From the NCBI RefSeq assembly GCF_031157375.1, contig NZ_JAVIFV010000004.1, forward strand, positions 186,001 to 250,000: a stretch of 64,000 nt of DNA, in the 5' to 3' direction. Position numbers and translations under genes: made by a program. The notes beneath the pieces were generated by a model. That model searched no databases, was not told the DNA's origin, and saw nothing but the letters and a program-made list of their open reading frames with translations. The stretch is from Sphingosinicella sp. LHD-64 (lineage in GTDB: Bacteria > Pseudomonadota > Alphaproteobacteria > Sphingomonadales > Sphingomonadaceae). Positions 1 to 64,000 of this stretch are shown in pieces. Position 1 is the first letter of the stretch. Each line of letters begins with the position of its first letter.

Positions 1-630
1 GCGGTGCCCGTTGATCAGGGTGAGCGTCGCGTCGGGGCCGAGGCCGCGCAGGTTCAGCGTCGTCGAATTGTTGACATTGCTCTGGCCGCCCTGGCCGGAG
101 CCGACCACGCCGGGATTCTGGCCGCCGGTGAAATTCTGCGGCAGCATCCGCGCGAAGCCGCCGAGGTCGGCGACGCCGGCCTCCGCCAGCGCCTCGCGCG
201 TCGAGACGATCACCGGCGAGGCGCTCGCGCCGCCGCGAATACGCGTGCCGGTGATGGTGATGGCGCCGTCGGGGGCGCTGGCGGGGGCGGGGTCGCGCGC
301 CGCATCGGCGCCGACGCGGATCAATGTCGCGCCGCCCCGCTGCTCGGCGACGAGGCCGCTGCCGGCGAGGACGGCGCGCAGCGCCTGGGCGAGCGTGAAC
401 CGGCCGGTCAGGGCCGGCGCCCGGCGCCCGGCCACCGCCTCGGCCGGAAACAGGATGTCCGGGCCGGTGCGGCGCGCGATTGCGCGCAGCGTATCGCCGA
501 GGTCCTGCGCCGGCAGGTCGTAGGCGAGCACCGTCTCGCGCTGCGCCGCGACCGGCGGCGCGGCGATGCCCGTCGCGACCGCGGCGGCGGCCAGGCAGGT
601 GGCGCGCAGCGCCCCTTTGGAAAATGTCAT
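1..630 (-). CDS. TonB-dependent transducer receptor, N-terminal part (cut by window edge)
   Basis: The first 210 residues of an outer-membrane TonB-dependent receptor are present; the barrel lies beyond the left edge. Residues 1-30 are a signal peptide ending PPVAAQ. Residues about 37-100 form a secretin/TonB short N-terminal (STN) domain, the periplasmic signalling domain of FecA/FpvA-type transducers. The plug then begins with GAITITGTRI and continues through NLRGLGPDATLTLINGHR. A strong ribosome site (GGAGGGG) stands just before the ATG. It is the third gene after the sigma factor and FecR genes, so it probably senses its own ligand and signals through them. The substrate cannot be told. 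Confidence 0.88.
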   Translation of the reverse strand, partial: MTFSKGALRATCLAAAAVATGIAAPPVAAQRETVLAYDLPAQDLGDTLRAIARRTGPDILFPAEAVAGRRAPALTGRFTLAQALRAVLAGSGLVAEQRGGATLIRVGADAARDPAPASAPDGAITITGTRIRGGASASPVIVSTREALAEAGVADLGGFARMLPQNFTGGQNPGVVGSGQGGQSNVNNSTTLNLRGLGPDATLTLINGHR

Positions 631-728
631 GATCACCCCTCCTCGCCGGCGCGGATGTGGCCGGCTTGCGGAAGGGCTTGACGGCGCAAATGCCGAACTA
701 CGGGGTGCGCGCCGCGAAAATTTTCGCC

Positions 729-1724
729 TCAGCGCCGGCGCAGCACCAGCACCTGTGGATCGCCGCGATCGACGGCGAGGTCGAACAGGGACGCGAGCCG
801 GTCGGCGAGGAGCGCGCTGTCGTCGATGCGAAACCGGCCCGAGACGCGCCTCTGGCCGATCGCCGCGTCCGTGAGCCGGATCGGCCGCGCCGCGCTGCGA
901 TTGGCCTCGGCCACGAGTTCGGCGAGGGTCACCGCGTCATAGTCGCGGGTGGCCGGTCCGCTCGATGCTTCCGGGGTCGGCGGCGTCGCGCGCGGGGGAT
1001 CTGACGCGGTCGCCGGGTCCGCCGCGAACGCGACCGCTTCGCCCGGCGCCAGCCGCCGGACCGCCCGACCCTGGCCAGGATCGGGTGCGGGGAGGGCGAC
1101 GTCGATCGCCCCTTCGAACAGGCGGACCTCGACGCGCCGGCCGCGCAGCGCGACCTCGAAGACCGTGCCGCGCGCCGTCACCCAGCCGGTGCCGGCGCGC
1201 ACGACGAAGGGCTGCGGCCCGCGCGCGACCTCGAACCGCGCGGCGCCGCGCGCGAGGCGCAGCCGGCGACGCTGGGCCTCCATGTCGACCTCGAGGAGGG
1301 TGTCGCCATCGAGCCGGACCCGCGAGCCGTCGGGCAATCGCATCGTGCGCGTCTCGCCGGCCCTTGTGGCGAGCTGCCGCGTGCCGCTCGCGGCGATCGT
1401 CCCGCCGGGCGCGATCGTGCGCGCCGCGAACCAGCCCAGCGCGAGGGTCAGGCCGAGCGCGCACAGCACGGCCGCGGCGACCAGCGCCCGGTGTCGTTGC
1501 GGGGCCGCCGCCGGCGCGGGCGCGTCGGCGAGCAGCTTGCCCAGGGCGAAAATCTCGGCGGCGCGGTTATAGGCGCGCCGGTGCGCCGCGCCGCGCGCCA
1601 GCCAGGCCTCGAACGCGGCGCGATTGGCCTCGGCCTTGGGCCCGCGCATCCGGGCGAACCAGTCGGCCGCTTCGCGGGTCAGCGGGTCGTCCGGCATGGT
1701 CGGCGATGCGGTGGGTTCGTTCAT
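729..1724 (-). CDS. FecR-family anti-sigma/sigma-regulator protein
   Basis: A 331-residue inner-membrane protein relaying the receptor signal to the ECF sigma factor. The N-terminal DUF4880 segment (about residues 10-60, LTREAADWFARMRG) is cytoplasmic. One membrane helix lies near residues 84-105 (ALVAAAVLCALGLTLALG). The periplasmic FecR domain follows at about 120-220, and a DUF4974-like C-terminus (DYDAVTLAELVAEANR) contacts the receptor STN domain in this family. The ATG overlaps the TGA of the sigma gene by four bases, so the two are translationally coupled. A longer reading from 1775 exists but lies inside the sigma gene and is not needed. Confidence 0.9.
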   Translation of the reverse strand: MNEPTASPTMPDDPLTREAADWFARMRGPKAEANRAAFEAWLARGAAHRRAYNRAAEIFALGKLLADAPAPAAAPQRHRALVAAAVLCALGLTLALGWFAARTIAPGGTIAASGTRQLATRAGETRTMRLPDGSRVRLDGDTLLEVDMEAQRRRLRLARGAARFEVARGPQPFVVRAGTGWVTARGTVFEVALRGRRVEVRLFEGAIDVALPAPDPGQGRAVRRLAPGEAVAFAADPATASDPPRATPPTPEASSGPATRDYDAVTLAELVAEANRSAARPIRLTDAAIGQRRVSGRFRIDDSALLADRLASLFDLAVDRGDPQVLVLRRR

Positions 1725-2263
1725 GCCTCGTCCAACCCCTTGCCGATCCGCACGATCGCCTCGGCGACATGCCATTCGACCGTGCGCACGCTGATCCCGA
1801 GCCGCTGCGCGATCGCCTTGTAGCTCAGCTCCTCGACCCGGTGGAGGGTGAACACCTCGCGCGTGCGCGGCGGCAGCGCGGCCACCGCCGCGCGATAGCG
1901 CGTCCGCATCTGGTCGAGCTCGATCCCGTCCGCCTGGGTCGGCCGCACCGCGATCTCGGCCTCCACGTCGATCGGCAGGTGGGGCGCGCTGCGCCCGCGC
2001 TGCCGGGCGCGGTCGATGAGCAGGTTGCGCACGATCCGGTTGAGAAAGGCCTCGGGCGCGCGCAGCGTCCCGAGCGCGCGCGCGCCGAGCAGGCGGGCGA
2101 ACGCCTCCTGCACCAGGTCGCTCGCCTCCTCGGTCGAGCGCAGCCGCGCGACCAGGCGGCGACGAAGCTGCGGCGCCTGGTCGCGATAGAGCAGGTCGAG
2201 GCGCTGGCGCGCGTCCTCGGGCCCGGGCGCGGCGCCGCCGCCGGCATCGTCCGGTGCGTCCAT
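1721..2263 (-). CDS. ECF RNA polymerase sigma factor, FecI-like
   Basis: A 180-residue extracytoplasmic-function sigma factor. Region 2 is at about residues 30-95 (EEASDLVQEAFARLLGAR and FLNRIVRNLLIDRARQR); region 4 is at about 125-178 (ALPPRTREVFTLHRVEELSYKA, then LGISVRTVEWHVAEA). Gene order sigma, FecR, STN-receptor is the classic cell-surface-signalling operon, usually for iron-siderophore or another scarce ligand. It would direct transcription of the receptor when FecR is released. The regulated ligand is not evident. Confidence 0.92.
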   Translation of the reverse strand: MDAPDDAGGGAAPGPEDARQRLDLLYRDQAPQLRRRLVARLRSTEEASDLVQEAFARLLGARALGTLRAPEAFLNRIVRNLLIDRARQRGRSAPHLPIDVEAEIAVRPTQADGIELDQMRTRYRAAVAALPPRTREVFTLHRVEELSYKAIAQRLGISVRTVEWHVAEAIVRIGKGLDEA

Positions 2264-2789
2264 CGCGTCACGGCGCGTGGGATGCGCGCCCGCCGGACGG
2301 GCGGACGGGTTCAGGAAGGCGCACGAGAATATATCCCGCGCCGGGCCGTGCCTGGGGACTGTCGCCCGGCCATGAGGGACGGGCGCGCGTGATGCCTGGC
2401 GGGCTATTCCGCAGCCGGCCGCCGGCCTGGCCGGGCTGCGCCGCCCTTGTGCGTCAGATCGGCGTTCTGTTCAACTTGCGCCCCGCCGGCGTCCGGGCGC
2501 CCTCTGGCGAGGGGCATCGGCGGTGGGACCGTGGCGTCGCGGCGCCGGCCGCATCGCGGGCATTGCCGCGATCCGGCGGCTGGCCGTCCGGCAGGGGGGC
2601 GGGGTGGGCGCCGCTCCCCGCTAGGCGCGCCGCGGCGGGCCGCAACCCTGGCGCTCGCGCGCCAGGGTCCTTCGCTGCGCTGCGGCCTTGTCAGGTGCGG
2701 CCCGCCTCGTCCCGGCGCGCCTGTCCGCCCGCGCCTTGAGCCCACCCCGCCCTCCGGCCGGGGTGTGGCGCGAGGAAGGAGCTGGGCAT
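2264..2789. other. Gene-free interval with GC-rich hairpins
   Basis: These 526 bases between divergent genes hold no convincing coding frame; the open frames are high-GC artefacts. The stretch from about 2640 contains a 10-bp stem hairpin and a tract reading GGGTCCTTCGCTGCGCTGCGG, which resembles tracts in the intergenic DNA at 58.97 kb and 61.82 kb. It therefore looks like ICE backbone spacer rather than random chromosome. Confidence 0.6.
2645..2668. repeat. Perfect 10-bp stem-loop, part of dispersed intergenic repeat
   Basis: ACCCTGGCGC, a TCGC loop, and GCGCCAGGGT pair perfectly. It sits about 120 bases before the small sigma-region-4 gene. The flanking CGCAACCC before it and GGGTCCT plus CGCTGCGCTGCGGCC after it recur in altered form near 58944 and 61815. 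There is no T-tract, so a simple intrinsic terminator is unlikely. Confidence 0.6.
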
Positions 2790-3002
2790 ATGGCGGTGGA
2801 TCACGAGAGGCGCGCGGCGATGCAGCGGGCGGTGGCGGCGCTGCCCCTGTGGCCGCGCGAGGTGTTTATCCTCCATGCGGTGGACGGGCTCGATTATGCC
2901 GCCATCGCCGCGCGGCTCGGGATCGGCATCGACGAGGTCGAGGCGCGGTTCGCCGAGGCCATCTGCCGGATCGCGCGTATTCTTCCCAGCGACGAGGCGT
3001 GA
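2790..3002 (+). CDS. Stand-alone sigma-70 region 4 (HTH) protein
   Basis: A 70-residue protein that is nearly all one sigma-70 region-4 fold: LPLWPREVFILHAVDGLDYA, then ARLGIGIDEVEARFAEAICRI. There is no region 2, so it cannot open promoters alone and may act as a DNA-binding or polymerase-binding modulator. The start at 2790 is favoured by the GAGGAAGGA ribosome site nine bases before it; longer readings from 2688 run into the hairpin spacer. Small region-4 proteins of this kind occur in sphingomonad ICE backbones as far as I recall, but its role is not known to me. Confidence 0.75.
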   Translation: MAVDHERRAAMQRAVAALPLWPREVFILHAVDGLDYAAIAARLGIGIDEVEARFAEAICRIARILPSDEA

Positions 3003-3067
3003 GGCGGGGAGGGGAGGCGTCCCTGCGTTTGGCTTCGGCGGCGCCCGCGTCTAGGAAAGCATGAACC

Positions 3068-3997
3068 ATGCGCACCGACCTCGATCACCTGCCGCCGGCC
3101 AAGCAGCGCGAGCTCGCCCGCGTCGTCCAGATCCTGTTCGAGGAGTTCGGCGAGGCGACCGCGCTCGCCACCCAGGACTGGAAGAAACAGGGCCGCATCC
3201 TGAAAGTGATCCTCTACGGCTCCTATGCGCGCGGCGGCTGGGTCGACGAGCCGCACACCGCCAAGGGCTATCAGTCGGATTTCGACCTGCTCGTCATCGT
3301 CAACGACAAGCGCCTCGTCGACCGGGTCGAATATTGGGAGAAGGCCGAAGAACGGCTGATCCGCGAGCTGTCGATCACCAAGGCCCTGCGCACCCCGGTC
3401 AACTTCATCGTCCACACCCTGCAGGAGGTGAATGACGGGCTGGCCCATGGCCGCTATTTCTTCATGGACGTCGCCCGCGACGGCATCGCCCTCTACGAGA
3501 GCGACGCGCGCGAACTGCACGCGCCCAAGCCCAAGACGCCCCAACAGGCGCTTGCCATGGCGAAGGAATACTTCGAGGAGTGGTATCCAAGCGCGATTGT
3601 TTACCTGAACACTGCAAACGGACTACGTGGGCAAGGGCGCCCCAAAGAAGCCGCGTTCATTCTCCATCAGGCGACCGAACGGTTCTACCACTGCGTCCTG
3701 CTGGTGGTGACCTTCTACACCCCGCACGTGCACAATCTTGCGTTCCTGCGCACCCAGGCCGAACGGATCGACCGTCGGCTGTTCGACGTCTGGCCGCGCG
3801 GCAGCCGGCGCGAGCGGGCGATGTTCGCCAAGTTGAAGGACGCCTATGTGAAGGCACGCTACTCGAAACACTATCGCATCAGCGAAGAGGAGCTGACTTG
3901 GCTCGGCGCGCAGGTCGAGGAGCTGAGCCGCGTCGTGCATGCCATCTGCTCGGAGCGGATCGCAGAGCTGGAGGCCAGCCAGGCGTCTCAGAGTTGA
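3068..3997 (+). CDS. Nucleotidyltransferase and HEPN domain protein
   Basis: A 309-residue protein joining an MNT-type nucleotidyltransferase domain (residues about 45-130, with YGSYARGG followed by SDFDLLVIV, the GS...DxD active-site pattern) to a C-terminal HEPN domain (about 155-300, with ILHQATERFYHCVLLVVTFY and TPHVHNL). In many bacteria these two domains are separate proteins forming a toxin-antitoxin pair in which the transferase AMPylates the HEPN ribonuclease. Here both are in one chain, so a classical pair is not assured. It is downstream of the sigma-region-4 gene in the same direction. Confidence 0.8.
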   Translation: MRTDLDHLPPAKQRELARVVQILFEEFGEATALATQDWKKQGRILKVILYGSYARGGWVDEPHTAKGYQSDFDLLVIVNDKRLVDRVEYWEKAEERLIRELSITKALRTPVNFIVHTLQEVNDGLAHGRYFFMDVARDGIALYESDARELHAPKPKTPQQALAMAKEYFEEWYPSAIVYLNTANGLRGQGRPKEAAFILHQATERFYHCVLLVVTFYTPHVHNLAFLRTQAERIDRRLFDVWPRGSRRERAMFAKLKDAYVKARYSKHYRISEEELTWLGAQVEELSRVVHAICSERIAELEASQASQS

Positions 3998-4110
3998 CCG
4001 CCTCAATCTCTGAGATCGAATGGCGCGGACACACGCGCCACAGAAGCTAGGCGGGCATCTCACATCGGTGCGCCGTCATCGTTCGACCCATTCGCTAAAG
4101 CAACGATCTT

Positions 4111-4473
4111 TCAGCCTGCAGAAGGCCCATCGTCTCCGCACAATACGGAACCGGCGACCATCTCGAGCACGGCCGGATGAAGCGGGCGTTTGAATGCGCA
4201 GCCTATCACATAGCCATCTGTCCAGGCTACCTGGGCATGGCAGACCTCAAGGCCTGGAAGACGGAGCCAGACGTCCGAGCCGACGCGGAGATCCATATCA
4301 CTCTCGACACGGAAACCGTGGATAGAGAGATCGATCACACGTACACGCAGAGGGGAGACGCCCCCTCGGGGCCGCAGCCCGGCTTGAAAGTCGACCAGGA
4401 GGCGCGACACCGCGCGCCCTCCTTCATCACTGGCGAGCACCCATCCAGCGCTGTGCGTTTTATTCCCCATCAT
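4111..4473 (-). CDS. PilZ-domain protein
   Basis: A 120-residue single-domain protein. The central part (VRVIDLSIHGFRVESDMDLRVG, then VWLRLPG) has the DxSxxG motif and beta-barrel spacing of PilZ domains, which bind cyclic di-GMP. The upstream arginines (GLRPRG) are only a loose match to the RxxxR half of the ligand motif, so binding is uncertain. Small PilZ proteins of this length are common in sphingomonads. Two ATG codons in tandem (4473 and 4470) are both possible starts, and no strong ribosome site is visible. Confidence 0.8.
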   Translation of the reverse strand: MMGNKTHSAGWVLASDEGGRAVSRLLVDFQAGLRPRGGVSPLRVRVIDLSIHGFRVESDMDLRVGSDVWLRLPGLEVCHAQVAWTDGYVIGCAFKRPLHPAVLEMVAGSVLCGDDGPSAG

Positions 4474-4817
4474 GGCTCTAAGGATAGATGCGCGCCCCCA
4501 AAAATTCGGTAAATTGACCGGACTTGTCTTGGTTCGGAGACTGCCGGCGCGGTAAGCGGGGGCTGGTGGACGACCTTTGATCGCTTCCGCCCCTCGCTAG
4601 AATTACCGCTTCTGCTAGAGAATCCTCGGAAAGGGGAGCGCAACCGATTCAGGAGACGCGTATGTCCGAAGAAGATCTCAGATACGACGAGGCGCGTGCG
4701 GCCCAGGAAACGGAAGCCCTTGCCTTTGCGATCATTGGCGTCAGTTATGAACCACAAAACCACAGCGCCGTTGGGCGAATTGTTGCTCGCGCCAGACTAA
4801 TGGGAGTTTACCAACCG

Positions 4818-5165
4818 ATGGCCGTCACCAGAATCGTTGCCAATCTCACCGCGCCGGATCCAATTGCGCTCGCGAAATTTTATCAAGAGGTCTTCGGCCT
4901 CGACCTGCCCTTCGAAATGGGTTGGATCGCGTTCCTGAGCAAAAATGCGACCCAGAAGATCGAGCTGCACACAGCATCTGAAGGAGGCTCGGGCACAGAT
5001 TTGCCTGTGATTTCGATCGGCGTGGACGACCTCGACGCCACCGAAGCGGCCGTTCGCGAGGCAGGGGCGGACGTGGTTTACGGCCCCGTCGCAGAAGCCT
5101 GGGGACTTCGCCGCTTCTTTTTCCGCGATCCAGCCGGCAATCTTGTGAATGTTGTCGACAGCTGA
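4818..5165 (+). CDS. VOC-family (glyoxalase/extradiol fold) protein
   Basis: A 115-residue single VOC domain: MAVTRIVANLTAPDPIALAKF begins the first beta-alpha-beta unit, and LRRFFFRDPAGNLVNVVDS is the typical last one. Family members include glyoxalases, resistance proteins and dioxygenases, and the exact activity cannot be assigned. The frame stays open to an upstream ATG at 4662 with a better ribosome site (AGGAG, six bases away). That would add 52 residues with no recognisable fold, so the real protein could be 167 residues long. It has no obvious operon partner. Confidence 0.75.
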   Translation: MAVTRIVANLTAPDPIALAKFYQEVFGLDLPFEMGWIAFLSKNATQKIELHTASEGGSGTDLPVISIGVDDLDATEAAVREAGADVVYGPVAEAWGLRRFFFRDPAGNLVNVVDS

Positions 5166-5383
5166 AGTACGCTGCCCGCCGTCGGCGCGCTTGATCTCGA
5201 TGCGAACCTACGGCGGCTTGCAGCACGAATGACCTCATCACTGAACGGCGAAGTTGGGTCGCGAGCCGAACGGCAGCTTTGCCCACGTGCGTGGTCGGAA
5301 GCCGCCGTTCTGCTATCGGCCACATTCGGCTGTTCAGCTATACGGACCACACCAGTCGATCGCGATCATGGGATGCCGCTGGG

Positions 5384-5986
5384 TCAGTCGTGACCTTTGC
5401 CGTGCACGTCATGCGGCTTAGCGAGGACCGCGCTCATTCCTTCGAAGGCAAGGGATTGGAATAGCTGGTCGACAGCTGCGGGAGAGAGCTGTGTCTCTTC
5501 GTCAAGCCACCAGTGCATGACTTCCAGGAAAGCGCCGACGACAAAGTGCGTGGCAGCATCAAGCCTGATTGCGCCCTGCCTGGCCATATCCGCCAGTTCA
5601 TGGCGAACCTGCCGGTCGATCCAGCCTCGAACCTCCTCCGGTATCTCGTGCTTCTTCCCGCCCAGCATCGCTAGGTGCATCGTTCGCGTCGCGTCCGCGT
5701 GGGCGAATGCAGGCCCGCTAAAGACGAAACCGCCAGCGCTCGGCTGCGAGTCCCTGGCACCGGCCATGGCACGCATGACATCAAGATGTTCCTCGATCGC
5801 TGTCTTTCTCAGGGAGTCCTTATCGGGGTAATGCGTGTAGAAGGTCGAGCGTCCGACATCGGCCCGCGCGCAAATGTCCGCGACCGTAACCGCCGCATAC
5901 CCGTTTTCCGTGGTCAGTTCGAACAGCGCCGCCTGCAAGAGCCTACGAGTTCGCGCAACACGACGATCGATCGATCCGGCAGCCAC
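5384..5986 (-). CDS. TetR/AcrR-family repressor
   Basis: A 200-residue regulator with an N-terminal TetR HTH (about residues 8-55: RRLLQAALFELTTENGYAAV, then RADVGRSTFYTHYPDKDSL) and an all-helical ligand domain. It diverges from the membrane methyltransferase gene at 6136, and a near-perfect 23-bp palindrome lies between them, so it probably represses itself and that gene. The ligand is unknown. Confidence 0.9.
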   Translation of the reverse strand: MAAGSIDRRVARTRRLLQAALFELTTENGYAAVTVADICARADVGRSTFYTHYPDKDSLRKTAIEEHLDVMRAMAGARDSQPSAGGFVFSGPAFAHADATRTMHLAMLGGKKHEIPEEVRGWIDRQVRHELADMARQGAIRLDAATHFVVGAFLEVMHWWLDEETQLSPAAVDQLFQSLAFEGMSAVLAKPHDVHGKGHD

Positions 5987-6064
5987 GGCTGCATCCTTTC
6001 TGGGTCATGAGATATGCAGTTGTCCGGTATTGGGCGTTGCCGCACTTGGCGGCCAACAAAACCG

Positions 6065-6087
6065 ATACTGGACATCATGTCTAGTAT
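6065..6087. promoter_or_regulatory. Candidate TetR operator, 23-bp palindrome
   Basis: ATACT and GACAT on the left mirror ATGTC and AGTAT on the right around a central C at 6076; ten of eleven pairs match. It lies in the intergenic space between the TetR gene (start 5986) and the methyltransferase gene (start 6136), the usual place and size for a TetR-family operator. Binding is inferred. Confidence 0.65.
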
Positions 6088-6135
6088 CTTATGCTCCCTT
6101 CGACGGTCCGCGTCGAGACCATCAGGAGGGATACG

Positions 6136-7017
6136 ATGTGCCAGAGGCTTTTCACGATATTGCACACGAAGCTCGGCTGGCCTGCGCTCATCGCGGCCAA
6201 GTTAGCCTTGGTGCTTGTGGTACTGGTCCTGTTCGGAACTGCCGAGGCCTTCTTCTCTATGGGCGTTCCAATGGCACTGGTTCATCTCGGGGCGTTGGCC
6301 GCCATTGTGGGCCTGCTGATATGGCAGGGCGCGCATCGTTCGATGACGGCCGAAACAGAAGAATCCACATCGGATCTGCCGAAGACGCCGCATATCGGCA
6401 TCTTGCTCCATTCGGCCGCCATGTACGACACACTGGCCTGGATCCTGACCTATGGTCGCGAGCGCGCCTTTCGCGAGAAGATGCTGCGTTTCGCCGAATT
6501 GCAGTCGGGAGAAGCTGTCCTCGATGTTGGCTGCGGCACCGGAACCGTAGCGCTGCTCGCCAAGAAGCAAGTCGGACCGAAGGGGCGCGTGGACGGCGTC
6601 GATGCCTCACCCGATATGGTCGCCCGAGCCACGGCGAAAGCGCGAGGGAAAGGGATCGATGTCCGCTTCTCGAACGCCATCGCTCAGAATTTGCCTTACA
6701 AAAGTGGCGAGTTCGACATCGTCCTTAGCACATTGATGTTCCATCACCTTCCGAAGGCGGGCCGCGCGGCGTTCAGCCGGGAGGTCTTCCGCGTGCTGAA
6801 GCCGGGCGGGCGTTGGCTTATCGTAGATTTTCCCAAACCGTTGCGCCAATCGCGTTTCTTCCAGCTCCATCGGCATGGTCATGTTGATTTGGACAAAATC
6901 GCAGTCGATCTCGGCGGAGGCGGATTCAGCGTTGCCGAGCAAGGTGACGTCGGAACCAGGGGACTCCGCTACCTGATTGCCCGCCGTTGCCCCGGCGTCA
7001 CCCTTGAACCACGATAG
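6136..7017 (+). CDS. Membrane-anchored class I SAM methyltransferase
   Basis: A 293-residue protein. Two hydrophobic segments lie near residues 17-35 (LIAAKLALVLVVLVLFG) and 42-62 (MGVPMALVHLGALAAIVGLL). A soluble class I methyltransferase domain follows at about 110-260, with SAM motif I VLDVGCGTGT, acidic loop VDGVDASPDMV, and VLSTLMFHHL then VLKPGGRWLIVDF. The fold resembles UbiE/Coq5 enzymes; the substrate is unknown. The start at 6136 has an AGGAGGG ribosome site. The gene diverges from TetR and is probably under its control. Confidence 0.85.
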   Translation: MCQRLFTILHTKLGWPALIAAKLALVLVVLVLFGTAEAFFSMGVPMALVHLGALAAIVGLLIWQGAHRSMTAETEESTSDLPKTPHIGILLHSAAMYDTLAWILTYGRERAFREKMLRFAELQSGEAVLDVGCGTGTVALLAKKQVGPKGRVDGVDASPDMVARATAKARGKGIDVRFSNAIAQNLPYKSGEFDIVLSTLMFHHLPKAGRAAFSREVFRVLKPGGRWLIVDFPKPLRQSRFFQLHRHGHVDLDKIAVDLGGGGFSVAEQGDVGTRGLRYLIARRCPGVTLEPR

Positions 7018-7066
7018 ATCAGGTCTGGTCGAGAAACTCTCTTGGGGAGCAATATGACAAGACCAT

Positions 7067-7261
7067 CTACAAGACCCGCCGCCATGACTGATCAACCGCC
7101 TCCCATGCCGCGTTGGGGATGGCCTGCCGCAATTTCTCGCCGGCATTCGCCTCGACGAATCTCGCAGAGCGTGTGGCGGTCTGCAGGTCGGCCTGATGGA
7201 ACTCGAATGCGATATCTCTGAGCGTGACGATGAGATCAGCGTCGTATCCAATGGATAGAGA
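7067..7261 (-). pseudogene. Possible C-terminal gene remnant
   Basis: Read on the minus strand this stretch is open for about 64 codons and looks protein-like: YDADLIVTLRDIAFEFH, then ARFVEANAGEKLRQAIPN and EAVDQSWRRVL before a TAG. There is no ATG, GTG or TTG in a convincing place, and the reading runs into the end of the ferredoxin gene. I do not recognise the family. It may be the tail of a gene lost by rearrangement, or chance. Confidence 0.3.
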
Positions 7262-7268
7262 GGACCGC

Positions 7269-7586
7269 CTAGTCCTCAGGCGCGACTTGGACTTCTAGCC
7301 CCGCCAGCCTTTCCTCAAAACGTATCTGACACGACAGCCGCGATGTTTTCGTGCGATGGGATGAACCGTCGAGGAGATCATCTTCATCTTCGCTCATGGG
7401 CTCGAGCCGGTCAAACCAATCGGGCGATACGATAACGTGGCACGTCGCGCAGGAACAGCAGCCGCCACATAGCGCCAGGATCTCATCACAGCCCTGATCG
7501 CGCAAAATTCCCATCACGGAGAGACCGGTTTGCGCGGGAAGCGTCTGCCGATCACCGGCCCTCGTCGTTACGGTCACTGATGACAC
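7269..7586 (-). CDS. 2Fe-2S ferredoxin, putidaredoxin/adrenodoxin type
   Basis: A 105-residue electron carrier. The cluster cysteines are in [12 protein letters not shown] (C-x5-C-x2-C) with the fourth in RLSCQI about 37 residues later. A serine-to-cysteine difference gives one extra cysteine beside the first ligand. A GTG start at 7586 has GAGGAG six bases before it and is preferred over ATG codons upstream. Such ferredoxins feed P450s or Rieske oxygenases. The phthalate-type oxygenase at 18 kb has no reductase in the window, but classical phthalate 4,5-dioxygenase uses an FMN reductase with its own plant-type iron-sulphur domain, so a partnership is only a guess. Confidence 0.85.
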
Positions 7587-7856
7587 GGATGTCTCCTCGT
7601 TCTCGCGGACAAGCCGCCGAAATACCGCCATTGACGCTGGTGGCTTTGCCGGTGAGCCGCTGTGCAGCGTCAGGGGCACCCGCTTTGATGTTGTGGGTCG
7701 GTTTGATCTACGTCCGATATCTTCCTTCGGGACGGCGCGGCCATACGCTCCCGCCGTGCGCGCCGACTGGTGACTTCGCAGCCTCTCGCTGAAAGCGCGG
7801 ACCGTGACAGGTTTTCTGAAACAGGGGGTGGCTGCTCCCGTCGTCGGGTCGAGACT

Positions 7857-9785
<1,929 letters not shown>

Positions 9786-9793
<8 letters not shown>

Positions 9794-10460
9794 ATTTGAG
9801 ACCCATCTCGGCGAGCTTTTCGCGCATCTTGTACATGTCGAGCCCCAGTTCGCCCGCCGCGAGCCGCGCGCGCTTGTCGGCCTCCTTCGCTTCACGCGCC
9901 TGCGCAGCCTTAAGTACATTCTCCGCATCTGCCCGTCTGACAACGCAAACGCCGTCATCATCCGCAACGATCACATCGCCCGCATCAATCACCGCGCCCG
10001 CACAGGTCACCGACACATTGACCGAGCCGAGTGACGCCTTGATCGTGCCCTGCGCGTAAACGACCTTCGACCAGGTAGGGAACCGCATATCCGTCAAATC
10101 GCGCACGTCGCGGATACCGGCATTGATGATGAGCCCGCGGCACCCACGCGCCCGCGCCGAGGTCGCAAGCAGGTCGCCAAAATAGCCGTCTTCGCAAGGG
10201 GAAGTCGGCGCGACGACCAGGATGTCGCCCTCTTTCAACTGCTCGATCGCGACATGCACCATCCAGTTGTCGCCTGGAGGCGCGGAGATTGTGACGGCAC
10301 TGCCTGCAATCCGCGCGCCGGGATAGATCGGGCGTATGCCGCTGGCGAGCAAACCGGTGCGGCCCTGCGCCTCGTGCACCGTAGCGACACCGCAAAGGCC
10401 CAGGCCGTCAATGGCTTCCGGTGCGGCGCGGTCGATATGCTGAACGACGATTCCGGTCAC
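9786..10460 (-). CDS. ligK: 4-Carboxy-4-hydroxy-2-oxoadipate aldolase (LigK, RraA family)
   Basis: A 224-residue class II aldolase of the RraA-like fold, which cleaves 4-carboxy-4-hydroxy-2-oxoadipate to pyruvate and oxaloacetate, the last step of the pathway. GIRDVRDL holds the conserved Arg-Asp pair for substrate and metal, and [11 protein letters not shown] is also characteristic. The start is taken as GTG 10460 because AGGAGG lies five bases before it; the ATG at 10475 overlaps that ribosome site. It heads the leftward ligK-ligU-ligI operon and diverges from the LysR gene. Confidence 0.92.
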
Positions 10461-10526
10461 GGGATCCTCCTGCATGTTCGCTATGACGATGCGCGGTGCA
10501 ATGCCATTCGGAATGACTGGTCTTAA

Positions 10527-10536
10527 TATAAGTTTT
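10527..10536. promoter_or_regulatory. Candidate LysR-regulator site, copy 1
   Basis: On the minus strand this reads AAAACTTATA, in the 92-base divergent promoter between ligK and the LysR gene. The identical 10-mer occurs again at 11706-11715 in front of the rightward lig operon. The pair at both promoters of one pathway makes a shared regulator site likely, though the full LysR footprint is not defined. Confidence 0.5.
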
Positions 10537-10552
10537 AGCTAAGGTTGCTGCC

Positions 10553-11698
10553 ATGGATCTATGGCAGCTCAATCTCCGGCACCTGGGCGCGGCGGCTGCG
10601 ATCTACCGGCTGGGCAGTGTCAGTGCTGCGGCCGACGCGGTAAGCTTGAGCCAGCCGGCGATCACACAGGCGCTCGGCAAGTTGGAGGCGCAACTGGGCC
10701 TGCCGCTGTTCGAACGGCGACCCGGCGGCATGGAACCGACCGAGGCCGCGCGCCTGATAACGCAGCGCGTCGAGGCGGCGCTCGCGCATATCGCCAGCCC
10801 GCGCGTCACCATGGCGCAGTTGCGCGCGCTGATCGCCTTTGCCGACGCGGGCAAATATTCGGGCGCGAGCGCGGCGACGGGCCTCGCTCCGCCGTCGCTG
10901 CACCGCTCGGTCAAGGATCTGTCCGTGGCGCTGCGGCGGCCGATGACCGAACGGCGCGGCAAAGGGCTGGCGCTGACCGAACAGGGCCGCCGCACCGTCC
11001 GCGCCTTCCGCCTCGCCCGTGCGGAATTGCAAGCCGGTCTGGCAGAAATCTGGACGTTGAAAGGCCGCGAGATCGGACGGATCGCGATCGGCGCGATGCC
11101 GCTGTCGCGGGCCAGGCTGCTGCCTGCTGCGGTCGTCGCCTTCCACCGCGTGCATCCCGAAATCGTCATTTCGATCGCCGAGGGGAGTCGGGCCGAACTG
11201 CTCGAGCCGTTACGTGACGGCGATCTCGACCTCCTGATCGGCGCGCTGCGTGATCCATTGCCCGGCGAGGATATCGAAGAGGAGCCGATGTTCGAGGACC
11301 GCCCGGTCATATTGGGCCGCAAGGGGCATCCACTCGCGGGCAGCAATCCAGGCGTGCGTGACCTCGCCCGCTATCCTTGGACCGTCGCCGCCAAAGGCGT
11401 GCCATTGCGTGCGCAGTGGGAGCGGATGTTTACCGATGCGCAAGTACCGGTGCCGGAGGTGCCGGTCGAATGCGGGTCGGTGATCACCATCCGACAGATA
11501 TTGCTCGACAGCGATTTCCTCACACTGCTGTCGCCCGACCAGGTCGCGGTCGAACTCGAGGCGAACTGGCTCGACATCATATGCGACGCTCCCGAAGGAT
11601 TGGTGCGCAGCATCGGCGTGATCACGCGTGCGAACTGGCGACCGACCGCATTGCAGGCGGCCTTCGTCGCGCAGCTAAAGGCAATCGCCGGTATCTGA
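10553..11698 (+). CDS. LysR-family regulator with two N-terminal HTH domains
   Basis: A 381-residue regulator, longer than the usual 300. A first LysR HTH is at residues about 5-62 (LGSVSAAADAVSLSQPAITQ) and a second at about 87-150 (MAQLRALIAFADAGKYSGAS, then LAPPSLHRSVKDLS). The substrate-binding domain follows from about 180 (IAIGAMPLSRARLLPAAV). It lies between the two lig operons, and a shared AAAACTTATA motif stands before both. It is most likely the activator of protocatechuate catabolism, with pathway intermediates as plausible ligands. The doubled HTH occurs in some sphingomonad and pseudomonad LysR proteins. Confidence 0.9.
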   Translation: MDLWQLNLRHLGAAAAIYRLGSVSAAADAVSLSQPAITQALGKLEAQLGLPLFERRPGGMEPTEAARLITQRVEAALAHIASPRVTMAQLRALIAFADAGKYSGASAATGLAPPSLHRSVKDLSVALRRPMTERRGKGLALTEQGRRTVRAFRLARAELQAGLAEIWTLKGREIGRIAIGAMPLSRARLLPAAVVAFHRVHPEIVISIAEGSRAELLEPLRDGDLDLLIGALRDPLPGEDIEEEPMFEDRPVILGRKGHPLAGSNPGVRDLARYPWTVAAKGVPLRAQWERMFTDAQVPVPEVPVECGSVITIRQILLDSDFLTLLSPDQVAVELEANWLDIICDAPEGLVRSIGVITRANWRPTALQAAFVAQLKAIAGI

Positions 11699-11705
11699 AT
11701 TTGCC

Positions 11706-11715
11706 AAAACTTATA
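11706..11715. promoter_or_regulatory. Candidate LysR-regulator site, copy 2
   Basis: AAAACTTATA on the plus strand, just after the LysR stop and about 55 bases before the GTG start of the rightward lig operon. It repeats the 10-mer in the ligK promoter. A regulator site here would place both halves of the lig regulon under one protein. Confidence 0.5.
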
Positions 11716-11769
11716 CCCCGTCCGCCGATTCGATTGGAGGCGTGAAGCTAGGGTCGCTAGCCGACAGTC

Positions 11770-12531
11770 GTGAGAGAGTTTGCGCTCATTGGCTTCGGGG
11801 AGGCCGGGAAAAGCTTCGCTTCGGCTGGCTGCTGGGGTGGGCAGGCGCGTGTCTTCGACACGCAAGACCGAGCCGCGGACTATGCCGAAGTAGGTGTTTC
11901 GGGTTGCGCGAGCAACGCCGATGCGGTGTGCGAGGTGGCCTATATCCAGAGCCTCGTCACGGCTGACCAGGCTTTGACGGCGGCGCAAACATCGGCGGCG
12001 TCGATCGCGCCCGGCACGTTCTATTTCGATATGAACTCGGTCGCGCCCGATACCAAGCGCGCGGCGGCTGAGGCCATCGAGGCAGCGGGCGGCTATTATT
12101 TCGATGTCGCGATCATGGCGCCGGTCAATCCCGCACGCCTCGCGGTGCCACTTCTGTTGTCGGGGGGGAGGGCGGAAGCCGGGGTGAGCTCTCTGGCTGA
12201 ACTCGGCTTCAGCAATGTCCGCGCGGTCGGCAATGCGGTCGGGCAGGCCTCGGCAATCAAGATGATCCGCTCGGTCATGGTCAAAGGCATCGAGGCGCTG
12301 ACCGCCGAGATGATGCTCGGCGCCGATGCCGCCGGGGTCACGGACGACGTGCTCGCTTCGCTCGGCGAGGGCTGGGCAGCGAAGGCCGAATATGATCTCG
12401 AACGTATGCGCAGCCATGGCCGCCGCCGCGCCGCCGAGATGGAGGAAGTCGCCAGGACGCTGTCTGCGCTTGGCGTAGAGCCGCTGATGACGCGCAGCAC
12501 GATCCTGCGCCAGCGGGGGATAGCTGCATGA
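11770..12531 (+). CDS. NAD(P)-binding DUF1932 dehydrogenase, 6-phosphogluconate/3-hydroxyisobutyrate type
   Basis: A 253-residue protein starting at GTG. The N-terminus FALIGFGEAGKSFA is a Rossmann nucleotide-binding motif. The C-terminal half (VRAVGNAVGQASAIKMIRSVMVKG onward) is the DUF1932 helical domain seen in beta-hydroxyacid dehydrogenase relatives. It is the first gene of the ligJ-ligA-ligB-ligC operon, with its stop overlapping the ligJ start. That placement suggests a reduction or oxidation of a pathway intermediate, but I do not know an assigned reaction; it is not one of the six core lig enzymes. Confidence 0.8.
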   Translation: MREFALIGFGEAGKSFASAGCWGGQARVFDTQDRAADYAEVGVSGCASNADAVCEVAYIQSLVTADQALTAAQTSAASIAPGTFYFDMNSVAPDTKRAAAEAIEAAGGYYFDVAIMAPVNPARLAVPLLLSGGRAEAGVSSLAELGFSNVRAVGNAVGQASAIKMIRSVMVKGIEALTAEMMLGADAAGVTDDVLASLGEGWAAKAEYDLERMRSHGRRRAAEMEEVARTLSALGVEPLMTRSTILRQRGIAA

Positions 12532-13549
12532 GCCTGATCATCGACTGCCATGGTCACTACACCGTGCCGCCGAAGAGCCACGACGCTTGGCGTGAGGCGC
12601 AGAAGGCGGCGTTCAGGACCGGCACCATATCGCCGCGCTATCCGGAAATCGGCGACGATGAGATTCGTGGGACCATCGAGGCCAACCAGCTGCGCCTGAT
12701 CACGGAGCGCGGCGCGGACCTCACCATCTTCTCGCCGCGGGCCTCGGCAATGGCGCCGCATGTCGGCGACGAAGCTGTCGCCAAGGAATGGGCGATGCGC
12801 TGCAATGACCTGATCGCGCGCGTGGTCGGGCTGTTCCCGAGAACCTTCGTCGGCGTCTGCATGCTGCCCCAGTCGCCAAGCTCCGACATGAGCAATTCGA
12901 TTGCCGAGCTGGAGCGCTGCGTGACCGAACTCGGCTTTGTCGGGTGCAACCTCAATCCCGATCCGGGCGGCGGGCATTTCACCCATCCGCCACTGACCGA
13001 CCGCTACTGGTATCCCTTTTACGAGAAGATGGTCGCGCTGGACGTGCCGGCGATGATCCATGTCTCGGGCAGCTGCAATCCCGCGATGCACGCGACGGGC
13101 GGTTATTATCTCGCCGCGGACACCGTCGCCTTCATGCAGCTCTTGGAAGGCGACCTGTTCGCGGACTTCCCGACACTGCGCTTTGTCATCCCGCATGGCG
13201 GCGGCGCGGTGCCGTACCATTGGGGGCGTTATCGCGGTCTTGCCGACATGCTGAAGAAGCCGGTGCTCGACACGCATCTGATGAACAACATCTTCTTCGA
13301 CACCTGCGTCTATCACCAGCCGGGTATCGACCTGCTCGCCGATGTGATCGACAACAAGAATATATTGTTCGGCTCCGAAATGGTCGGCGCGGTTCGCGGC
13401 ATCGACCCCATCACCGGCCATTATTTCGACGACACCAGGCGCTACATCGACGCGCTCTACATCAGCGATGCCGAGCGCCACGCGATTTTCGAAGGTAATG
13501 CCCGTCGCGTCTTCCCGCGTCTCGACGCGCTGCTGAAGGAGCAGGGGCG

Positions 13550-13553
<4 letters not shown>
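12528..13553 (+). CDS. ligJ: 4-Oxalomesaconate hydratase (LigJ)
   Basis: A 341-residue amidohydrolase-superfamily protein, the length of LigJ of SYK-6, which uses zinc to hydrate oxalomesaconate to 4-carboxy-4-hydroxy-2-oxoadipate. IIDCHGHYTVPP gives the metal-binding HxH at residues 8 and 10; MIHVSGSC, VIPHGGGAVPYHWGRY and LFGSEMVGAV follow as further active-site segments. Overlaps of four bases with the dehydrogenase before it and the ligA start after it indicate one message. Confidence 0.93.
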
Positions 13554-15737
<2,184 letters not shown>

Positions 15738-15759
15738 ACCCGTCCACGCTGGCCGCTGG

Positions 15760-16752
15760 CTATATCTTGAACTCGGCGAAGGTTTCGGGCGCGAACATTT
15801 CCTCAACCGTGAGCCGCCTCGGCGACAGACCCTGCTCGTGGTGATAGCGGGTGAAGGTCTCGATCACATGACGGTTGCGATCCACGCCATAGGGCCACCA
15901 TTCGTCGCCCATCGTCGCAGTCACATCCTCGACCATCGCGATCTGCCAGGGCAGCATCGTCTTGAGCGATGCGGACACCCGCAGCTCCTCATAGGTTCGA
16001 CACTGTGCCTGGGTAAACGCCTTGAACAGCGCCTGCGCGACCCAGCGGTGCCGCTCATAGACATCGCGCCTGATCGCGACGACATGCATGATCGGGAAAA
16101 TGCCGGTCTTGGCGAAATAGGCTTTCTCGACCGCGACGGAATCGGGAAACAGGCGGCGCACCCTGTCCGGTTCCGAATAGAATGTGCTCGGCGTGCGCGC
16201 GGTATGTAGCGCATCGATCTCCCCGTCGGCGAGCATCCGGGAAAGCGTCTGCGTCGGTCCGATCGGCTCCACCCTGAACCTGCCCGGAAGATTCAGCTTC
16301 AATTTCTCTTCGCGCCCCGGCTCTTCTTCGCCGCCGGTCACATAAATGACGCTCGCCGGGTCGACGCCATATTCGTCCTGCAGAATGCCGCGGATCCATA
16401 CCGGCGCGGTCATCTGATATTCGGGCACGCCGATACGCTTGCCAACCAGGTCCTCGGGCCTTTGGATCCCGCTCTTGGTGGAAACGAAAATGCAGGAATG
16501 ACGGAAAAAACGCGACGGAAACACCGGGATGGCGATGAAAGGTGGATCGTCGCGTCCCAGGGTCACGCAATAGGATGACATCGATAACTCGGCGGCATCG
16601 AATTCGCGGTTGCGCAGCATGCGGAAGAACGTCTCTTCGACATCCAGCGTCTGGAAGTTGAGATCGATGCCATCGGGCCGAATGCTGCCGTCGGCCAGAG
16701 CCGTCGTCCGATCATAGCCCCAGCAGGCAAGCGAAAGAGAGAGACGTGTCAT
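15760..16752 (-). CDS. pht5: 4,5-Dihydroxyphthalate decarboxylase (Pht5-like)
   Basis: A 330-residue protein of the Pht5 family, which decarboxylates 4,5-dihydroxyphthalate to protocatechuate. It opens LSLACWGYDRTTALADG and has PVFPSRFFRHSCIFV and DLVGKRIGVPEYQMTAPVWI, segments typical of this family, whose fold is like a periplasmic binding protein without a signal peptide. It converges with ligC and follows the dehydrogenase gene by nine bases. A related decarboxylase acting on another phthalate isomer cannot be excluded. Confidence 0.87.
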   Translation of the reverse strand: MTRLSLSLACWGYDRTTALADGSIRPDGIDLNFQTLDVEETFFRMLRNREFDAAELSMSSYCVTLGRDDPPFIAIPVFPSRFFRHSCIFVSTKSGIQRPEDLVGKRIGVPEYQMTAPVWIRGILQDEYGVDPASVIYVTGGEEEPGREEKLKLNLPGRFRVEPIGPTQTLSRMLADGEIDALHTARTPSTFYSEPDRVRRLFPDSVAVEKAYFAKTGIFPIMHVVAIRRDVYERHRWVAQALFKAFTQAQCRTYEELRVSASLKTMLPWQIAMVEDVTATMGDEWWPYGVDRNRHVIETFTRYHHEQGLSPRRLTVEEMFAPETFAEFKI

Positions 16753-16761
16753 GCTGTTCCT

Positions 16762-17907
16762 TCACATCAGGATTTCACGGCGTTCGGCACTGGAGCGGTG
16801 GATCGCCTCGCAACAGGCGACGGTTGCCGCACCCCAATGGCCGTCATGAATCGGCGGCCGCTCACCCCGTACAGCTGCGACAAACTCCCCGATTACAGCC
16901 TCGCGCGGAATGACCGGAGGGGGTAGTGCCTCGAAGCGACGCCCGGTATCGGAATAGACCCATACGCCATCCGGCATCAGCCTGAGATCGCCCCGTTCGC
17001 AGCTCACCAGGACGAAACCAAAATGCTCGTGGTGCGGCGCCGGCGCGGGAATTCCGGCCGCGCCACCAACGCCGAATGCGCGCGCCAGCTTCGCAGCCGC
17101 TTCGCCGCCATCTGCGATCGCCGCCAAAGCGCGCCGTGCCGCACCATAGGCCGCAGGATCCTTCGGCCGGCCAAGTTCGGATATCCAGCCCATAAGCTCG
17201 TCGCTGTCGTAGCGGCCATAGCCGCCATAGGTGAGGGTCGCCGTTGCGCCGTCTTCGAAGTTCAGCAGAGCATTATAAGCACCCTCGCACGGGCGCGCTG
17301 GATCCCACTGGCCGATCGTCGCGCGCACCGACCGGACAGCGGTGCCCGCCAGGCGGCGCACCACGTCGATCTGATGCGCGGCCTGACTGTAGACCACGCC
17401 GCCGCCCTTTGCGCCATCCAGTTCCTCCGGTCGGCGCGGGCGATAGAGGAAATCGGTATAGTTGAGCGCCGTGATCATTCGCACGCGGCCGAGCGTCCGG
17501 CTCGCAATGATCGATGCAGCATGATGCACCGGCGCGTCGAAACCATGGCTGGGTCCAACGATCAGGGCAACGCCCGCGCACTCGGCTGATTCTGCCATGG
17601 CCAGACAATCGGCATGGCTGGTTGCCATCGGTTTCTCCACGAGGACATGTTTCCCGGCGCGGGCTGCGGCAATGGCCTGTTCGGCATGAAACTGGTGCGG
17701 TGAGGCGATGTAGACAGCGTCGATCGCATCATCGGCGAGCAACGCTGTATGATCGCCATATGTGCGGGCCCCATAATCGCGCCCGAACGCCTCGAGCGCC
17801 TCGGCGCGCGGATCGGCCGCGCCGGCCAGGCGTACCGCTGGATGCGCGGCGAGTGCCGGAAGAGTCAGCATGAAGCCACGCCCCAGTCCGATGATCCCCA
17901 GCCTCAA
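16762..17907 (-). CDS. pht4: Gfo/Idh/MocA dehydrogenase, Pht4-like (phthalate dihydrodiol)
   Basis: A 381-residue oxidoreductase beginning RLGIIGLGRGF (Rossmann motif), with HVLVEKPMATSHADC, the EKP motif of the family, and GGGVVYSQAAHQIDVVRRL. In phthalate degradation Pht4 oxidises the cis-4,5-dihydrodiol to 4,5-dihydroxyphthalate. Position between the Rieske oxygenase and the decarboxylase supports that step. The frame runs on to 18285 without an ATG near the domain start; TTG 17907 with AGGA eight bases before is the best start. Confidence 0.82.
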   Translation of the reverse strand: MRLGIIGLGRGFMLTLPALAAHPAVRLAGAADPRAEALEAFGRDYGARTYGDHTALLADDAIDAVYIASPHQFHAEQAIAAARAGKHVLVEKPMATSHADCLAMAESAECAGVALIVGPSHGFDAPVHHAASIIASRTLGRVRMITALNYTDFLYRPRRPEELDGAKGGGVVYSQAAHQIDVVRRLAGTAVRSVRATIGQWDPARPCEGAYNALLNFEDGATATLTYGGYGRYDSDELMGWISELGRPKDPAAYGAARRALAAIADGGEAAAKLARAFGVGGAAGIPAPAPHHEHFGFVLVSCERGDLRLMPDGVWVYSDTGRRFEALPPPVIPREAVIGEFVAAVRGERPPIHDGHWGAATVACCEAIHRSSAERREILM

Positions 17908-18012
17908 TTCACTTGTCCTAATCCTGCCGGTCGCCGACTTAGCGCTTGATACGAAAAATACTTCGATATAGAGGTAACTGCAAGCAGAAAACGGCAATCG
18001 AAAGTTACACCC

Positions 18013-19317
18013 ATGACTCCTGAGCAGAATGACGTGCTGTGCCGTGTCGAATGTGACGCGCCGATGGGCCAGCTGATGCGCCGCCATTGGTTGCCCGCCT
18101 GCATGATCGAGGAAGTGACCGAGCCCGATTGCGCGCCGCTCAAGGTTCGCCTGCTGGGTGAGGATATCGTGATCTTCCGCGATTCGAACGGGCGTGTCGG
18201 CGCGCTGGATGAAAAATGCCCGCATCGCCGCGCTTCGCTGGTCTATGGGCGCAATGAAGAATGCGGGCTGCGCTGCCTCTATCATGGCTGGAAGTTCGAC
18301 GTGGACGGAAACGCGGTCGATATGTCGTCCGAACCCGTCGACGCCGCGCTACGCAAGACGATGAGGACCAAAGCCTATCCGGTGCAGGAGGCCGGCGGCT
18401 TCATATGGCTGTGGATGGGGGATGCCGAAGATATATTGCCGTTCCTACCCCCCACTTGGGCCCCTACCGCAGAGACCCGGATCAGCATTGTGAAGATGCA
18501 CGGTGCGTGCAACTGGGCACAGGTGCTTGAGGGGTCGATCGATTCAGCGCACAGTTCCAGCCTGCATTCCTCGAACATGCCGACGGCGGCCAACGTTAGC
18601 GGTTCGACCGCGACCGAGAGCGCCTGGCTGCGGCCTTCCGCGGACAAGTCGCCGCGCATCGAGGTGCAGAAAACACCCTTCGGTTTCCGCTATGCCGCTA
18701 TCCGCAGGCCAATCGTGGACGCCGACAAGCAGGACTATGTCCGCATGACGTTGTTCGTGGCGCCGTTCACCGTTCATATCCCTCCCAACGACCAGTATAA
18801 TCTCAGTCAGATGCTTGTTCCAATCGATGACGAGAACACGATGTTCTACTGGGTCGCGTGGCATCCAGACCCCGCCAAAGGCATTGATCAGGACGCTTGG
18901 CGCAAATTCTGCGGCGCGGAGATCGGCAAGGATGTCGAACCGATCACCTTCCGGAAGAAGCGCAACGTGGAAAACCGCTATCTGCAGGACCGCGCGGCGA
19001 TGAAAGCGGGTGACTTTACCGGCATCTACGGCATTCCGGCACAGGATATGGCGATGTGGGAATCGATGGGCGTCATTGCCGATCGCCGCGACGACCGGCT
19101 GGGATCGAGCGACAAGGCGATCTTCACCTTCCGCGCCCAGATGTATCGCGCCGCGCAGGCCGTTGCGCAGGGCCAGCCGGCGATCGGCGCTACGGAACCG
19201 CGTATCCCGCATGTCGATCTCGCGTCCTTTGAAGGCATGGTGCCGAAGGGTGACGATTGGCGCACGATCGGCGTGTCCGAGGCGGAGCGCCGGATCGGCC
19301 CAGACAATGCAGACTGA
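18013..19317 (+). CDS. pht3: Rieske oxygenase, phthalate 4,5-dioxygenase type (Pht3-like)
   Basis: A 434-residue ring-hydroxylating oxygenase. The Rieske site is CPHRRASLV (C-x-H) with CLYHGWKF (C-x2-H) later. The catalytic iron is bound by the D-x2-H-x4-H motif in GSIDSAHSSSLHSS. Length and the lack of a beta subunit fit phthalate 4,5-dioxygenase and other alpha-only oxygenases. It diverges from the pht4-pht5 pair, which fits the product going to them. No phthalate dioxygenase reductase lies in the window, so electrons must come from a protein encoded elsewhere or from the ferredoxin at 7.4 kb with some reductase. Confidence 0.87.
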   Translation: MTPEQNDVLCRVECDAPMGQLMRRHWLPACMIEEVTEPDCAPLKVRLLGEDIVIFRDSNGRVGALDEKCPHRRASLVYGRNEECGLRCLYHGWKFDVDGNAVDMSSEPVDAALRKTMRTKAYPVQEAGGFIWLWMGDAEDILPFLPPTWAPTAETRISIVKMHGACNWAQVLEGSIDSAHSSSLHSSNMPTAANVSGSTATESAWLRPSADKSPRIEVQKTPFGFRYAAIRRPIVDADKQDYVRMTLFVAPFTVHIPPNDQYNLSQMLVPIDDENTMFYWVAWHPDPAKGIDQDAWRKFCGAEIGKDVEPITFRKKRNVENRYLQDRAAMKAGDFTGIYGIPAQDMAMWESMGVIADRRDDRLGSSDKAIFTFRAQMYRAAQAVAQGQPAIGATEPRIPHVDLASFEGMVPKGDDWRTIGVSEAERRIGPDNAD

Positions 19318-20173
19318 TCAGGCGCAACTGGACCTGCTTTCCGAGGCGGATGTCGCTGGCTTCGTGGCGGGGACGCTGGCTGAGGATCTGGGTGCCGGTG
19401 GCGACATTACCTCGCGCGCTACCATCCCCGCCGGCGCGCGGTTGAGCGCCGTGATCGCATGTCGCGATGCGGTGACAATCGCCGGCCTTGAGATCGCCGA
19501 GGCCTTTTTTCGTCACCTCGACGATCAGGTCCTTGTCGAACGTTTCGTGGAGGACGGCGCCGCTGTTGCGGCCGGTACGGTTTTGCTGCGGCTTACCGGC
19601 GATGCCCACGCGCTGCTGGCGGCGGAACGCTCGGCGCTCAACACGCTGCAGCATCTATCGGGCATCGCTACTCTGACACGCCGCTATGTCGAGACAATCG
19701 CGGAAACGGACTGCACCCTGCTCGATACGCGCAAGACGCTGCCGGGACTTCGGTTGCTGGAAAAATATGCAGCTCGCATGGGTGGCGCGTGCAACCACCG
19801 CCTCCGCCTCGACGATGGACTGCTTATCAAAGACAACCATATCGCCATTGCCGGGGGGGTGACGGCAGCGGTATGCGCGGCCAAGGTGGCGGCGACAGGC
19901 CTTGCCGTCCAGGTCGAGGTCGACCGGCTCGATCAGATCGAGCCCGCGCTGGCGGCGGGCGCGGACCGCCTGCTGTGCGACAATATGACGACGGATACGC
20001 TCAGCGCGGCGGTCGCGCTCGTCGCGGGACGCGTACCAATCGAAGCCTCGGGCGGCGTTCGGCTCGATACCATCCGGGCTATCGCTGAAACCGGCGTAAC
20101 CTACGTCTCGGTCGGTCGCATTACCCAAAGCGCACCCGCCGCCGATATCGGACTGGACTACGCACCTGCCTGA
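19307..20173 (+). CDS. nadC: Quinolinate phosphoribosyltransferase paralogue
   Basis: A 288-residue nicotinate-nucleotide pyrophosphorylase (carboxylating), which turns quinolinate and PRPP into nicotinate mononucleotide. DLGAGGDITSRATI, DTRKTLPGLRLLEKYA, GGACNHRLRLDDGLLIKDNHI and VEVDRLDQIEPAL are the active-site segments. It starts inside the oxygenase gene (11-base overlap), so it is part of the phthalate operon and not of a nadAB cluster. In Burkholderia cepacia DBO1 such a gene beside the phthalate genes was shown to relieve inhibition of NAD synthesis by phthalate, an analogue of quinolinate. That role is likely here. Confidence 0.9.
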   Translation: MQTDQAQLDLLSEADVAGFVAGTLAEDLGAGGDITSRATIPAGARLSAVIACRDAVTIAGLEIAEAFFRHLDDQVLVERFVEDGAAVAAGTVLLRLTGDAHALLAAERSALNTLQHLSGIATLTRRYVETIAETDCTLLDTRKTLPGLRLLEKYAARMGGACNHRLRLDDGLLIKDNHIAIAGGVTAAVCAAKVAATGLAVQVEVDRLDQIEPALAAGADRLLCDNMTTDTLSAAVALVAGRVPIEASGGVRLDTIRAIAETGVTYVSVGRITQSAPAADIGLDYAPA

Positions 20174-20234
20174 CAGGCCAATGCTCAATCGCCGTTTCGG
20201 ACGCGAAGAACACCGAGGCGGTGGTCAATGCGTA

Positions 20235-21302
20235 CTAGCGTTCGCTCGGATGTACGCCGTAGGCGCCGGTTTCCATGAGTTTGGCCTGGGCGAGCGCCTC
20301 GGGCGTGAAGCGCATCGTCGCGCGCGTTTCCAGCAGCCAGGCAAGATAGCCCTCTGGCACGTCCTCGGTCGGCCCGTGGTGCGTGACCCCCTTCGGGACG
20401 TGCGAGAGAGAGCCCGGCTGATCGAGCTCGCCATAGCTTCCCGGCCCACGGAAAAAGAGAATGAACTCGTCATAATCGGCGTTGTGATGCACCGGCGGAC
20501 GGAGCTTCGACTGGCGCGAACTGAGCGTATATAGGAGGGTTTCAGCCCTCGGGGTCGTCAGGAACTGCGCCGGTGGGCCGCCCAGCCCGCCGTAACTGAC
20601 CGGCTGCACGGCGGCGATGTTCAGCGCCCATACGGGCGTTTCGCCGCCCACCCGGACGATCGCTGGCAACGGATCCACAGGCTTCACGAAGCGGGTCAGT
20701 CCGTCCAGGGCCTTGAGCACCAGGACATGGTGGCCGGCGGCCGACGGCTCCATCTGTGGCGGCATCGGCGAAATCGCGGCGCGGCGCAGATCCATGCCGA
20801 AATTGATCATGCCGAACGGGGCGGGCGTGTCGAACCGATAGGCGCCCGCGCTCTCCAGGATCACATCGACCAGCTCCCCCGACAGCGGGGTCATGCGATA
20901 AGCGCAGGAACGGGGAATACAGACGAAATCGCCTTCCCCGCCTTCGATCGAACCGAACTCGGTATCGAAGCGCGCGCCGCCGCGCTGCATGAAATGCAGC
21001 TCGTCCGCCTCGACGTTGCGCAGAGTGAACGCCATGGGTTCGCGCCGCCGGCTCACACTGATCGTCACCTCGTGCGTCCGGCACATCAGGATCGGCGTGG
21101 GCAGCGCGTCGGGATCGGACATGTCGGCGGTAACGAACGCCTCCATCGCCAGACGGCGCGGTGCGTGCAACCCTTCGACGCTTTCATAGTCGGGAGTATA
21201 TCCCGGCTGCAGTCCGATGGCGTTTGCCCCCAGAAAGCCTTCGCGCGACCAGAGGTGAACGTTCGGCGGCGGGCCATCGGCCAATGAAGATTTCCCGGTC
21301 AT
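20235..21302 (-). CDS. Homogentisate 1,2-dioxygenase-like cupin
   Basis: A 355-residue bicupin related to homogentisate 1,2-dioxygenase (usually 430-440 residues). The C-terminal cupin keeps iron-ligand-like residues: VHHNADYDEFILFFRG near residue 280 and VPKGVTHHGP about 30 later. The N-terminal cupin includes FTLRNVEADELHFMQRGGA. The shorter length and lack of maleylacetoacetate isomerase or fumarylacetoacetase genes nearby argue against ordinary tyrosine breakdown. It may cleave another gentisate- or homogentisate-like ring. GAGGTGATC precedes the ATG; it diverges from the MarR gene. Confidence 0.75.
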   Translation of the reverse strand: MTGKSSLADGPPPNVHLWSREGFLGANAIGLQPGYTPDYESVEGLHAPRRLAMEAFVTADMSDPDALPTPILMCRTHEVTISVSRRREPMAFTLRNVEADELHFMQRGGARFDTEFGSIEGGEGDFVCIPRSCAYRMTPLSGELVDVILESAGAYRFDTPAPFGMINFGMDLRRAAISPMPPQMEPSAAGHHVLVLKALDGLTRFVKPVDPLPAIVRVGGETPVWALNIAAVQPVSYGGLGGPPAQFLTTPRAETLLYTLSSRQSKLRPPVHHNADYDEFILFFRGPGSYGELDQPGSLSHVPKGVTHHGPTEDVPEGYLAWLLETRATMRFTPEALAQAKLMETGAYGVHPSER

Positions 21303-21468
21303 CGGATCACCTCGGCGTTCATGTGGCTCTCCCTTGCTCCTCGCCTCGCTCGTGCGATTAATTCATCGATATAAAAGTATATGTGACACTTACGCTTGAA
21401 ATGCCATATGCTAACTCACAATCTGCTGCCGAATTGAGCCGCCGCCGTGGGGCGGCGAGGTTGGAGCC

Positions 21469-21939
21469 ATGGCCGTGAATCACGCCGATCCCCAAAAGAG
21501 CTTCGGCCATCAGGTGCGACGCTGTCACCGGCGGTTCGACAGGCTGCTCAGTGCGCGCCTCGCGCCGCACGGCCTGAAGACCGGATTCTGGTACTATCTG
21601 CGCGCGCTGTGGATAGCGGACGACGTTACCCAGAAACAGCTCAGCGATCTCACCAATGTGACCGAGACGACCACCGTCAGCATGATCAACGGCATGATCC
21701 GCCATGGCCTGGTCGACCGCAGCCGGGATCTCGCCGACAAGCGCAAGATGCGGGTCAAGCTGACGCCAGAGGGGCGGGCACTCGAAAAGGAGCTGATCGG
21801 CTATGCGCTGGAAATAAACGCGATCGCCATGGCGGGCATTGCGCCGAAGGAACTTGCTACCTGCCTCTCGGTGCTTTCGCGTATGTCGGCCAACCTGCAA
21901 ATCGCGCTCGATGAGACGACGAACGCGGACGACGGCTGA
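21469..21939 (+). CDS. MarR-family regulator
   Basis: A 156-residue winged-helix regulator: FWYYLRALWIADDVTQKQLS, NVTETTTVSMINGMIRHGLV and the wing DKRKMRVKLTPEGRALE are typical. It diverges from the homogentisate-dioxygenase-like gene and precedes the leftward cleavage-enzyme/receptor pair. It is the only regulator in the 20-29 kb catabolic module, so it is the prime candidate for its control, with an aromatic acid or CoA ester as the likely effector. Confidence 0.88.
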   Translation: MAVNHADPQKSFGHQVRRCHRRFDRLLSARLAPHGLKTGFWYYLRALWIADDVTQKQLSDLTNVTETTTVSMINGMIRHGLVDRSRDLADKRKMRVKLTPEGRALEKELIGYALEINAIAMAGIAPKELATCLSVLSRMSANLQIALDETTNADDG

Positions 21940-21965
21940 CGCGCAATCGGCTCGCCTCCCCAAGG

Positions 21966-22946
21966 TCAAGCGCCCCTAGACTCAAGTCCGATCAGCCCGC
22001 GATACTCATCTGCCGTCGCCGGACGGCGTCCGTGCAGCGCGGCGATATCCTTGGCCATGTTGAACATTTCCAGATTGCTGGCCAGACGGGCATCGCTGTT
22101 GGGATATTTCCACGGCGTATCCTCGACACCGACGCGGATATGCAGCCCCATCATGGTCGCCAGGGTCGTCATGTACATGGTGGCGCGGCCGGCAGCGCAA
22201 ACAGTGATCGCAGCAGTGGGATCGATCTTTCGAATTTGATCGACCATCATGAACAAATGCAGCGCCATCTGCTGCGTGTCGTTGACAGCTGTGCCCGAAA
22301 TCAGCGAGCGGCCGGTTCCGAACGGCAGACCGTAGAGGATCAGCCAATAGGGTTTGTCCTTCAGCACGCCGGTGTCGAGCAGACGGCGTTTCGCCAAGTC
22401 GATCTCACCGGTGCTATGGACGGCGAGTTCGGGCTTGACCCCGCAGTCCGTCATCGCCTGCATGGCGGGCAGTACGAACGCTTCGGGATGGCCGGGCGCG
22501 CAGGGCGCCACTTCGCACAATCCCGCGCGCGCCGGTGACATGCATTCCTCGAACGTCTTGCCGTTGAGCACGTTCAGGTTCGACACGAAACTGTAGCCGA
22601 ACCGTTTGCGCAACGGCTCAAGCACCTGACCATAGGCTTCGACGGGCGGTAGATCGAGATCGAGCCGGCGCCCCTTGTTATCGATCACCCAGGTGAAATC
22701 GACATGAATGCCGCAGGCTCCTGCCTCAATCACCTCCGATGCGGCATCAACATAATCTTCGATCGAGGTAGGATGGCCGGCGCCACTTTGCCCCTCATCG
22801 AACCGCCCGGAAACCGCGACGTTGATCGCGATTGTCTGAGGAATATCCCATTTTGGCTGACTGTCGGCCCCGGCCACGAAATGGTAAGTCTCCATTTCAC
22901 GACGGGCTGCTTCCCAAAGGGGCAGCGGCTCAATGTTCACTGACAT
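21966..22946 (-). CDS. Beta-keto acid cleavage enzyme (BKACE, DUF849)
   Basis: A 326-residue zinc-dependent TIM-barrel enzyme of the family founded by 3-keto-5-aminohexanoate cleavage enzyme; members condense a beta-keto acid with acetyl-CoA to release acetoacetate and a new CoA ester. AINVAVSGRFDEGQSGAGHP near residue 30, AGACGIHVDFTWV and PELAVHSTGEIDLAKRRLL carry family segments. The substrate class varies and cannot be read off. The start at 22946 is MSVNIEPLPL; longer readings enter the receptor gene. It follows the receptor gene by 11 bases. Confidence 0.82.
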   Translation of the reverse strand: MSVNIEPLPLWEAARREMETYHFVAGADSQPKWDIPQTIAINVAVSGRFDEGQSGAGHPTSIEDYVDAASEVIEAGACGIHVDFTWVIDNKGRRLDLDLPPVEAYGQVLEPLRKRFGYSFVSNLNVLNGKTFEECMSPARAGLCEVAPCAPGHPEAFVLPAMQAMTDCGVKPELAVHSTGEIDLAKRRLLDTGVLKDKPYWLILYGLPFGTGRSLISGTAVNDTQQMALHLFMMVDQIRKIDPTAAITVCAAGRATMYMTTLATMMGLHIRVGVEDTPWKYPNSDARLASNLEMFNMAKDIAALHGRRPATADEYRGLIGLESRGA

Positions 22947-22957
22947 GCTTGCTTTCC

Positions 22958-25153
22958 TTAGAAATTGAAGGTCGCGCGGATACCATAGGTCCGCGGCGCT
23001 TCCAGAAACGCCGTCGCACCCAAGGGTTGAGCAGGGATATTGGCGCCGGCAGCGGTCGCAGCGATCACCGCGACATCCTCGATGTTTTTCATCCAAACAC
23101 CCAGGCTCCAGCGCTCGTTCGCCGCATAATATGTTAGCGAGGCGTCCGTTTTCGTATAGGCTTCCTGCTGGCCGCCCGGTGTTTGCGCGAAATCGGCGAA
23201 GAACGAGCTCTCGAAGCGGGAATTGACCGCCGCACGAACATAACCGGAGGAGAGCTGGAAATCATGATGATAGCCGAGTGAGATCGTCCAATCCGGGGCG
23301 TATTGCAACTGCAACCCGTTGAAGTTCGCGGTACCGTCCGGAAGCACAAAATCCTTGTTTCTGGCATGAGTATAACCCACCGATGCCGTAAATCTATCGT
23401 CCGGGCTTAAATTGACGGCTGCGTCGATCTGGACGCCATAGACTTCAACCTGATCCGCATTGAACGTCTGCGTCAAGTTAAGAACCGTATTGTATGCCGA
23501 TGCGAAAAGGTCGCGATAGTCATAGTAAAAAAGCTCTGCGTTGAGCGTCATTCTCCCGCCGGCGAACCGACTCCTTATGCCGCCTGCATAACTTGTCAGC
23601 TTGGCCGCATCCACCGCATTGCTGGCGGCCGCGGTGTTGGCATAGGGATTGAACGTTCCAGGCTGAAAACCGCTCTGCGAGCCAACATAGACCATTACGT
23701 CATCGGTGATGTCATAGTCCAGGACGACCCGATAGTCGAACCGCTCGAACTCTGCGTCATAGGTGAATGGCGCCAGCCCCGTTCCATTGAAGAAACGCCC
23801 ACGCCCCACGCGATTGTCGATACCATAGCGCCCGCCAAGCGTGAGCCGCGCGTCGTCGCCGAGGTTCACAGTCACTTGTCCAAAGGCCGCTGCGCCTTTC
23901 AGGCGATTGCGGTCCACGACGCTGACCGGAAACCCGCTGAGCGGATTGGCGAAACCTCCCAGGTCGAAGAAATCGCCCGGCCGGCGGGTCACGGGGTCGA
24001 AACCGCCGAAGGTGAAGACACCGCTACTCACCAGCCGATAACCATATAGCCCGACGAGCCAGCTGCCCCAATCGCCTTCGCCCGACAAGCGAAGCTCATG
24101 CGTCATCTGTTCATAATTATCTCGCTTGTTCGCCGGAAACGCGGCCAGCCAATAGGCTCCGTCAACACTGAAGTCCAAATAGCTGGGAACATAGACGAGC
24201 TGCACATCGTCGGTCAGGTCGAACGATATCTCTCCACCAACCATATTGTTTCTGTACGCATATTCACCCTGATTCGGTTGGCCGAACGGCAGGCCCGCGG
24301 CATAGGGCGGCGGCAATTGATCGTTCCAGGGGTTCTCCTGCAGAAAGGCATTGCGGCGCAGTGCCCCTGTTTGCGGATCCACACCCTTCACGACCAGATT
24401 GGCTGGCACCCCGTCGAGCTCGGCAATCGACCCCCAAAGATAAGCCGAAAACCGGTCGGTCGGTTGCCAAAGCAACGAAAGCCGCACGCCGTAATTGTCG
24501 GCGGAATCGGCGCCCGATTCCATATAGCCGTCACGGCGCAGATAGTCCCCCGCGAGCCGGACTGACAGTGTGTCGCCCAGGGGAACATTGATCGATGCAC
24601 TGCCGTGCAACATGTCATAGTTCCCATATTCGACCAGCCCCCTGACTTCGAAGTCTCGCGTCGGACGGGCAAAGTTCACGTTGACGATGCCGCCAAGGGA
24701 GCCCCGCCCGTAAAGCGTCCCTTGAGGTCCCGGGAGAACTTCGATCTGCGCAACGTCGTAGAGGCCGATGCTGGTCGCTTCGCGCGGCATGTAGATGCCG
24801 TTGAAATGAATGGCCGTGGGAGGCTCAAGCTGAGGGAAGTCGAGGGTCGAGCCGACCCCTCGCATATAGACCTGTGTAGAGGTGGATTCGGCCTGGAACC
24901 GGACCGAGGGAACAAGGTTCTGCACGCCGCGGATGTCCGTGACGCCAGAGGCCACCAACTGCTCGGATGCGATGGCGGTGATCGCCATGGGCGTGTCCTG
25001 CAGATTCTGGGTCCTCTTGTTCGCCGTAATGACGATCTCCCCAACAGCCGCGTCTGCCCCGGCCTCCTGCGCATGCGCTTCGTGCACCGGCACGGACATC
25101 GCCGCCGCGCACGCCAAAATGCTCACCGCTGACAGATAACCTGGTTTTTTCAT
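22958..25153 (-). CDS. TonB-dependent receptor
   Basis: A 731-residue outer-membrane receptor. The signal peptide ends HEAHAQ; the TonB box region is GEIVITANKRTQNLQDTPMAI; the plug includes VLPGPQGTLYGRGSLGGIVN; the chain ends YGIRATFNF, a typical final strand with terminal Phe. No STN domain is present. Such receptors in sphingomonads often take up aromatic compounds or other carbon sources. The start MKKPGYLS at 25153 is preferred over ATG 25171 because GGGGAG precedes it. It is co-oriented with the BKACE gene. Confidence 0.9.
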   Translation of the reverse strand: MKKPGYLSAVSILACAAAMSVPVHEAHAQEAGADAAVGEIVITANKRTQNLQDTPMAITAIASEQLVASGVTDIRGVQNLVPSVRFQAESTSTQVYMRGVGSTLDFPQLEPPTAIHFNGIYMPREATSIGLYDVAQIEVLPGPQGTLYGRGSLGGIVNVNFARPTRDFEVRGLVEYGNYDMLHGSASINVPLGDTLSVRLAGDYLRRDGYMESGADSADNYGVRLSLLWQPTDRFSAYLWGSIAELDGVPANLVVKGVDPQTGALRRNAFLQENPWNDQLPPPYAAGLPFGQPNQGEYAYRNNMVGGEISFDLTDDVQLVYVPSYLDFSVDGAYWLAAFPANKRDNYEQMTHELRLSGEGDWGSWLVGLYGYRLVSSGVFTFGGFDPVTRRPGDFFDLGGFANPLSGFPVSVVDRNRLKGAAAFGQVTVNLGDDARLTLGGRYGIDNRVGRGRFFNGTGLAPFTYDAEFERFDYRVVLDYDITDDVMVYVGSQSGFQPGTFNPYANTAAASNAVDAAKLTSYAGGIRSRFAGGRMTLNAELFYYDYRDLFASAYNTVLNLTQTFNADQVEVYGVQIDAAVNLSPDDRFTASVGYTHARNKDFVLPDGTANFNGLQLQYAPDWTISLGYHHDFQLSSGYVRAAVNSRFESSFFADFAQTPGGQQEAYTKTDASLTYYAANERWSLGVWMKNIEDVAVIAATAAGANIPAQPLGATAFLEAPRTYGIRATFNF

Positions 25154-25245
25154 CTCGCTCCCCACGCTCATTGCCCGACTCAGATGGGCAAAATTGCTTT
25201 GCTATCGAAGCTTTCCTAGCTTGCGTTCGGGGAATATGCAATATA

Positions 25246-25259
25246 CTACGATATCGTAG
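25246..25259. promoter_or_regulatory. 14-bp perfect palindrome in divergent promoter
   Basis: CTACGATATCGTAG lies between the leftward receptor (start 25153) and the rightward SnoaL gene (start 25286). Its CGATAT core recurs in the divergent promoters at 17964 (oxygenase/dehydrogenase) and 21367 (cupin/MarR). It is a candidate operator, possibly for the MarR protein; the other two are less symmetrical. Confidence 0.45.
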
Positions 25260-25285
25260 GTTTCGAAGAGTGCGAGAGAAAGGCG

Positions 25286-25660
25286 ATGACGATGGATATC
25301 GAGCGGGTGAAATCGATCTTTGCGGCCGCGGACAGCCGGTCACCGCAAGCGTTCAGCACGCTCATGACCGATGACATCTTCTTCCGCTACGCCAACAATC
25401 CGGGGACCGTCGGCAAAGCCCCGCTCGAACAGGCGCTGGCCGAGCTCTATGCCTATGTCATCGAGATGCACCACGATATCGTCGGCGTCCATCAGGCCGG
25501 CGACATATGGACCGTCGAAACCGTCGCCCACTATGTCGATATCCACGGGCGTTCCTGGTCGTTTCCGGGATGCAGCCTGCTGAAAGCGCGCGGCGAAAAA
25601 ATATGCGATTACCGCATCTTCGTCGACAACGGCATCATGTTCCAGCCTCCGACGGCCTGA
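25286..25660 (+). CDS. SnoaL-like/NTF2-fold protein
   Basis: A 124-residue single NTF2-like domain: MDIERVKSIFAAADSRSPQA, DDIFFRYANNPGTVGK and IWTVETVAHYVDIHGRSWSFP. Members include polyketide cyclases, ketosteroid isomerase relatives and dehydratases; no catalytic set allows a specific call. It heads a rightward run with two SDR dehydrogenases and two EthD proteins, so it probably works on the same catabolic intermediate. Confidence 0.8.
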   Translation: MTMDIERVKSIFAAADSRSPQAFSTLMTDDIFFRYANNPGTVGKAPLEQALAELYAYVIEMHHDIVGVHQAGDIWTVETVAHYVDIHGRSWSFPGCSLLKARGEKICDYRIFVDNGIMFQPPTA

Positions 25661-25699
25661 GCCGTACCACTTGTCGCAAAGTAGCTGAAAGGATCGCGC

Positions 25700-26461
25700 A
25701 TGGCAGGACGACTACAAGATCAAGTGTGCATTATCACGGGGACCGGCGGCAGCATGGGCCGTGCGGCGGCGCATCTGTTCGCGCGCGAAGGAGCCAAGCT
25801 GGTCGGCTGCGACATCAACCCGCAATCGGCGCAAGCCGTGGTCGATGAGGTAAGTGCGGCGGGCGGGACGATGCTTTCGCTGCACCCGTGTGATCTCACG
25901 GATCCCGCACAGGCACAGGCGCTGATCGATCGTGCGATCGACGCGTTCGGTCGCATCGACGTGCTCTACAATAATGCGGCAATGGCCTATTTCGGCTGGA
26001 TCGACGAGATGCCGATCGATGATTGGTACAAGACGATCAACGAAGAAGTGCACATCGTCTACCTGCTTACCCGCGCAGCATGGCCGCACCTAAAGGCGAG
26101 CAAGGGTGCGATCGTCAATACCGCTTCCGTATCGGCGCACACCACCTTCAAGACCTTACCCGGCATCGCCCATAGCACGGCGAAGGGCGGTATCGTCGCG
26201 ATGACGCGCCACTTGGCGATGGAAGGCGCGCCCTTCGGCGTCCGGGCCAATTCGCTGTCGCCCGGCGTCATAGAGACAAATCAGACACGACCTCTGCTCG
26301 AGGACAAGAACTGGGCCGATTACATGCTCGGGCGAACGCTGATGCACCGCCTGGGCCAACCCGAAGAGATCGCCAATGTTGCCCTGTTTCTCGCCTCGGA
26401 TGAGAGCTCGTTCATCACTGGCGTCGATATCGTGGCCGACGGCGGCACATTGGCTTGGTAG
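25700..26461 (+). CDS. Short-chain dehydrogenase/reductase 1
   Basis: A 253-residue classical SDR. The cofactor motif is TGTGGSMGRA (TGxxxGxG) near residue 14; VLYNNAAMAY is the NNAG-like motif; the active-site Ser is in IVNTASVSAH, but the usual Tyr-x3-Lys appears as HSTAKGG, where the tyrosine is replaced by Ser or His. This loss may change chemistry or rely on another residue. The C-terminus FITGVDIVADGGTLAW is standard. It runs directly into the second SDR. Confidence 0.87.
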   Translation: MAGRLQDQVCIITGTGGSMGRAAAHLFAREGAKLVGCDINPQSAQAVVDEVSAAGGTMLSLHPCDLTDPAQAQALIDRAIDAFGRIDVLYNNAAMAYFGWIDEMPIDDWYKTINEEVHIVYLLTRAAWPHLKASKGAIVNTASVSAHTTFKTLPGIAHSTAKGGIVAMTRHLAMEGAPFGVRANSLSPGVIETNQTRPLLEDKNWADYMLGRTLMHRLGQPEEIANVALFLASDESSFITGVDIVADGGTLAW

Positions 26462-26472
26462 GGGGTTTGACA

Positions 26473-27240
26473 ATGGCCGAGGGCTTTTTGCAGGGTAAGA
26501 TCATCATCGTCACAGGGGCCGCCGGCGGTATCGGCGAAGCGAGCGCACAGGTTCTGGCGCGTCACGGCGCACATTTGGTGTTGACCGACATTATCGGCAT
26601 CGGCGTCGAGCAGGCCGAGCGGATATGCGCAGCGGGTGGCGAAGCGCGCTTCATCGCCGCAGATGTCGGCAACGAGGAGTCTGTGGCGGCGCTGGTCGCG
26701 AAGACGATCGAAATCTATGGCCGGATCGATGGCGCGTTCAATAATGCTGGCGTCGAGCAGAGCGGACAGTTGCTCGCCGATTTGAGCACGGAGCAATGGG
26801 ATCGCGCAATCCGCATCGACCTCACCGGCGTGTTCCTTTGCATGAAACACCAGATTCGCGCGATGCTGCAAACGGGTGGCGGCGCGATCGTCAACACCGC
26901 CTCCGCGCTCGGCGCGGTGGCGCTGGTACGCGCCAGCGACTATGTCGCCGCCAAGCATGGGGTGATCGGGCTGACCAAGGCGGCGGCTGCCGATTACAGC
27001 GCGCAAGGAATCCGCGTGAACGCAATTCTTCCCGGCGTCGTCAGAACGCCGATGATAGAGCGGCTATGGAACGATCCCGCCCATGCCGCCGCGTTCGAGC
27101 AGCTCAAACTGCACCATCCAATCGGCCGTTTCGGAGAGCCCGCGGAGATCGGCGAAACCGCCGCATGGCTGTTGTCCGATGCGGCATCCTTCGTGACGGG
27201 AGCGTCTATCTCGGTGGACGGCGGCTATCTGACGATCTGA
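26473..27240 (+). CDS. Short-chain dehydrogenase/reductase 2
   Basis: A 255-residue classical SDR with VTGAAGGIGEASAQ, AFNNAGVEQSG, the active-site Ser in IVNTASALGAVALV and Tyr-x3-Lys in DYVAAKHGVIGLT, so the catalytic set is complete, unlike its neighbour. It ends FVTGASISVDGGYLTI. The start at 26473 has a G-rich ribosome site; an upstream in-frame codon at 26455 overlaps SDR 1. It probably oxidises an alcohol intermediate of the module. Confidence 0.88.
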   Translation: MAEGFLQGKIIIVTGAAGGIGEASAQVLARHGAHLVLTDIIGIGVEQAERICAAGGEARFIAADVGNEESVAALVAKTIEIYGRIDGAFNNAGVEQSGQLLADLSTEQWDRAIRIDLTGVFLCMKHQIRAMLQTGGGAIVNTASALGAVALVRASDYVAAKHGVIGLTKAAAADYSAQGIRVNAILPGVVRTPMIERLWNDPAHAAAFEQLKLHHPIGRFGEPAEIGETAAWLLSDAASFVTGASISVDGGYLTI

Positions 27241-27288
27241 TCCGCAGAGTTCCCCGGAAGGCGCGTCAGACAAACAATAGGCCCAGCC

Positions 27289-28017
27289 ATGATGAAGTTT
27301 ATGATCGCTTTCGCGCCGCCCGATGGCATGTCGCGACAAGCGTGTATTCATCACTATCGGCATCGTCATGGCGCGCTTGTTGGGAGTGTGCCGGAATTCC
27401 GTGCAGAGGTGATGGCTTACTGCCAGAACGAAGTGCTCCAGGACGGTTCAGTGAGCGGTCCGCGAAATGATATCGCAGGTGTCTCGGAACTCTGGTTCAG
27501 CGATTGGGCACGGTATGGCGCCGCGTTCAGTCATCCGCGTTATCTAGAACGGATCAGACCGGATGAGGCGCGTTTTGCCGATCTTTCTTCGGTGCTCGTC
27601 GCTTTCGCAACTGAGCAAGTCGTTTTCAAGAAGTGCGCTACGCCGGTCTACAAGCTGTTCCTGTACCGAGAGAAATCGATCGGCCTGGCGCACGGCGAAT
27701 GCACAAGGCTCTGGGATGCATATGGGCGGGCCGCCGCTGCGGATCCTCGTGTTGCGGGCTTGGCTGACGCCTATATCCGAAACAATTCCGTGCCTCCCCA
27801 CGAGAACCCGTTCCCGCTGGCGCGGGTCTTTGATTGTATAGACGAGTTCTGGCTTCGTCGTCCGGAGGACGCGGAGTCGATAGCCTCACTCTTGGTCGAG
27901 CATGCCTCCGTGGCCGGCCTAGGCACCGACAGCGTTTCGTTGCGGTTTGTAGCGCAAGTATTCCCGGTTCCCGGATTTGGCGGAGCGAAGCTTCGAGGTG
28001 ACAGCGCAGGAGAATAG
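27289..28017 (+). CDS. EthD-domain protein 1
   Basis: A 242-residue protein with a ferredoxin-like EthD domain. MKFMIAFAPPDGMSRQACIHHYRHRHGALVG is the opening strand-helix with the H-x2-H pattern; a second similar half starts near VYKLFLYREKSIGL. EthD proteins accompany ether- and aromatic-degrading systems, and some are decarboxylases or cyclases; the function here is unknown. The adjacent gene is a diverged relative, so the pair may be a tandem duplication. Confidence 0.78.
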   Translation: MMKFMIAFAPPDGMSRQACIHHYRHRHGALVGSVPEFRAEVMAYCQNEVLQDGSVSGPRNDIAGVSELWFSDWARYGAAFSHPRYLERIRPDEARFADLSSVLVAFATEQVVFKKCATPVYKLFLYREKSIGLAHGECTRLWDAYGRAAAADPRVAGLADAYIRNNSVPPHENPFPLARVFDCIDEFWLRRPEDAESIASLLVEHASVAGLGTDSVSLRFVAQVFPVPGFGGAKLRGDSAGE

Positions 28018-28020
28018 CAG

Positions 28021-28710
28021 GTGACGAAGATCAAGATGTTCTGCATGCTTCCACGGCGCCGGGATGTAAGTTCGCAATGGTTTCATGACCATTGGCGCCA
28101 CCCGCATGGCACCTTGGGAAGGACGATCAGCACTGTCAGGAACTACGTCCAGAGTCACCAGATAGGGTCGGCGCTGCTCGGCGAAGACCAGAGGTTCTAC
28201 GAAGGCGTGGTCGAGGTCTGGTTCGACAGCGAAGCCGACGCGCGCGATCTGCCCAGTCACCCCGACTATCTCCGCTACCTGGTGCCCGACGAGCCCGCGT
28301 TCATCGATATGGACGGGATCAGGTTCGTATTCACCGAAGAAGACATCCTGGTTTCGGGCCCGGATCCTCGTGACCCGCTAGACGCGGGGACTCTCCAGTG
28401 GCGCGAAGCTGGCCGCGCGACCTCCATCAAGCTGATTCAGCTGGTTCTCGCCAATGGAGGCTCTCCGTGGGAATGCGAAGACGATCTTGATCTGGGACGC
28501 CAGATCGGAGCGCTGCGTCATGCGCGTTGCACGCCTTCTCTGACGCTTCACGCGACCGGATGCGATTTTGTCGGTATTCGCGAACTTTGGTGGCCGACTG
28601 TGACCGCTTTCGAGGAAGGGGTGACAGGGGCCCCGGATGCGTTTGCAAATCTGCTGCTACGCCCCGCCCAAGCAATTACGCTGCTCGCGCAAGCAGAGCG
28701 CTTCAAATAG
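28021..28710 (+). CDS. EthD-domain protein 2
   Basis: A 229-residue relative of the preceding gene, beginning at GTG three bases after its stop. IKMFCMLPRRRDVSSQWFHDHWRHPHGTLG matches the EthD opening, and FYEGVVEVWFDSEADARDLPSHPDYLRYL matches the corresponding segment of the neighbour. It is the last gene of the SnoaL-SDR-SDR-EthD-EthD run. The catalytic role is unknown. Confidence 0.78.
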   Translation: MTKIKMFCMLPRRRDVSSQWFHDHWRHPHGTLGRTISTVRNYVQSHQIGSALLGEDQRFYEGVVEVWFDSEADARDLPSHPDYLRYLVPDEPAFIDMDGIRFVFTEEDILVSGPDPRDPLDAGTLQWREAGRATSIKLIQLVLANGGSPWECEDDLDLGRQIGALRHARCTPSLTLHATGCDFVGIRELWWPTVTAFEEGVTGAPDAFANLLLRPAQAITLLAQAERFK

Positions 28711-29075
28711 GTCGCGCACCGCGCCAGAGAAAGCGGGTCTAGCGTTCCTCTGCGCTTGTCGCTCTTGCCGCCGCAATAGAACCCTTTCGAGTGAGATAGG
28801 GCGCGCCCGTGACCAGTGTCCATTTCTCGGGTTTCGATCCCAAAGCGGCCGGACCGCGTGCAGCCAGATCTGGGCGATCTCGACTTATAAATCGGGATCA
28901 GTGAACGTTCCGCCGCCAGTTTTGGCGCCGCGTCCAACCTGATGAAGAACGCTGGTTCCTCCGTCGATCCTGCGTCGGATTGCGCTTCCACCAGGCCCCG
29001 TGAGAATAGACCGCGGATCGACGTGGGGCGAGGGATTGCGGAACGGCGCACGTATCAGGGCAGGGCGGCGGAGCA

Positions 29076-29097
29076 AATAAACCGACGTCTGTTTATT
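29076..29097. promoter_or_regulatory. Candidate operator 1, 22-bp inverted repeat centred on GACGTC
   Basis: Arms AATAAAC and GTTTATT flank a GACGTC core, with ten of eleven pairs matched. The same architecture recurs 213 bases downstream at 29289. The symmetry with a central CG resembles operators of LacI-type repressors, but no such gene is in the window. Confidence 0.6.
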
Positions 29098-29288
29098 AGC
29101 CCGGACTGCCTGCGCGGCCGGCAACGATGTCGCGCAAGTCAAATCTTCCTATTTCTGCGGATGAAATCAATATTACGGAATATCATTCGCTTAATGTGGG
29201 TGATTCGCCAAAAATTGATCAAATCATTCCAGTTCCTGGAACTGGATGTTGCCGATGGTGACTTGGAAGATGCTGAGTTAGCTCGATA

Positions 29289-29310
29289 AACATTCAGACG
29301 TCTGATTGTT
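29289..29310. promoter_or_regulatory. Candidate operator 2, 22-bp inverted repeat centred on GACGTC
   Basis: Arms AACA and TGTT with inner TCAGAC and GTCTGA; ten of eleven pairs match. It lies 107 bases before the receptor ATG, immediately before a TTGACA hexamer at about 29313 that may be the -35 element. Two sites spaced 213 bases apart would allow looping by one repressor. Confidence 0.62.
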
Positions 29311-29416
29311 ATTGACAGCTCATTGTTTTTTCAATGCTCTGACGCTCGCATGAAACGGGCGGGTGGTTGCCGAATGGCGGCGCGAAATCTTGCCCGAAGC
29401 AAAAGGGGGAGAAACC

Positions 29417-32278
29417 ATGCCCAATCGTCGATGCCTTTGCCGGACCGCGGCCGCCTGGGTGCTGGCCGCCGCGTCGGCCACGCCGCTGCTCGCGCAGCCG
29501 CCCGCGAGCGGCGTTGCCGCCAACGCCGTCCCGCCCCAGGCCGAGCCCGGCACGATCGTCATCACCGGCAGCCGGGTGGTGCGCGACGGGTTCGATGCGC
29601 CAACCCCGACCACCGTCCTGTCCGCCGCCGAGCTGCAGGCGCGCGGCACCGCCCAGATCGGCGAGTTCCTGAACGAGGTGCCGGCCTTCCGGGCCAGCGC
29701 CAGCCCCCAGGCCAATCCGTCCGCGCCGCGCAATGCCGGCCAGTATTTCGCGGACCTGCGCGGCCTCGGCAACGTCCGCACGCTCGTGCTGGTCAATGGC
29801 CGGCGCTTCACGCCGAGCTCGCCCGAAGGCCAGGTCGACCTCAACATGATCCCGTCGGTCCTGGTCGAGCGGATCGACGTGGTGACCGGCGGCGCCTCGG
29901 CCCAATGGGGCTCGGACGCGGTCGCGGGCGTCGTCAACATCCTCCTCGACACCCGCCTCGGCGGGTTCAGGAGCGACGTCTCCTTCGCCATCACCACCTA
30001 TGGTGACAATGAGGAATATCGCGCCTCGCTCGCCTACGGGTCCGATTTCGCCGGCGGGCACGGCCATTTCGTCGTCGGCGGCGAATATGTGACGAGCGCC
30101 GGCGTCGCCAATCACTATGTGCGCCCGTTCGGCCGTGACCAGCAGGAGCTCGTCTCCTATCCGGGCACCCGGCCGGCGGGCGCGCCGTCGCGCTTCTATG
30201 CGAGCGGCGTGACGCCGATCACCATGACGCGCGGCGGCCTCATCATCGGCCCCAATACCGGGCTGGGCCAGCCGCTGCGCGGCATCCAGTTCGGCCCCGG
30301 CGGCGTGACCCAGCCGTTCAATTACGGCACCGCGGTCGGCACCTCGGCGATCGACTTCACCGGCGGCGAGCCGGGCTTCTCGATCCGCTCGGGACATCCG
30401 CTCGTCCGCCCGGTCGAGCGCGCGATCGCGCTCGTCCATGCCGACTATGAGGTCAGCGACGCGCTGCGCCTGTTCGGCGAGCTCAATTACGGCCGCAGCG
30501 GCTCGGACTCCACCACGCCTTATCCGCGCGATCCGGCGCCGGGCGGCATCGTCATCCAGCGCGACAACCCGTTCCTGCCGGCCAGCGTCGGCGCGATCAT
30601 GGACGCGAACAACATCGCCTCCTTCTCGCTCGGCCGCGAATATCGCGACTTCGGGCCGGTCCGCTCGCGCAGCTTCAACACCACCGTGCGCGCCCTGCTC
30701 GGCGGCGCGGGAGCGCTCGGCGGCGGCTGGACCTGGGACGCCTATTATGCCTATGGCCGCAACGAGTTCCGCTCGACCCTGGCCAATCTCAAGGTCAACC
30801 GCAACCTGCGGTTCGCCGCCGACGCGGTGCGCGACGGGAGCGGCGCTACCGTCTGCCGCGACGCCGCCGGCTGCGTGCCGATCAACCTGTTCGGCGAGGG
30901 GTCGCCCGGCGCCGCCGCCATCGACTATGTGACCGCGACGGCGATCTACGACGTTGATTCCACTCAGCAGGTGGCCGCGGCCAACCTCCAGGGCGAACCC
31001 GTCTCGACCTGGGCGGGACCGGTCTCGCTGGCCGCGGGCGCGGAATGGCGCTCGGAGCGGTCGGTCGCGCTCTCCGACCCGTTGTCCCAGGCCGACGCCT
31101 TCGCCTATGGCAATCCCAAGGCCTTTCGCGGCGCCTATGAGGTCGTCGAAGGCTATGCCGAGGCGGTCGTACCACTCGCGCGCGACCTGCCGTTCGCCCG
31201 CCGCCTCGATCTCAATGGCGCCGTCCGCTACGCGGACTACAGCACCAGCGGCGGCGTCTGGACCTGGAAGCTCGGCGGCACCTGGGAGGTCACCGACTTC
31301 CTCACCTTGCGCGCCACCCGCTCGCGCGACATCCGCGCGCCCAACAACAGCGACCTCTATGCCGAGACCACCGCCTTCTTCACCCTGCGCAATCCGCTGA
31401 CCGGGGTGAGCAGCCAGGTCAGCACGCGCAGCGGCGGCAATCCGCAGCTGCGCCCGGAGGCCGCCGACACGCTGACCCTGGGCCTGGTGCTGAGCCCGCC
31501 CGTCCTTCCCGGCCTCAGGCTCTCGGTCGATTATTGGGACATCAGGATCGACGGGGCGATCTCGTCCTACGACGCCCAGACGGTGCTCGACAGCTGCGGC
31601 GCCGAAATCGGCGTCGGACGACCGGGCTTCTTCTGCGGCTTCGTCAGCCTCGCCGGCACCACCGTCACCGAAGTGCGCACGCCGCTCCTCAACATCGCGG
31701 GCTTTCGCGCGCGCGGCGTGGATTTCGAGGCATCTTACCGCTTCGATCTTGCGGGCGGCACGATGAATGCCCGCCTGTTCGGCACCTATACCCGCAATCT
31801 CATCTTCGACGACGGTCTGGGCAATGCGCGCCGCTACAATGCGGCCGGCGTGATCCAGAGCGTGGGCAGCATCGTCGAGCGGGCCGGCTCCGTGGGTGGG
31901 TTCACGGGCGGGGTCAACAATGGCGCCACCAACGCGCCCACCTGGATGCTCAACGCCAGCCTCAGCTATCGTCGCGACAATTGGAGCGCGATGGTGCAGG
32001 GCCGCTATGTCGGCGGCGGCCTGATCGACCCCACCCTGGTCGGCCCCGACGATCCCGACTACGATCCGGCCTCGCCGATCTCGATCGGCGACAACACCGT
32101 GCCCGGCCGGTTCTACACCAGCGTGGCGGTGACCTACCGGCCAAGCCGCCAGGTCGAGCTCTACGGGGTCGTCGACAATCTCACCAATGCCGGCCCGCCT
32201 TTCCCCTACAATGCCCTGGTCGGGCTCTACGACAAGCTCGGCCGCAACTTCCGGATCGGCGCGCGCCTGCAGTTCTGA
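29417..32278 (+). CDS. TonB-dependent receptor, large (Oar/peptide-type plug)
   Basis: A 953-residue outer-membrane receptor. The signal peptide ends SATPLLAQ; GTIVITGSRVVRDGFDAPTP is the TonB-box region; the plug has ADLRGLGNVRTLVLVNGRRF and IDVVTGGASAQWGSDAVAGV; the last strand is NFRIGARLQF. This plug type (GSR...APTPTTV) recurs in the receptor at 43.7-46.4 kb. Both flank D-amino-acid genes, so uptake of peptides or N-acyl amino acids is plausible. GGGGGAGA precedes the ATG at 29417; an in-frame ATG at 29363 is less good. Confidence 0.9.
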   Translation: MPNRRCLCRTAAAWVLAAASATPLLAQPPASGVAANAVPPQAEPGTIVITGSRVVRDGFDAPTPTTVLSAAELQARGTAQIGEFLNEVPAFRASASPQANPSAPRNAGQYFADLRGLGNVRTLVLVNGRRFTPSSPEGQVDLNMIPSVLVERIDVVTGGASAQWGSDAVAGVVNILLDTRLGGFRSDVSFAITTYGDNEEYRASLAYGSDFAGGHGHFVVGGEYVTSAGVANHYVRPFGRDQQELVSYPGTRPAGAPSRFYASGVTPITMTRGGLIIGPNTGLGQPLRGIQFGPGGVTQPFNYGTAVGTSAIDFTGGEPGFSIRSGHPLVRPVERAIALVHADYEVSDALRLFGELNYGRSGSDSTTPYPRDPAPGGIVIQRDNPFLPASVGAIMDANNIASFSLGREYRDFGPVRSRSFNTTVRALLGGAGALGGGWTWDAYYAYGRNEFRSTLANLKVNRNLRFAADAVRDGSGATVCRDAAGCVPINLFGEGSPGAAAIDYVTATAIYDVDSTQQVAAANLQGEPVSTWAGPVSLAAGAEWRSERSVALSDPLSQADAFAYGNPKAFRGAYEVVEGYAEAVVPLARDLPFARRLDLNGAVRYADYSTSGGVWTWKLGGTWEVTDFLTLRATRSRDIRAPNNSDLYAETTAFFTLRNPLTGVSSQVSTRSGGNPQLRPEAADTLTLGLVLSPPVLPGLRLSVDYWDIRIDGAISSYDAQTVLDSCGAEIGVGRPGFFCGFVSLAGTTVTEVRTPLLNIAGFRARGVDFEASYRFDLAGGTMNARLFGTYTRNLIFDDGLGNARRYNAAGVIQSVGSIVERAGSVGGFTGGVNNGATNAPTWMLNASLSYRRDNWSAMVQGRYVGGGLIDPTLVGPDDPDYDPASPISIGDNTVPGRFYTSVAVTYRPSRQVELYGVVDNLTNAGPPFPYNALVGLYDKLGRNFRIGARLQF

Positions 32279-32365
32279 GCGCCCGTCGGGCAGGTGCCTA
32301 TTCCAAGCTACACGATCCGCTGTTGGCGAGAGGCCACCGCGCGCATCGCTACGACACCGCCTTGA

Positions 32366-32995
32366 TCAGGATTGATCTCCATTCCAGCAGATGGACATGA
32401 CTTTGCAAAGCTCGTCCGACCCCGAAACATAGGCGTGCCCCATTTCGCTGTCGAAGAATATGGAATCTCCCGCATTCAGGATCACCGGCGAATAGACCTC
32501 CGTGTGTAGTTCCAGCACGCCCTGGATGACGTAGACGAACTCTTCTCCGGGGTGATGGATGAAGGGACCGAACTCCGCGACCGACCTCGCTTTGATTTCT
32601 CCGATCATCGGCGTGAAATTCTTGTTCAGGATATCAGTCGCCAGGTGCAGATAATTGTACGTGCCGGAATCGACGCTGAATCCCTCGCCGGCTCGCGAGA
32701 TGCTCCTGCGCCCCAGCAACTTTGCGGGCGATGACATGGCGGGGGAAGCGGGCTCGTCGGCGAGAAGGTGGCTGATGTCGATCTCGAGTGCGGTCGTCAG
32801 TTGCACCATCTTGTCATAGGTGAAGGACGCCTTGCCGTTCTCAAGTTTCGACAATGTTGAAACGGGCAGCCCGGCCAGCTTCCCCAGCTCAGCCAGCGTC
32901 ATGTTGCGACCGATACGGATCGCCTTCAGGCGGGCGGCGGGATCGGCGGAAGGGATCGATTGCTGCTGTGCCGCTTCGTCAGTCTTGTTCGTCAT
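32366..32995 (-). CDS. XRE-family regulator with C-terminal cupin
   Basis: A 209-residue regulator: HTH_3 domain at about residues 25-80 (RLKAIRIGRNMTLAELGKLA, PVSTLSKLENGKASFTYDKM) and a small-molecule-binding cupin at about 120-205 (FIHHPGEEFVYVIQGVLELH, LNAGDSIFFDSEMGHAYV). Regulators of this build, such as PuuR and SutR relatives, sense amines or amino acids. It lies 84 bases after the D-aminoacylase gene in the same direction and likely controls the D-amino-acid cluster. The start at 32995 (MTNKTDEAAQ) is chosen over 33043 from the domain layout. Confidence 0.88.
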   Translation of the reverse strand: MTNKTDEAAQQQSIPSADPAARLKAIRIGRNMTLAELGKLAGLPVSTLSKLENGKASFTYDKMVQLTTALEIDISHLLADEPASPAMSSPAKLLGRRSISRAGEGFSVDSGTYNYLHLATDILNKNFTPMIGEIKARSVAEFGPFIHHPGEEFVYVIQGVLELHTEVYSPVILNAGDSIFFDSEMGHAYVSGSDELCKVMSICWNGDQS

Positions 32996-33079
32996 GACTT
33001 TTCTATAATCGAAATTTCGGAAAGTTCGAGAGGTGATCCGCACCGGCCGCCGCCGGTTTTCGGCCCGAGGCCATGATGG

Positions 33080-34990
33080 CTAGTGCGGCGCGTCCAGCGT
33101 CAGCCGCCGCGCCTCGCCGGAGAGTGGCGCGTTGCCGAACCGCACGAAGAGCCTGCGCCCGCCCGCCGCCCGGAGGTCTTGCGTGTCGGACACAAGGATC
33201 GCCGGCCGCGTGCGCCCGTTGGCGTCCGACACCATGGCCGAAACCGTGGCCCAGCCCGGCGCGGTCTGCAAAATGCCGAAGGCCGATGCGCTCCAGTCGC
33301 CATCCGGTCCCCGCAAGCGCAGCGATCCCGATGCGCGTGAATCGCCGGATGCCTGGCGGACATCGAACGATATCGCCCATGACTCCTGCGTTCCGATCAC
33401 CCCTTCGCCCGCCATGTGACCAATGCCGATCGGCCGCATCGGCCGGCTTGGCATATAGGCGCGCCGCAGCAGGATCTGCCCGCCTTGCGCGCCGGTGGGG
33501 GCGCCATCGCGAAGCGCGAGGACGCCGTTGACGAGCACCGTTCTGATGCCGGTGGAGGGAAGGGTGGGCTGTTCGAATGTGGCATGATCCGTGACGGTGG
33601 CGGGATCGAACACGACGATGTCGGCCGCCATGCCCGGCGCAAGAAGGCCGCGGTCAATGATGCCGGTAATCTGGGCGGGGAGGCCGGTCATGCGGCGAAC
33701 GGCGTCCTCCAGCGTCAGCACGCCCGTCTCGCGGACATAATGGCCGAGCACGCGGGGGAAGCTGCCGAAATATCGCGGATGGCCGAAGCGCGAAATCGCT
33801 GCGCCGCAATCACAGGCGATCGCGCTGGCGGGGTAGCGCAGGAAGGCGACGAGATCCGCTTCCGCGCCGAAGCGCAGGATGGCCGACCGGTCGCTCTGTT
33901 CCAATAGCCTGATCAGCGCCTCGCCGGCGGAGACGTTCCACTCCTCCATCCAGCTGACAAGCGTGCGGCGGGAGTTGACGTCGAAAACGCCGTCGGCGCC
34001 GCCGAAGCGCAGGCGCAGCGGCGCCTCGACTTCGACAGAGGCTCTGGCGCGGAGCGTGGGGTCGCGGAAGCGGGCAAGCATGGCGTCCCGGCCACCTTCC
34101 AGCGCCCAGGCCGGGAGCAGCAGCGCGCCCAGCCCGGATTGACCGGCAAGATAGGGGTAGACATCGGTCGTGGTGGTGTTCCCGCGCCCGGTCGCCGCAT
34201 CCATCAGCGCGATCAACCGGGAGGCCTGTCGCTGCTCGGCGCCCTGGCTTTTCACATGGGTGACGACAGGCAGCAGGCCGGCGGCCTGCGATATCCCGAT
34301 CGTTTCGGCGACGCCCCGATAGGAGCTGAAATTCTCCTCCGGGCGCAGGCGGTCGTGATTGGTGAAATGGGTGCGCCAGGGCCGTGCCGCGGAAATCACG
34401 CGCGCGACTTCGGACGCGGAGGCATAATAGCCCGGCTTGTAATCGAGCCCGCCCGAAACGCCCCAGGCGCCACGCTCGAGATTGGCGATGATGACGCCGC
34501 GCATCCGGTCGGTCTGGATTGCGGACGGGCGCCGGTCGTCCAGGCCCACGATTTCGGCCCAGACGGCATTGAAGCCGACATATCCGCCGATGTTCAGGGC
34601 AAGGCCGTCGGTGGCGAACTGCGCCAGCGACGCGGTCAGATCGGTGGTCCCGCCGCCATCCGCATTGACGAACTCGCTCGTCACGCCCTGCGTCAGCATA
34701 TTCTCCGCCGTCGCGACGCCGTCCGGACGCGCATGGCTGTGGATGTTCAGGAAGCCCGGGGCCACGACCTGTCCGGTCGCGTCGACGACCTCATGCGCGG
34801 TCGCATCCGGCAGTGTGCCGATCCGAACGATCACGCCCTGGTCGATCGCAACGTCCGCGCGAATGCCGGCGCGGCCGGTGCCGTCGATGACCGTTCCGCC
34901 CCGGATCACGATGTCATAGAGGGGTTGGGCGAGGGCAGGCGTCGCGACAAGCAGGACCGTAAACGACAGAAGGCTGCGAAGGGCATTCAT
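33080..34990 (-). CDS. N-acyl-D-amino-acid deacylase (D-aminoacylase), exported
   Basis: A 636-residue amidohydrolase with a signal peptide (LLSFTVLLVATPALAQ). YDIVIRGGTVIDGTGRAG opens the composite-domain fold; VVAPGFLNIHSHARPDG gives the HxH metal site; HVKSQGAEQRQASRLIALMD and DVYPYLAGQSG carry later motifs. Members remove acyl groups from D-amino acids. Past the usual fold an extra region of about 110 residues (VIGTQESWAISFDVRQASGD to the end) has no assignment. AAGGAG precedes the ATG. It follows dadA by 22 bases, forming an operon. Confidence 0.87.
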   Translation of the reverse strand: MNALRSLLSFTVLLVATPALAQPLYDIVIRGGTVIDGTGRAGIRADVAIDQGVIVRIGTLPDATAHEVVDATGQVVAPGFLNIHSHARPDGVATAENMLTQGVTSEFVNADGGGTTDLTASLAQFATDGLALNIGGYVGFNAVWAEIVGLDDRRPSAIQTDRMRGVIIANLERGAWGVSGGLDYKPGYYASASEVARVISAARPWRTHFTNHDRLRPEENFSSYRGVAETIGISQAAGLLPVVTHVKSQGAEQRQASRLIALMDAATGRGNTTTTDVYPYLAGQSGLGALLLPAWALEGGRDAMLARFRDPTLRARASVEVEAPLRLRFGGADGVFDVNSRRTLVSWMEEWNVSAGEALIRLLEQSDRSAILRFGAEADLVAFLRYPASAIACDCGAAISRFGHPRYFGSFPRVLGHYVRETGVLTLEDAVRRMTGLPAQITGIIDRGLLAPGMAADIVVFDPATVTDHATFEQPTLPSTGIRTVLVNGVLALRDGAPTGAQGGQILLRRAYMPSRPMRPIGIGHMAGEGVIGTQESWAISFDVRQASGDSRASGSLRLRGPDGDWSASAFGILQTAPGWATVSAMVSDANGRTRPAILVSDTQDLRAAGGRRLFVRFGNAPLSGEARRLTLDAPH

Positions 34991-35012
34991 GAGCAGCTCC
35001 TTGTTTCCAGGG

Positions 35013-36281
35013 CTAAGGTGCGGAGATGGCCAGGCTGGCAAGCTCATGTCCCGCCAGCTCGTGTCGCCCGTGCATGACCAGGTCCGATATGATGCGGCCC
35101 GAGCCGGCGGCAAAAGTCCATCCGAGCGGACCATGGCCGGCATTGAGGAAGAGATTCCGGCCCCGTCGTCCCAGGAGGGGAAAGCCGGTCGGCGTCACCG
35201 GTCTGAGGCCGGCCCAGCTCGTGATCCGGTCCGGGGCCAGGCCCTCGAGCCCCGGAACGATCTCCGCCGCATCGCGCAACAGCATCGCGACACGCGCGGC
35301 GTCGATGCTCTCGTCCATGCCGGTGAACTCGGCCGTCCCGGCAATTCTCAATGCGTCGCCCAACGGCGTGATCGCAACCTTGCGGTGCATGTCCACCAGA
35401 GGAATGCGCAGGTCCGTGACGTCCCCGAACCCGCGGATCGTCGCCGAATAGCCCTTTACCGGGTAGATTGCGCTCTTGATGCCGAGCTGGTGCAGCAGGG
35501 TGGATGAGCGGGACGCCGCGGCGATGACGAACACATCCGCGGCGATGGGGCCATTGTCGCTCCGTGCGGCGCGAATACGGCGCCCCCGCATTTCGAGACT
35601 GTTGACCGAGGTCCGATATGAAAAGATCACGCCCGCGCGGACCAGATAGTCGGCCATGCCAACGCAGAAGCGATAGGCATCGCCGCTGTCGTCCTCCGGG
35701 AAGAAGAGGCCGCCGACATGTTCCGATCGGCCCAATGCCAGCGCGGGTTCGCGTGCAAGCAGGCCAGCCCGGTCGAGACGCTGATAGACGAGCCCGTCCC
35801 GGCTGAGAAAATCGGCGATCGCGAAGGCGTTTTCCAGCGCCGGCAGATCCCGGAACACCTGGAGCGTCCCCGATCTTGCCTGCCCGCATTCGATCTCGGT
35901 CGCCGCCAGAATCTCCCGATGGCGGGCAAGGCTGTAACTGCCCAGCGCGAAATTTCGTCGGGCGTTTCGGCGGTAGGAGGACTGCCGCGAGTTCATGAGG
36001 AAGTCGATCCCCCAGCGCAGCAATCTGGGAAAGGCCGCCCACCTGATCAGGAACGGCGAATCCTCGGCGCCGATGCTGCGTAAGGCATAGTTGGCGATAC
36101 CCGGCGCATTCCAGGGATTGGCCTGGCTGGGGGTCAGCATACCGCCATTGGCGAAGCTGACGCCCAGTCCGGGACCGGGAGCCGAGTCCACGACATGCAC
36201 CGAGGCGCCCGCGGCATTCAGCCAATAGGCGGTCGTCAGTCCCATCAGGCCCGCGCCGATGATCACGACGTTGGTTGACAC
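35013..36281 (-). CDS. dadA: D-amino acid dehydrogenase (DadA-like FAD oxidoreductase)
   Basis: A 422-residue DAO-fold flavoprotein. VVIIGAGLMGLTTAYWLNAAG is the FAD Rossmann motif; SFANGGMLTPSQANPWNAPG and SWAGLRPVTPTGFPLLG are DadA signatures, and NAGHGPLGWTFAAGSGRII the C-terminal one. DadA deaminates D-amino acids to 2-oxo acids, passing electrons to the respiratory chain. The start is GTG 36281 with GGAG upstream. With the deacylase it forms a two-step route: release of D-amino acid, then oxidation. Confidence 0.9.
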   Translation of the reverse strand: MSTNVVIIGAGLMGLTTAYWLNAAGASVHVVDSAPGPGLGVSFANGGMLTPSQANPWNAPGIANYALRSIGAEDSPFLIRWAAFPRLLRWGIDFLMNSRQSSYRRNARRNFALGSYSLARHREILAATEIECGQARSGTLQVFRDLPALENAFAIADFLSRDGLVYQRLDRAGLLAREPALALGRSEHVGGLFFPEDDSGDAYRFCVGMADYLVRAGVIFSYRTSVNSLEMRGRRIRAARSDNGPIAADVFVIAAASRSSTLLHQLGIKSAIYPVKGYSATIRGFGDVTDLRIPLVDMHRKVAITPLGDALRIAGTAEFTGMDESIDAARVAMLLRDAAEIVPGLEGLAPDRITSWAGLRPVTPTGFPLLGRRGRNLFLNAGHGPLGWTFAAGSGRIISDLVMHGRHELAGHELASLAISAP

Positions 36282-36721
36282 CGGCGTCTCCGTTCATTTC
36301 GTAATTTCTAAATTAGAAACTAGCCCTCAATAGAGGGGAGATCGTCGAACAATCAAGCTAAATGCGCCGTTTCTCCCGAAAAAATATATAGTTTAGAAAA
36401 TATCGTTGACGTTTGGAAATTTTTGCATCTAATCCGAGACGAGCTGATTCTCGGAGACGAATATGAAGCGCAGGATCGCCTCACTCCTCCGGGCACCGGA
36501 TCAGGATTCCGTCTATGGATTCTAGATCGTTCCAGCTCTTCGGGACGATGAGCGACCCGTTCGACTGCAATCCTCCGTGAGCCCTGGGCGCACGCTGTCC
36601 GCACAGCTGATGGCCCATGATCTGATCGCGCGAAATTTCGTCATCGGCGCACGCGCCCGCTTCCGCACCTCCACCGGCCCGCTTGCCTCAGGCACGTGGC
36701 CAGATCGCATTGGGCTCAATC
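36282..36721. other. Divergent promoter region of dadA and transporter
   Basis: About 440 bases with no gene. It is A+T rich between 36300 and 36430 and contains a perfect 15-bp inverted repeat 24 bases before dadA, and TTGACG at about 36404 as a possible -35 toward the transporter. A GGAAATTT stretch at about 36415 resembles GAAATTTC sites at 33011 and 46653. Regulation by the XRE-cupin protein is possible. Confidence 0.55.
36305..36319. promoter_or_regulatory. Perfect 15-bp inverted repeat before dadA
   Basis: TTTCTAAATTAGAAA, seven of seven pairs around a central A, lies 24 bases upstream of the dadA GTG start. Its position overlaps where the promoter must be, so it is a plausible repressor site, perhaps for the XRE-cupin regulator of the same cluster. 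Confidence 0.5.
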
Positions 36722-37876
36722 ATGCGCGCCAGCTTTTTCCAGCGGATCATCCTGCCGGGATTCGCCTTCAAGGCGGTCGTCATCGGCGGCGGCTATGCGA
36801 CGGGTCGCGAACTCGTCGAATTCTTCTTCGACGCGGGGCCGCTGGGCGGCCTGTACGGACTGCTCACGACCATGATCATCTGGTCGCTGGTCTGCGCGGC
36901 CACCTTTCTGGTGGCGCGGGCGTTCGGCGCCTATGACTACCGGACCTTCTTCCGCGCCCTGCTCGGACGCGGCTGGCCGTTGTTCGAGATCGCCTATGTG
37001 GCGCTCATGCTCCTCATCCTGTCCGTGTTCGCAGCGGCCGCGGGGGAGATCGCACGGGCCGGCCTGGGGATCCCGGCCGTTTTCGGAACCCTGGGCCTGA
37101 CGGCCGCGATCATCGCCGTCACGGCCGCCGGCCGGCACGCGATGGAGACGATGTTCAAATATGTCTCGATCTTTCTCTATCTCGTCTATGCGACCTTCAT
37201 CATTCTCACCCTGAGCCGCTTCGGGGGACGAATTTCCGAGACGCTCGCCGCCGGCGCTCCGACGACCGGATGGTTCTCGAGCGGGCTCACCTATGCCGGC
37301 TACAACCTGGTCGGGGCCATCGTGATCCTCCCCATGGCGCGCCATATCGCGAGCAATCGCGATGCCGTGGTCGCCGGCCTGCTGTGCGGTCCGATGGCGG
37401 CCTTGCCCGCCTTCCTGTTCTTCGTCTGCCTGATCGGCTTCTATCCGGACATCCAGGATGCGCCGCTGCCGTCCGACGTCATGCTGACGGCGCTTGATCT
37501 CCCGATCTTCCATCTCGTCTTTCAGACGATGATCCTTGCCGCGCTGCTGGAAAGCGGCGCCGGCCTCGTCCACGCACTGAACGAACGGGTGGCCGGCGTC
37601 CTGGCCGGCAAAGGGCGCGATATGCCCGCAACCTGGCGCTTCGCACTGGCCGCCTTCATCCTGTTCGGCGCCGTTGTGGTGGCGACCCGGGTCGGCCTCG
37701 TCGATCTCATCGCGCGGGGCTATGCCTTCTCGGCCTACGTCTTCCTCCTCATCTACGTGCTGCCCGTGATGACCATCGGCCTGCTGCGCGTGGCGACGCG
37801 TGAGCGACGGCAGGATGGACCGTGCCTGGCCGAGGCATCACCAGGTCAGGGACGGAGCGAGCAAGGGCGATCATGA
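36722..37876 (+). CDS. YkvI-family membrane transporter
   Basis: A 384-residue inner-membrane protein with about ten membrane helices, beginning ILPGFAFKAVVIGGGYATGRE, the characteristic first helix with glycine-rich break seen in YkvI proteins, relatives of LeuT-fold amino-acid and NRAMP carriers. GWFSSGLTYAGYNLVGAIVI is another conserved segment. The substrate is unproven, but the operon with an amino-acid-metabolic enzyme and divergence from dadA suggest an amino acid. No clear ribosome site precedes 36722, and the frame is open to 36683. Confidence 0.82.
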   Translation: MRASFFQRIILPGFAFKAVVIGGGYATGRELVEFFFDAGPLGGLYGLLTTMIIWSLVCAATFLVARAFGAYDYRTFFRALLGRGWPLFEIAYVALMLLILSVFAAAAGEIARAGLGIPAVFGTLGLTAAIIAVTAAGRHAMETMFKYVSIFLYLVYATFIILTLSRFGGRISETLAAGAPTTGWFSSGLTYAGYNLVGAIVILPMARHIASNRDAVVAGLLCGPMAALPAFLFFVCLIGFYPDIQDAPLPSDVMLTALDLPIFHLVFQTMILAALLESGAGLVHALNERVAGVLAGKGRDMPATWRFALAAFILFGAVVVATRVGLVDLIARGYAFSAYVFLLIYVLPVMTIGLLRVATRERRQDGPCLAEASPGQGRSEQGRS

Positions 37877-38832
37877 AGGTCATCGACGCACAGATGGTCT
37901 ATCGGCTCCTGGGCTTCGAAAGCTGCATCGGCCTCGTTCGCGAAGCCATGATCGCGCTGTCGAGCGGCAAGACGCAGGATATTCCTCGACAGATCATCCC
38001 GGGCGGCAGCGGGCTGTTCGGCATCATGGCGGGTGCGATCCCGGAGACGTTCGGAGCGAAGCTGATCAGCGTCCGGCCGCCGGCGCCGGGGCACTCGATG
38101 CCGTCACATCAGGGGCTGGTGATCCTGTTCGATCCGCATAGCGGCGCGCCGATGTCCGCCGTCGACGCGGGCGCGATCACCGCCATCCGCACCGCGGCGG
38201 CCAGTGCCGTCGCTACCGCTGCCCTCGCCCGCCCGGATGCCCGCACCCTCGCCATATTGGGATCCGGCGAACAGGCGCGCGCCCACGCCGCCGCGATACC
38301 GCTCGTCCGTTCGGTCGCGACGATCAGGCTGTGGGGCCGGGACTTTGCCAAAGTGAGCCGATTGGCGGCGGACGTCGAACGTGAACATGGAATAGCGTGC
38401 CGGGCTCTGGAAGCGATCGGGGACGCCGTTCGCGGAGCGGACATCATCTGCACCACGACGGCGGCGCCCGACCCCATCCTGTTTCATGATCAGGTGGCGC
38501 CAGGTGCGCACATCAATGTGGTGGGCTCGAGCCGGGCCGGGCCGGCCGAGATCGACAGCGACCTGGTTGCGCGTTCCCGGTACTTCGCGGACTGCCGGGC
38601 CAACGTGCTGCAGCAAGGCGCGGAGTTCATCAGGGCGCGAGAAGAAGGCCTGGTGACGGATGCGCATATTCTCGCGGAAATCGGCGAGGTGCTTTCCGGA
38701 GCGCATGAGGGTCGTGTGTCCCGAGGCGAACTAACCCTGTATAAGTCGCTCGGCCACATTGTTCAGGATCTCGTTTCCGCGCGCTACGTGAGCCTTGGAG
38801 CTCAGCGCCAACAAGAGTCGGATATTTCGTAG
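37873..38832 (+). CDS. Ornithine cyclodeaminase/mu-crystallin family enzyme
   Basis: A 319-residue NAD(P)-dependent enzyme. SHQGLVILFDPHSGAPMSAVDAG and ITAIRTAAASAVATAALARP are the substrate loops; LAILGSGEQARAHAAAIP is the nucleotide motif; INVVGSSRAGPAEIDSDLV and TLYKSLGHIVQDL finish the fold. The family includes ornithine cyclodeaminase, alanine dehydrogenase, and ketimine or imino-acid reductases. Its ATG overlaps the transporter TGA by four bases. A role in interconverting the imino acid or amino acid products of DadA is plausible. Confidence 0.85.
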   Translation: MKVIDAQMVYRLLGFESCIGLVREAMIALSSGKTQDIPRQIIPGGSGLFGIMAGAIPETFGAKLISVRPPAPGHSMPSHQGLVILFDPHSGAPMSAVDAGAITAIRTAAASAVATAALARPDARTLAILGSGEQARAHAAAIPLVRSVATIRLWGRDFAKVSRLAADVEREHGIACRALEAIGDAVRGADIICTTTAAPDPILFHDQVAPGAHINVVGSSRAGPAEIDSDLVARSRYFADCRANVLQQGAEFIRAREEGLVTDAHILAEIGEVLSGAHEGRVSRGELTLYKSLGHIVQDLVSARYVSLGAQRQQESDIS

Positions 38833-39003
38833 GCAGTGAATGCTCCCCACATTTTCGGCGCAGATGCGTTCGCTATGATGCTCCGATGCGGTCGGGGTGT
38901 AGTTAGCGATGAACGATGTAGCGAGTTTCGAAAGTAGCTTCGAAGCTTCGCCACTCGTTACGGGCGCGCCAAGGTAGGCGGAGGCATAGGCAAAGGAGAC
39001 TAT

Positions 39004-40281
39004 ATGAGCTTCAACCCCCCTAGCGTCGACGCCGATACGATAATCGTCGGCGCAGGCATTGTCGGTTGCTCGATTGCCTATCATCTAGCTGAGTTGGGGC
39101 ACACGGATGTCTTGGTAGTGGATCGGGGCTCCGTAGCGAACCCCCTGGGCTCGACAGGGCATGCTCCAGGGCTCCTGGGCCGCAACTCAGGAACGCCTGC
39201 GATGGCGGCGCTCGCAATGTATTCGGCGGAGTTATATGCTCGTGTGCTGAGCGACCCTCCGGCATTTCAGCGAACTGGCAGCGTCGAGGTCACCCGCAGT
39301 GCCGACACACTGCGACTACTCGCCCGCAAGCGTGAGGTTGCGCTAGCCGGCGGTATCGATGCCGAGCTCGTGTCGCCAGAGCGGCTCACTAAACTCGTGC
39401 CGTACCTGGACTCGGACGGACTGGCAGGCGGCCTCTTCATTCCTGATGATGGCGTGCTAGACGTGCGCCGCCTTCTCCAAGCGCTGCATGAAGCGGCGCA
39501 GGATCACGGCCTCGCATTTCGTGAAGGTGTTCAAGTCATCGATTTCGCCCGAGACGGCGACCGCATCACAGGTGTCATCACGGACCAAGGCACGATCTTC
39601 GCATCGCGCGTCATCGTCGCCGTAGGGATATGGGGGCGCGAGCTCGCCGGAAAGGCAGGTCTCGACCTTGCACTCTACCCGGTTCAGCATCCCTACTTGC
39701 AAACAAAACCTCTGCCGCGGGTAGTGACTGGAGAGATGCGTCCCTTTGTGCGTGATCTCGACAATCTGTTTTACCTCCGCGAGCATGGAGATCGCTTGGG
39801 ATATGGCTGGTACAACCACTCTCCGTTGGCCGCCGAAGTCGACACCACCATCAAAGCCGACCTCGCTTACGAAGACCGGAAATTCGACGCGGCCTTGAGC
39901 TACGACCTGTTTCCTATCCTTGAGCAAACTGGAAGCTGTAGGAAGTTGAACGGTATCTTCTCAATGACGCCCGATGGCGCTCCATTGTTGGGGCAAGTTG
40001 ACGGAGCGAAGGGCTTGTGGGTCGCTGAGGCGGTGTGGGTGACCCATGCAGGGGCGGTGGGCAAGGCGATGGCCGAATGTATACTCGATCGATCGCCGAG
40101 TTTTGATATCACCCAGTTCCACCTGGACCGTTTTGCATCCATGGACGAACAAAGCCGACGGCATGCGTCCATGAGTTTGTACAATGACATCTACGCGTGG
40201 CCCGCGGAAACTGGCGATCCTGCTCAGGTGCAGATCAAGGGGTCGAAGGCCGTCAATCATGACCGGCTCTCGCTCCTTTGA
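39004..40281 (+). CDS. FAD-dependent oxidoreductase, dimethylglycine/sarcosine-dehydrogenase-like
   Basis: A 425-residue DAO-fold flavoprotein. ADTIIVGAGIVGCSIAYHLAELG is the FAD motif and GSTGHAPGLLGRNSGT resembles the flavin-attachment segment of dimethylglycine dehydrogenases. The folate-binding GCV_T half found in those enzymes is missing, so this is the oxidase half only, closer in size to sarcosine or glycine oxidases. By eye its base composition is less GC-rich than its neighbours. It stands alone, about 170 bases after the previous gene, and may be a separate acquisition. Confidence 0.83.
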   Translation: MSFNPPSVDADTIIVGAGIVGCSIAYHLAELGHTDVLVVDRGSVANPLGSTGHAPGLLGRNSGTPAMAALAMYSAELYARVLSDPPAFQRTGSVEVTRSADTLRLLARKREVALAGGIDAELVSPERLTKLVPYLDSDGLAGGLFIPDDGVLDVRRLLQALHEAAQDHGLAFREGVQVIDFARDGDRITGVITDQGTIFASRVIVAVGIWGRELAGKAGLDLALYPVQHPYLQTKPLPRVVTGEMRPFVRDLDNLFYLREHGDRLGYGWYNHSPLAAEVDTTIKADLAYEDRKFDAALSYDLFPILEQTGSCRKLNGIFSMTPDGAPLLGQVDGAKGLWVAEAVWVTHAGAVGKAMAECILDRSPSFDITQFHLDRFASMDEQSRRHASMSLYNDIYAWPAETGDPAQVQIKGSKAVNHDRLSLL

Positions 40282-40636
40282 TCAAATCGGGGCGCTGGTT
40301 AGAGCTTCAGCTTTGATAATATTTCGAACGTTGTTTCGCAGCGTAGCGTCCACGGCGACGAGGAAGCGTGAGGATAAATTACCGCTTACGATATTTCGAA
40401 TCGATCGGAGAGTCGCAGCCAAAGTCCCTTCCGGCTTCTACTGTCGTTCGGCGATGCCGATCATCTCCGCGTCGCCGCGCGAGTGACGCGCACGATCTTC
40501 TCCTGATCAGGAGCGAACCGAGGTCAAGGGAACCGAAAGCCGGTGACGGACACCCTCTGACGGTCTCGGGACAAGGGCGCGCCTTGCGCGCCGGGGCTCT
40601 GTCCGGTGCGGGGCAGGCTCGCCCTGGTCAACCTAC
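40282..40636. other. Gene-free interval between convergent genes
   Basis: About 355 bases with no gene. ATATTTCGAA occurs twice (40319 and 40391), CTCCTGATCAGGAG is a perfect 14-bp palindrome at 40499, and a 7-bp-stem hairpin GGCGCGC-CTT-GCGCGCC is at 40576-40592. None has a T-tract; one or both symmetrical elements may end transcription of the converging genes. Confidence 0.5.
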
Positions 40637-41962
40637 TCAGCCGGCGTTCTGGCGCGCCGTGAGCAGGATTTCGCGGGCGCGCTCGGCCACGATCATGTCC
40701 TCGCCGTCGTTGAGATAGCCGGCAAACAGCGCCGGCCCGTTCACGTCTGCCACGAAATAGGCGCTCGGACCCGCTGCGATGTGGATCGCGATCGGCCGTT
40801 CCCCTGCGCGCATCCGTTCGACGAAGGCCGGGTAGCTGAGGGGGATGTCGGCCTCGTCCCACATCAGAACCAGGCCAGGGCCGAAGAAGGCCTCTTCGTA
40901 GCCGACCCGCAACCCCGGGACATCGCGCATCCGCTCGCGCATCGCGTCGACGCGCGCGCGGTCTCGCCGGTACAGCGGACGCGAGTCGCGGGCGAGGAAC
41001 CGCTCGACCGCCACGAGAAGGCCTATCACCTCCTCCTTGTCGACCTTCATGCCGCGACCGAGCGCGGAGGGGATCGGGGAGGCCTGCCTGCGTGCCGACG
41101 CGACGAGATCCGCGCGCCCGGCCAGGATGCCGGTCGACTGCGGCCCGTGCAGGCCCTTGCCGCCGCTGATGCCGACAAGATCGAAACCCATCCCGGTGTA
41201 GCGTGACAGGCTGGATGCGTCCGAAAGATATGTGATGGAGAACGAGGCATCGAGGTAGACCGGCACACCGGTGCGCCGGCCTAGGGCGACCAGCCGCTCG
41301 AGGGGAATGATGCCGGGCTGAGCCATCTTCTCGATGTTCATCAGTCCGGCGATCATGGCGGTGCGATCGCCGATGGCGGCGAGCATCTCCTCCTCGGTGT
41401 CGACGTAGACGATCATCGCCCCCGCGTCGCGATAGGCCCGGTCATAGGCCGTGGAATGGGCCCGCTGGAGCACGGTTTCCCGGCGCGGCCATGTCGGCTG
41501 CGGCAGTGCGGCGATCCTCTGTTCGTCGTCCCGGGCCAGGCAGGCGGCCGCCGCCAGGACCATCGCCGCGAAGGCGCCGGAGGTCACCATTGCGGCCTCC
41601 GCCCCGGTGACCTCGGCCAGCCGCGCGCCGGCGGCCTGGTACAGCGCGTTGAGATCGACGAAGCTGCGCGAGGCCGCGGCCATGGCGTCGGTCACCTCCT
41701 GCGACAGCACGGTTCCGCCGAACGCCGTCACGGCACCGGCGGCATTGATGACCGTTCGCACGCCAAGCATGCGCTCATAGATGCTGGCGGGTGCCGCTCC
41801 GTCTAGCCCGGGGTTCAGCGCGCCGCCGGCCGCCGACGCATGGAGCCTGTCCGGCCAGGTCAGCAACGGCGCGGCGCTGGCAAGGCCGGCCATCCCGAGC
41901 AGTTCGCGGCGACCCAGGTTCGTCGTTTCCGCGCCGGGCCTTCGGGTCCAGGACTCTGGCAT
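40637..41962 (-). CDS. Exported PLP-dependent enzyme, SelA/DgaE-like
   Basis: A 441-residue fold-type I PLP enzyme of the selenocysteine-synthase-like family, which includes D-glucosaminate-6-phosphate ammonia-lyase (DgaE). MVTSGAFAAMVLAAAACLA and the lysine of GISGGKGLHGPQSTG (Schiff-base site) are visible. Unusually the N-terminus has a twin-arginine signal: NLGRRELLGMAGLASAAPLL. Export of a folded PLP enzyme to the periplasm fits the Tat route. The start at 41962 follows GGAGGGACTGAAG; ATG 41977 overlaps that site. It is the third gene after a receptor and a D-aminoacylase-type gene. Confidence 0.85.
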   Translation of the reverse strand: MPESWTRRPGAETTNLGRRELLGMAGLASAAPLLTWPDRLHASAAGGALNPGLDGAAPASIYERMLGVRTVINAAGAVTAFGGTVLSQEVTDAMAAASRSFVDLNALYQAAGARLAEVTGAEAAMVTSGAFAAMVLAAAACLARDDEQRIAALPQPTWPRRETVLQRAHSTAYDRAYRDAGAMIVYVDTEEEMLAAIGDRTAMIAGLMNIEKMAQPGIIPLERLVALGRRTGVPVYLDASFSITYLSDASSLSRYTGMGFDLVGISGGKGLHGPQSTGILAGRADLVASARRQASPIPSALGRGMKVDKEEVIGLLVAVERFLARDSRPLYRRDRARVDAMRERMRDVPGLRVGYEEAFFGPGLVLMWDEADIPLSYPAFVERMRAGERPIAIHIAAGPSAYFVADVNGPALFAGYLNDGEDMIVAERAREILLTARQNAG

Positions 41963-42019
41963 CTTCAGTCCCTCCATGTCCGAATGAGAGGATGCCGGCA
42001 GTTCGGCTGCGCGGCGACG

Positions 42020-43519
42020 TCAGCGACGTATGCCGAGCCCCGGATTGACACCCGTCTGGAGCTGGCCGTCCCTGACCACCGCAATGCCGTTCACCAGCAC
42101 ATGGTCGATCCCTGCCGAAGGAATGGTCGGCTCCGCGAACGTCGCGCGGTCGAGGACCGTATCGGGATCGAACACGACGATGTCGGCGTCGGCACCAACC
42201 CGGATGCGCCCCTTGGCTCTCATGGCGGGCACCGACGCTTCCAGTCGTCTGGCCGGCAGGTAGCTGATCTTGGCGAGGGCCTCCATCAGGGTCAGGACCC
42301 TTTGCTCCCTGACGTAGCGGCCGAGCACCCGGGCATATGTGCCCGCGCCCCGGGGATGGCCCTTGCCGTTCGCCAGCTTCTCGCCATCGCTGCCGATCAT
42401 GACCCCGGGATGAGCGATCGCCATGGCCACATTCTCCTCCCTCATGGCATGGCCGATCACCATCCGTTCGGGCGTTTCCCCGCGCAATTGCTCGAAGCGT
42501 TCCCGGGTCAGGCGCTCGCCCGTCTCCGGCAGTTCGATGTCGCTGTACTGGATTCCCTGTGCCCTGGTGAAATCCCCGTCGAAGATCGCCGAGCCCAGGA
42601 AGGTGGAATAGGCGGTATAGGGATACACTTCCGTCGTGACGTCCACGCCGTTCTCCCGGGCCTCGTCGATCATCTGCAGCAACAGGGGCACCCTGCCGCC
42701 GCCACTGCTGCCGATATGGACGATGTGGAGCGCCGCGCCGGTAATCGCCGCATCCGCGATCACCTCCTGCACCGCATCGACGCTTCCGCCGAGCTCATTC
42801 TGGTTCATGAAGCGTGCGTGGACGAAGTTGATGACGCCGTTCCGCCGGGCGACGCGGAACATCCTGTAGATTTCCTCGCGGGTGGCGCCGGCGGTGTAGT
42901 TGATCCCGTAGCCGACGCCCAATCCGCCCTCGTCCAATCCTTGCTGGACGCGTTGCTCCATTGCGGCGAGCTGATTGGCGCTGGCGGCATTGTCCACCCA
43001 GTTGCGTTGCGTGAATATGCGGTCCCGGATGTCCTGGTTCGTCATGTCCTCTTCGGTGAGACCGGAAAGGATCATCTGCCGGATCGGCAGATGGCCGACG
43101 CTGGCACCGAAATTGATCGGCGCACTGCCGCGTCTGGCTTCGTACCAGGCCGTCACCGGATAGACGCCGATCTCGAGCTCCAGCTGCGTCGTCACCCCGT
43201 CGAGCGCCTGCAAGCCGGCTTCGAACGCGCGCTGCCCGTGCGCGTGGAGATCGATGAAACCGGGGGCCACGACCCGCCCGGAGGCATCGATTTCCTGCCT
43301 GCCTGAAATCCGTTCCTGCGAGATGGCGGCGATCTTGCCGTCGCGGATGCCGACATACCGTATGGCATCCAGGCCGGATTCCGGATCCATGACCCGGCCG
43401 TTCGACAACACGAGGTCATAATCCGCCGCCGCCGGGGTCGCTGAGAGGGAGGTCGCGAGCATCGTCACCATCCCCAGGAATGCCAGGGCAAAGAAGAGCG
43501 TCGATTCCAACCGGTTCAT
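42020..43519 (-). CDS. D-aminoacylase-type amidohydrolase, exported
   Basis: A 499-residue amidohydrolase with a signal peptide (MVTMLATSLSATPAAAD). YDLVLSNGRVMDPESGLDA and VVAPGFIDLHAHGQ mark the composite domain and HxH metal site; DVTTEVYPYTAYSTFLG and VMIGSDGEKLANGKGHPR follow. It is a homologue of the deacylase at 33-35 kb but has no C-terminal extension. GAGGAAAT precedes ATG 43519; the frame is open to 43654 but without a fold. It lies between its receptor and the PLP enzyme gene. Confidence 0.86.
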   Translation of the reverse strand: MNRLESTLFFALAFLGMVTMLATSLSATPAAADYDLVLSNGRVMDPESGLDAIRYVGIRDGKIAAISQERISGRQEIDASGRVVAPGFIDLHAHGQRAFEAGLQALDGVTTQLELEIGVYPVTAWYEARRGSAPINFGASVGHLPIRQMILSGLTEEDMTNQDIRDRIFTQRNWVDNAASANQLAAMEQRVQQGLDEGGLGVGYGINYTAGATREEIYRMFRVARRNGVINFVHARFMNQNELGGSVDAVQEVIADAAITGAALHIVHIGSSGGGRVPLLLQMIDEARENGVDVTTEVYPYTAYSTFLGSAIFDGDFTRAQGIQYSDIELPETGERLTRERFEQLRGETPERMVIGHAMREENVAMAIAHPGVMIGSDGEKLANGKGHPRGAGTYARVLGRYVREQRVLTLMEALAKISYLPARRLEASVPAMRAKGRIRVGADADIVVFDPDTVLDRATFAEPTIPSAGIDHVLVNGIAVVRDGQLQTGVNPGLGIRR

Positions 43520-43653
43520 CGCCGATTTCCTCGCGATTTCGGGCAGCGCGAGAGCCGTCGCGCGGGACGCAGCGATTTTGCGCTGTCTGATGCGGCGCGC
43601 CCGGAAAAGCGTCGGCCCCCATTCGCTGATCATCGCCCATCGTGCCGGCTGCA

Positions 43654-46431
43654 TCAGAAGCTCGCGCGCACGCCGAAGGTGAAATAACGCCCGACAAAGT
43701 CGTGATAGGGCGAGGCCGCGCCAAGCTCCGGGGCGCGATCGAACAGGTTCTGGACGTTGCCGTAGATGGTGATGCGCTGGTCACCGCCGAGGCCGACATA
43801 GCCGCGCAGCCCCAGATCGACATAGATGCGGCTGTCGACGTGCAGGTCGGGAGCCTGGTTGGGAAGGACGCTGGCCGGCGCGAACCCGCCGCCGCCGACA
43901 TAGCGGGTGCGGATGTCGGCGCCGATGCTGCTGCTTTCGTAGGTCGCGGAGACAAGACCGCGCCATCTCGGCACCAGGAAAACCGCTTGCGAGCCCAGAT
44001 AGCCGGCGCCGTCGATCGCGACGACGCCATTGTCCACGATGAGCTTGTCGACATAGTTGACCAGCGCGCGGACGGACAATTGTCCCCCGAGCCCGATCGC
44101 GTCCAGTCGGGTTCGATACGACGCTTCGAAATCCACGCCGTTGTTGCGGAAGTCAGCGATGTTGATGAACGAGGCGTTGATCGAGCTGATGGCGCCGTTG
44201 CCGTCTCGGGTGATCTGGGAGCAAGCGCCCTGATTGCTCTGCAGATAGCAGCCGTTGACGATCTGCTGGGCGGTGAGCGTGGTGATCACGTCCCGGATCT
44301 TGATGTCGTAATAGTCGACCGAGAGGTTGAGCCCGGGCAGGGCCCTGGGCGAGATCACCACGCCGAAGGTCAGCGTGTCGGCAATCTCGGGCCGCAGATC
44401 GGGATTGCCGCCCTGATACAGGATCACCTGGGTGGAGGGATTGCCGGGACGGCCGAGATCGTTGACCGGACCGAAGATGGCCGCACGCTGGCTGAACAGC
44501 TCGGTCAGGGATGCGGCGCGGATATCGCGTGACCGGGTCGCGCGCAGCTTGAGGCCGTCGACGATGTCCCAGATTCCGCCGATCTTCCATGACCAGATCG
44601 CTCCGCTGGTGCTGTAGTCGGAGACACGGACGGCGCCGTTGAGGTTCAGTTCGCGGATGGCGGGAAGATCGGCCAGGACCGGGATGTTCACTTCCGCAAA
44701 GGCTTCCGTGACGCTGTTGCCGGTTTTCGGGATGTTGGTGCCATTGATCATGGAAAAGCGGCGGGCGAGCGCGTTCTCGTCGAACAGGTTCTCGTACGCT
44801 TCCTCGCGATATTCGACGCCCGCGGCGACGGAGACCGGCCTGCCCCAGAACGACAGCGGCTCGCCGCTGATGCTGGCGCCCGCATTGTCGAGCCAGGTGT
44901 TGATCACGGAATTCCAGTCCGCGGTCGCATAGGCGATGGCGGCTGGATCGGCATTGCCGCTGCCGAACAGATTGAGGGGACGGCACGGCGTGGTCGGATC
45001 GGTCAGCGCCACGCGGCAGACGATCGAACCGTTCGGCGCACGAACCGCATCGATCGCATTCGCGAAATTGGTGCGCAGCGTGATATTCCTGAGGAACTGG
45101 TCCTGTTTCTGCTCGCCATGTGCGTAATAGGCGTTGTAGCGCCACCGGCCACCACCGAAGGAGCCGTCGAGGCCGATCGTGCCCTGCACAGCCTCGCGGT
45201 CATAGTCGTAGCGGGCGAGCGCCATGTCACTGAGCGCCCGGCCCATCACGAAGGAAGGCTCTCCCGCTGCGGCGAGCCGGTCCCTGATCGATTGTGACAG
45301 AAAGGGGTTGGTGGCGGAGAGGGTGATCTGGCCGACCCCGAGATCCGGCCAGTAGAAGCGGCTGTCCGAAACCCGGTTGTAGCTTCCTTCCACCCAGAAG
45401 GTGAGATTGTCGGCCACGTCGAAACTGGCGCGGGCGAAGCCGTTCAATCGACTGATCGGTGCCGAAACCGAGCGATATTTGTTGGTGGTGAAGCCATCGC
45501 CGCCGATCATCGAAGTCGGCGCGCCGGGTCGGCGGATGCCATACCGGAACGGACTCAAACTGCCGTCGGCGTTGAAGGTCTGCCCGGCGAGCACGCCGGA
45601 GTTGATCAGGCCGCCTTCGCTGCGGTTGGATTCCCGAATGCCGAGCGTCGGATAGAGCCGGCCGTCCTCGCCGGGGAAGAAGCCGGCGTCACCGACCAGC
45701 GGTCGTGCCGAGGCGGGAGCGATGCCTTCGTCCTCGAGATAATCGGCGCCGATGACGACATGACCGCGCCCATCGGCGAAGGACAGTCCCATCGACCCTT
45801 CGAGCAGGTACTGCGCCCGATCGTCGCGGCTGGAAATGCCGGTTTGCGCGCCGAGCTTGAACCCTTCGAACCGGTCATCGAGGATGATGTTGACGACCCC
45901 GGCGACCGCGCCCGACCCATAGGCGGCGGAGGCGCCGCCGGTCACGACGTCGACCCGCCTCACCATCGTATAGGGAACGGTCTGGAGGTCGTTCGAGCTG
46001 ATGTGCCGACGATTGTTGATCAGCACGAGCGTACGGGCAATGCCGAGGCCGCGAAGGTCCGCCGGCGCCTGGCCCGAAGTTGTCGTGGTGTTGGTCTGTT
46101 GCGAACCCTGCGTCTGGCGGAATTGCGGGAGGTCGGCGAGCGCCGCGCCAATGTCGGTGCTGCCCGCCTGACGCAATTCGGCCACTCCCACGACCGTGGT
46201 CGGAGTCGGTGCGCCGAAGCCGGCGGTATTGATGCGCGAACCGGTGATGACGATTTCAGTGCCGGGTTCTTCCACCCGGCTGTCGACGGCCCTGTCCGTC
46301 GCCTCGGGCGTGGCCGTGGTCGAGCGATCCTGAGCGGCGGCGGGAAACGCGAAGGCCAGCGCGGTGGCAAGAGTCGCGAGGCTGCTGCTCCGGACCAGAG
46401 TCGCGCCGTGAAAATTCGCGATTCGCACCAT
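43654..46431 (-). CDS. TonB-dependent receptor, large
   Basis: A 925-residue receptor. The signal peptide ends FAFPAAAQ; TEIVITGSRINTAGFGAPTP is the TonB-box region; the plug has ADLRGLGIARTLVLINNRRH and RVDVVTGGASAAYGSGAVAG; it ends YFTFGVRASF. It is a paralogue of the receptor at 29.4 kb. GGGAGGAAA lies before the ATG. The operon receptor, amidohydrolase, PLP enzyme suggests import of an N-acyl amino acid or peptide that is processed in the periplasm. Confidence 0.92.
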   Translation of the reverse strand: MVRIANFHGATLVRSSSLATLATALAFAFPAAAQDRSTTATPEATDRAVDSRVEEPGTEIVITGSRINTAGFGAPTPTTVVGVAELRQAGSTDIGAALADLPQFRQTQGSQQTNTTTTSGQAPADLRGLGIARTLVLINNRRHISSNDLQTVPYTMVRRVDVVTGGASAAYGSGAVAGVVNIILDDRFEGFKLGAQTGISSRDDRAQYLLEGSMGLSFADGRGHVVIGADYLEDEGIAPASARPLVGDAGFFPGEDGRLYPTLGIRESNRSEGGLINSGVLAGQTFNADGSLSPFRYGIRRPGAPTSMIGGDGFTTNKYRSVSAPISRLNGFARASFDVADNLTFWVEGSYNRVSDSRFYWPDLGVGQITLSATNPFLSQSIRDRLAAAGEPSFVMGRALSDMALARYDYDREAVQGTIGLDGSFGGGRWRYNAYYAHGEQKQDQFLRNITLRTNFANAIDAVRAPNGSIVCRVALTDPTTPCRPLNLFGSGNADPAAIAYATADWNSVINTWLDNAGASISGEPLSFWGRPVSVAAGVEYREEAYENLFDENALARRFSMINGTNIPKTGNSVTEAFAEVNIPVLADLPAIRELNLNGAVRVSDYSTSGAIWSWKIGGIWDIVDGLKLRATRSRDIRAASLTELFSQRAAIFGPVNDLGRPGNPSTQVILYQGGNPDLRPEIADTLTFGVVISPRALPGLNLSVDYYDIKIRDVITTLTAQQIVNGCYLQSNQGACSQITRDGNGAISSINASFINIADFRNNGVDFEASYRTRLDAIGLGGQLSVRALVNYVDKLIVDNGVVAIDGAGYLGSQAVFLVPRWRGLVSATYESSSIGADIRTRYVGGGGFAPASVLPNQAPDLHVDSRIYVDLGLRGYVGLGGDQRITIYGNVQNLFDRAPELGAASPYHDFVGRYFTFGVRASF

Positions 46432-46772
46432 ATATTTCCTCCCTTGGCTCGACAGACGAGGTTGATTTCCTTGTCATTTTCGTAGCGTCGACACACCGCA
46501 CGCTGGCGTTCCGTCTCGGCTTTTTTGCAGATTAGCAACAGATTTCCAATTCGTAAACTGTCTAGCAGTCGAGCGGCTAGGGAGTGGAGCCTGGATGGGA
46601 GAGGGGTTTTCGCAGATATCGCGATAAAATGCGTAAAATCAGTCTATTGTCTGAAATTTCGTTCGGAGGGCGAATTCGCGCTATTGCCAAATCAGTTTCT
46701 GTATGCGCAAATTGTGAAATGGTCGCGAGGCGGCCGCGCTTCCGCGCGGATCGACAAGGGAAAGCGAGAGCG
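46432..46772. other. Divergent promoter region of receptor and serine hydrolase
   Basis: About 340 bases without a gene between divergent starts. It is more A+T rich than its surroundings and contains TATCGCGATA (perfect 10-bp palindrome, 46617) and GAAATTTC (46653). GAAATTTC also lies just before the XRE-cupin gene at 33011, so joint control by that regulator is possible. Confidence 0.5.
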
Positions 46773-47954
46773 ATGAAGAGGGGGCTATTGGGTTTCGCAT
46801 TGTTGCTGGGGGCCGGCTTCGCAGTGCCAGTCGCCGCCGCTCCGGCGCCCGGCGCTGCGGCTCAGGCTCCGGCACTATCTCCGGCAGCCGTGGCTGCGAT
46901 CGACGCGATCGCCAGGGAGACGGTCCAAACCGGGCAAACAGCGGGGCTGGTGGTCGGCGTCTCCGTCAACGGGTCGCCGGTCTTCGTTCGCAGCTATGGA
47001 GTTGCCGACATCGAGCACAATGTGCCGGTGACCGACCGCAGCGTGTTCAGGATCGGTTCCCTCACCAAGCAGTTCACCGCCGCGGCCATTCTCCTGCTGG
47101 CGGAAGACGGCCGGCTGTCGCTCGATGACCCCCTCTCGACATTCTTTCCCGATTTCCCGCGTGGGAGCGAGGTTACGGTGCGCGAGTTGCTCAGGCATAC
47201 CGGGGGCATCCGCAGTTATACCGAAGTCAGCGATTATTTTCCGACTCTTGGCCGCCAGAATATGACGACTGAGCAGATGGTTTCCTACATCTCCAATCTC
47301 GACAACCTGTACGATTTTGAGCCTGGAACCAGCTATCATTACAGCAATTCGGGCTATTATCTGCTCGGTGCGATCATCGAAAAGGTGTCCGGGCAGTCTT
47401 ATCCCGCGTTCCTGAAGGCGCGCATCTTCGATCCGCTCGGGCTCCGCAACACGGCGGTCGATGACACCGTCGAGATCGTTGCCGACCGCGCCAACGGTTA
47501 TGCCCCGGTCAGGGACCGGCCGGGCGCGTTTACGAATGCATCCTATATTGCAATGAGCGCCGCCGGAGCGGCGGGGGCGATGCGCTCGACCGCCGAAGAC
47601 CTTCTGACCTGGGCGAACGCCCTGCTCGGCGGCAGGGTGCTGAGACCGGAAAGCCTGGCGGCGATGGTTGAGCCGGGCCGCCTCAGGAGCGGACAATTGT
47701 CCAGCACCGCAATGGCAGCCGGCCCTTCCTGGCAAACCGTATTCGACTACGGCTTTGGTCTCGCGCTACGGCGGGACGAGGCAGGCCGACAGATGATCGG
47801 CCACAATGGCGCGATCAACGGCTTTCATACCTACTCGCAGAATTTTCCGGACCAGCATGTCTCGATCGTGCTGCTCGCGAATGCGGACGGCATATCGGCC
47901 TTTGAGGCCGGACCAAGGGTCGCCAGGGCTTTCTTCGACAACCAGGGCAGGTGA
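46773..47954 (+). CDS. Exported serine hydrolase, beta-lactamase/S12 peptidase family
   Basis: A 393-residue protein with a signal peptide (FALLLGAGFAVPVAAAPA). The nucleophile motif SxxK is SLTK in FRIGSLTKQFTAAAI; the second motif YxN is YSN in YHYSNSGYYLLGAI; HNG in GHNGAINGFHTYSQNFP is the third. Family members include class C beta-lactamases, D,D-peptidases, esterases and D-aminopeptidases. Beside the D-amino-acid genes a peptidase acting on D-residues is attractive, but motifs alone do not decide. It diverges from the receptor operon. Confidence 0.86.
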   Translation: MKRGLLGFALLLGAGFAVPVAAAPAPGAAAQAPALSPAAVAAIDAIARETVQTGQTAGLVVGVSVNGSPVFVRSYGVADIEHNVPVTDRSVFRIGSLTKQFTAAAILLLAEDGRLSLDDPLSTFFPDFPRGSEVTVRELLRHTGGIRSYTEVSDYFPTLGRQNMTTEQMVSYISNLDNLYDFEPGTSYHYSNSGYYLLGAIIEKVSGQSYPAFLKARIFDPLGLRNTAVDDTVEIVADRANGYAPVRDRPGAFTNASYIAMSAAGAAGAMRSTAEDLLTWANALLGGRVLRPESLAAMVEPGRLRSGQLSSTAMAAGPSWQTVFDYGFGLALRRDEAGRQMIGHNGAINGFHTYSQNFPDQHVSIVLLANADGISAFEAGPRVARAFFDNQGR

Positions 47955-48111
47955 GGGCAATCGCAACCTGCTGGAATGCGCGCAACGTGTCGAAACCATG
48001 CGATTCTGCAGCGCCATTTGCGCGATGCCCGTAGCTGCTTAGCGTTTGCGCTGAACAGCGCCAACGATCGTCGAACCAGTCCTGGCGGATCGATCGGCGC
48101 CGGCGCAGTCG

Positions 48112-48291
48112 TCACTCGCCACAAGGCTCTCCGCGACAGGACGCCTCGCGGCCTTCTGCGCTCGCCTCCTGAATCGGCGGACATGGAACGTCGCCATAGG
48201 AGCAGAAGACGCAGCAGTCGCCTGGAAGTGGTTTCAGCAGTGCCCCGCAGTGCGGGCAGTCGTAGAAGAACTGGCACGCGTTCGTGGGCAT
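48112..48291 (-). CDS. GDCCVFCSYG-family small cysteine-rich protein (possibly frameshifted)
   Basis: A 59-residue cysteine-rich protein with the family hallmark GDCCVFCSYGDVPCPPIQ, preceded by CQFFYDCPHCGALLKP; paired CxxC motifs suggest zinc or another metal. From memory the conserved family sequence continues upstream (TCGKASTET), and it is present in frame here, but no start codon occurs until 48423. An ATG at about 48331 is one base out of frame (M-Y-P-N, then CGK if one G is skipped). A one-base insertion may have broken the N-terminus, or the true start is 48423. It diverges from the methyltransferase. Confidence 0.65.
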   Translation of the reverse strand: MPTNACQFFYDCPHCGALLKPLPGDCCVFCSYGDVPCPPIQEASAEGREASCRGEPCGE

Positions 48292-48409
48292 CGTCTCGGT
48301 CGACGCCTTGCCGCACGTTCGGGTACATCGGCGCGGTTGGATTGCCCTGCTGCGTGGGCCCGAGCGGCAGGCTATGATCGGGCAAAGGGCAAACCGCGAA
48401 GAGGGCATC

Positions 48410-49054
48410 ATGGGTGAATCCATCGCCGCCAGCCACTGGGACGCGGTCTACGCCAGCAAGGCGGCCAACGAGGTGAGCTGGTTCGAGGCGACGCCGTCAC
48501 TCTCGCTCGACCTGATCGCGCGCTTTGGACAACCTTCCGGCTCGGTGATCGACATTGGCGGGGGAGAATCGCTTTTGGTCGACGCCCTGCTCGCCGGCGC
48601 CAGGAGCGACGTCACGGTGCTGGATATTTCCGAAAACGCGCTCGCGGCAGTGCGACGGCGCCTCGGCGATCGCGCGGATGCGGTAGACTGGATCGTTGCG
48701 GACATCGCCAGTTGGACGCCTGAGCGGCGCTACGACGTCTGGCACGATCGCGCCGTGCTTCACTTCCTCAATGATCCTGCCGATCAAGCCTCCTACGCCC
48801 GCGCCCTGGATGCCGCGCTGAGCCCATCAGGCGTGGCGATCGTCGGCACCTTTGCCCCCGATGGGCCCGAGCACTGCAGCGGGCTGCCGGTCACGCGCCA
48901 TGACGCCGAGAGCCTCGCCCGGCTTCTCGGCAAGCGCTTTCGACTCCTGTTCACGACGCGGGCCGATCACCGGACCCCCTGGGACACGGTCCAGCATTTC
49001 CAGTTCAGCCTGTTCGGCCGCGAGGCCGGGTGCAGCGACATCGGTGGCCGCTAG
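48410..49054 (+). CDS. Class I SAM-dependent methyltransferase
   Basis: A 214-residue methyltransferase. HWDAVYASKAANEVSWFEATPS is the N-terminal signature of a common small-methyltransferase family. SVIDIGGGESLLVDALL is SAM motif I and VTVLDISENAL the acidic loop; WHDRAVLHFLNDP is motif IV. The substrate is not known; thiopurine or metalloid methylation has been proposed for relatives. The start at 48410 follows GAGGG; an ATG at 48374 is also in frame. Confidence 0.85.
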   Translation: MGESIAASHWDAVYASKAANEVSWFEATPSLSLDLIARFGQPSGSVIDIGGGESLLVDALLAGARSDVTVLDISENALAAVRRRLGDRADAVDWIVADIASWTPERRYDVWHDRAVLHFLNDPADQASYARALDAALSPSGVAIVGTFAPDGPEHCSGLPVTRHDAESLARLLGKRFRLLFTTRADHRTPWDTVQHFQFSLFGREAGCSDIGGR

Positions 49055-49159
49055 ACCCCTTGCCATCAGCGCGCATGTCCGGGCGCAAGGGTCCGCACGC
49101 CCGATCGTGGCAAGTGATGCCGGTGCATCCCAATCCGAGGTGCCCGTCGGGCCGCGCCG

Positions 49160-49645
49160 TCAGGCCTGGCGGGCCATGAGGTCCGCGAACCGCTGCAGGT
49201 AAAGCGGCCAGCCGCGATCCCCATCGACACCTTCGCGCACGCTGTCCCAGCCGTCGCCGTGCCGCTCGAGATTGCGGTGTTCGATCTCGACGCGGGTCCG
49301 ATGCGCCGTCTCGGCGGTGAACCGCACCTCCCACTCGCTGGTCTTGTCCGGATCGGTCTCGATCTGCCATTGCGGACTGATGTTCCAGCTCAGCAGCACC
49401 CGGTTGGGCGGCTCGTAGGCCAGCACGCGCGCCCAGCGGCACTCGCTGCCGTCGATGCCACGATCATAAAGATAGCCGCCGACCCGCGGCTCGAATATCG
49501 TCTCCGCGATCTGGACGCCGAGCAGGTTGTGCTCGGCGGGCTTGAAGCGGCCGAAGTCCTCGGTGAAGACCTTGAAGGCGTGCGCGATCGGGGCTTCGAC
49601 CATGATGGCGTGCTTCACGGCTGTGCCGGCTGCCTGAGTGCTCAT
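49160..49645 (-). CDS. SRPBCC (AHSA1/START-fold) protein
   Basis: A 161-residue protein: VEAPIAHAFKVFTEDFGRFK and FEPRVGGYLYDRGIDGSECR then WARVLAYEPPNRVLLSWNIS are typical of the Activator-of-Hsp90-like SRPBCC group, a hydrophobic-pocket fold of unknown ligand. The ATG overlaps the stop of the ArsR gene by one base. ArsR plus SRPBCC pairs are widespread in bacteria, the regulator repressing both. The long frame to 49939 is an artefact of the overlapping ArsR gene. Confidence 0.87.
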   Translation of the reverse strand: MSTQAAGTAVKHAIMVEAPIAHAFKVFTEDFGRFKPAEHNLLGVQIAETIFEPRVGGYLYDRGIDGSECRWARVLAYEPPNRVLLSWNISPQWQIETDPDKTSEWEVRFTAETAHRTRVEIEHRNLERHGDGWDSVREGVDGDRGWPLYLQRFADLMARQA

Positions 49646-49959
49646 CACAACTCCTCCGATGGTTGCTCGGCGGCCACCTTGTAGGCCGCCAGCGTCTTGC
49701 TCCAGAATAGGTCGAGTTCCGCGCGAAGGGCCGTCAGCCCGGCAGGATCGACGCGGTAGATGCGCTGCTTGCCGGCCGGCCTGTCGACCACGAGCCCGGC
49801 GTCCTTCAGCACCTTGAGATGCTGCGAAACCGCCGGCCGGCTGACCGGAAGGCGATGGGCCAGTTCGCCAACCGACCAGGGACGCTCGACCAGCAGGTCG
49901 AAGATCGTGCGCCGGGTCGAGTCGGCCAGGGCGGTCCAACCACTCTTCGCGTAAGTCAT
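49645..49959 (-). CDS. ArsR-family winged-helix repressor
   Basis: A 104-residue regulator: TALADSTRRTIFDLLVERPW, SVGELAHRLPVSRPAVSQHL and VDRPAGKQRIYRVDP show the complete ArsR fold. It lacks the cysteine pair of metal-sensing ArsR proteins, in keeping with the group that partners SRPBCC proteins. Its start codon lies inside a pair of overlapping 22-bp inverted repeats, so it almost surely represses its own operon. Confidence 0.9.
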   Translation of the reverse strand: MTYAKSGWTALADSTRRTIFDLLVERPWSVGELAHRLPVSRPAVSQHLKVLKDAGLVVDRPAGKQRIYRVDPAGLTALRAELDLFWSKTLAAYKVAAEQPSEEL

Positions 49960-49987
49960 GACTTACGCGTAAGTAGCAACTTACGCG
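49948..49987. promoter_or_regulatory. Tandem overlapping ArsR operators
   Basis: The unit CGCGTAAGT, four bases, ACTTACGCG occurs twice: 49948-49969 (spacer CATG, which includes the start codon) and 49966-49987 (spacer AGCA). The two share CGCG, so the middle also forms ACTTACGCGTAAGT. On the minus strand TTGACA stands just before the second unit as a possible -35. Repressor bound here would cover promoter and start codon. Confidence 0.75.
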
Positions 49988-50180
49988 TTGTCAATATCGA
50001 CTTTGCCCCGAGTCCGGCCACCCGGGCCGGCGCGACTTCAACTCCGTCTCGGACAAAGCGGACGTCGATCAGCCGAGGACACCGGTTGCGAGCCCGCCAT
50101 CGGACGAGGGCTTGGCCGTGCGGTCCGACCTGGACGGTCGGTCCACCTTCGGCCATCGTCGCTCCTCGTCCGGGCCGGCT

Positions 50181-50588
50181 TCATTCATGCGGCGCGAGCC
50201 CCCGGTCGGCGAGGGCGAGAAGGATGCGGCAATCGGCCATTTGCCCGCCGCGGCATTGCCTGAGCATCCTGACGAGTTCCTGCTGGAGCTGCCCGAGCTG
50301 TCGGATCTTGCTCTCGACCGATGCGAGGTGGCTGGTGGCAATCTGATCGACCTCGCAGCAATCCCGTTCCGGGTGCTCGCTGAGGTCGAGCAGGGACCGG
50401 ATGTCGGAAATGTCGAACCCGAGCCCACGCGCATGGCGGATGAACCTGAGCCGGTCCACCTCCTGCGGCGCATAGTCGCGATAATTTCCCCCGGTGCGGT
50501 TTGGCTTCGGGAGGAGGCCGATTCGCTCATAATAACGGACCGTTTCCACATTCGTGCCGGTGGCCTTCGAGAGCTCTCCAATTTTCAT
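50181..50588 (-). CDS. MerR-family metal regulator, CadR/PbrR/ZntR-like
   Basis: A 135-residue activator: MKIGELSKATGTNVETVRYYERIGLLPKP is the MerR HTH; the dimer helix and metal loop carry cysteines in HPERDCCEVDQIA and QCRGGQMADCRIL, a pattern of Cd/Pb/Zn sensors. It diverges from the cation transporter; the promoter between them has the long spacer and dyad expected for MerR activation. The metal itself cannot be decided from sequence. Confidence 0.9.
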   Translation of the reverse strand: MKIGELSKATGTNVETVRYYERIGLLPKPNRTGGNYRDYAPQEVDRLRFIRHARGLGFDISDIRSLLDLSEHPERDCCEVDQIATSHLASVESKIRQLGQLQQELVRMLRQCRGGQMADCRILLALADRGLAPHE

Positions 50589-50598
50589 CGCCGATGCC

Positions 50599-50629
50599 TT
50601 GACCCTGTAGTCCCTACAGGCACCATAAG
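50599..50629 (+). promoter_or_regulatory. MerR-type promoter with 19-bp spacer
   Basis: TTGACC (50599-50604) and CATAAG (50624-50629) are separated by 19 bases, too far for normal polymerase use but standard for MerR-activated promoters. The dyad CCTGTAGTCCCTACAGG fills the spacer. Direction is toward the cation transporter at 50660. Confidence 0.72.
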
Positions 50630-50659
50630 GTCGTCACACCGATTCGGTCGAGGTGACAT

Positions 50660-51301
50660 ATGGCCTGCTCCAATTGCGCATCCGGAACGCCCGCCGGCGC
50701 CCCCGACCGGGGCTGGCGCCGGGCGCTATGGATCGCGCTCGCCATCAATGCCCTGATGTTCGGCGTGGAACTCTATGCCGGCGCCGCTGCGGACAGCCGC
50801 GCGCTCCAGGCCGACGCGCTCGACTTCTTCGGCGATGCCGCCAATTATGCCATTTCCCTTGCGGTGGCCGGCATGGCGCTCGCATGGCGCGCACGCGCCG
50901 CGTTGCTCAAGGGCGCGACGCTCGTCTTGCTGGGCGTCTATGTCCTCCTCGGCGCAACCGGGGCCGCGCTGCACGGCGCGTCTCCCGAGCCGCAGGTGAT
51001 GGGCCTCATCGGCCTCCTGGCCCTGGCGGCCAATATCGGCGTCGCGATCATGCTCTATCGGTTCCGCGGCGGCGACGCGAACCGGCGCTCCGTCTGGATC
51101 TGCTCGCGCAATGACGCGATCGGCAACCTGGCCGTGGTCGCCGCGGCCGCCGGTGTCTTCGGCACCGGAACGGCATGGCCCGACCTCGTCGTCGCGACGA
51201 TCCTTGCCGCCTTGGCCCTATCTGGCGGATGGCAGATCATCGTGCAGGCGCGCGGCGAACTGCGCCGGTCGCGCCCGGAACAACTCCAACCAGCAGAGTG
51301 A
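50660..51301 (+). CDS. Cation diffusion facilitator, short form
   Basis: A 213-residue inner-membrane protein of the CDF superfamily without the usual cytoplasmic C-terminal domain. ALWIALAINALMFGVELYAG is helix 1; SRALQADALDFFGDAANYAIS is helix 2 with the D-x3-D metal site; WICSRNDAIGNLAVVAAAAG is helix 5 with N-D-x2-G-N. It would export a divalent cation using the proton gradient. MerR control and the receptor three bases downstream make one metal operon. Confidence 0.86.
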   Translation: MACSNCASGTPAGAPDRGWRRALWIALAINALMFGVELYAGAAADSRALQADALDFFGDAANYAISLAVAGMALAWRARAALLKGATLVLLGVYVLLGATGAALHGASPEPQVMGLIGLLALAANIGVAIMLYRFRGGDANRRSVWICSRNDAIGNLAVVAAAAGVFGTGTAWPDLVVATILAALALSGGWQIIVQARGELRRSRPEQLQPAE

Positions 51302-51303
51302 GC

Positions 51304-53292
51304 ATGTTTTCCAGAAAGGTTTCCCTGGCCGCTGCGCCAGCCGCCACCGTGCTGTTTTTCTTGCCAGGGGCGGCATGGGCGCAAGAGCCTCGCGAGGCGC
51401 CGTCCGCAGCCCAGGCGGAAGATGAGGATGACGAGGAGGTCGTGATCCAGGCGACGCGTTCGCGCCGCCGCGTGCAGGACGAGCCGATCCGTGTCGACGT
51501 CCTCAACCGCGAGGAGATCGAAGAGAAGCTGCTGATGCGGCCCGGCAACATCGCGATGATGCTGAGCGAGACGGGCGGCGTGCGGGTCCAGGTGACCTCG
51601 CCGGCGCTGGGCGCGTCCAATGTGCGCGTGCAGGGCATGAACGGCCGCTACACCCAATTGCTCGCCGACGGCCTGCCGCTCTATGGCGGCCAGGCGTCGT
51701 CGCTCGGCCTCCTGCAGATCCCGCCGACCGACCTTGGCCAGGTCGAGGTCATCAAGGGCGCGGCCTCGGCGCTCTATGGCCCTTCGGCGCTCGGCGGCGT
51801 CATCAATCTGGTCTCGCGGCGACCGGGCGACGCGGCGGAAGCCGAAGCTTTGCTCAACGTCACCAGCCGCGACGGCCAGGACCTCACCGCCTACGCCGCA
51901 TCGCCGCTCGGTGGGGGCTGGAGCGCCTCCCTGACCGGCGGCCTGCACCGTCAGGGCCGGCAGGACATCGACGATGACGGCTGGATCGATCTTCCCGGCT
52001 ATGACCGCTGGACCGCCCGGCCGCGCCTGTTCTGGGAAGGCGCCGACGGGGCGTCGATCTTCGCGACGGTCGGCGCGATGGGCGAGGATCGCGTCGGCGG
52101 AACCCTGCCCGGCCGGACCACGCCCGATGGTCGGCCCTTCCCCCAGACCCAGGACACGGATCGCCTCGACGCCGGTCTGGTCGCGGAGTTGCCGCTGGAG
52201 GGGATCGGCACCGCGCAAATTCGGGCGTCGGGGATGCGGCAGGATCACCGCCATGTCTTCGGCGACGTGACCGAGGATGACCGGCATGACACGCTCTTCG
52301 CCGAGCTGTCGCTGGCCGGGGAGGCGGGCGGCACGTCGTGGGTCGCCGGGGCAGCCTATCAAGCGGACGGCTATCGGTCCGAGACTTTCCCCGCGTTCGA
52401 CTATGATTTCACCGTGCCGGGGTTCTTCGTTCAGGCCGAGCATGAGCTGAACGATCACCTGACCTTGGCCGGCAGCGCCCGGATCGACGCCCACAGCGAA
52501 TATGGCACCAAGCTCAGTCCGCGCCTGTCGATGCTCTACCGGCCCGGCTTCTGGACGGTGCGGGCCTCGGTCGGCCGCGGTTTCTACGCGCCGACCCCAT
52601 TCGTCGACGAGACCGAGGCGGCCGGCCTCTCACGGCTGGAGCCGCTGAGCGGCCTGCGGGCGGAAACGGCGGAAAGCGCCTCGCTCGACATCGGCTATGC
52701 GCGTGGGGGCATCGAGGCGAACGTCACCCTGTTCGGATCGGACATGCGCAACACGACCCGGCTTGATGTGATCGATCCATCGCCGGAAACGGGGCGGGTG
52801 CGGCTGGTCAGCGTCGCGGAGACAACGCGCATTCGTGGCGCCGAGCTGCTGCTGCGCTATCGCTGGCAGGCGTTCACCGTCACCGGCAGCTACGTGTTCG
52901 TCGATTCTTCGGAACCGGACCCGGACGGCACCGGCCGCCGGCAGGTGCCGCTGACCCCGCGCCACACCGCCGGCATGGTCGCCATGTGGGAACGGCACGG
53001 GGTCGGCCGGATCGGTTTCGAGGCTTATTATACCGGCCGGCAGTCGCTGGAGGACAATCCGTATCGCGCGACCGGCCGGCCCTATGTCGAGCTCGGCCTG
53101 ATGGGCGAGATCGTGCTCGGCAGCATCCGCCTGTTCGTGAATGCCGAGAATCTGCTGAACGTCCGGCAGACGAAATATGACCCGCTGCTGCGGCTGACGC
53201 GAGCGCCGGACGGCCGCTGGACGGTCGACGCCTGGGCGCCGACCGACGGATTCACCGTGAACGGCGGCATCCGCCTGACCCTTGGTGGTTGA
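51304..53292 (+). CDS. TonB-dependent receptor, metal operon
   Basis: A 662-residue receptor. The signal peptide ends PGAAWAQ, followed by an unusual acidic stretch AEDEDDEEVVIQATRSRRRV at the TonB-box region. The plug has RVQGMNGRYTQLLADGLPLY and VEVIKGAASALYGPSALGGV. The barrel ends NGGIRLTLGG, lacking a terminal aromatic. It starts three bases after the transporter stop, so it is co-expressed under MerR. A receptor co-regulated with an exporter is odd for simple uptake; it may bring in a metal complex or act in outer-membrane efflux. Confidence 0.88.
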   Translation: MFSRKVSLAAAPAATVLFFLPGAAWAQEPREAPSAAQAEDEDDEEVVIQATRSRRRVQDEPIRVDVLNREEIEEKLLMRPGNIAMMLSETGGVRVQVTSPALGASNVRVQGMNGRYTQLLADGLPLYGGQASSLGLLQIPPTDLGQVEVIKGAASALYGPSALGGVINLVSRRPGDAAEAEALLNVTSRDGQDLTAYAASPLGGGWSASLTGGLHRQGRQDIDDDGWIDLPGYDRWTARPRLFWEGADGASIFATVGAMGEDRVGGTLPGRTTPDGRPFPQTQDTDRLDAGLVAELPLEGIGTAQIRASGMRQDHRHVFGDVTEDDRHDTLFAELSLAGEAGGTSWVAGAAYQADGYRSETFPAFDYDFTVPGFFVQAEHELNDHLTLAGSARIDAHSEYGTKLSPRLSMLYRPGFWTVRASVGRGFYAPTPFVDETEAAGLSRLEPLSGLRAETAESASLDIGYARGGIEANVTLFGSDMRNTTRLDVIDPSPETGRVRLVSVAETTRIRGAELLLRYRWQAFTVTGSYVFVDSSEPDPDGTGRRQVPLTPRHTAGMVAMWERHGVGRIGFEAYYTGRQSLEDNPYRATGRPYVELGLMGEIVLGSIRLFVNAENLLNVRQTKYDPLLRLTRAPDGRWTVDAWAPTDGFTVNGGIRLTLGG

Positions 53293-53486
53293 ATATCCGC
53301 TTGTCGCCGCAGGGCAAAGGCGGACTGTCTGCATGGTCCCGCGTCCAGGCGTCCGCGCCCAAAAAGCAATGCCCAGCGACACGATCAGGCCCGCCACCGC
53401 GCGATCGCCATCCGGCATGGGCAAGGCCGATTGGCATCAGGGCCAGCAGCGGCCGAGCATGACGGTTGCAGCGTTGCAGGTGATCA

Positions 53487-54446
53487 TCACACCCGATCGA
53501 GCGTGCGAACCTCCACCGTCAGGTGCGCGAGCTCGTGCACCGGCGCGAGGCGGGTTCGAACGGCCGCCGGGGTGAGGTCGCCGCAGACGTCGACGATCGC
53601 GGCATGGGCGTCGGGGCCGATCTGCCAGACATGGAGATCGGCAAGACGCGCATCGCCGGGACCTTCGATGCAGGTCCGGATCTCGTCGACCAGCTGCGTG
53701 TCGGACGCATCGAGCAGGATGGCGGATGTGTCGCGCATCAGCGTCCAGGCCCAGCGCGCGATGACCAGCGCGCCGACGAGGCCCATGACCGGATCGAGCC
53801 AGATCCATCCGAGATAGCGGCCCGCCAGCAGCGCGACGATGGCCAGGACCGAGGTCAGCGCGTCGGCGAGCACATGGACATAGGCGGCGCGCAGATTGTT
53901 GTCGGGACCGGTCGGCTGCCCGCGAGGATGGCCGTGATCGTGAAGATGATCATGAGGATGGCCATGACGATGTCCGTGGCCATGCGCGCCGCCGGCGAGC
54001 AGCACGGCGCTCACGAGATTCACGCCCAGGCCAAGGATCGCAACGATCGTCGCTTCGCCGAACGCGACATCGGCCGGATTGGCGATGCGGATCGCCGACT
54101 CGACGCCGATGCCGAGCGCGACGATGCCGAGGACGAGGGCGGAGGCGAAGCCGGCGAGGTCGCCGACCTTTCCCGTGCCGAAACTGAAGCGCGGGCTGGT
54201 GACATGTCGTTTCGCATAGCCATAAGCGAGCGCCGCGATGCCGAGCGCGCCGGCATGGGTCGCCATGTGGAACCCGTCGGCCAGCAACGCCATCGATCCG
54301 GTCATGTAGCCGGCGATGATCTCGCCGACCATCATCACGGCGGTGAGCACCACCACCCAGCGCGTACGGCGCGCATTGTCGTCATGGGCCGCGCCCAGAT
54401 AGTCGTGATCGTGCATATAGGCTTCGATTTCGAGGCGGCTCGCCAT
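53487..54446 (-). CDS. dmeF: Cation diffusion facilitator, DmeF-like
   Basis: A 319-residue CDF exporter with six membrane helices. MALLADGFHMATHAGALGI is helix 2 with the H/D metal site, and a His-rich loop (GHGHRHGHPHDHLHDHGHP) lies between helices 4 and 5. DmeF proteins export cobalt and nickel. The N-terminal MHDHDYLGAAHDDNARRTRW is typical. It begins ten bases after the DmeR gene, and GGAG precedes ATG 54446. Confidence 0.87.
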   Translation of the reverse strand: MASRLEIEAYMHDHDYLGAAHDDNARRTRWVVVLTAVMMVGEIIAGYMTGSMALLADGFHMATHAGALGIAALAYGYAKRHVTSPRFSFGTGKVGDLAGFASALVLGIVALGIGVESAIRIANPADVAFGEATIVAILGLGVNLVSAVLLAGGAHGHGHRHGHPHDHLHDHGHPRGQPTGPDNNLRAAYVHVLADALTSVLAIVALLAGRYLGWIWLDPVMGLVGALVIARWAWTLMRDTSAILLDASDTQLVDEIRTCIEGPGDARLADLHVWQIGPDAHAAIVDVCGDLTPAAVRTRLAPVHELAHLTVEVRTLDRV

Positions 54447-54456
54447 CGACAAACTC

Positions 54457-54732
54457 CTATCGGAAATGGCGTCCAAGGACGGTCAGCAGCTCGTCGGCGC
54501 CCGCGGCGCGTTCCGCCGGGCTCAGCTCGGGCGCGGCGACATGGGCGAGCAGGTGCTCCTCGAACAGCTCGTCCATCAACCCGCCCACGGCGCCGCGGAT
54601 GGCGGCGGCCAGATGCAGGGTCTCGCTGCAGGGCGCATTGGCGAGCACCGAACGCTCGATGGCCGCGACCTGACCCGCGATGCGCCGGATCCGGGCGACG
54701 AGCTTTTGCGAATCGTTGCTGAGATGGCTCAT
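54457..54732 (-). CDS. dmeR: CsoR/RcnR-family metal repressor, DmeR-like
   Basis: A 91-residue all-helical repressor: LVARIRRIAGQVAAIERSVL and the Cys in NAPCSETLHLAAAIRGAVGG, with ELFEEHLLAHV later, supply the His-Cys-His metal set of RcnR/FrmR-type proteins. Gene order DmeR-DmeF is as in Rhizobium, where cobalt or nickel releases the repressor. An operator with a six-G tract abuts the start codon. Confidence 0.87.
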   Translation of the reverse strand: MSHLSNDSQKLVARIRRIAGQVAAIERSVLANAPCSETLHLAAAIRGAVGGLMDELFEEHLLAHVAAPELSPAERAAGADELLTVLGRHFR

Positions 54733-54753
54733 AGAGTAGGGGGGTATCCTATA
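54731..54753. promoter_or_regulatory. RcnR/DmeR-type operator with C6/G6 tract
   Basis: On the minus strand TATAGGATA, CCCCCC, TACTCTAT: a six-C tract flanked by A/T-rich half sites with matching CTCTATA and TAGAG ends, the known architecture of RcnR-family operators. It touches the ATG, leaving no room for a ribosome site, so the message may be leaderless with TATAGG as -10. Confidence 0.65.
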
Positions 54754-54832
54754 GAGACGCGATTTGCAACCGGGCGACCGACCGATCGTCCGCCCTGGGA
54801 GCGGCGGGATATTGGGATGCCGCAGCCGGAGA

Positions 54833-55426
54833 TCAGCGCCGGGTCTGGATCATCGCCAGAATCTCCGGAACCCGCCCGATCCGGCGCCGATGATAGCGCA
54901 CGAGCGCGCGGCGCAGCCGGGCGCGGTCGTCCAGCGCGGCGTCGATCTCCCCATGTTCCCGGCCGAGATCCGCCAGCAGCCGGGGTTCCACGCGGCGATA
55001 GGGGGCGAGCCGGTGGTTGAGCGAAGCGACCGCTTGCGCATGCTCGGCATTGCCGGTCGCATTGGCGATGCGCAGGAACAGATCGGCCATGGCGATTTCA
55101 TGTTCCGCGCGGGCTTCGATCGGGTCGTCGCTCGTGCCGGGACGCAGCCGCCCGGCCGCCAGCGCGAGCAGCAGGCCGTTCCATTCGTAGAGGCTGCGCA
55201 GCGCCGCTTCGGTCAGCAGCGGAACCCGGAACCCGTCATGCTCCGGCGCCTCGACCAGCCGCTCGCCGACCAGGCGATGCAGCGCGTCGCGCACCGGCGT
55301 GATGCTGGCATGGAGCTGCGTGCCCAGGATCGCCGGCTCGATCCGCGCGCCCGGCCCCAGCCGGCCATCGGCCAGCCGGCCCTTGAGCGCGCGATAGACG
55401 CGTTCGAACGTCGCGCCCGGGCTCAT
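54833..55426 (-). CDS. GntR-family regulator (FCD type)
   Basis: A 197-residue regulator. The winged helix is at about residues 8-75 (RVYRALKGRLADGRLGPGAR, HASITPVRDALHRLVGERLV, EHDGFRVPLLTEAALRSLYE) and a helical effector domain follows. The start at 55426 (MSPGATFERV) has GGAAGGG upstream; ATG 55495 would overlap the PhyH gene and is less likely. It is 28 bases downstream of the PhyH gene and so the last gene of the LuxR-LuxI-PhyH-GntR run. Confidence 0.83.
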   Translation of the reverse strand: MSPGATFERVYRALKGRLADGRLGPGARIEPAILGTQLHASITPVRDALHRLVGERLVEAPEHDGFRVPLLTEAALRSLYEWNGLLLALAAGRLRPGTSDDPIEARAEHEIAMADLFLRIANATGNAEHAQAVASLNHRLAPYRRVEPRLLADLGREHGEIDAALDDRARLRRALVRYHRRRIGRVPEILAMIQTRR

Positions 55427-55454
55427 CGCGCCCTTCCGTCCCGGCAGGTGCCCG

Positions 55455-56366
55455 TCATCGGCGAACGCGCCGCCCGGCACGCTGCCGTTCGACATGGTCC
55501 TCGACCAGCGCCTGCTGGTCGGGCCGCAGCGCATCGATCGCGGCCAGATGGTCGGGCACCGGCCCGCGCAGCAGCACCGAGGGGCACTGGCCCTCATAAT
55601 TGCCGAGATTGGGGCGATGCTGCCGATAGCCGACGAGCGCCGCCAGCTCCGGCGCAAAGCGGCGCGCGACCGGCGGCGGATAGGCGAGCCACTGGTTCTC
55701 GTAGGGCTTGAGCCAGCCCAGGCAGTAGCTGACGATCATGCCGCGCCGGATGCCGGTGGTCCGGTTGCCACCGGCGCCGTGCAGGGTCGAGCCGAGGAAG
55801 AGGAGCGCCGCGCCGGGATCGAGCTCGACCGCGACCGGCGCTGTCGAAGGCATGGGGTCGAGGGCCCGCCGGCCATGGCTGCGCGGCCAGACCAGGGTCG
55901 CGCCGTTCGCGCGGCGATAGGTCGTGAAGGGCCACATCACGTTGACCAGATATTCGATCTCGCCCTGCGGCCCGCGCCACATGTCCTGGTCGCGGTGCGG
56001 GAGTTGCGGCAGAGCGCCGGGATGAAGCGCGATGGCCTGGGTGAGGTTGAGCTGGAGCGTGTCGCACCAGGGCGACAGGATTCGCGCGGCGATCGCCTGG
56101 ACGAGCGGATGGGCGACGAACGCGGCGGCGTGGCGCGAGCGCGCCAGCAGTCGCCCGAACCGCTTGGTCCGCTCGCCATAGAAGCCGCCTTGGGCGAAGG
56201 GGGTCTTCGCGAAATCCTCCGCAAGGTCCGCATCGAGCGCCGCGACCGCCGCGCGCGCGACCAAATCGGGGAGGACGCAATAGCCCTCCTCGACCAGGCG
56301 GGCGGTCCACAGGTCGATCGCGTCGGACCCGGTCTCGGGCGTGCGCACGTCGGTCGCTGCGGTCAT
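55455..56366 (-). CDS. Phytanoyl-CoA dioxygenase (PhyH) family protein
   Basis: A 303-residue Fe(II)/2-oxoglutarate dioxygenase. LPHRDQDMWRG carries the H-x-D iron ligands; the distal His is in LGSTLHGAGGNRTTG and the 2-oxoglutarate Arg in GIRRGMIVSYCLGW. It starts on the last base of the luxI stop (TGATG), so it is translationally coupled to the signal synthase. The same luxI-phyH pairing recurs in sphingomonads as I recall. It may hydroxylate the signal, its acyl precursor, or another quorum-regulated product. Confidence 0.87.
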   Translation of the reverse strand: MTAATDVRTPETGSDAIDLWTARLVEEGYCVLPDLVARAAVAALDADLAEDFAKTPFAQGGFYGERTKRFGRLLARSRHAAAFVAHPLVQAIAARILSPWCDTLQLNLTQAIALHPGALPQLPHRDQDMWRGPQGEIEYLVNVMWPFTTYRRANGATLVWPRSHGRRALDPMPSTAPVAVELDPGAALLFLGSTLHGAGGNRTTGIRRGMIVSYCLGWLKPYENQWLAYPPPVARRFAPELAALVGYRQHRPNLGNYEGQCPSVLLRGPVPDHLAAIDALRPDQQALVEDHVERQRAGRRVRR

Positions 56367-56974
56367 CACGCCGCCATCCGTCGGGCCGCATCCGGCGCGC
56401 CGATGCCGGCGCGCGCGAGCCGCGCGGGCGTGTCGGGCGTGATGTCGATCCGGAGCGCCCCCAGCATCGTGCCGTCGACCGGCCGCGGCAGGCCGAGCGG
56501 CCGGCAGCGCCAGCCGAAGGCGAGGATCTGCTGCAGCCAGCCCATTTCGGCGACGCCGGTATAAGCGGTGACCTGATTGGCGAGCGCGTCGTCGACCAGC
56601 GCGGTGACCAGGGCGTCGCGCACCTCGCGGCGCCGGGTCGCGCCCAGGCTGCGGCCCAGGCAGAAGCGGCTGATCTCGTAAATGTCCTCGCCCCGCGGCG
56701 GCGCGTCCTCGCACAGCTCGGCGAACAAGGTGTCGAGGATGTGCGGGCGCATCGTCGGCAGCAGCCGCGCCGATCCCAGATGCCGATGCGCGGCATCGGC
56801 GACGATCAGATAGCGGGCATGCGCATCGTCGAACTGGTCGATCTCGTAGCGCCCGGCGAGCACGGGCAGATCCCATCCGAGCAGGTCGACGAACACCTGC
56901 TTGCGCGCCGCGAACATCGCCCGCAGGACCGGTGCCGCGGCGGCGCGCGAACCGGACGGGACGGTGAGGATCAT
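56366..56974 (-). CDS. luxI: Acyl-homoserine-lactone synthase (LuxI family)
   Basis: A 202-residue autoinducer synthase using SAM and an acyl-ACP. All invariant positions are present: Arg24 and Phe28 (ARKQVF), Trp34 (LGWD), Asp46 and Asp49 (EIDQFDD), Arg70 (GSARLLPT), Glu100, Ser102 and Arg103 (YEISRFCL). The acyl chain length cannot be read. It follows luxR in the same direction with an 80-base gap that contains a perfect 16-bp dyad, the likely LuxR-binding site. Confidence 0.95.
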   Translation of the reverse strand: MILTVPSGSRAAAAPVLRAMFAARKQVFVDLLGWDLPVLAGRYEIDQFDDAHARYLIVADAAHRHLGSARLLPTMRPHILDTLFAELCEDAPPRGEDIYEISRFCLGRSLGATRRREVRDALVTALVDDALANQVTAYTGVAEMGWLQQILAFGWRCRPLGLPRPVDGTMLGALRIDITPDTPARLARAGIGAPDAARRMAA

Positions 56975-57036
56975 GGCCTCTGCTCCCTCGACTTGGCGAA
57001 AGCCCGATCATCCCCGCCGCGCCGCCCGGGGGCCAG

Positions 57037-57052
57037 TCCCCAGAAATGGGGA
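57037..57052. promoter_or_regulatory. Candidate lux box before luxI
   Basis: TCCCCAGAAATGGGGA is a perfect inverted repeat with a four-base centre, two bases beyond the luxR stop and about 63 bases upstream of the luxI start. Position between luxR and luxI suits auto-induction. It does not match the consensus of Agrobacterium tra boxes closely, so binding by this LuxR is inferred. Confidence 0.55.
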
Positions 57053-57054
57053 TT

Positions 57055-57804
57055 TCAGCGTCGCAGCACATCGACGAAGGTGAGGGTTCCGTCGAACAGG
57101 GCATGCACCAGGAGCTGCGTTCGCTTGCCGACGCCGTAGCGCTCACGGGCCTGCTTGAGATGCTGGATCACCGTGTCATGGCTGATGCCGAGAATCCGCG
57201 CGATCTCCCAGTCGGACTTGCCGCGCGCCGCCCAATAGAGGCAGTCGCGCTGCCGGTCGGTGAGCTTGGGCCGCTGGTCCGGCCCAAGCTCGCGCAGGCC
57301 CCACAGCCGCCGCGCGCCTTCGAAGGCGATCGCGCCGACGAGCTGGGCGAGCGGCAGCCACTCCTCGCGCACCGGCCGGCCGTCGGCGGTCGCGAACGAG
57401 CAGGAGCCCGCCGATTCGCCGGGGACATGGGCGGGAACGGTGAAACCGTCGCCGATGCCGGCACGCCGCGCGCCATGCAGGATATCGCGATCGCGGGTGG
57501 TCAAATCGAGCATGGCGGCGAGCCGCGTCCAGCGAAAGCCGACGCTGGTCAGATGGCTGGCGCGATGGACCGGATCGCACGGCCCGAGCCGGTGCTCGTC
57601 GAAATAGTCGACCCAGCCCAGCGGGTAGTTGTGCAATCGCACCGCGGGCTGCGGCGCGCGCGGCAGGTCGACATGATGGGTGAGCGCGAAGAAGCGAAAG
57701 TCCATCGCGCGCGCCGCCGCATCGAGCAGGGCGGCGAGCTCGTCCGGGCTCGAGGCCGCATCCACCTGTTGCGCGAACTCTTCTGCAATCTGGACCAGGC
57801 CCAT
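57055..57804 (-). CDS. luxR: LuxR-family quorum-sensing regulator
   Basis: A 249-residue regulator with an N-terminal autoinducer-binding domain (about residues 15-160; Trp and Asp of the pocket in NYPLGWVDYFDEHRLGPCDPV) and a C-terminal LuxR HTH (KLTDRQRDCLYWAARGKSDW, then ILGISHDTVIQHLKQARER). It lies head-to-head with the FseA-like gene and just upstream of luxI. By analogy with TraR of ICEMlSymR7A it should activate both luxI and the fseA-like gene. Confidence 0.93.
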   Translation of the reverse strand: MGLVQIAEEFAQQVDAASSPDELAALLDAAARAMDFRFFALTHHVDLPRAPQPAVRLHNYPLGWVDYFDEHRLGPCDPVHRASHLTSVGFRWTRLAAMLDLTTRDRDILHGARRAGIGDGFTVPAHVPGESAGSCSFATADGRPVREEWLPLAQLVGAIAFEGARRLWGLRELGPDQRPKLTDRQRDCLYWAARGKSDWEIARILGISHDTVIQHLKQARERYGVGKRTQLLVHALFDGTLTFVDVLRR

Positions 57805-57932
57805 GACGCGCGCCAGCGCCGCGAGGCGCGTTCCAAGCCTTGTCCTCGCGTCGCCTCCTCAGGTCCCGCCGACGCCGATTCTCAGCCGTCGCGGTGGGCG
57901 CTCCACCAAGGCGATCATCTTACGAAGTTCGC

Positions 57933-57951
57933 GCCGGTTGCGCAAACCGGC
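57933..57951. promoter_or_regulatory. 19-bp dyad in luxR/fseA divergent promoter
   Basis: GCCGGTTGCGCAAACCGGC has seven matched pairs (GCCGGTT and AACCGGC) around five bases. It is centred about 69 bases before the fseA-like start and 138 before luxR. The size is like a tra or lux box and the place is right for quorum activation of fseA, though its sequence differs from the luxI dyad. Confidence 0.45.
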
Positions 57952-58010
57952 CGCCTGATCGGTGCGGTCCCGACGATCCTTCGCGGCTTTCGACCGGCGC
58001 CCGGCCGGCG

Positions 58011-58812
58011 ATGAGAGCGGGTAGGGACGCGCGCCCGGACTGGCGTCTCGACGCTGCGTACCGGTCCCTTCTCGGCATCGACCGCGCGGGCCTCGCTTGG
58101 GAATGGCTGCGCCGCGATCCTCGCTATGTCGCACTCTGGCGGGACCCTGGCGGGGAGGTTCGCACAAGGCATGGCATGGCCGTCGTCCCCGCCAGCGCAT
58201 GCGCCTCGGCCTGGGGGCTCGCCTTTCGCCGAGCGGCCGGATCGTCCCGCCCCCGAGGCGCGTCTCCTGTGGCGTGCCGAGTTCGACCGCGGCGTCCTGG
58301 CGGTCCGCGCCGCGCCGGCCGGTCGGAACGATTCCGGCGGCTTCGAGCTGGCCCGGCTCCAGCGCTGGGCGACCCTCGCCGTCGGCGAGGACGGACGCGA
58401 GCATCTCGTCCTCTCCAATGGCTGGCGCCGTATCCGCCTCGACGTGATCGAAGGCCGGCTGCTCGGTTCCGGCCGCGTGCGGCTTCACTATGAGCTGTCG
58501 GGTGTCTCGGGCCTCGAACAACGCCTGTTGACCCTGCGCCGGCTGCTGGCGCTGTGGCAGCGCGGCCGGTTCGTGCACGCCCTGTTTCCGCCGCTGCGCG
58601 GCCTGCCGCGCCGGCTCGAGGCGCTGCGCGTCGCCGACGCGGTCGCGGACGGAGCCTCCTATCGCGAGATCGCCACCGCCTTGTTCGGCGAACCGGTCGT
58701 GCGCGCCCAATGGAACGGGCCGTCGGACTTCCTGTTGTCGCGCGTGCGCCGCCGCGCCGCCGAAGCGCGGCGCATGGCCGCCGGCGGCTACCAGGCCTTG
58801 TTGCGCGCCTGA
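58011..58812 (+). CDS. fseA: FseA-like excision activator made by +1 frameshift (DUF6499-DUF2285)
   Basis: Two overlapping frames encode one protein. Frame 1 (58011-58226) gives 72 residues of a DUF6499 domain (PDWRLDAAYRSLLGIDRAGL, WEWLRRDPRYVALWRDPGG, ending AWGLAF). Frame 2, one base on, gives the DUF2285 domain (AERPDRPAPEARLLWRAEFD, then RRLLALWQRGRFVHALFPP) to 58812, 266 residues in all. The junction is UUU-C at 58224-58227. In Mesorhizobium ICEMlSymR7A, msi172 and msi171 are fused to FseA by +1 slippage of tRNA-Phe from UUU to UUC, and FseA activates rdfS for excision. Unshifted, frame 1 runs to a stop at 58493 with no domain. Confidence 0.85.
58221..58230 (+). other. Programmed +1 ribosomal frameshift site
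   Basis: GCC-TTT-CGC-C. In frame 1 it reads Ala-Phe-Arg; slipping one base forward on TTT to TTC gives Ala-Phe-Ala-Glu and opens the DUF2285 frame. The slip codon, direction and tRNA match the published FseA mechanism in Mesorhizobium. The conserved peptide WGLAF then AERP spans the junction without gap. Confidence 0.8.
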
Positions 58813-59097
58813 CCGCGCGGCCCGGGCGCAGGGATGGGCGCCGCGCGGGGAGGCTTCGCCCCCCGGCGCGGCGGCGTCATTGGTGGGGCCTTCCCCTCTC
58901 GCGCGGGTGGCCGGCGCGCCCTTCTGGGCTCGCCCCGGCGACCCGCAACCCCTCGCTGGCCGCTCGGGGTCCTGCGCTGTCGCTCCGGCCTGGCGGTGCG
59001 GGCCGCCTCCCCGGGCGAGCCCGTCGGTCGCTCGTCGCCGTCCACCCCCGCTTCGGGGGAGGCCCGGCAGGTTTTTGGACGGCGCGGGAGACGAGCC
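58813..59097. repeat. Gene-free GC-rich spacer with dispersed repeat copy
   Basis: About 285 bases between the fseA-like gene and the DUF2958 gene. From about 58944 it reads CGCAACCCC, an imperfect hairpin, CGGGGTCCTGCGCTGTCGC, then TCCGGCC and GTGCGGGCC, which parallels the tract at 2641-2700 and, more loosely, 61810-61845. No coding frame is convincing. These spacers appear to be a family of intergenic elements of the ICE backbone. Confidence 0.55.
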
Positions 59098-59517
59098 ATG
59101 ATCCTTCTGACCCAAGCCCTGCGCGCGCGGCTGCGCGCCCATGCCGACGCGGCGCGGCGGCCCGGCCATGATCCGGCGCCGGTGGTCAAATTCTTCAACC
59201 CCGTCGGGGCCGCCACCTGGCTCGCGACCGAGCTGGACGCCGATGGCGACACCCTGTTCGGGCTGGCCGATCTCGGGTTCGGCTGTCCTGAACTCGGCAG
59301 CTTCTCGCTCGCCGAGATCGCCGGCCTGCGCCTCGCTTTCGGCCTTCGCATCGAGCGCGACCTGCATTTCACCGGCCTGTTCCCGCTCTCGGTCTATGCC
59401 GAAGCCGCACGCCGCGCCGGCCGCATCGTCGAGGAGACGAGCGCGCTGCGCGCGGCCGCCGCCTCCCGCCACCGCCATTTCGGACTTCCGCCGACCCCCG
59501 ATGGGGGCGCCGGATGA
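59098..59517 (+). CDS. DUF2958 protein, ICE backbone
   Basis: A 139-residue DUF2958 protein: DPAPVVKFFNPVGAATWLAT, DGDTLFGLADLGFGCPELGS and IERDLHFTGLFPLSVYAEAA are the family segments. Its function is unknown; it is a regular neighbour of ParB-like, DUF736 and TraF genes in alpha- and betaproteobacterial conjugative elements. The start at 59098 is set by the family N-terminus MILLTQALRARL; earlier starts lie in spacer DNA. Confidence 0.88.
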   Translation: MILLTQALRARLRAHADAARRPGHDPAPVVKFFNPVGAATWLATELDADGDTLFGLADLGFGCPELGSFSLAEIAGLRLAFGLRIERDLHFTGLFPLSVYAEAARRAGRIVEETSALRAAAASRHRHFGLPPTPDGGAG

Positions 59518-59606
59518 CGTGGCGGCCGTCCGCCGCCGTTCAACGGCCGGTCCTGCTCCATCGCCAACCGCAACGGGACCGGCCCGCCCTCGAAAGGAGC
59601 GCATCC

Positions 59607-61424
59607 ATGCAACTCGGCCATATCGAACCCGCCAAGCTGGTTCCGTCCCGGCTCAACATGCGGCACGGCCGCAAGCCCCCGGACCTCGCCAATATCCTGC
59701 CGTCCGTGCGCAAGCGCGGCGTCATCGTCCCGCTGATCGTCCGCCCCGTGGCGGACGGCGAACTCGATCGCTTCGAGATCGTCGCGGGGCTTCGCCGCTG
59801 GCACGCCAACGGCGTCGCGCTCGCCGAAGGGATCGACCACGGCCCGCTGCCGGTGGCGTTCCTCGAGGCCGGCGACGACGCCGATGCGATCGAAGCCTCG
59901 CTGATCGAGAACAGCGCCCGGCTCGATCCCGACGAGGTCACCCGATGGGAGAGCTTCGTCCGGCTGGTGAAGGAAGGGCGCTCGCTCGAGGACATTGCGG
60001 CGACTTTCGGCATCGCCGAACTTGGCGTGAAGCGCATCCTCGCGCTCGGCAACCTGCTGCCGCGCGTGCGCGACCTCTACCGCAAAAGCGAGATCGACGC
60101 CGCGACCGTCCGCCACCTGACGCTCGCCAGCAAGAGCCAGCAAAGGGCATGGCTCGCGCTGCGCGACGATCCCGACGCCTATCTGCCGACCGGGCATCAG
60201 CTCAAGGCGTGGCTGTTCGGCGGCCAGTCGATTCCCGGGCGCCATGCCCTGTTCGACCTCGACAGCTATGCCGGCGCGCTCATCGCCGACCTGTTCGGCG
60301 AGGACCGCTATTTCGCCGACGCCGACCAGTTCTGGGCGGCGCAGGAAGAGGTGATCGCGGCCCGGCGCGCCGACTATCTGGCGGCCGGATGGAGCGACGT
60401 GACCGTCGTTCCGGCGGGCCAGCATTTCGAGACATGGGCCCATGAAAAGGCGCCCAAGCGCAAGGGCGGGCGCGTCTATATCGACGTGTGCGCCAGCGGC
60501 GAGGTCGTCTTCCACGAAGGCTATCTGACCCGCAAGGAGGCGCAGCGGCTGCGTGGCGCCGAGACGGGCGAGGCGGCTTCGGCCGGGTTCCGGCCGGCCC
60601 GTCCCGAGGTCACGAGCACGCTCCAGACCTATATCGACCTCCATCGCCATGCCGCCGCGCGCGCCGCGCTCACCGGCCATCCCGATGTCGCGCTCAGGTT
60701 GCTGGTGGCCCATGCAATCACCGGCTCGTATCTGTGGAACGTGAAGGCGGAGCCGCAGACCTGCCGGAACGAGGCGGCCCGCGAGAGCGTCGAAACCTGC
60801 AAGGCCGAGGCCGAGTTCGATCAGGTCCGCCGCGCCGTGCTGGACCTGCTCGGCTTCTCGCCCGAGGAACCGACTGTGGTCGGCGGCAATGGCGATCCTT
60901 ATGGTCTGGTCGGCCTGTTCCTGCGCCTGCTCGACCTGCCCGACCGCGCGGTCATGGACGTGATCGCGGTGGTGATGGGCGAGACGCTGGCGAGCGGCAG
61001 CGCCGCCGTCGAGGCGGTCGGAAGCCAGATCGGCCTCGACATGGCGCGCTACTGGCAGGCCGACGACGCCCTTTTCGCGCTCATCCGCGACAAGGAGGTG
61101 CTCACCCGCATCGTCGCGGAGGTGGCGGGAGAATCGGTCGCGGCCGCCAATGCCGGCGAGACGGGCAAGACCTTGAAAGGCATCGTGCGCGACCATCTCG
61201 GTGGCGCGAACGGCCGGCGCAGGGTCGAGTCGTGGGTGCCCAGATGGATGGCGTTCCCGCCCGCCGCCTATACGGTGCGCGGCGGCGTCGGCACGGTCGA
61301 TGCGGCCGCCCTGCTGGCGGCGGCGCGCACCGCCGGTGACGAGCCCGCGCCGGCCGGCCCCGGCGTCGCGCTGGCCTTGCCGGTGCCGCAGCCCGAGACG
61401 GCGCCGCAGCCGCTCGCCGCCTGA
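59607..61424 (+). CDS. ParB/RepB/Spo0J-like nuclease-fold protein, ICE backbone
   Basis: A 605-residue protein. The ParB N-terminal domain is at about residues 5-110 (PAKLVPSRLNMRHGRKPPDL, FEIVAGLRRWHAN, ASLIENSARLDPDEVTRWES), followed by a KorB/ParB-like HTH (EDIAATFGIAELGVKRILAL). The long C-terminus is found in plasmid and ICE ParB-like proteins. The partition or DNA-processing role is not established, and no parA is adjacent. AAGGAG precedes ATG 59607. A 600-residue reading on the opposite strand is a high-GC shadow. Confidence 0.9.
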   Translation: MQLGHIEPAKLVPSRLNMRHGRKPPDLANILPSVRKRGVIVPLIVRPVADGELDRFEIVAGLRRWHANGVALAEGIDHGPLPVAFLEAGDDADAIEASLIENSARLDPDEVTRWESFVRLVKEGRSLEDIAATFGIAELGVKRILALGNLLPRVRDLYRKSEIDAATVRHLTLASKSQQRAWLALRDDPDAYLPTGHQLKAWLFGGQSIPGRHALFDLDSYAGALIADLFGEDRYFADADQFWAAQEEVIAARRADYLAAGWSDVTVVPAGQHFETWAHEKAPKRKGGRVYIDVCASGEVVFHEGYLTRKEAQRLRGAETGEAASAGFRPARPEVTSTLQTYIDLHRHAAARAALTGHPDVALRLLVAHAITGSYLWNVKAEPQTCRNEAARESVETCKAEAEFDQVRRAVLDLLGFSPEEPTVVGGNGDPYGLVGLFLRLLDLPDRAVMDVIAVVMGETLASGSAAVEAVGSQIGLDMARYWQADDALFALIRDKEVLTRIVAEVAGESVAAANAGETGKTLKGIVRDHLGGANGRRRVESWVPRWMAFPPAAYTVRGGVGTVDAAALLAAARTAGDEPAPAGPGVALALPVPQPETAPQPLAA

Positions 61425-61933
61425 GTCAAAGGGGAGGGGCGGCGCCGCGCGCCGCCCCGCCTTCGCTTCGGCAGGTTCCGGCCATGTGCACGTTCGCCCC
61501 CGGTTCGGGGCGGCGGCGGCCGTGGTCGCGACCCTTTTTCCGAAACCCTCTTCTCCGGACCCTCACGCCTCCCGGCAGGGACGCACCCCGCACGGGCGCG
61601 AATGGCGGGCGGCCCCGCACGGGGCGCCCGGCGCGGTGGGGCGTGACCGGGCCGATGCGCCATCTCCCGGCCGCAGGCGGCGACCAGACGGGCGGTGGGC
61701 CGGGACTTGGGCGGCCCGACGTCCCCCGCGAAACCATCGCGGCGGGACTGATTTCCCCGCCGGCCTGGCGCCGGCTCCTCGCGGCCGCTGTCGCTGCAAA
61801 TCAGTCCCGCCGCTCCGGTCCTGCGCTGGCGCTTCGGCCCCATGGGTTCGCGAAGGACGCGCTTCCGGCCGCCCCTGGCGTCGGCCCGTCGCCCGCAAAT
61901 GGTCGCCGGCGACTTTCGACAAGGAGATGCACC
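61425..61933. other. Structured gene-free interval before DUF736
   Basis: About 510 bases with no gene. It contains a long stem-loop with perfect 16-bp arms (61739-61754 and 61798-61813) and a repeat-like tract CTCCGGTCCTGCGCTGGCGC following it, shared in form with 2.66 kb and 58.97 kb. AAGGAGATG precedes the DUF736 start. Candidate roles are a transfer-origin-like element, a transcription-control structure or a mobile intergenic repeat. Confidence 0.6.
61739..61813. repeat. Long inverted repeat, 16-bp perfect arms
   Basis: GCGGCGGGACTGATTT and AAATCAGTCCCGCCGC pair perfectly across a 43-base loop, which itself holds GCCGGC-CTGGC-GCCGGC. Such a large nested structure is not expected by chance even in GC-rich DNA because the arms include an A/T-rich end. 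It lies about 120 bases before the DUF736 gene. Confidence 0.7.
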
Positions 61934-62254
61934 ATGTCTGCAATCGGTCACGTCACCCGCGAGGGCGCAGGCTTCAAGGGCCAGCTTCGGACCCTGACGA
62001 TCCGCGCCCCGATCGAGATCGTCCCCAACGGCCGCAAGGCGAGCGAGAACCAGCCCGACTACCGGGTGTTCTCGGACGGCGCCGAGGTCGGTGCGGGCTG
62101 GATCCGCCGCAGCGAAACCTCGGGCAACGACTATGTGTCGCTGAGCCTCGCCGCGCCCGAATTCGGGCCGCGCCGGCTCTACGCCAATCTCGGCCGCGCC
62201 GCCGGCCAGGACGATGACGACGCTTTCGCCATCATCTGGAACCCGGCCGACTGA
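61934..62254 (+). CDS. DUF736 protein, ICE backbone
   Basis: A 106-residue single-domain DUF736 protein: MSAIGHVTREGAGFKGQLRT, TIRAPIEIVPNGRKASENQP and PRRLYANLGRAAGQDDDDAF. The family is nearly confined to plasmids and conjugative elements of proteobacteria and has no known function. AAGGAG is seven bases before the ATG. It separates the ParB-like gene from the HTH-TraF transfer genes. Confidence 0.92.
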   Translation: MSAIGHVTREGAGFKGQLRTLTIRAPIEIVPNGRKASENQPDYRVFSDGAEVGAGWIRRSETSGNDYVSLSLAAPEFGPRRLYANLGRAAGQDDDDAFAIIWNPAD

Positions 62255-62403
62255 GCCGCCTCGCCCCGCGCCCGCCACCGGGCGCGGGGCCCTTTCCCCG
62301 TCGAAATCGCAGCCGGCGCGTTTCGACTCTGCCGCCCACGCCGCTCGCGGCCGATGATCCGGCGCACCGGGCCGCATGCCGCCGCCCGCGAAGGACAAGC
62401 ATC

Positions 62404-62634
62404 ATGGGCGACGAGGATATCGTGCGCGCGGCCCGCGCGCGGCACAGCCACCCGTTTCTCAACACCCGCCAGGCGGGCCATTATCTGGGCCTGTCGGTCA
62501 GGTTCCTGGAGCGCATGCGCAGCCGTGGCCAGGGCCCGGTCTTTCGCCGCCACGGCCGCTACGTCCTCTATCATATCGACGACCTCGACAGCTGGTCGCG
62601 CGCGACGGACGGCCCGCGGGTGCGCCATGACTGA
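62404..62634 (+). CDS. AlpA/RdfS-like helix-turn-helix protein (candidate excisionase)
   Basis: A 76-residue MerR-like winged helix of the HTH_17 excisionase group: HPFLNTRQAGHYLGLSVRFL, then RMRSRGQGPVFRRHGRYVLY and HIDDLDSWSR. In ICEMlSymR7A the excisionase RdfS is encoded just ahead of traF and is the target of FseA. The same position here, overlapping the traF start by eight bases, makes this the best candidate for that role. Many HTH_17 proteins are only regulators, so excisionase activity is inferred. Confidence 0.75.
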   Translation: MGDEDIVRAARARHSHPFLNTRQAGHYLGLSVRFLERMRSRGQGPVFRRHGRYVLYHIDDLDSWSRATDGPRVRHD

Positions 62635-63139
62635 GCGCGCCCGCAGGCTTTGCCAGATGGGCGCGGCCGGCCTTCTTGCGCTGGGCCTGGCGGCGACCAT
62701 CATGGCGCCACCACGGCCGCGGCTGGTGTGGAACGCCTCGCCCAGTGCTCCGATCGGTCTTTATGCCGTGGTCGAGGGCGCGCCGGCCGCCGGCGACATC
62801 GTGATTGCCTGGCCGCCCGCATCTGTTCGGCAGCTCGCCGCGCGGCGGCACTATCTGCCCGCCAACGTGCCGCTGGTGAAGCGCGTCGCCGCCGGGCCCG
62901 GCGACAGGCTTTGCGCGCTGGGCTCCGGCATCTTGGTCAACGGCCGCCGCGTCGCCCGGCGCCTGGCGCGGGACGGCGCCGGCCGGCCGATGCCATGGTG
63001 GCGCGGCTGCACGAGATTGCGCGCCGGCAGCTGGTTCCTGCTCGTGGCGGACAGCCCGGCCTCGTTCGACGGGCGCTATTTCGGGCCGACCGGCGGGCGC
63101 GACATGATCGGCAAGGCGAGGCTGCTATGGGCGCGCTGA
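62627..63139 (+). CDS. traF: TraF-like S26 signal peptidase (conjugative pilin maturation)
   Basis: A 170-residue membrane serine protease: one N-terminal helix (GAAGLLALGLAATIMA), the nucleophile Ser region WNASPSAPIGLYAV, and the catalytic Lys in VPLVKRVAAGPGD; FDGRYFGPTGGRDMIGKA is the C-terminal box. TraF of RP4-type systems trims and cyclises TrbC pilin. It overlaps the HTH gene before it and the transglycosylase after it, so all three are one transfer operon. Confidence 0.9.
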   Translation: MTERARRLCQMGAAGLLALGLAATIMAPPRPRLVWNASPSAPIGLYAVVEGAPAAGDIVIAWPPASVRQLAARRHYLPANVPLVKRVAAGPGDRLCALGSGILVNGRRVARRLARDGAGRPMPWWRGCTRLRAGSWFLLVADSPASFDGRYFGPTGGRDMIGKARLLWAR

Positions 63140-63750
63140 AGGCCGCCGGCACCGCGCTGGCGCTCCTCGCCGCGACGCCGGCGCTGGCCGATCCGGTCGC
63201 AACATGGCGGCCTTATATCGCCGAAGCCTCGGCCCGGTTCGCCCTTCCCGCGACCTGGATCGAGCGGGTGATGCTGGCCGAAAGCGGCGGGCGCACCCGC
63301 TTGCATGGCCGCCCGATCACCAGCCGCGCCGGCGCCATGGGGCTGATGCAGCTCATGCCGGGAACCTGGGAAGAGATACGTGTCCGGTACGGTCTGGGCG
63401 CCGATCCGCACGACCCGCGCGCCAATATCCTCGCCGGGACGGCCTATCTGAGGCTCATGTACGACCGCTTCGGCTATCCCGGCCTGTTCGCCGCCTACAA
63501 TGCCGGGCCGGGCCGTTATGCCGCGCACCTTGCCGGCGGCCGGCCGCTCCCGGGCGAGACACGTGCCTATCTGGCCGGCATGGTCGGGGCGACGACCTCG
63601 CCTGCGCAGGCCGGGATCGTGCCACCCGCACATCCGATTTTCTTCGCGCTGCGGCCGCGATCGCCCCCGGCGACCGCCGCTCCCGCCCGGATGATGGCCG
63701 CAGATATCTTCCTTATCTATCGAGGCGGGACGGCGGCGCCGTGGCCCTGA
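63127..63750 (+). CDS. Lytic transglycosylase, conjugation-associated
   Basis: A 207-residue exported lysozyme-like protein with signal peptide (ALALLAATPALAD). The catalytic Glu is in VMLAESGGRTR near residue 53, followed by SRAGAMGLMQLMPGTW and NILAGTAYLRLMYDRFG then FAAYNAGPGRY, the SLT motifs. It opens peptidoglycan for the mating channel. The start at 63127 overlaps the traF end by 13 bases. It corresponds in position to msi107 of ICEMlSymR7A as I recall that operon. Confidence 0.92.
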   Translation: MGALKAAGTALALLAATPALADPVATWRPYIAEASARFALPATWIERVMLAESGGRTRLHGRPITSRAGAMGLMQLMPGTWEEIRVRYGLGADPHDPRANILAGTAYLRLMYDRFGYPGLFAAYNAGPGRYAAHLAGGRPLPGETRAYLAGMVGATTSPAQAGIVPPAHPIFFALRPRSPPATAAPARMMAADIFLIYRGGTAAPWP

Positions 63751-63857
63751 GGCGGTCCGGCGCCGGCTGCCAATCCGGACCGTTCTTGCTATGCTGACAG
63801 GACGTGACGACTCGATTCCGGTCGCCGTCATGTCCAGAGGGCCGGGGGGCTGGAGAA

Positions 63858-64000
63858 ATGGAAACCGACCGCGAGTTCTATGTCCGCCGCGCGGCCGAGG
63901 AACGCCGCGCTGCGGCGCGCGCCTTGTCCCCCGAAGCGCGGGCCCGGCATCAGGACCTGGCCGACACCTATGCCGCGAAGCTGCGCGCGATGGCGGGCGC
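63858..64000 (+). CDS. Hypothetical protein, N-terminal 47 residues (cut by window edge)
   Basis: Starts METDREFYVRRAAEERRAAA and continues SPEARARHQDLADTYAAKLR, a charged helical segment found at the start of many small alphaproteobacterial proteins. GGAGAA precedes the ATG by two bases, close for a ribosome site. It continues past the right edge and is probably the next gene of the transfer operon, before the relaxase expected there. Confidence 0.55.
   Translation, partial: METDREFYVRRAAEERRAAARALSPEARARHQDLADTYAAKLRAMAG

Follow-up and report, generated by a model that had tools for sequence, protein, structure and literature searches.

A predicted FseA-family excision activator gene with a conserved +1 frameshift site in a sphingomonad ICE

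The window, by which is meant the whole 64,000-nucleotide stretch of DNA analysed (G000:C4:186001-250000, within an 8-contig genome of 3.89 Mb), very probably contains the fseA gene of a sphingomonad ICE of ~131 kb, the two frames of which would be joined by a ribosomal +1 slip that gates excision. Comparison with relatives shows a single predicted protein to be encoded in two frames, the split and the putative slip site both being kept; we infer that the full-length product would arise through a ribosomal +1 shift, and comparison gives good support for its being a probable excision activator of the FseA family, with a conserved +1 site, encoded by a sphingomonad ICE. The +1 gate itself is already known from rhizobial symbiosis islands and is common in such elements: FseA is reported to be made via a low-frequency +1 frameshift, about 61% of 4709 FseA homologues are reported to need a +1 site, and the frameshift is recorded in alpha-, beta- and gamma-proteobacteria (PMC10359603); the excision circuit of Mesorhizobium and its mechanism are described in PMC10359603, PMC11963761 and PMC5882170. 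Among the papers listed by literature searches that took in few subscription papers, none dealt with FseA in sphingomonads. Through the present gene, this translational gating of conjugative transfer would extend to a sphingomonad ICE of mapped limits that carries its own LuxI and LuxR and has no detectable antiactivator.

The two-frame gene and its predicted product

The features of the gene are as follows.

58011-58493, plus strand: zero frame, from ATG at 58011 to the stop at 58491-58493, 160 aa; DUF6499 (PF20109)
58015-58812, plus strand: +1 frame, open throughout, stop at 58810-58812
+1 frame 3′ of the slip site, plus strand: middle region and DUF2285 (PF10074) of an FseA-like protein
58212-58217, plus strand: SD-like TGGGGG (codons W-G), 6 nt 5′ of the slip codon
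58224-58227, plus strand: putative slip site TTT_C, at which P-site tRNA-Phe would move from UUU to UUC (+1)

TTT (58224-58226) lies in frame as codon 72 of the zero frame (surrounding letters TGG GGG CTC GCC TTT CGC), and the unshifted product would run on for 88 residues past it. When TTT is read and translation resumes with GCC at 58228, the result is instead a single protein of 266 aa, with the junction ...ASAWGLAF-AERPDRP.... A second in-frame TTTC also occurs. The preliminary description had placed a DUF6499 frame and a DUF2285 frame one base apart with a gapless junction at TTT-C, and had called the product FseA-like. Both claims held, as the joined protein matched PF20109 (DUF6499 / Trans_reg_dom) over residues 10-72 (47.9 bits, curated cut-off 23.8) and then PF10074 (DUF2285 / RovC_DNA-bd) over residues 167-265 (57.1 bits, curated cut-off 26.4), while each half searched singly matched its own Pfam model only. 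The N-terminal part includes, as LAWEWLRRD, the DUF6499 helix of AWEFLRRN type.

The closest described counterpart is FseA (msi172-msi171) of ICEMlSymR7A from Mesorhizobium japonicum/loti R7A, which has the same DUF6499-DUF2285 order and +1 offset and, as here, a UUU slip codon, a W codon four codons before it and an SD-like UGGGGG (PMC10359603, PMC5009743). The W codon is reported as conserved at that place, a nascent-peptide effect of WG has been suggested and UUU_Y is described as shift-prone (PMC5009743), and UGGGGG has been suggested to stall ribosomes (PMC10359603). The R7A element likewise has an rdfS-traF operon as target and carries quorum-sensing genes (PMC11963761, PMC5882170), but there the gene belongs to a traI2-msi172-msi171 operon accompanied by qseM-qseC (PMC5882170), whereas here luxR-luxI is divergent from fseA; also unlike R7A, no QseM was found in the own genome, and the attachment site is tRNA-Arg(TCT). 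A more distant likeness is RovC of Yersinia (PDB 6xz5), the only match under 0.001 among the two returned at E up to 1, which is related in its C-terminal part (residues 203-260, E 7.4e-05) but distant in sequence, and which is a type VI secretion system activator, with another target than FseA (PMC10359603). As to mechanism, prfB (release factor 2) combines, as here, an internal SD-like stimulator with a +1 slip in the P site (PMC5009743), but it shifts at a UGA stop, whereas here there is no conserved stop after the slip codon.

Split and slip site among relatives

Two partly overlapping sets of relatives were compared. For the first, the joined protein was searched against 298 genomes of the same family, sampled from a larger group, with mostly no more than eight candidates scored per genome; matches were found in 70/298 genomes and 38/96 genera. 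This yielded 108 loci, own copy included, of which eight lacked the domain pair, as judged by profiles started from the halves of the window gene, and were dropped. Among the 100 loci with a DUF6499-DUF2285 pair, 74 were +1 split, 25 were in a single frame and one (L026, offset 2 with a second break, and excluded from counts) was +2. The slip codon was TTT in 73/74 split loci, window included, and the following base was C in all 74; the one exception, L091, also +1 split, reads AGT at the slip codon and may be a broken gene or one with a different shift site.

The second set, consisting of named genomes and limited to the best 80 of 329 relatives, comprised 57 +1 split genes, 21 fused genes and two offset by 2. 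Outside its 56 readable split sites stood L160 (motif not read) and the two loci offset by 2 (L202 and L208). TTT was present at 55/56 of these sites, L218 having TTT one codon later, and C came next at 51/56; four split loci (L153, L154, L155 and L177) read UUU_U for UUU_C. Split genes among these best 80 occurred in Sphingomonas, Sphingobium and Novosphingobium and, at greater distance, in Roseicyclus, Cognatishimia and Brucella pseudogrignonensis. Nine Sphingomonas loci of this set (L152-L155, L157-L160 and L212) had F (eight loci) or Y (L160) for W, three of the nine reading UUU_U, and GGG was still the next codon after F in all eight W-substituted loci with codons read.

A single indel error would produce just such a one-base offset, and broken copies of the gene do exist: L026 is offset by 2 and has TTC at the slip place. 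(L202 of the second set, from Hankyongella ginsenosidimutans, is the same fseA locus and likewise shows TTC at the slip place, followed by a further frame break.) In the window gene, however, the same offset and slip site recur in many species, including Sphingobium sp. SYK-6, which has a complete genome (L161; the same record is L008 in the first set). Against L008, differences at codon positions 1, 2 and 3 numbered 22, 20 and 39 over the 69 codons 5′ of the slip, read in the zero frame, and 46, 46 and 109 over the 194 codons 3′ of it, read in the +1 frame. The third-position excess in the +1 part also held against six other relatives, and that in the N-terminal part was weaker against some (31, 27 and 30 against L014, for example). 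Third-position excess in both frames, together with the conserved split, makes a strong case against an assembly or sequencing error or a decayed pseudogene, an explanation to which we give almost no credence. The earlier assertion that the match to FseA is too specific for an assembly error is thus borne out by the family pairs (74/100 +1 split, TTT in 73/74, C in 74/74). The conservation of TTT-C that it had proposed to look for is present in the window's own clade as well as in the 73/74 split loci; and where close relatives fused normally and lacking a conserved slip site would have told against it, the nearest relative, L008, is split and keeps the site.

Genes of this kind are reported to be easily misannotated (PMC10359603), and both plasmid-collection records with a homologue annotate just a DUF2285 protein at the gene.

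The SD-like element and frame-joined homologues

The state of the frames was mapped on a quick maximum-likelihood tree of 98 rows, from which junction columns were omitted and L074 left off as too short. Nine changes between split and fused were needed, at least seven of them forced by well-supported branches, the direction of these changes being inferred since the root is a midpoint root. The window pairs with L008 (support 99) within a clade of ten rows, nine split and one fused (support 94, under the 95 mark); in the sole fused member, L009, the window's GCCTTTC reads GCTTTC and its GGG reads CGG. With 25/100 homologues free of the frameshift, the shift is dispensable for the protein. Three fused sphingomonad homologues, L009, L020 and L022, have the same two domains as the window protein and, as in the window, keep luxR/luxI and rdfS-traF-slt nearby (L117, L125 and L126), but unlike the window gene the fused homologues have no frameshift and mostly lack UGGGGG. 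Fused relatives, which on this tree require several separate changes and mostly lack UGGGGG, constitute a set against which one could test what the gate is for and what the SD-like element does.

TGGGGG stood 5′ of the slip codon in 58/74 split but 2/25 fused loci of the first set (Fisher p 3.8e-10, uncorrected), and in 41/56 split versus 5/21 fused loci among the best 80 of 329 relatives, three of the latter 21 (L211, L219 and L224) being counted although their motif was not readable. Over seven independent pairs on supported branches, TGGGGG went with the split in a mean of 5.3, with the opposite in 0.0 and was tied in 1.7 (median sign-test p 0.0625). A tie between TGGGGG and the split state is therefore suggestive, not proven. 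The predicted duplex with the anti-SD averaged -8.3 kcal/mol in split genes, -4.0 in fused genes and -1.7 at randomly chosen positions of these genes, the value for the window's TGGGGG being -8.4 kcal/mol. Between the SD-like element and the slip codon there are 6 nt, compared with 3 nt in prfB, so that a stimulating role is not assured. A stop-driven mechanism like that of prfB was rejected, since among 75 unfused loci the zero frame continues past the slip codon for anything from 1 to 211 residues. A downstream stimulatory RNA structure was likewise considered and rejected (mean z -0.14 over the 75 nt after the slip, n=74, with 5/74 below -2; window z 0.09).

Codon choice at the junction was far from that in the remainder of the same genes: the Gly codon before the slip was GGG in 58/73 cases versus 231/1325 elsewhere, and the Phe codon at the slip site was TTT in 73/73 versus 142/481 elsewhere. 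Were DUF6499 and DUF2285 made independently, the latter from an internal start, and paired non-covalently, there would be no reason for this synonymous choice of TTT and GGG. The window does offer two ATGs in the +1 frame 5′ of the slip site (58126 and 58171) from which such a second protein could begin. However, between the upstream stop and the slip site the +1 frame held no ATG in 39/74 split loci, and no ATG, GTG or TTG in 27/74, so that relatives do not consistently retain the possibility of an independent start 5′ of the junction; moreover, 25/100 homologues carry both domains in one chain. We consider two separate proteins very unlikely. Still less probability, and about as little as for an assembly error, attaches to a joining of the frames at the RNA level by polymerase slippage or editing. 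It would give an identical protein, but polymerases are not known to slip on runs as short as three T, and two features tied to the codon register, the in-frame TTT and the constant position of TGG GGG before it, suggest that the event takes place during decoding. The accounts of the family that we draw on also describe a ribosomal frameshift (PMC10359603, PMC5882170).

Neighbourhood, extent of the element and antiactivator search

Genes in the window run in the order GntR, PhyH, luxI, luxR (minus), then fseA, DUF2958, ParB, DUF736, rdfS-like, TraF-type and SLT, and are followed past its end by a gene for a DUF3363 protein, which by position is taken as the relaxase, and then by members of the TraG, T2SSE (TrbB-like), CagE_TrbE_VirB, TrbL, VirB8 and CagX families.

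55455-56366, minus strand: PhyH-family dioxygenase-like gene, adjoining luxI on the same strand
56366-56974, minus strand: LuxI-type AHL synthase
57055-57804, minus strand: LuxR-type regulator (Autoind_bind and GerE), divergent from fseA and its presumed activator
59098-59517, plus strand: DUF2958 protein
59607-61424, plus strand: ParB-N domain protein
61931-62254, plus strand: DUF736 protein
62300-62327, plus strand: putative FseA box GTCGAA-N16-TTCGAC, ending 76 nt before the rdfS start codon
62404-62634, plus strand: RdfS-like HTH_17 protein, 76 aa, the name rdfS being given from family and position
62624-63139, plus strand: TraF-type S26 peptidase (start approximate; match within 62354-63139)
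63130-63750, plus strand: SLT lytic transglycosylase, in the place of msi107, with equivalence by position only

LuxR, LuxI, HTH_17 protein and S26 peptidase were all matched, in agreement with the LuxR/LuxI and HTH-TraF neighbourhood named in the preliminary description, and the order HTH_17, S26 peptidase, SLT, DUF3363 protein is that of an FseA-type target operon; an organisation of rdfS, traF and rlxS is reported to stay conserved (PMC8627217). Since domain order, shift direction, slip codon, conservation in relatives and rdfS-traF target all agree, the proposal that the element uses the same translational gate as FseA appears sound. Among 20 relatives, the neighbourhood stretches of which spanned 8.0 to 16.8 kb, so that absence from them is no proof, luxR (detected by similarity to the window's LuxR) was present in 14/20, luxI in 12/20 and the rdfS-traF-slt trio in 11/20. 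The comparison shows the putative fseA to sit in a recurring module of predicted quorum-sensing, excision and conjugation genes. The PhyH-family gene beyond luxI might modify the AHL signal.

An alignment of 12 sequences between luxR and fseA revealed no clear dyad that could serve as a LuxR box. The FseA box is described as two inverted hexamers 15-16 bp apart (PMC10359603), and the putative box here has that geometry, with inverted hexamers 16 bp apart; geometry alone was compared with the published box, the letters coming from an alignment made here. GTCGAA-N16-TTCGAC had a single match in the window, with 0.01 expected. Across the genome the pattern matched in four places, versus two for a reversed control, which makes the box alone weak evidence outside its position. 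In 12 rdfS promoters, the box was exact in three (window included), had one mismatch in one, two in three and three to four in five.

The limits of the element are marked by a 45-bp direct repeat of 95.6% identity (C4:136874-136918 and C4:268032-268076). On the right, the repeat forms the 3′ portion of tRNA-Arg(TCT) (C4:268032-268108), and a gene for a tyrosine integrase (Arm-DNA-bind_3 and Phage_integrase) starts directly inside the left copy. Placement of repeats, tRNA and integrase delimits an element of about 131.2 kb with the window wholly inside.

C4:136874-268076 (window coordinates -49126 to 82076): ICE, att site tRNA-Arg(TCT)

Just inside each end sits a tandem GATTACGTGG pair, which does not recur elsewhere in the 240 kb examined and may represent arm-type integrase sites.

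Taken together, these features suggest a circuit in which LuxR and the LuxI signal would turn on transcription of fseA. Ribosomes would pause at UGGGGG, and in a fraction of them the P-site tRNA-Phe would slip from UUU to UUC and so enter the +1 frame, giving full-length FseA (DUF6499-DUF2285), while those that do not slip would make the 160-aa product with DUF6499 only. FseA would bind the inverted repeat at 62300-62327 and activate rdfS-traF-slt, RdfS and the integrase would excise the element from tRNA-Arg, and the conjugation genes would transfer the excised element. The frameshift would thereby act as a gate that keeps leaky transcription from setting off excision.

An antiactivator of QseM type was sought in two ways. 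PF10074 matched once in the own genome, at fseA itself, and a model built from seven short DUF2285 proteins that other clades encode close to fseA (R7A QseM not among them) found no QseM-like match in that genome. In a run over 14 genomes the same seven-row model was positive in seven, including its sources G065 and G257, and silent in G110, G171 and G280 from the window's clade and in G079, G199 and G186, which have a fused fseA. Three genomes of the window's clade did have QseM-like matches: in G011 and G057 the match lay no more than about 3 kb from a second fseA copy, and in G144 it lay elsewhere and held an internal stop. With no detectable QseM in the genome, the frameshift may be the only post-transcriptional brake, unless a very divergent or unrelated antiactivator escaped both searches. 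Short QseM-like DUF2285 genes do stand near fseA elsewhere (L073-L114, L057-L066 and others). They lie mostly directly upstream in one large group and downstream in another, while those of L097 and L112 are on the opposite strand.

Mutual exclusivity of QseM and luxR near fseA, suggested by the first set, where 0/100 loci had both, proved an artefact of short flanks. At L021 and L024, which have a QseM nearby, longer stretches (L132 and L135) held luxR about 2.3 kb upstream, and four loci among the best 80 of 329 relatives had both genes, one of them, L202, through a fragment of its own broken gene. The claim of exclusivity was dropped in view of L021, L024 and these second-set loci.

A tentative joint reading, to which we give rather less than an even chance, is that in this sphingomonad ICE lineage, there being no QseM, the shift would be the only post-transcriptional brake on excision and UGGGGG a stimulator acting at the mRNA level (SD-type) rather than through the nascent peptide; UGGGGG would then be lost once lineages hard-wire the frames, and GGG would stay where W is replaced by F. 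If this were so, the homologues would amount to a natural experiment on the purpose of the gate. Published accounts of FseA, in the parts drawn upon, mention neither a setting without a QseM nor the rarity of the SD-like element among fused genes.

Elsewhere in the window there are genes for four TonB-dependent receptors (22958-25171, 29363-32278, 43654-46431 and 51175-53292), between which lie an amidohydrolase, an FAD oxidoreductase and a PF00144 gene (46584-47954; the Pfam name is Beta-lactamase, for a broad serine hydrolase family). This group of genes has the look of cargo that the ICE carries for catabolism or uptake.
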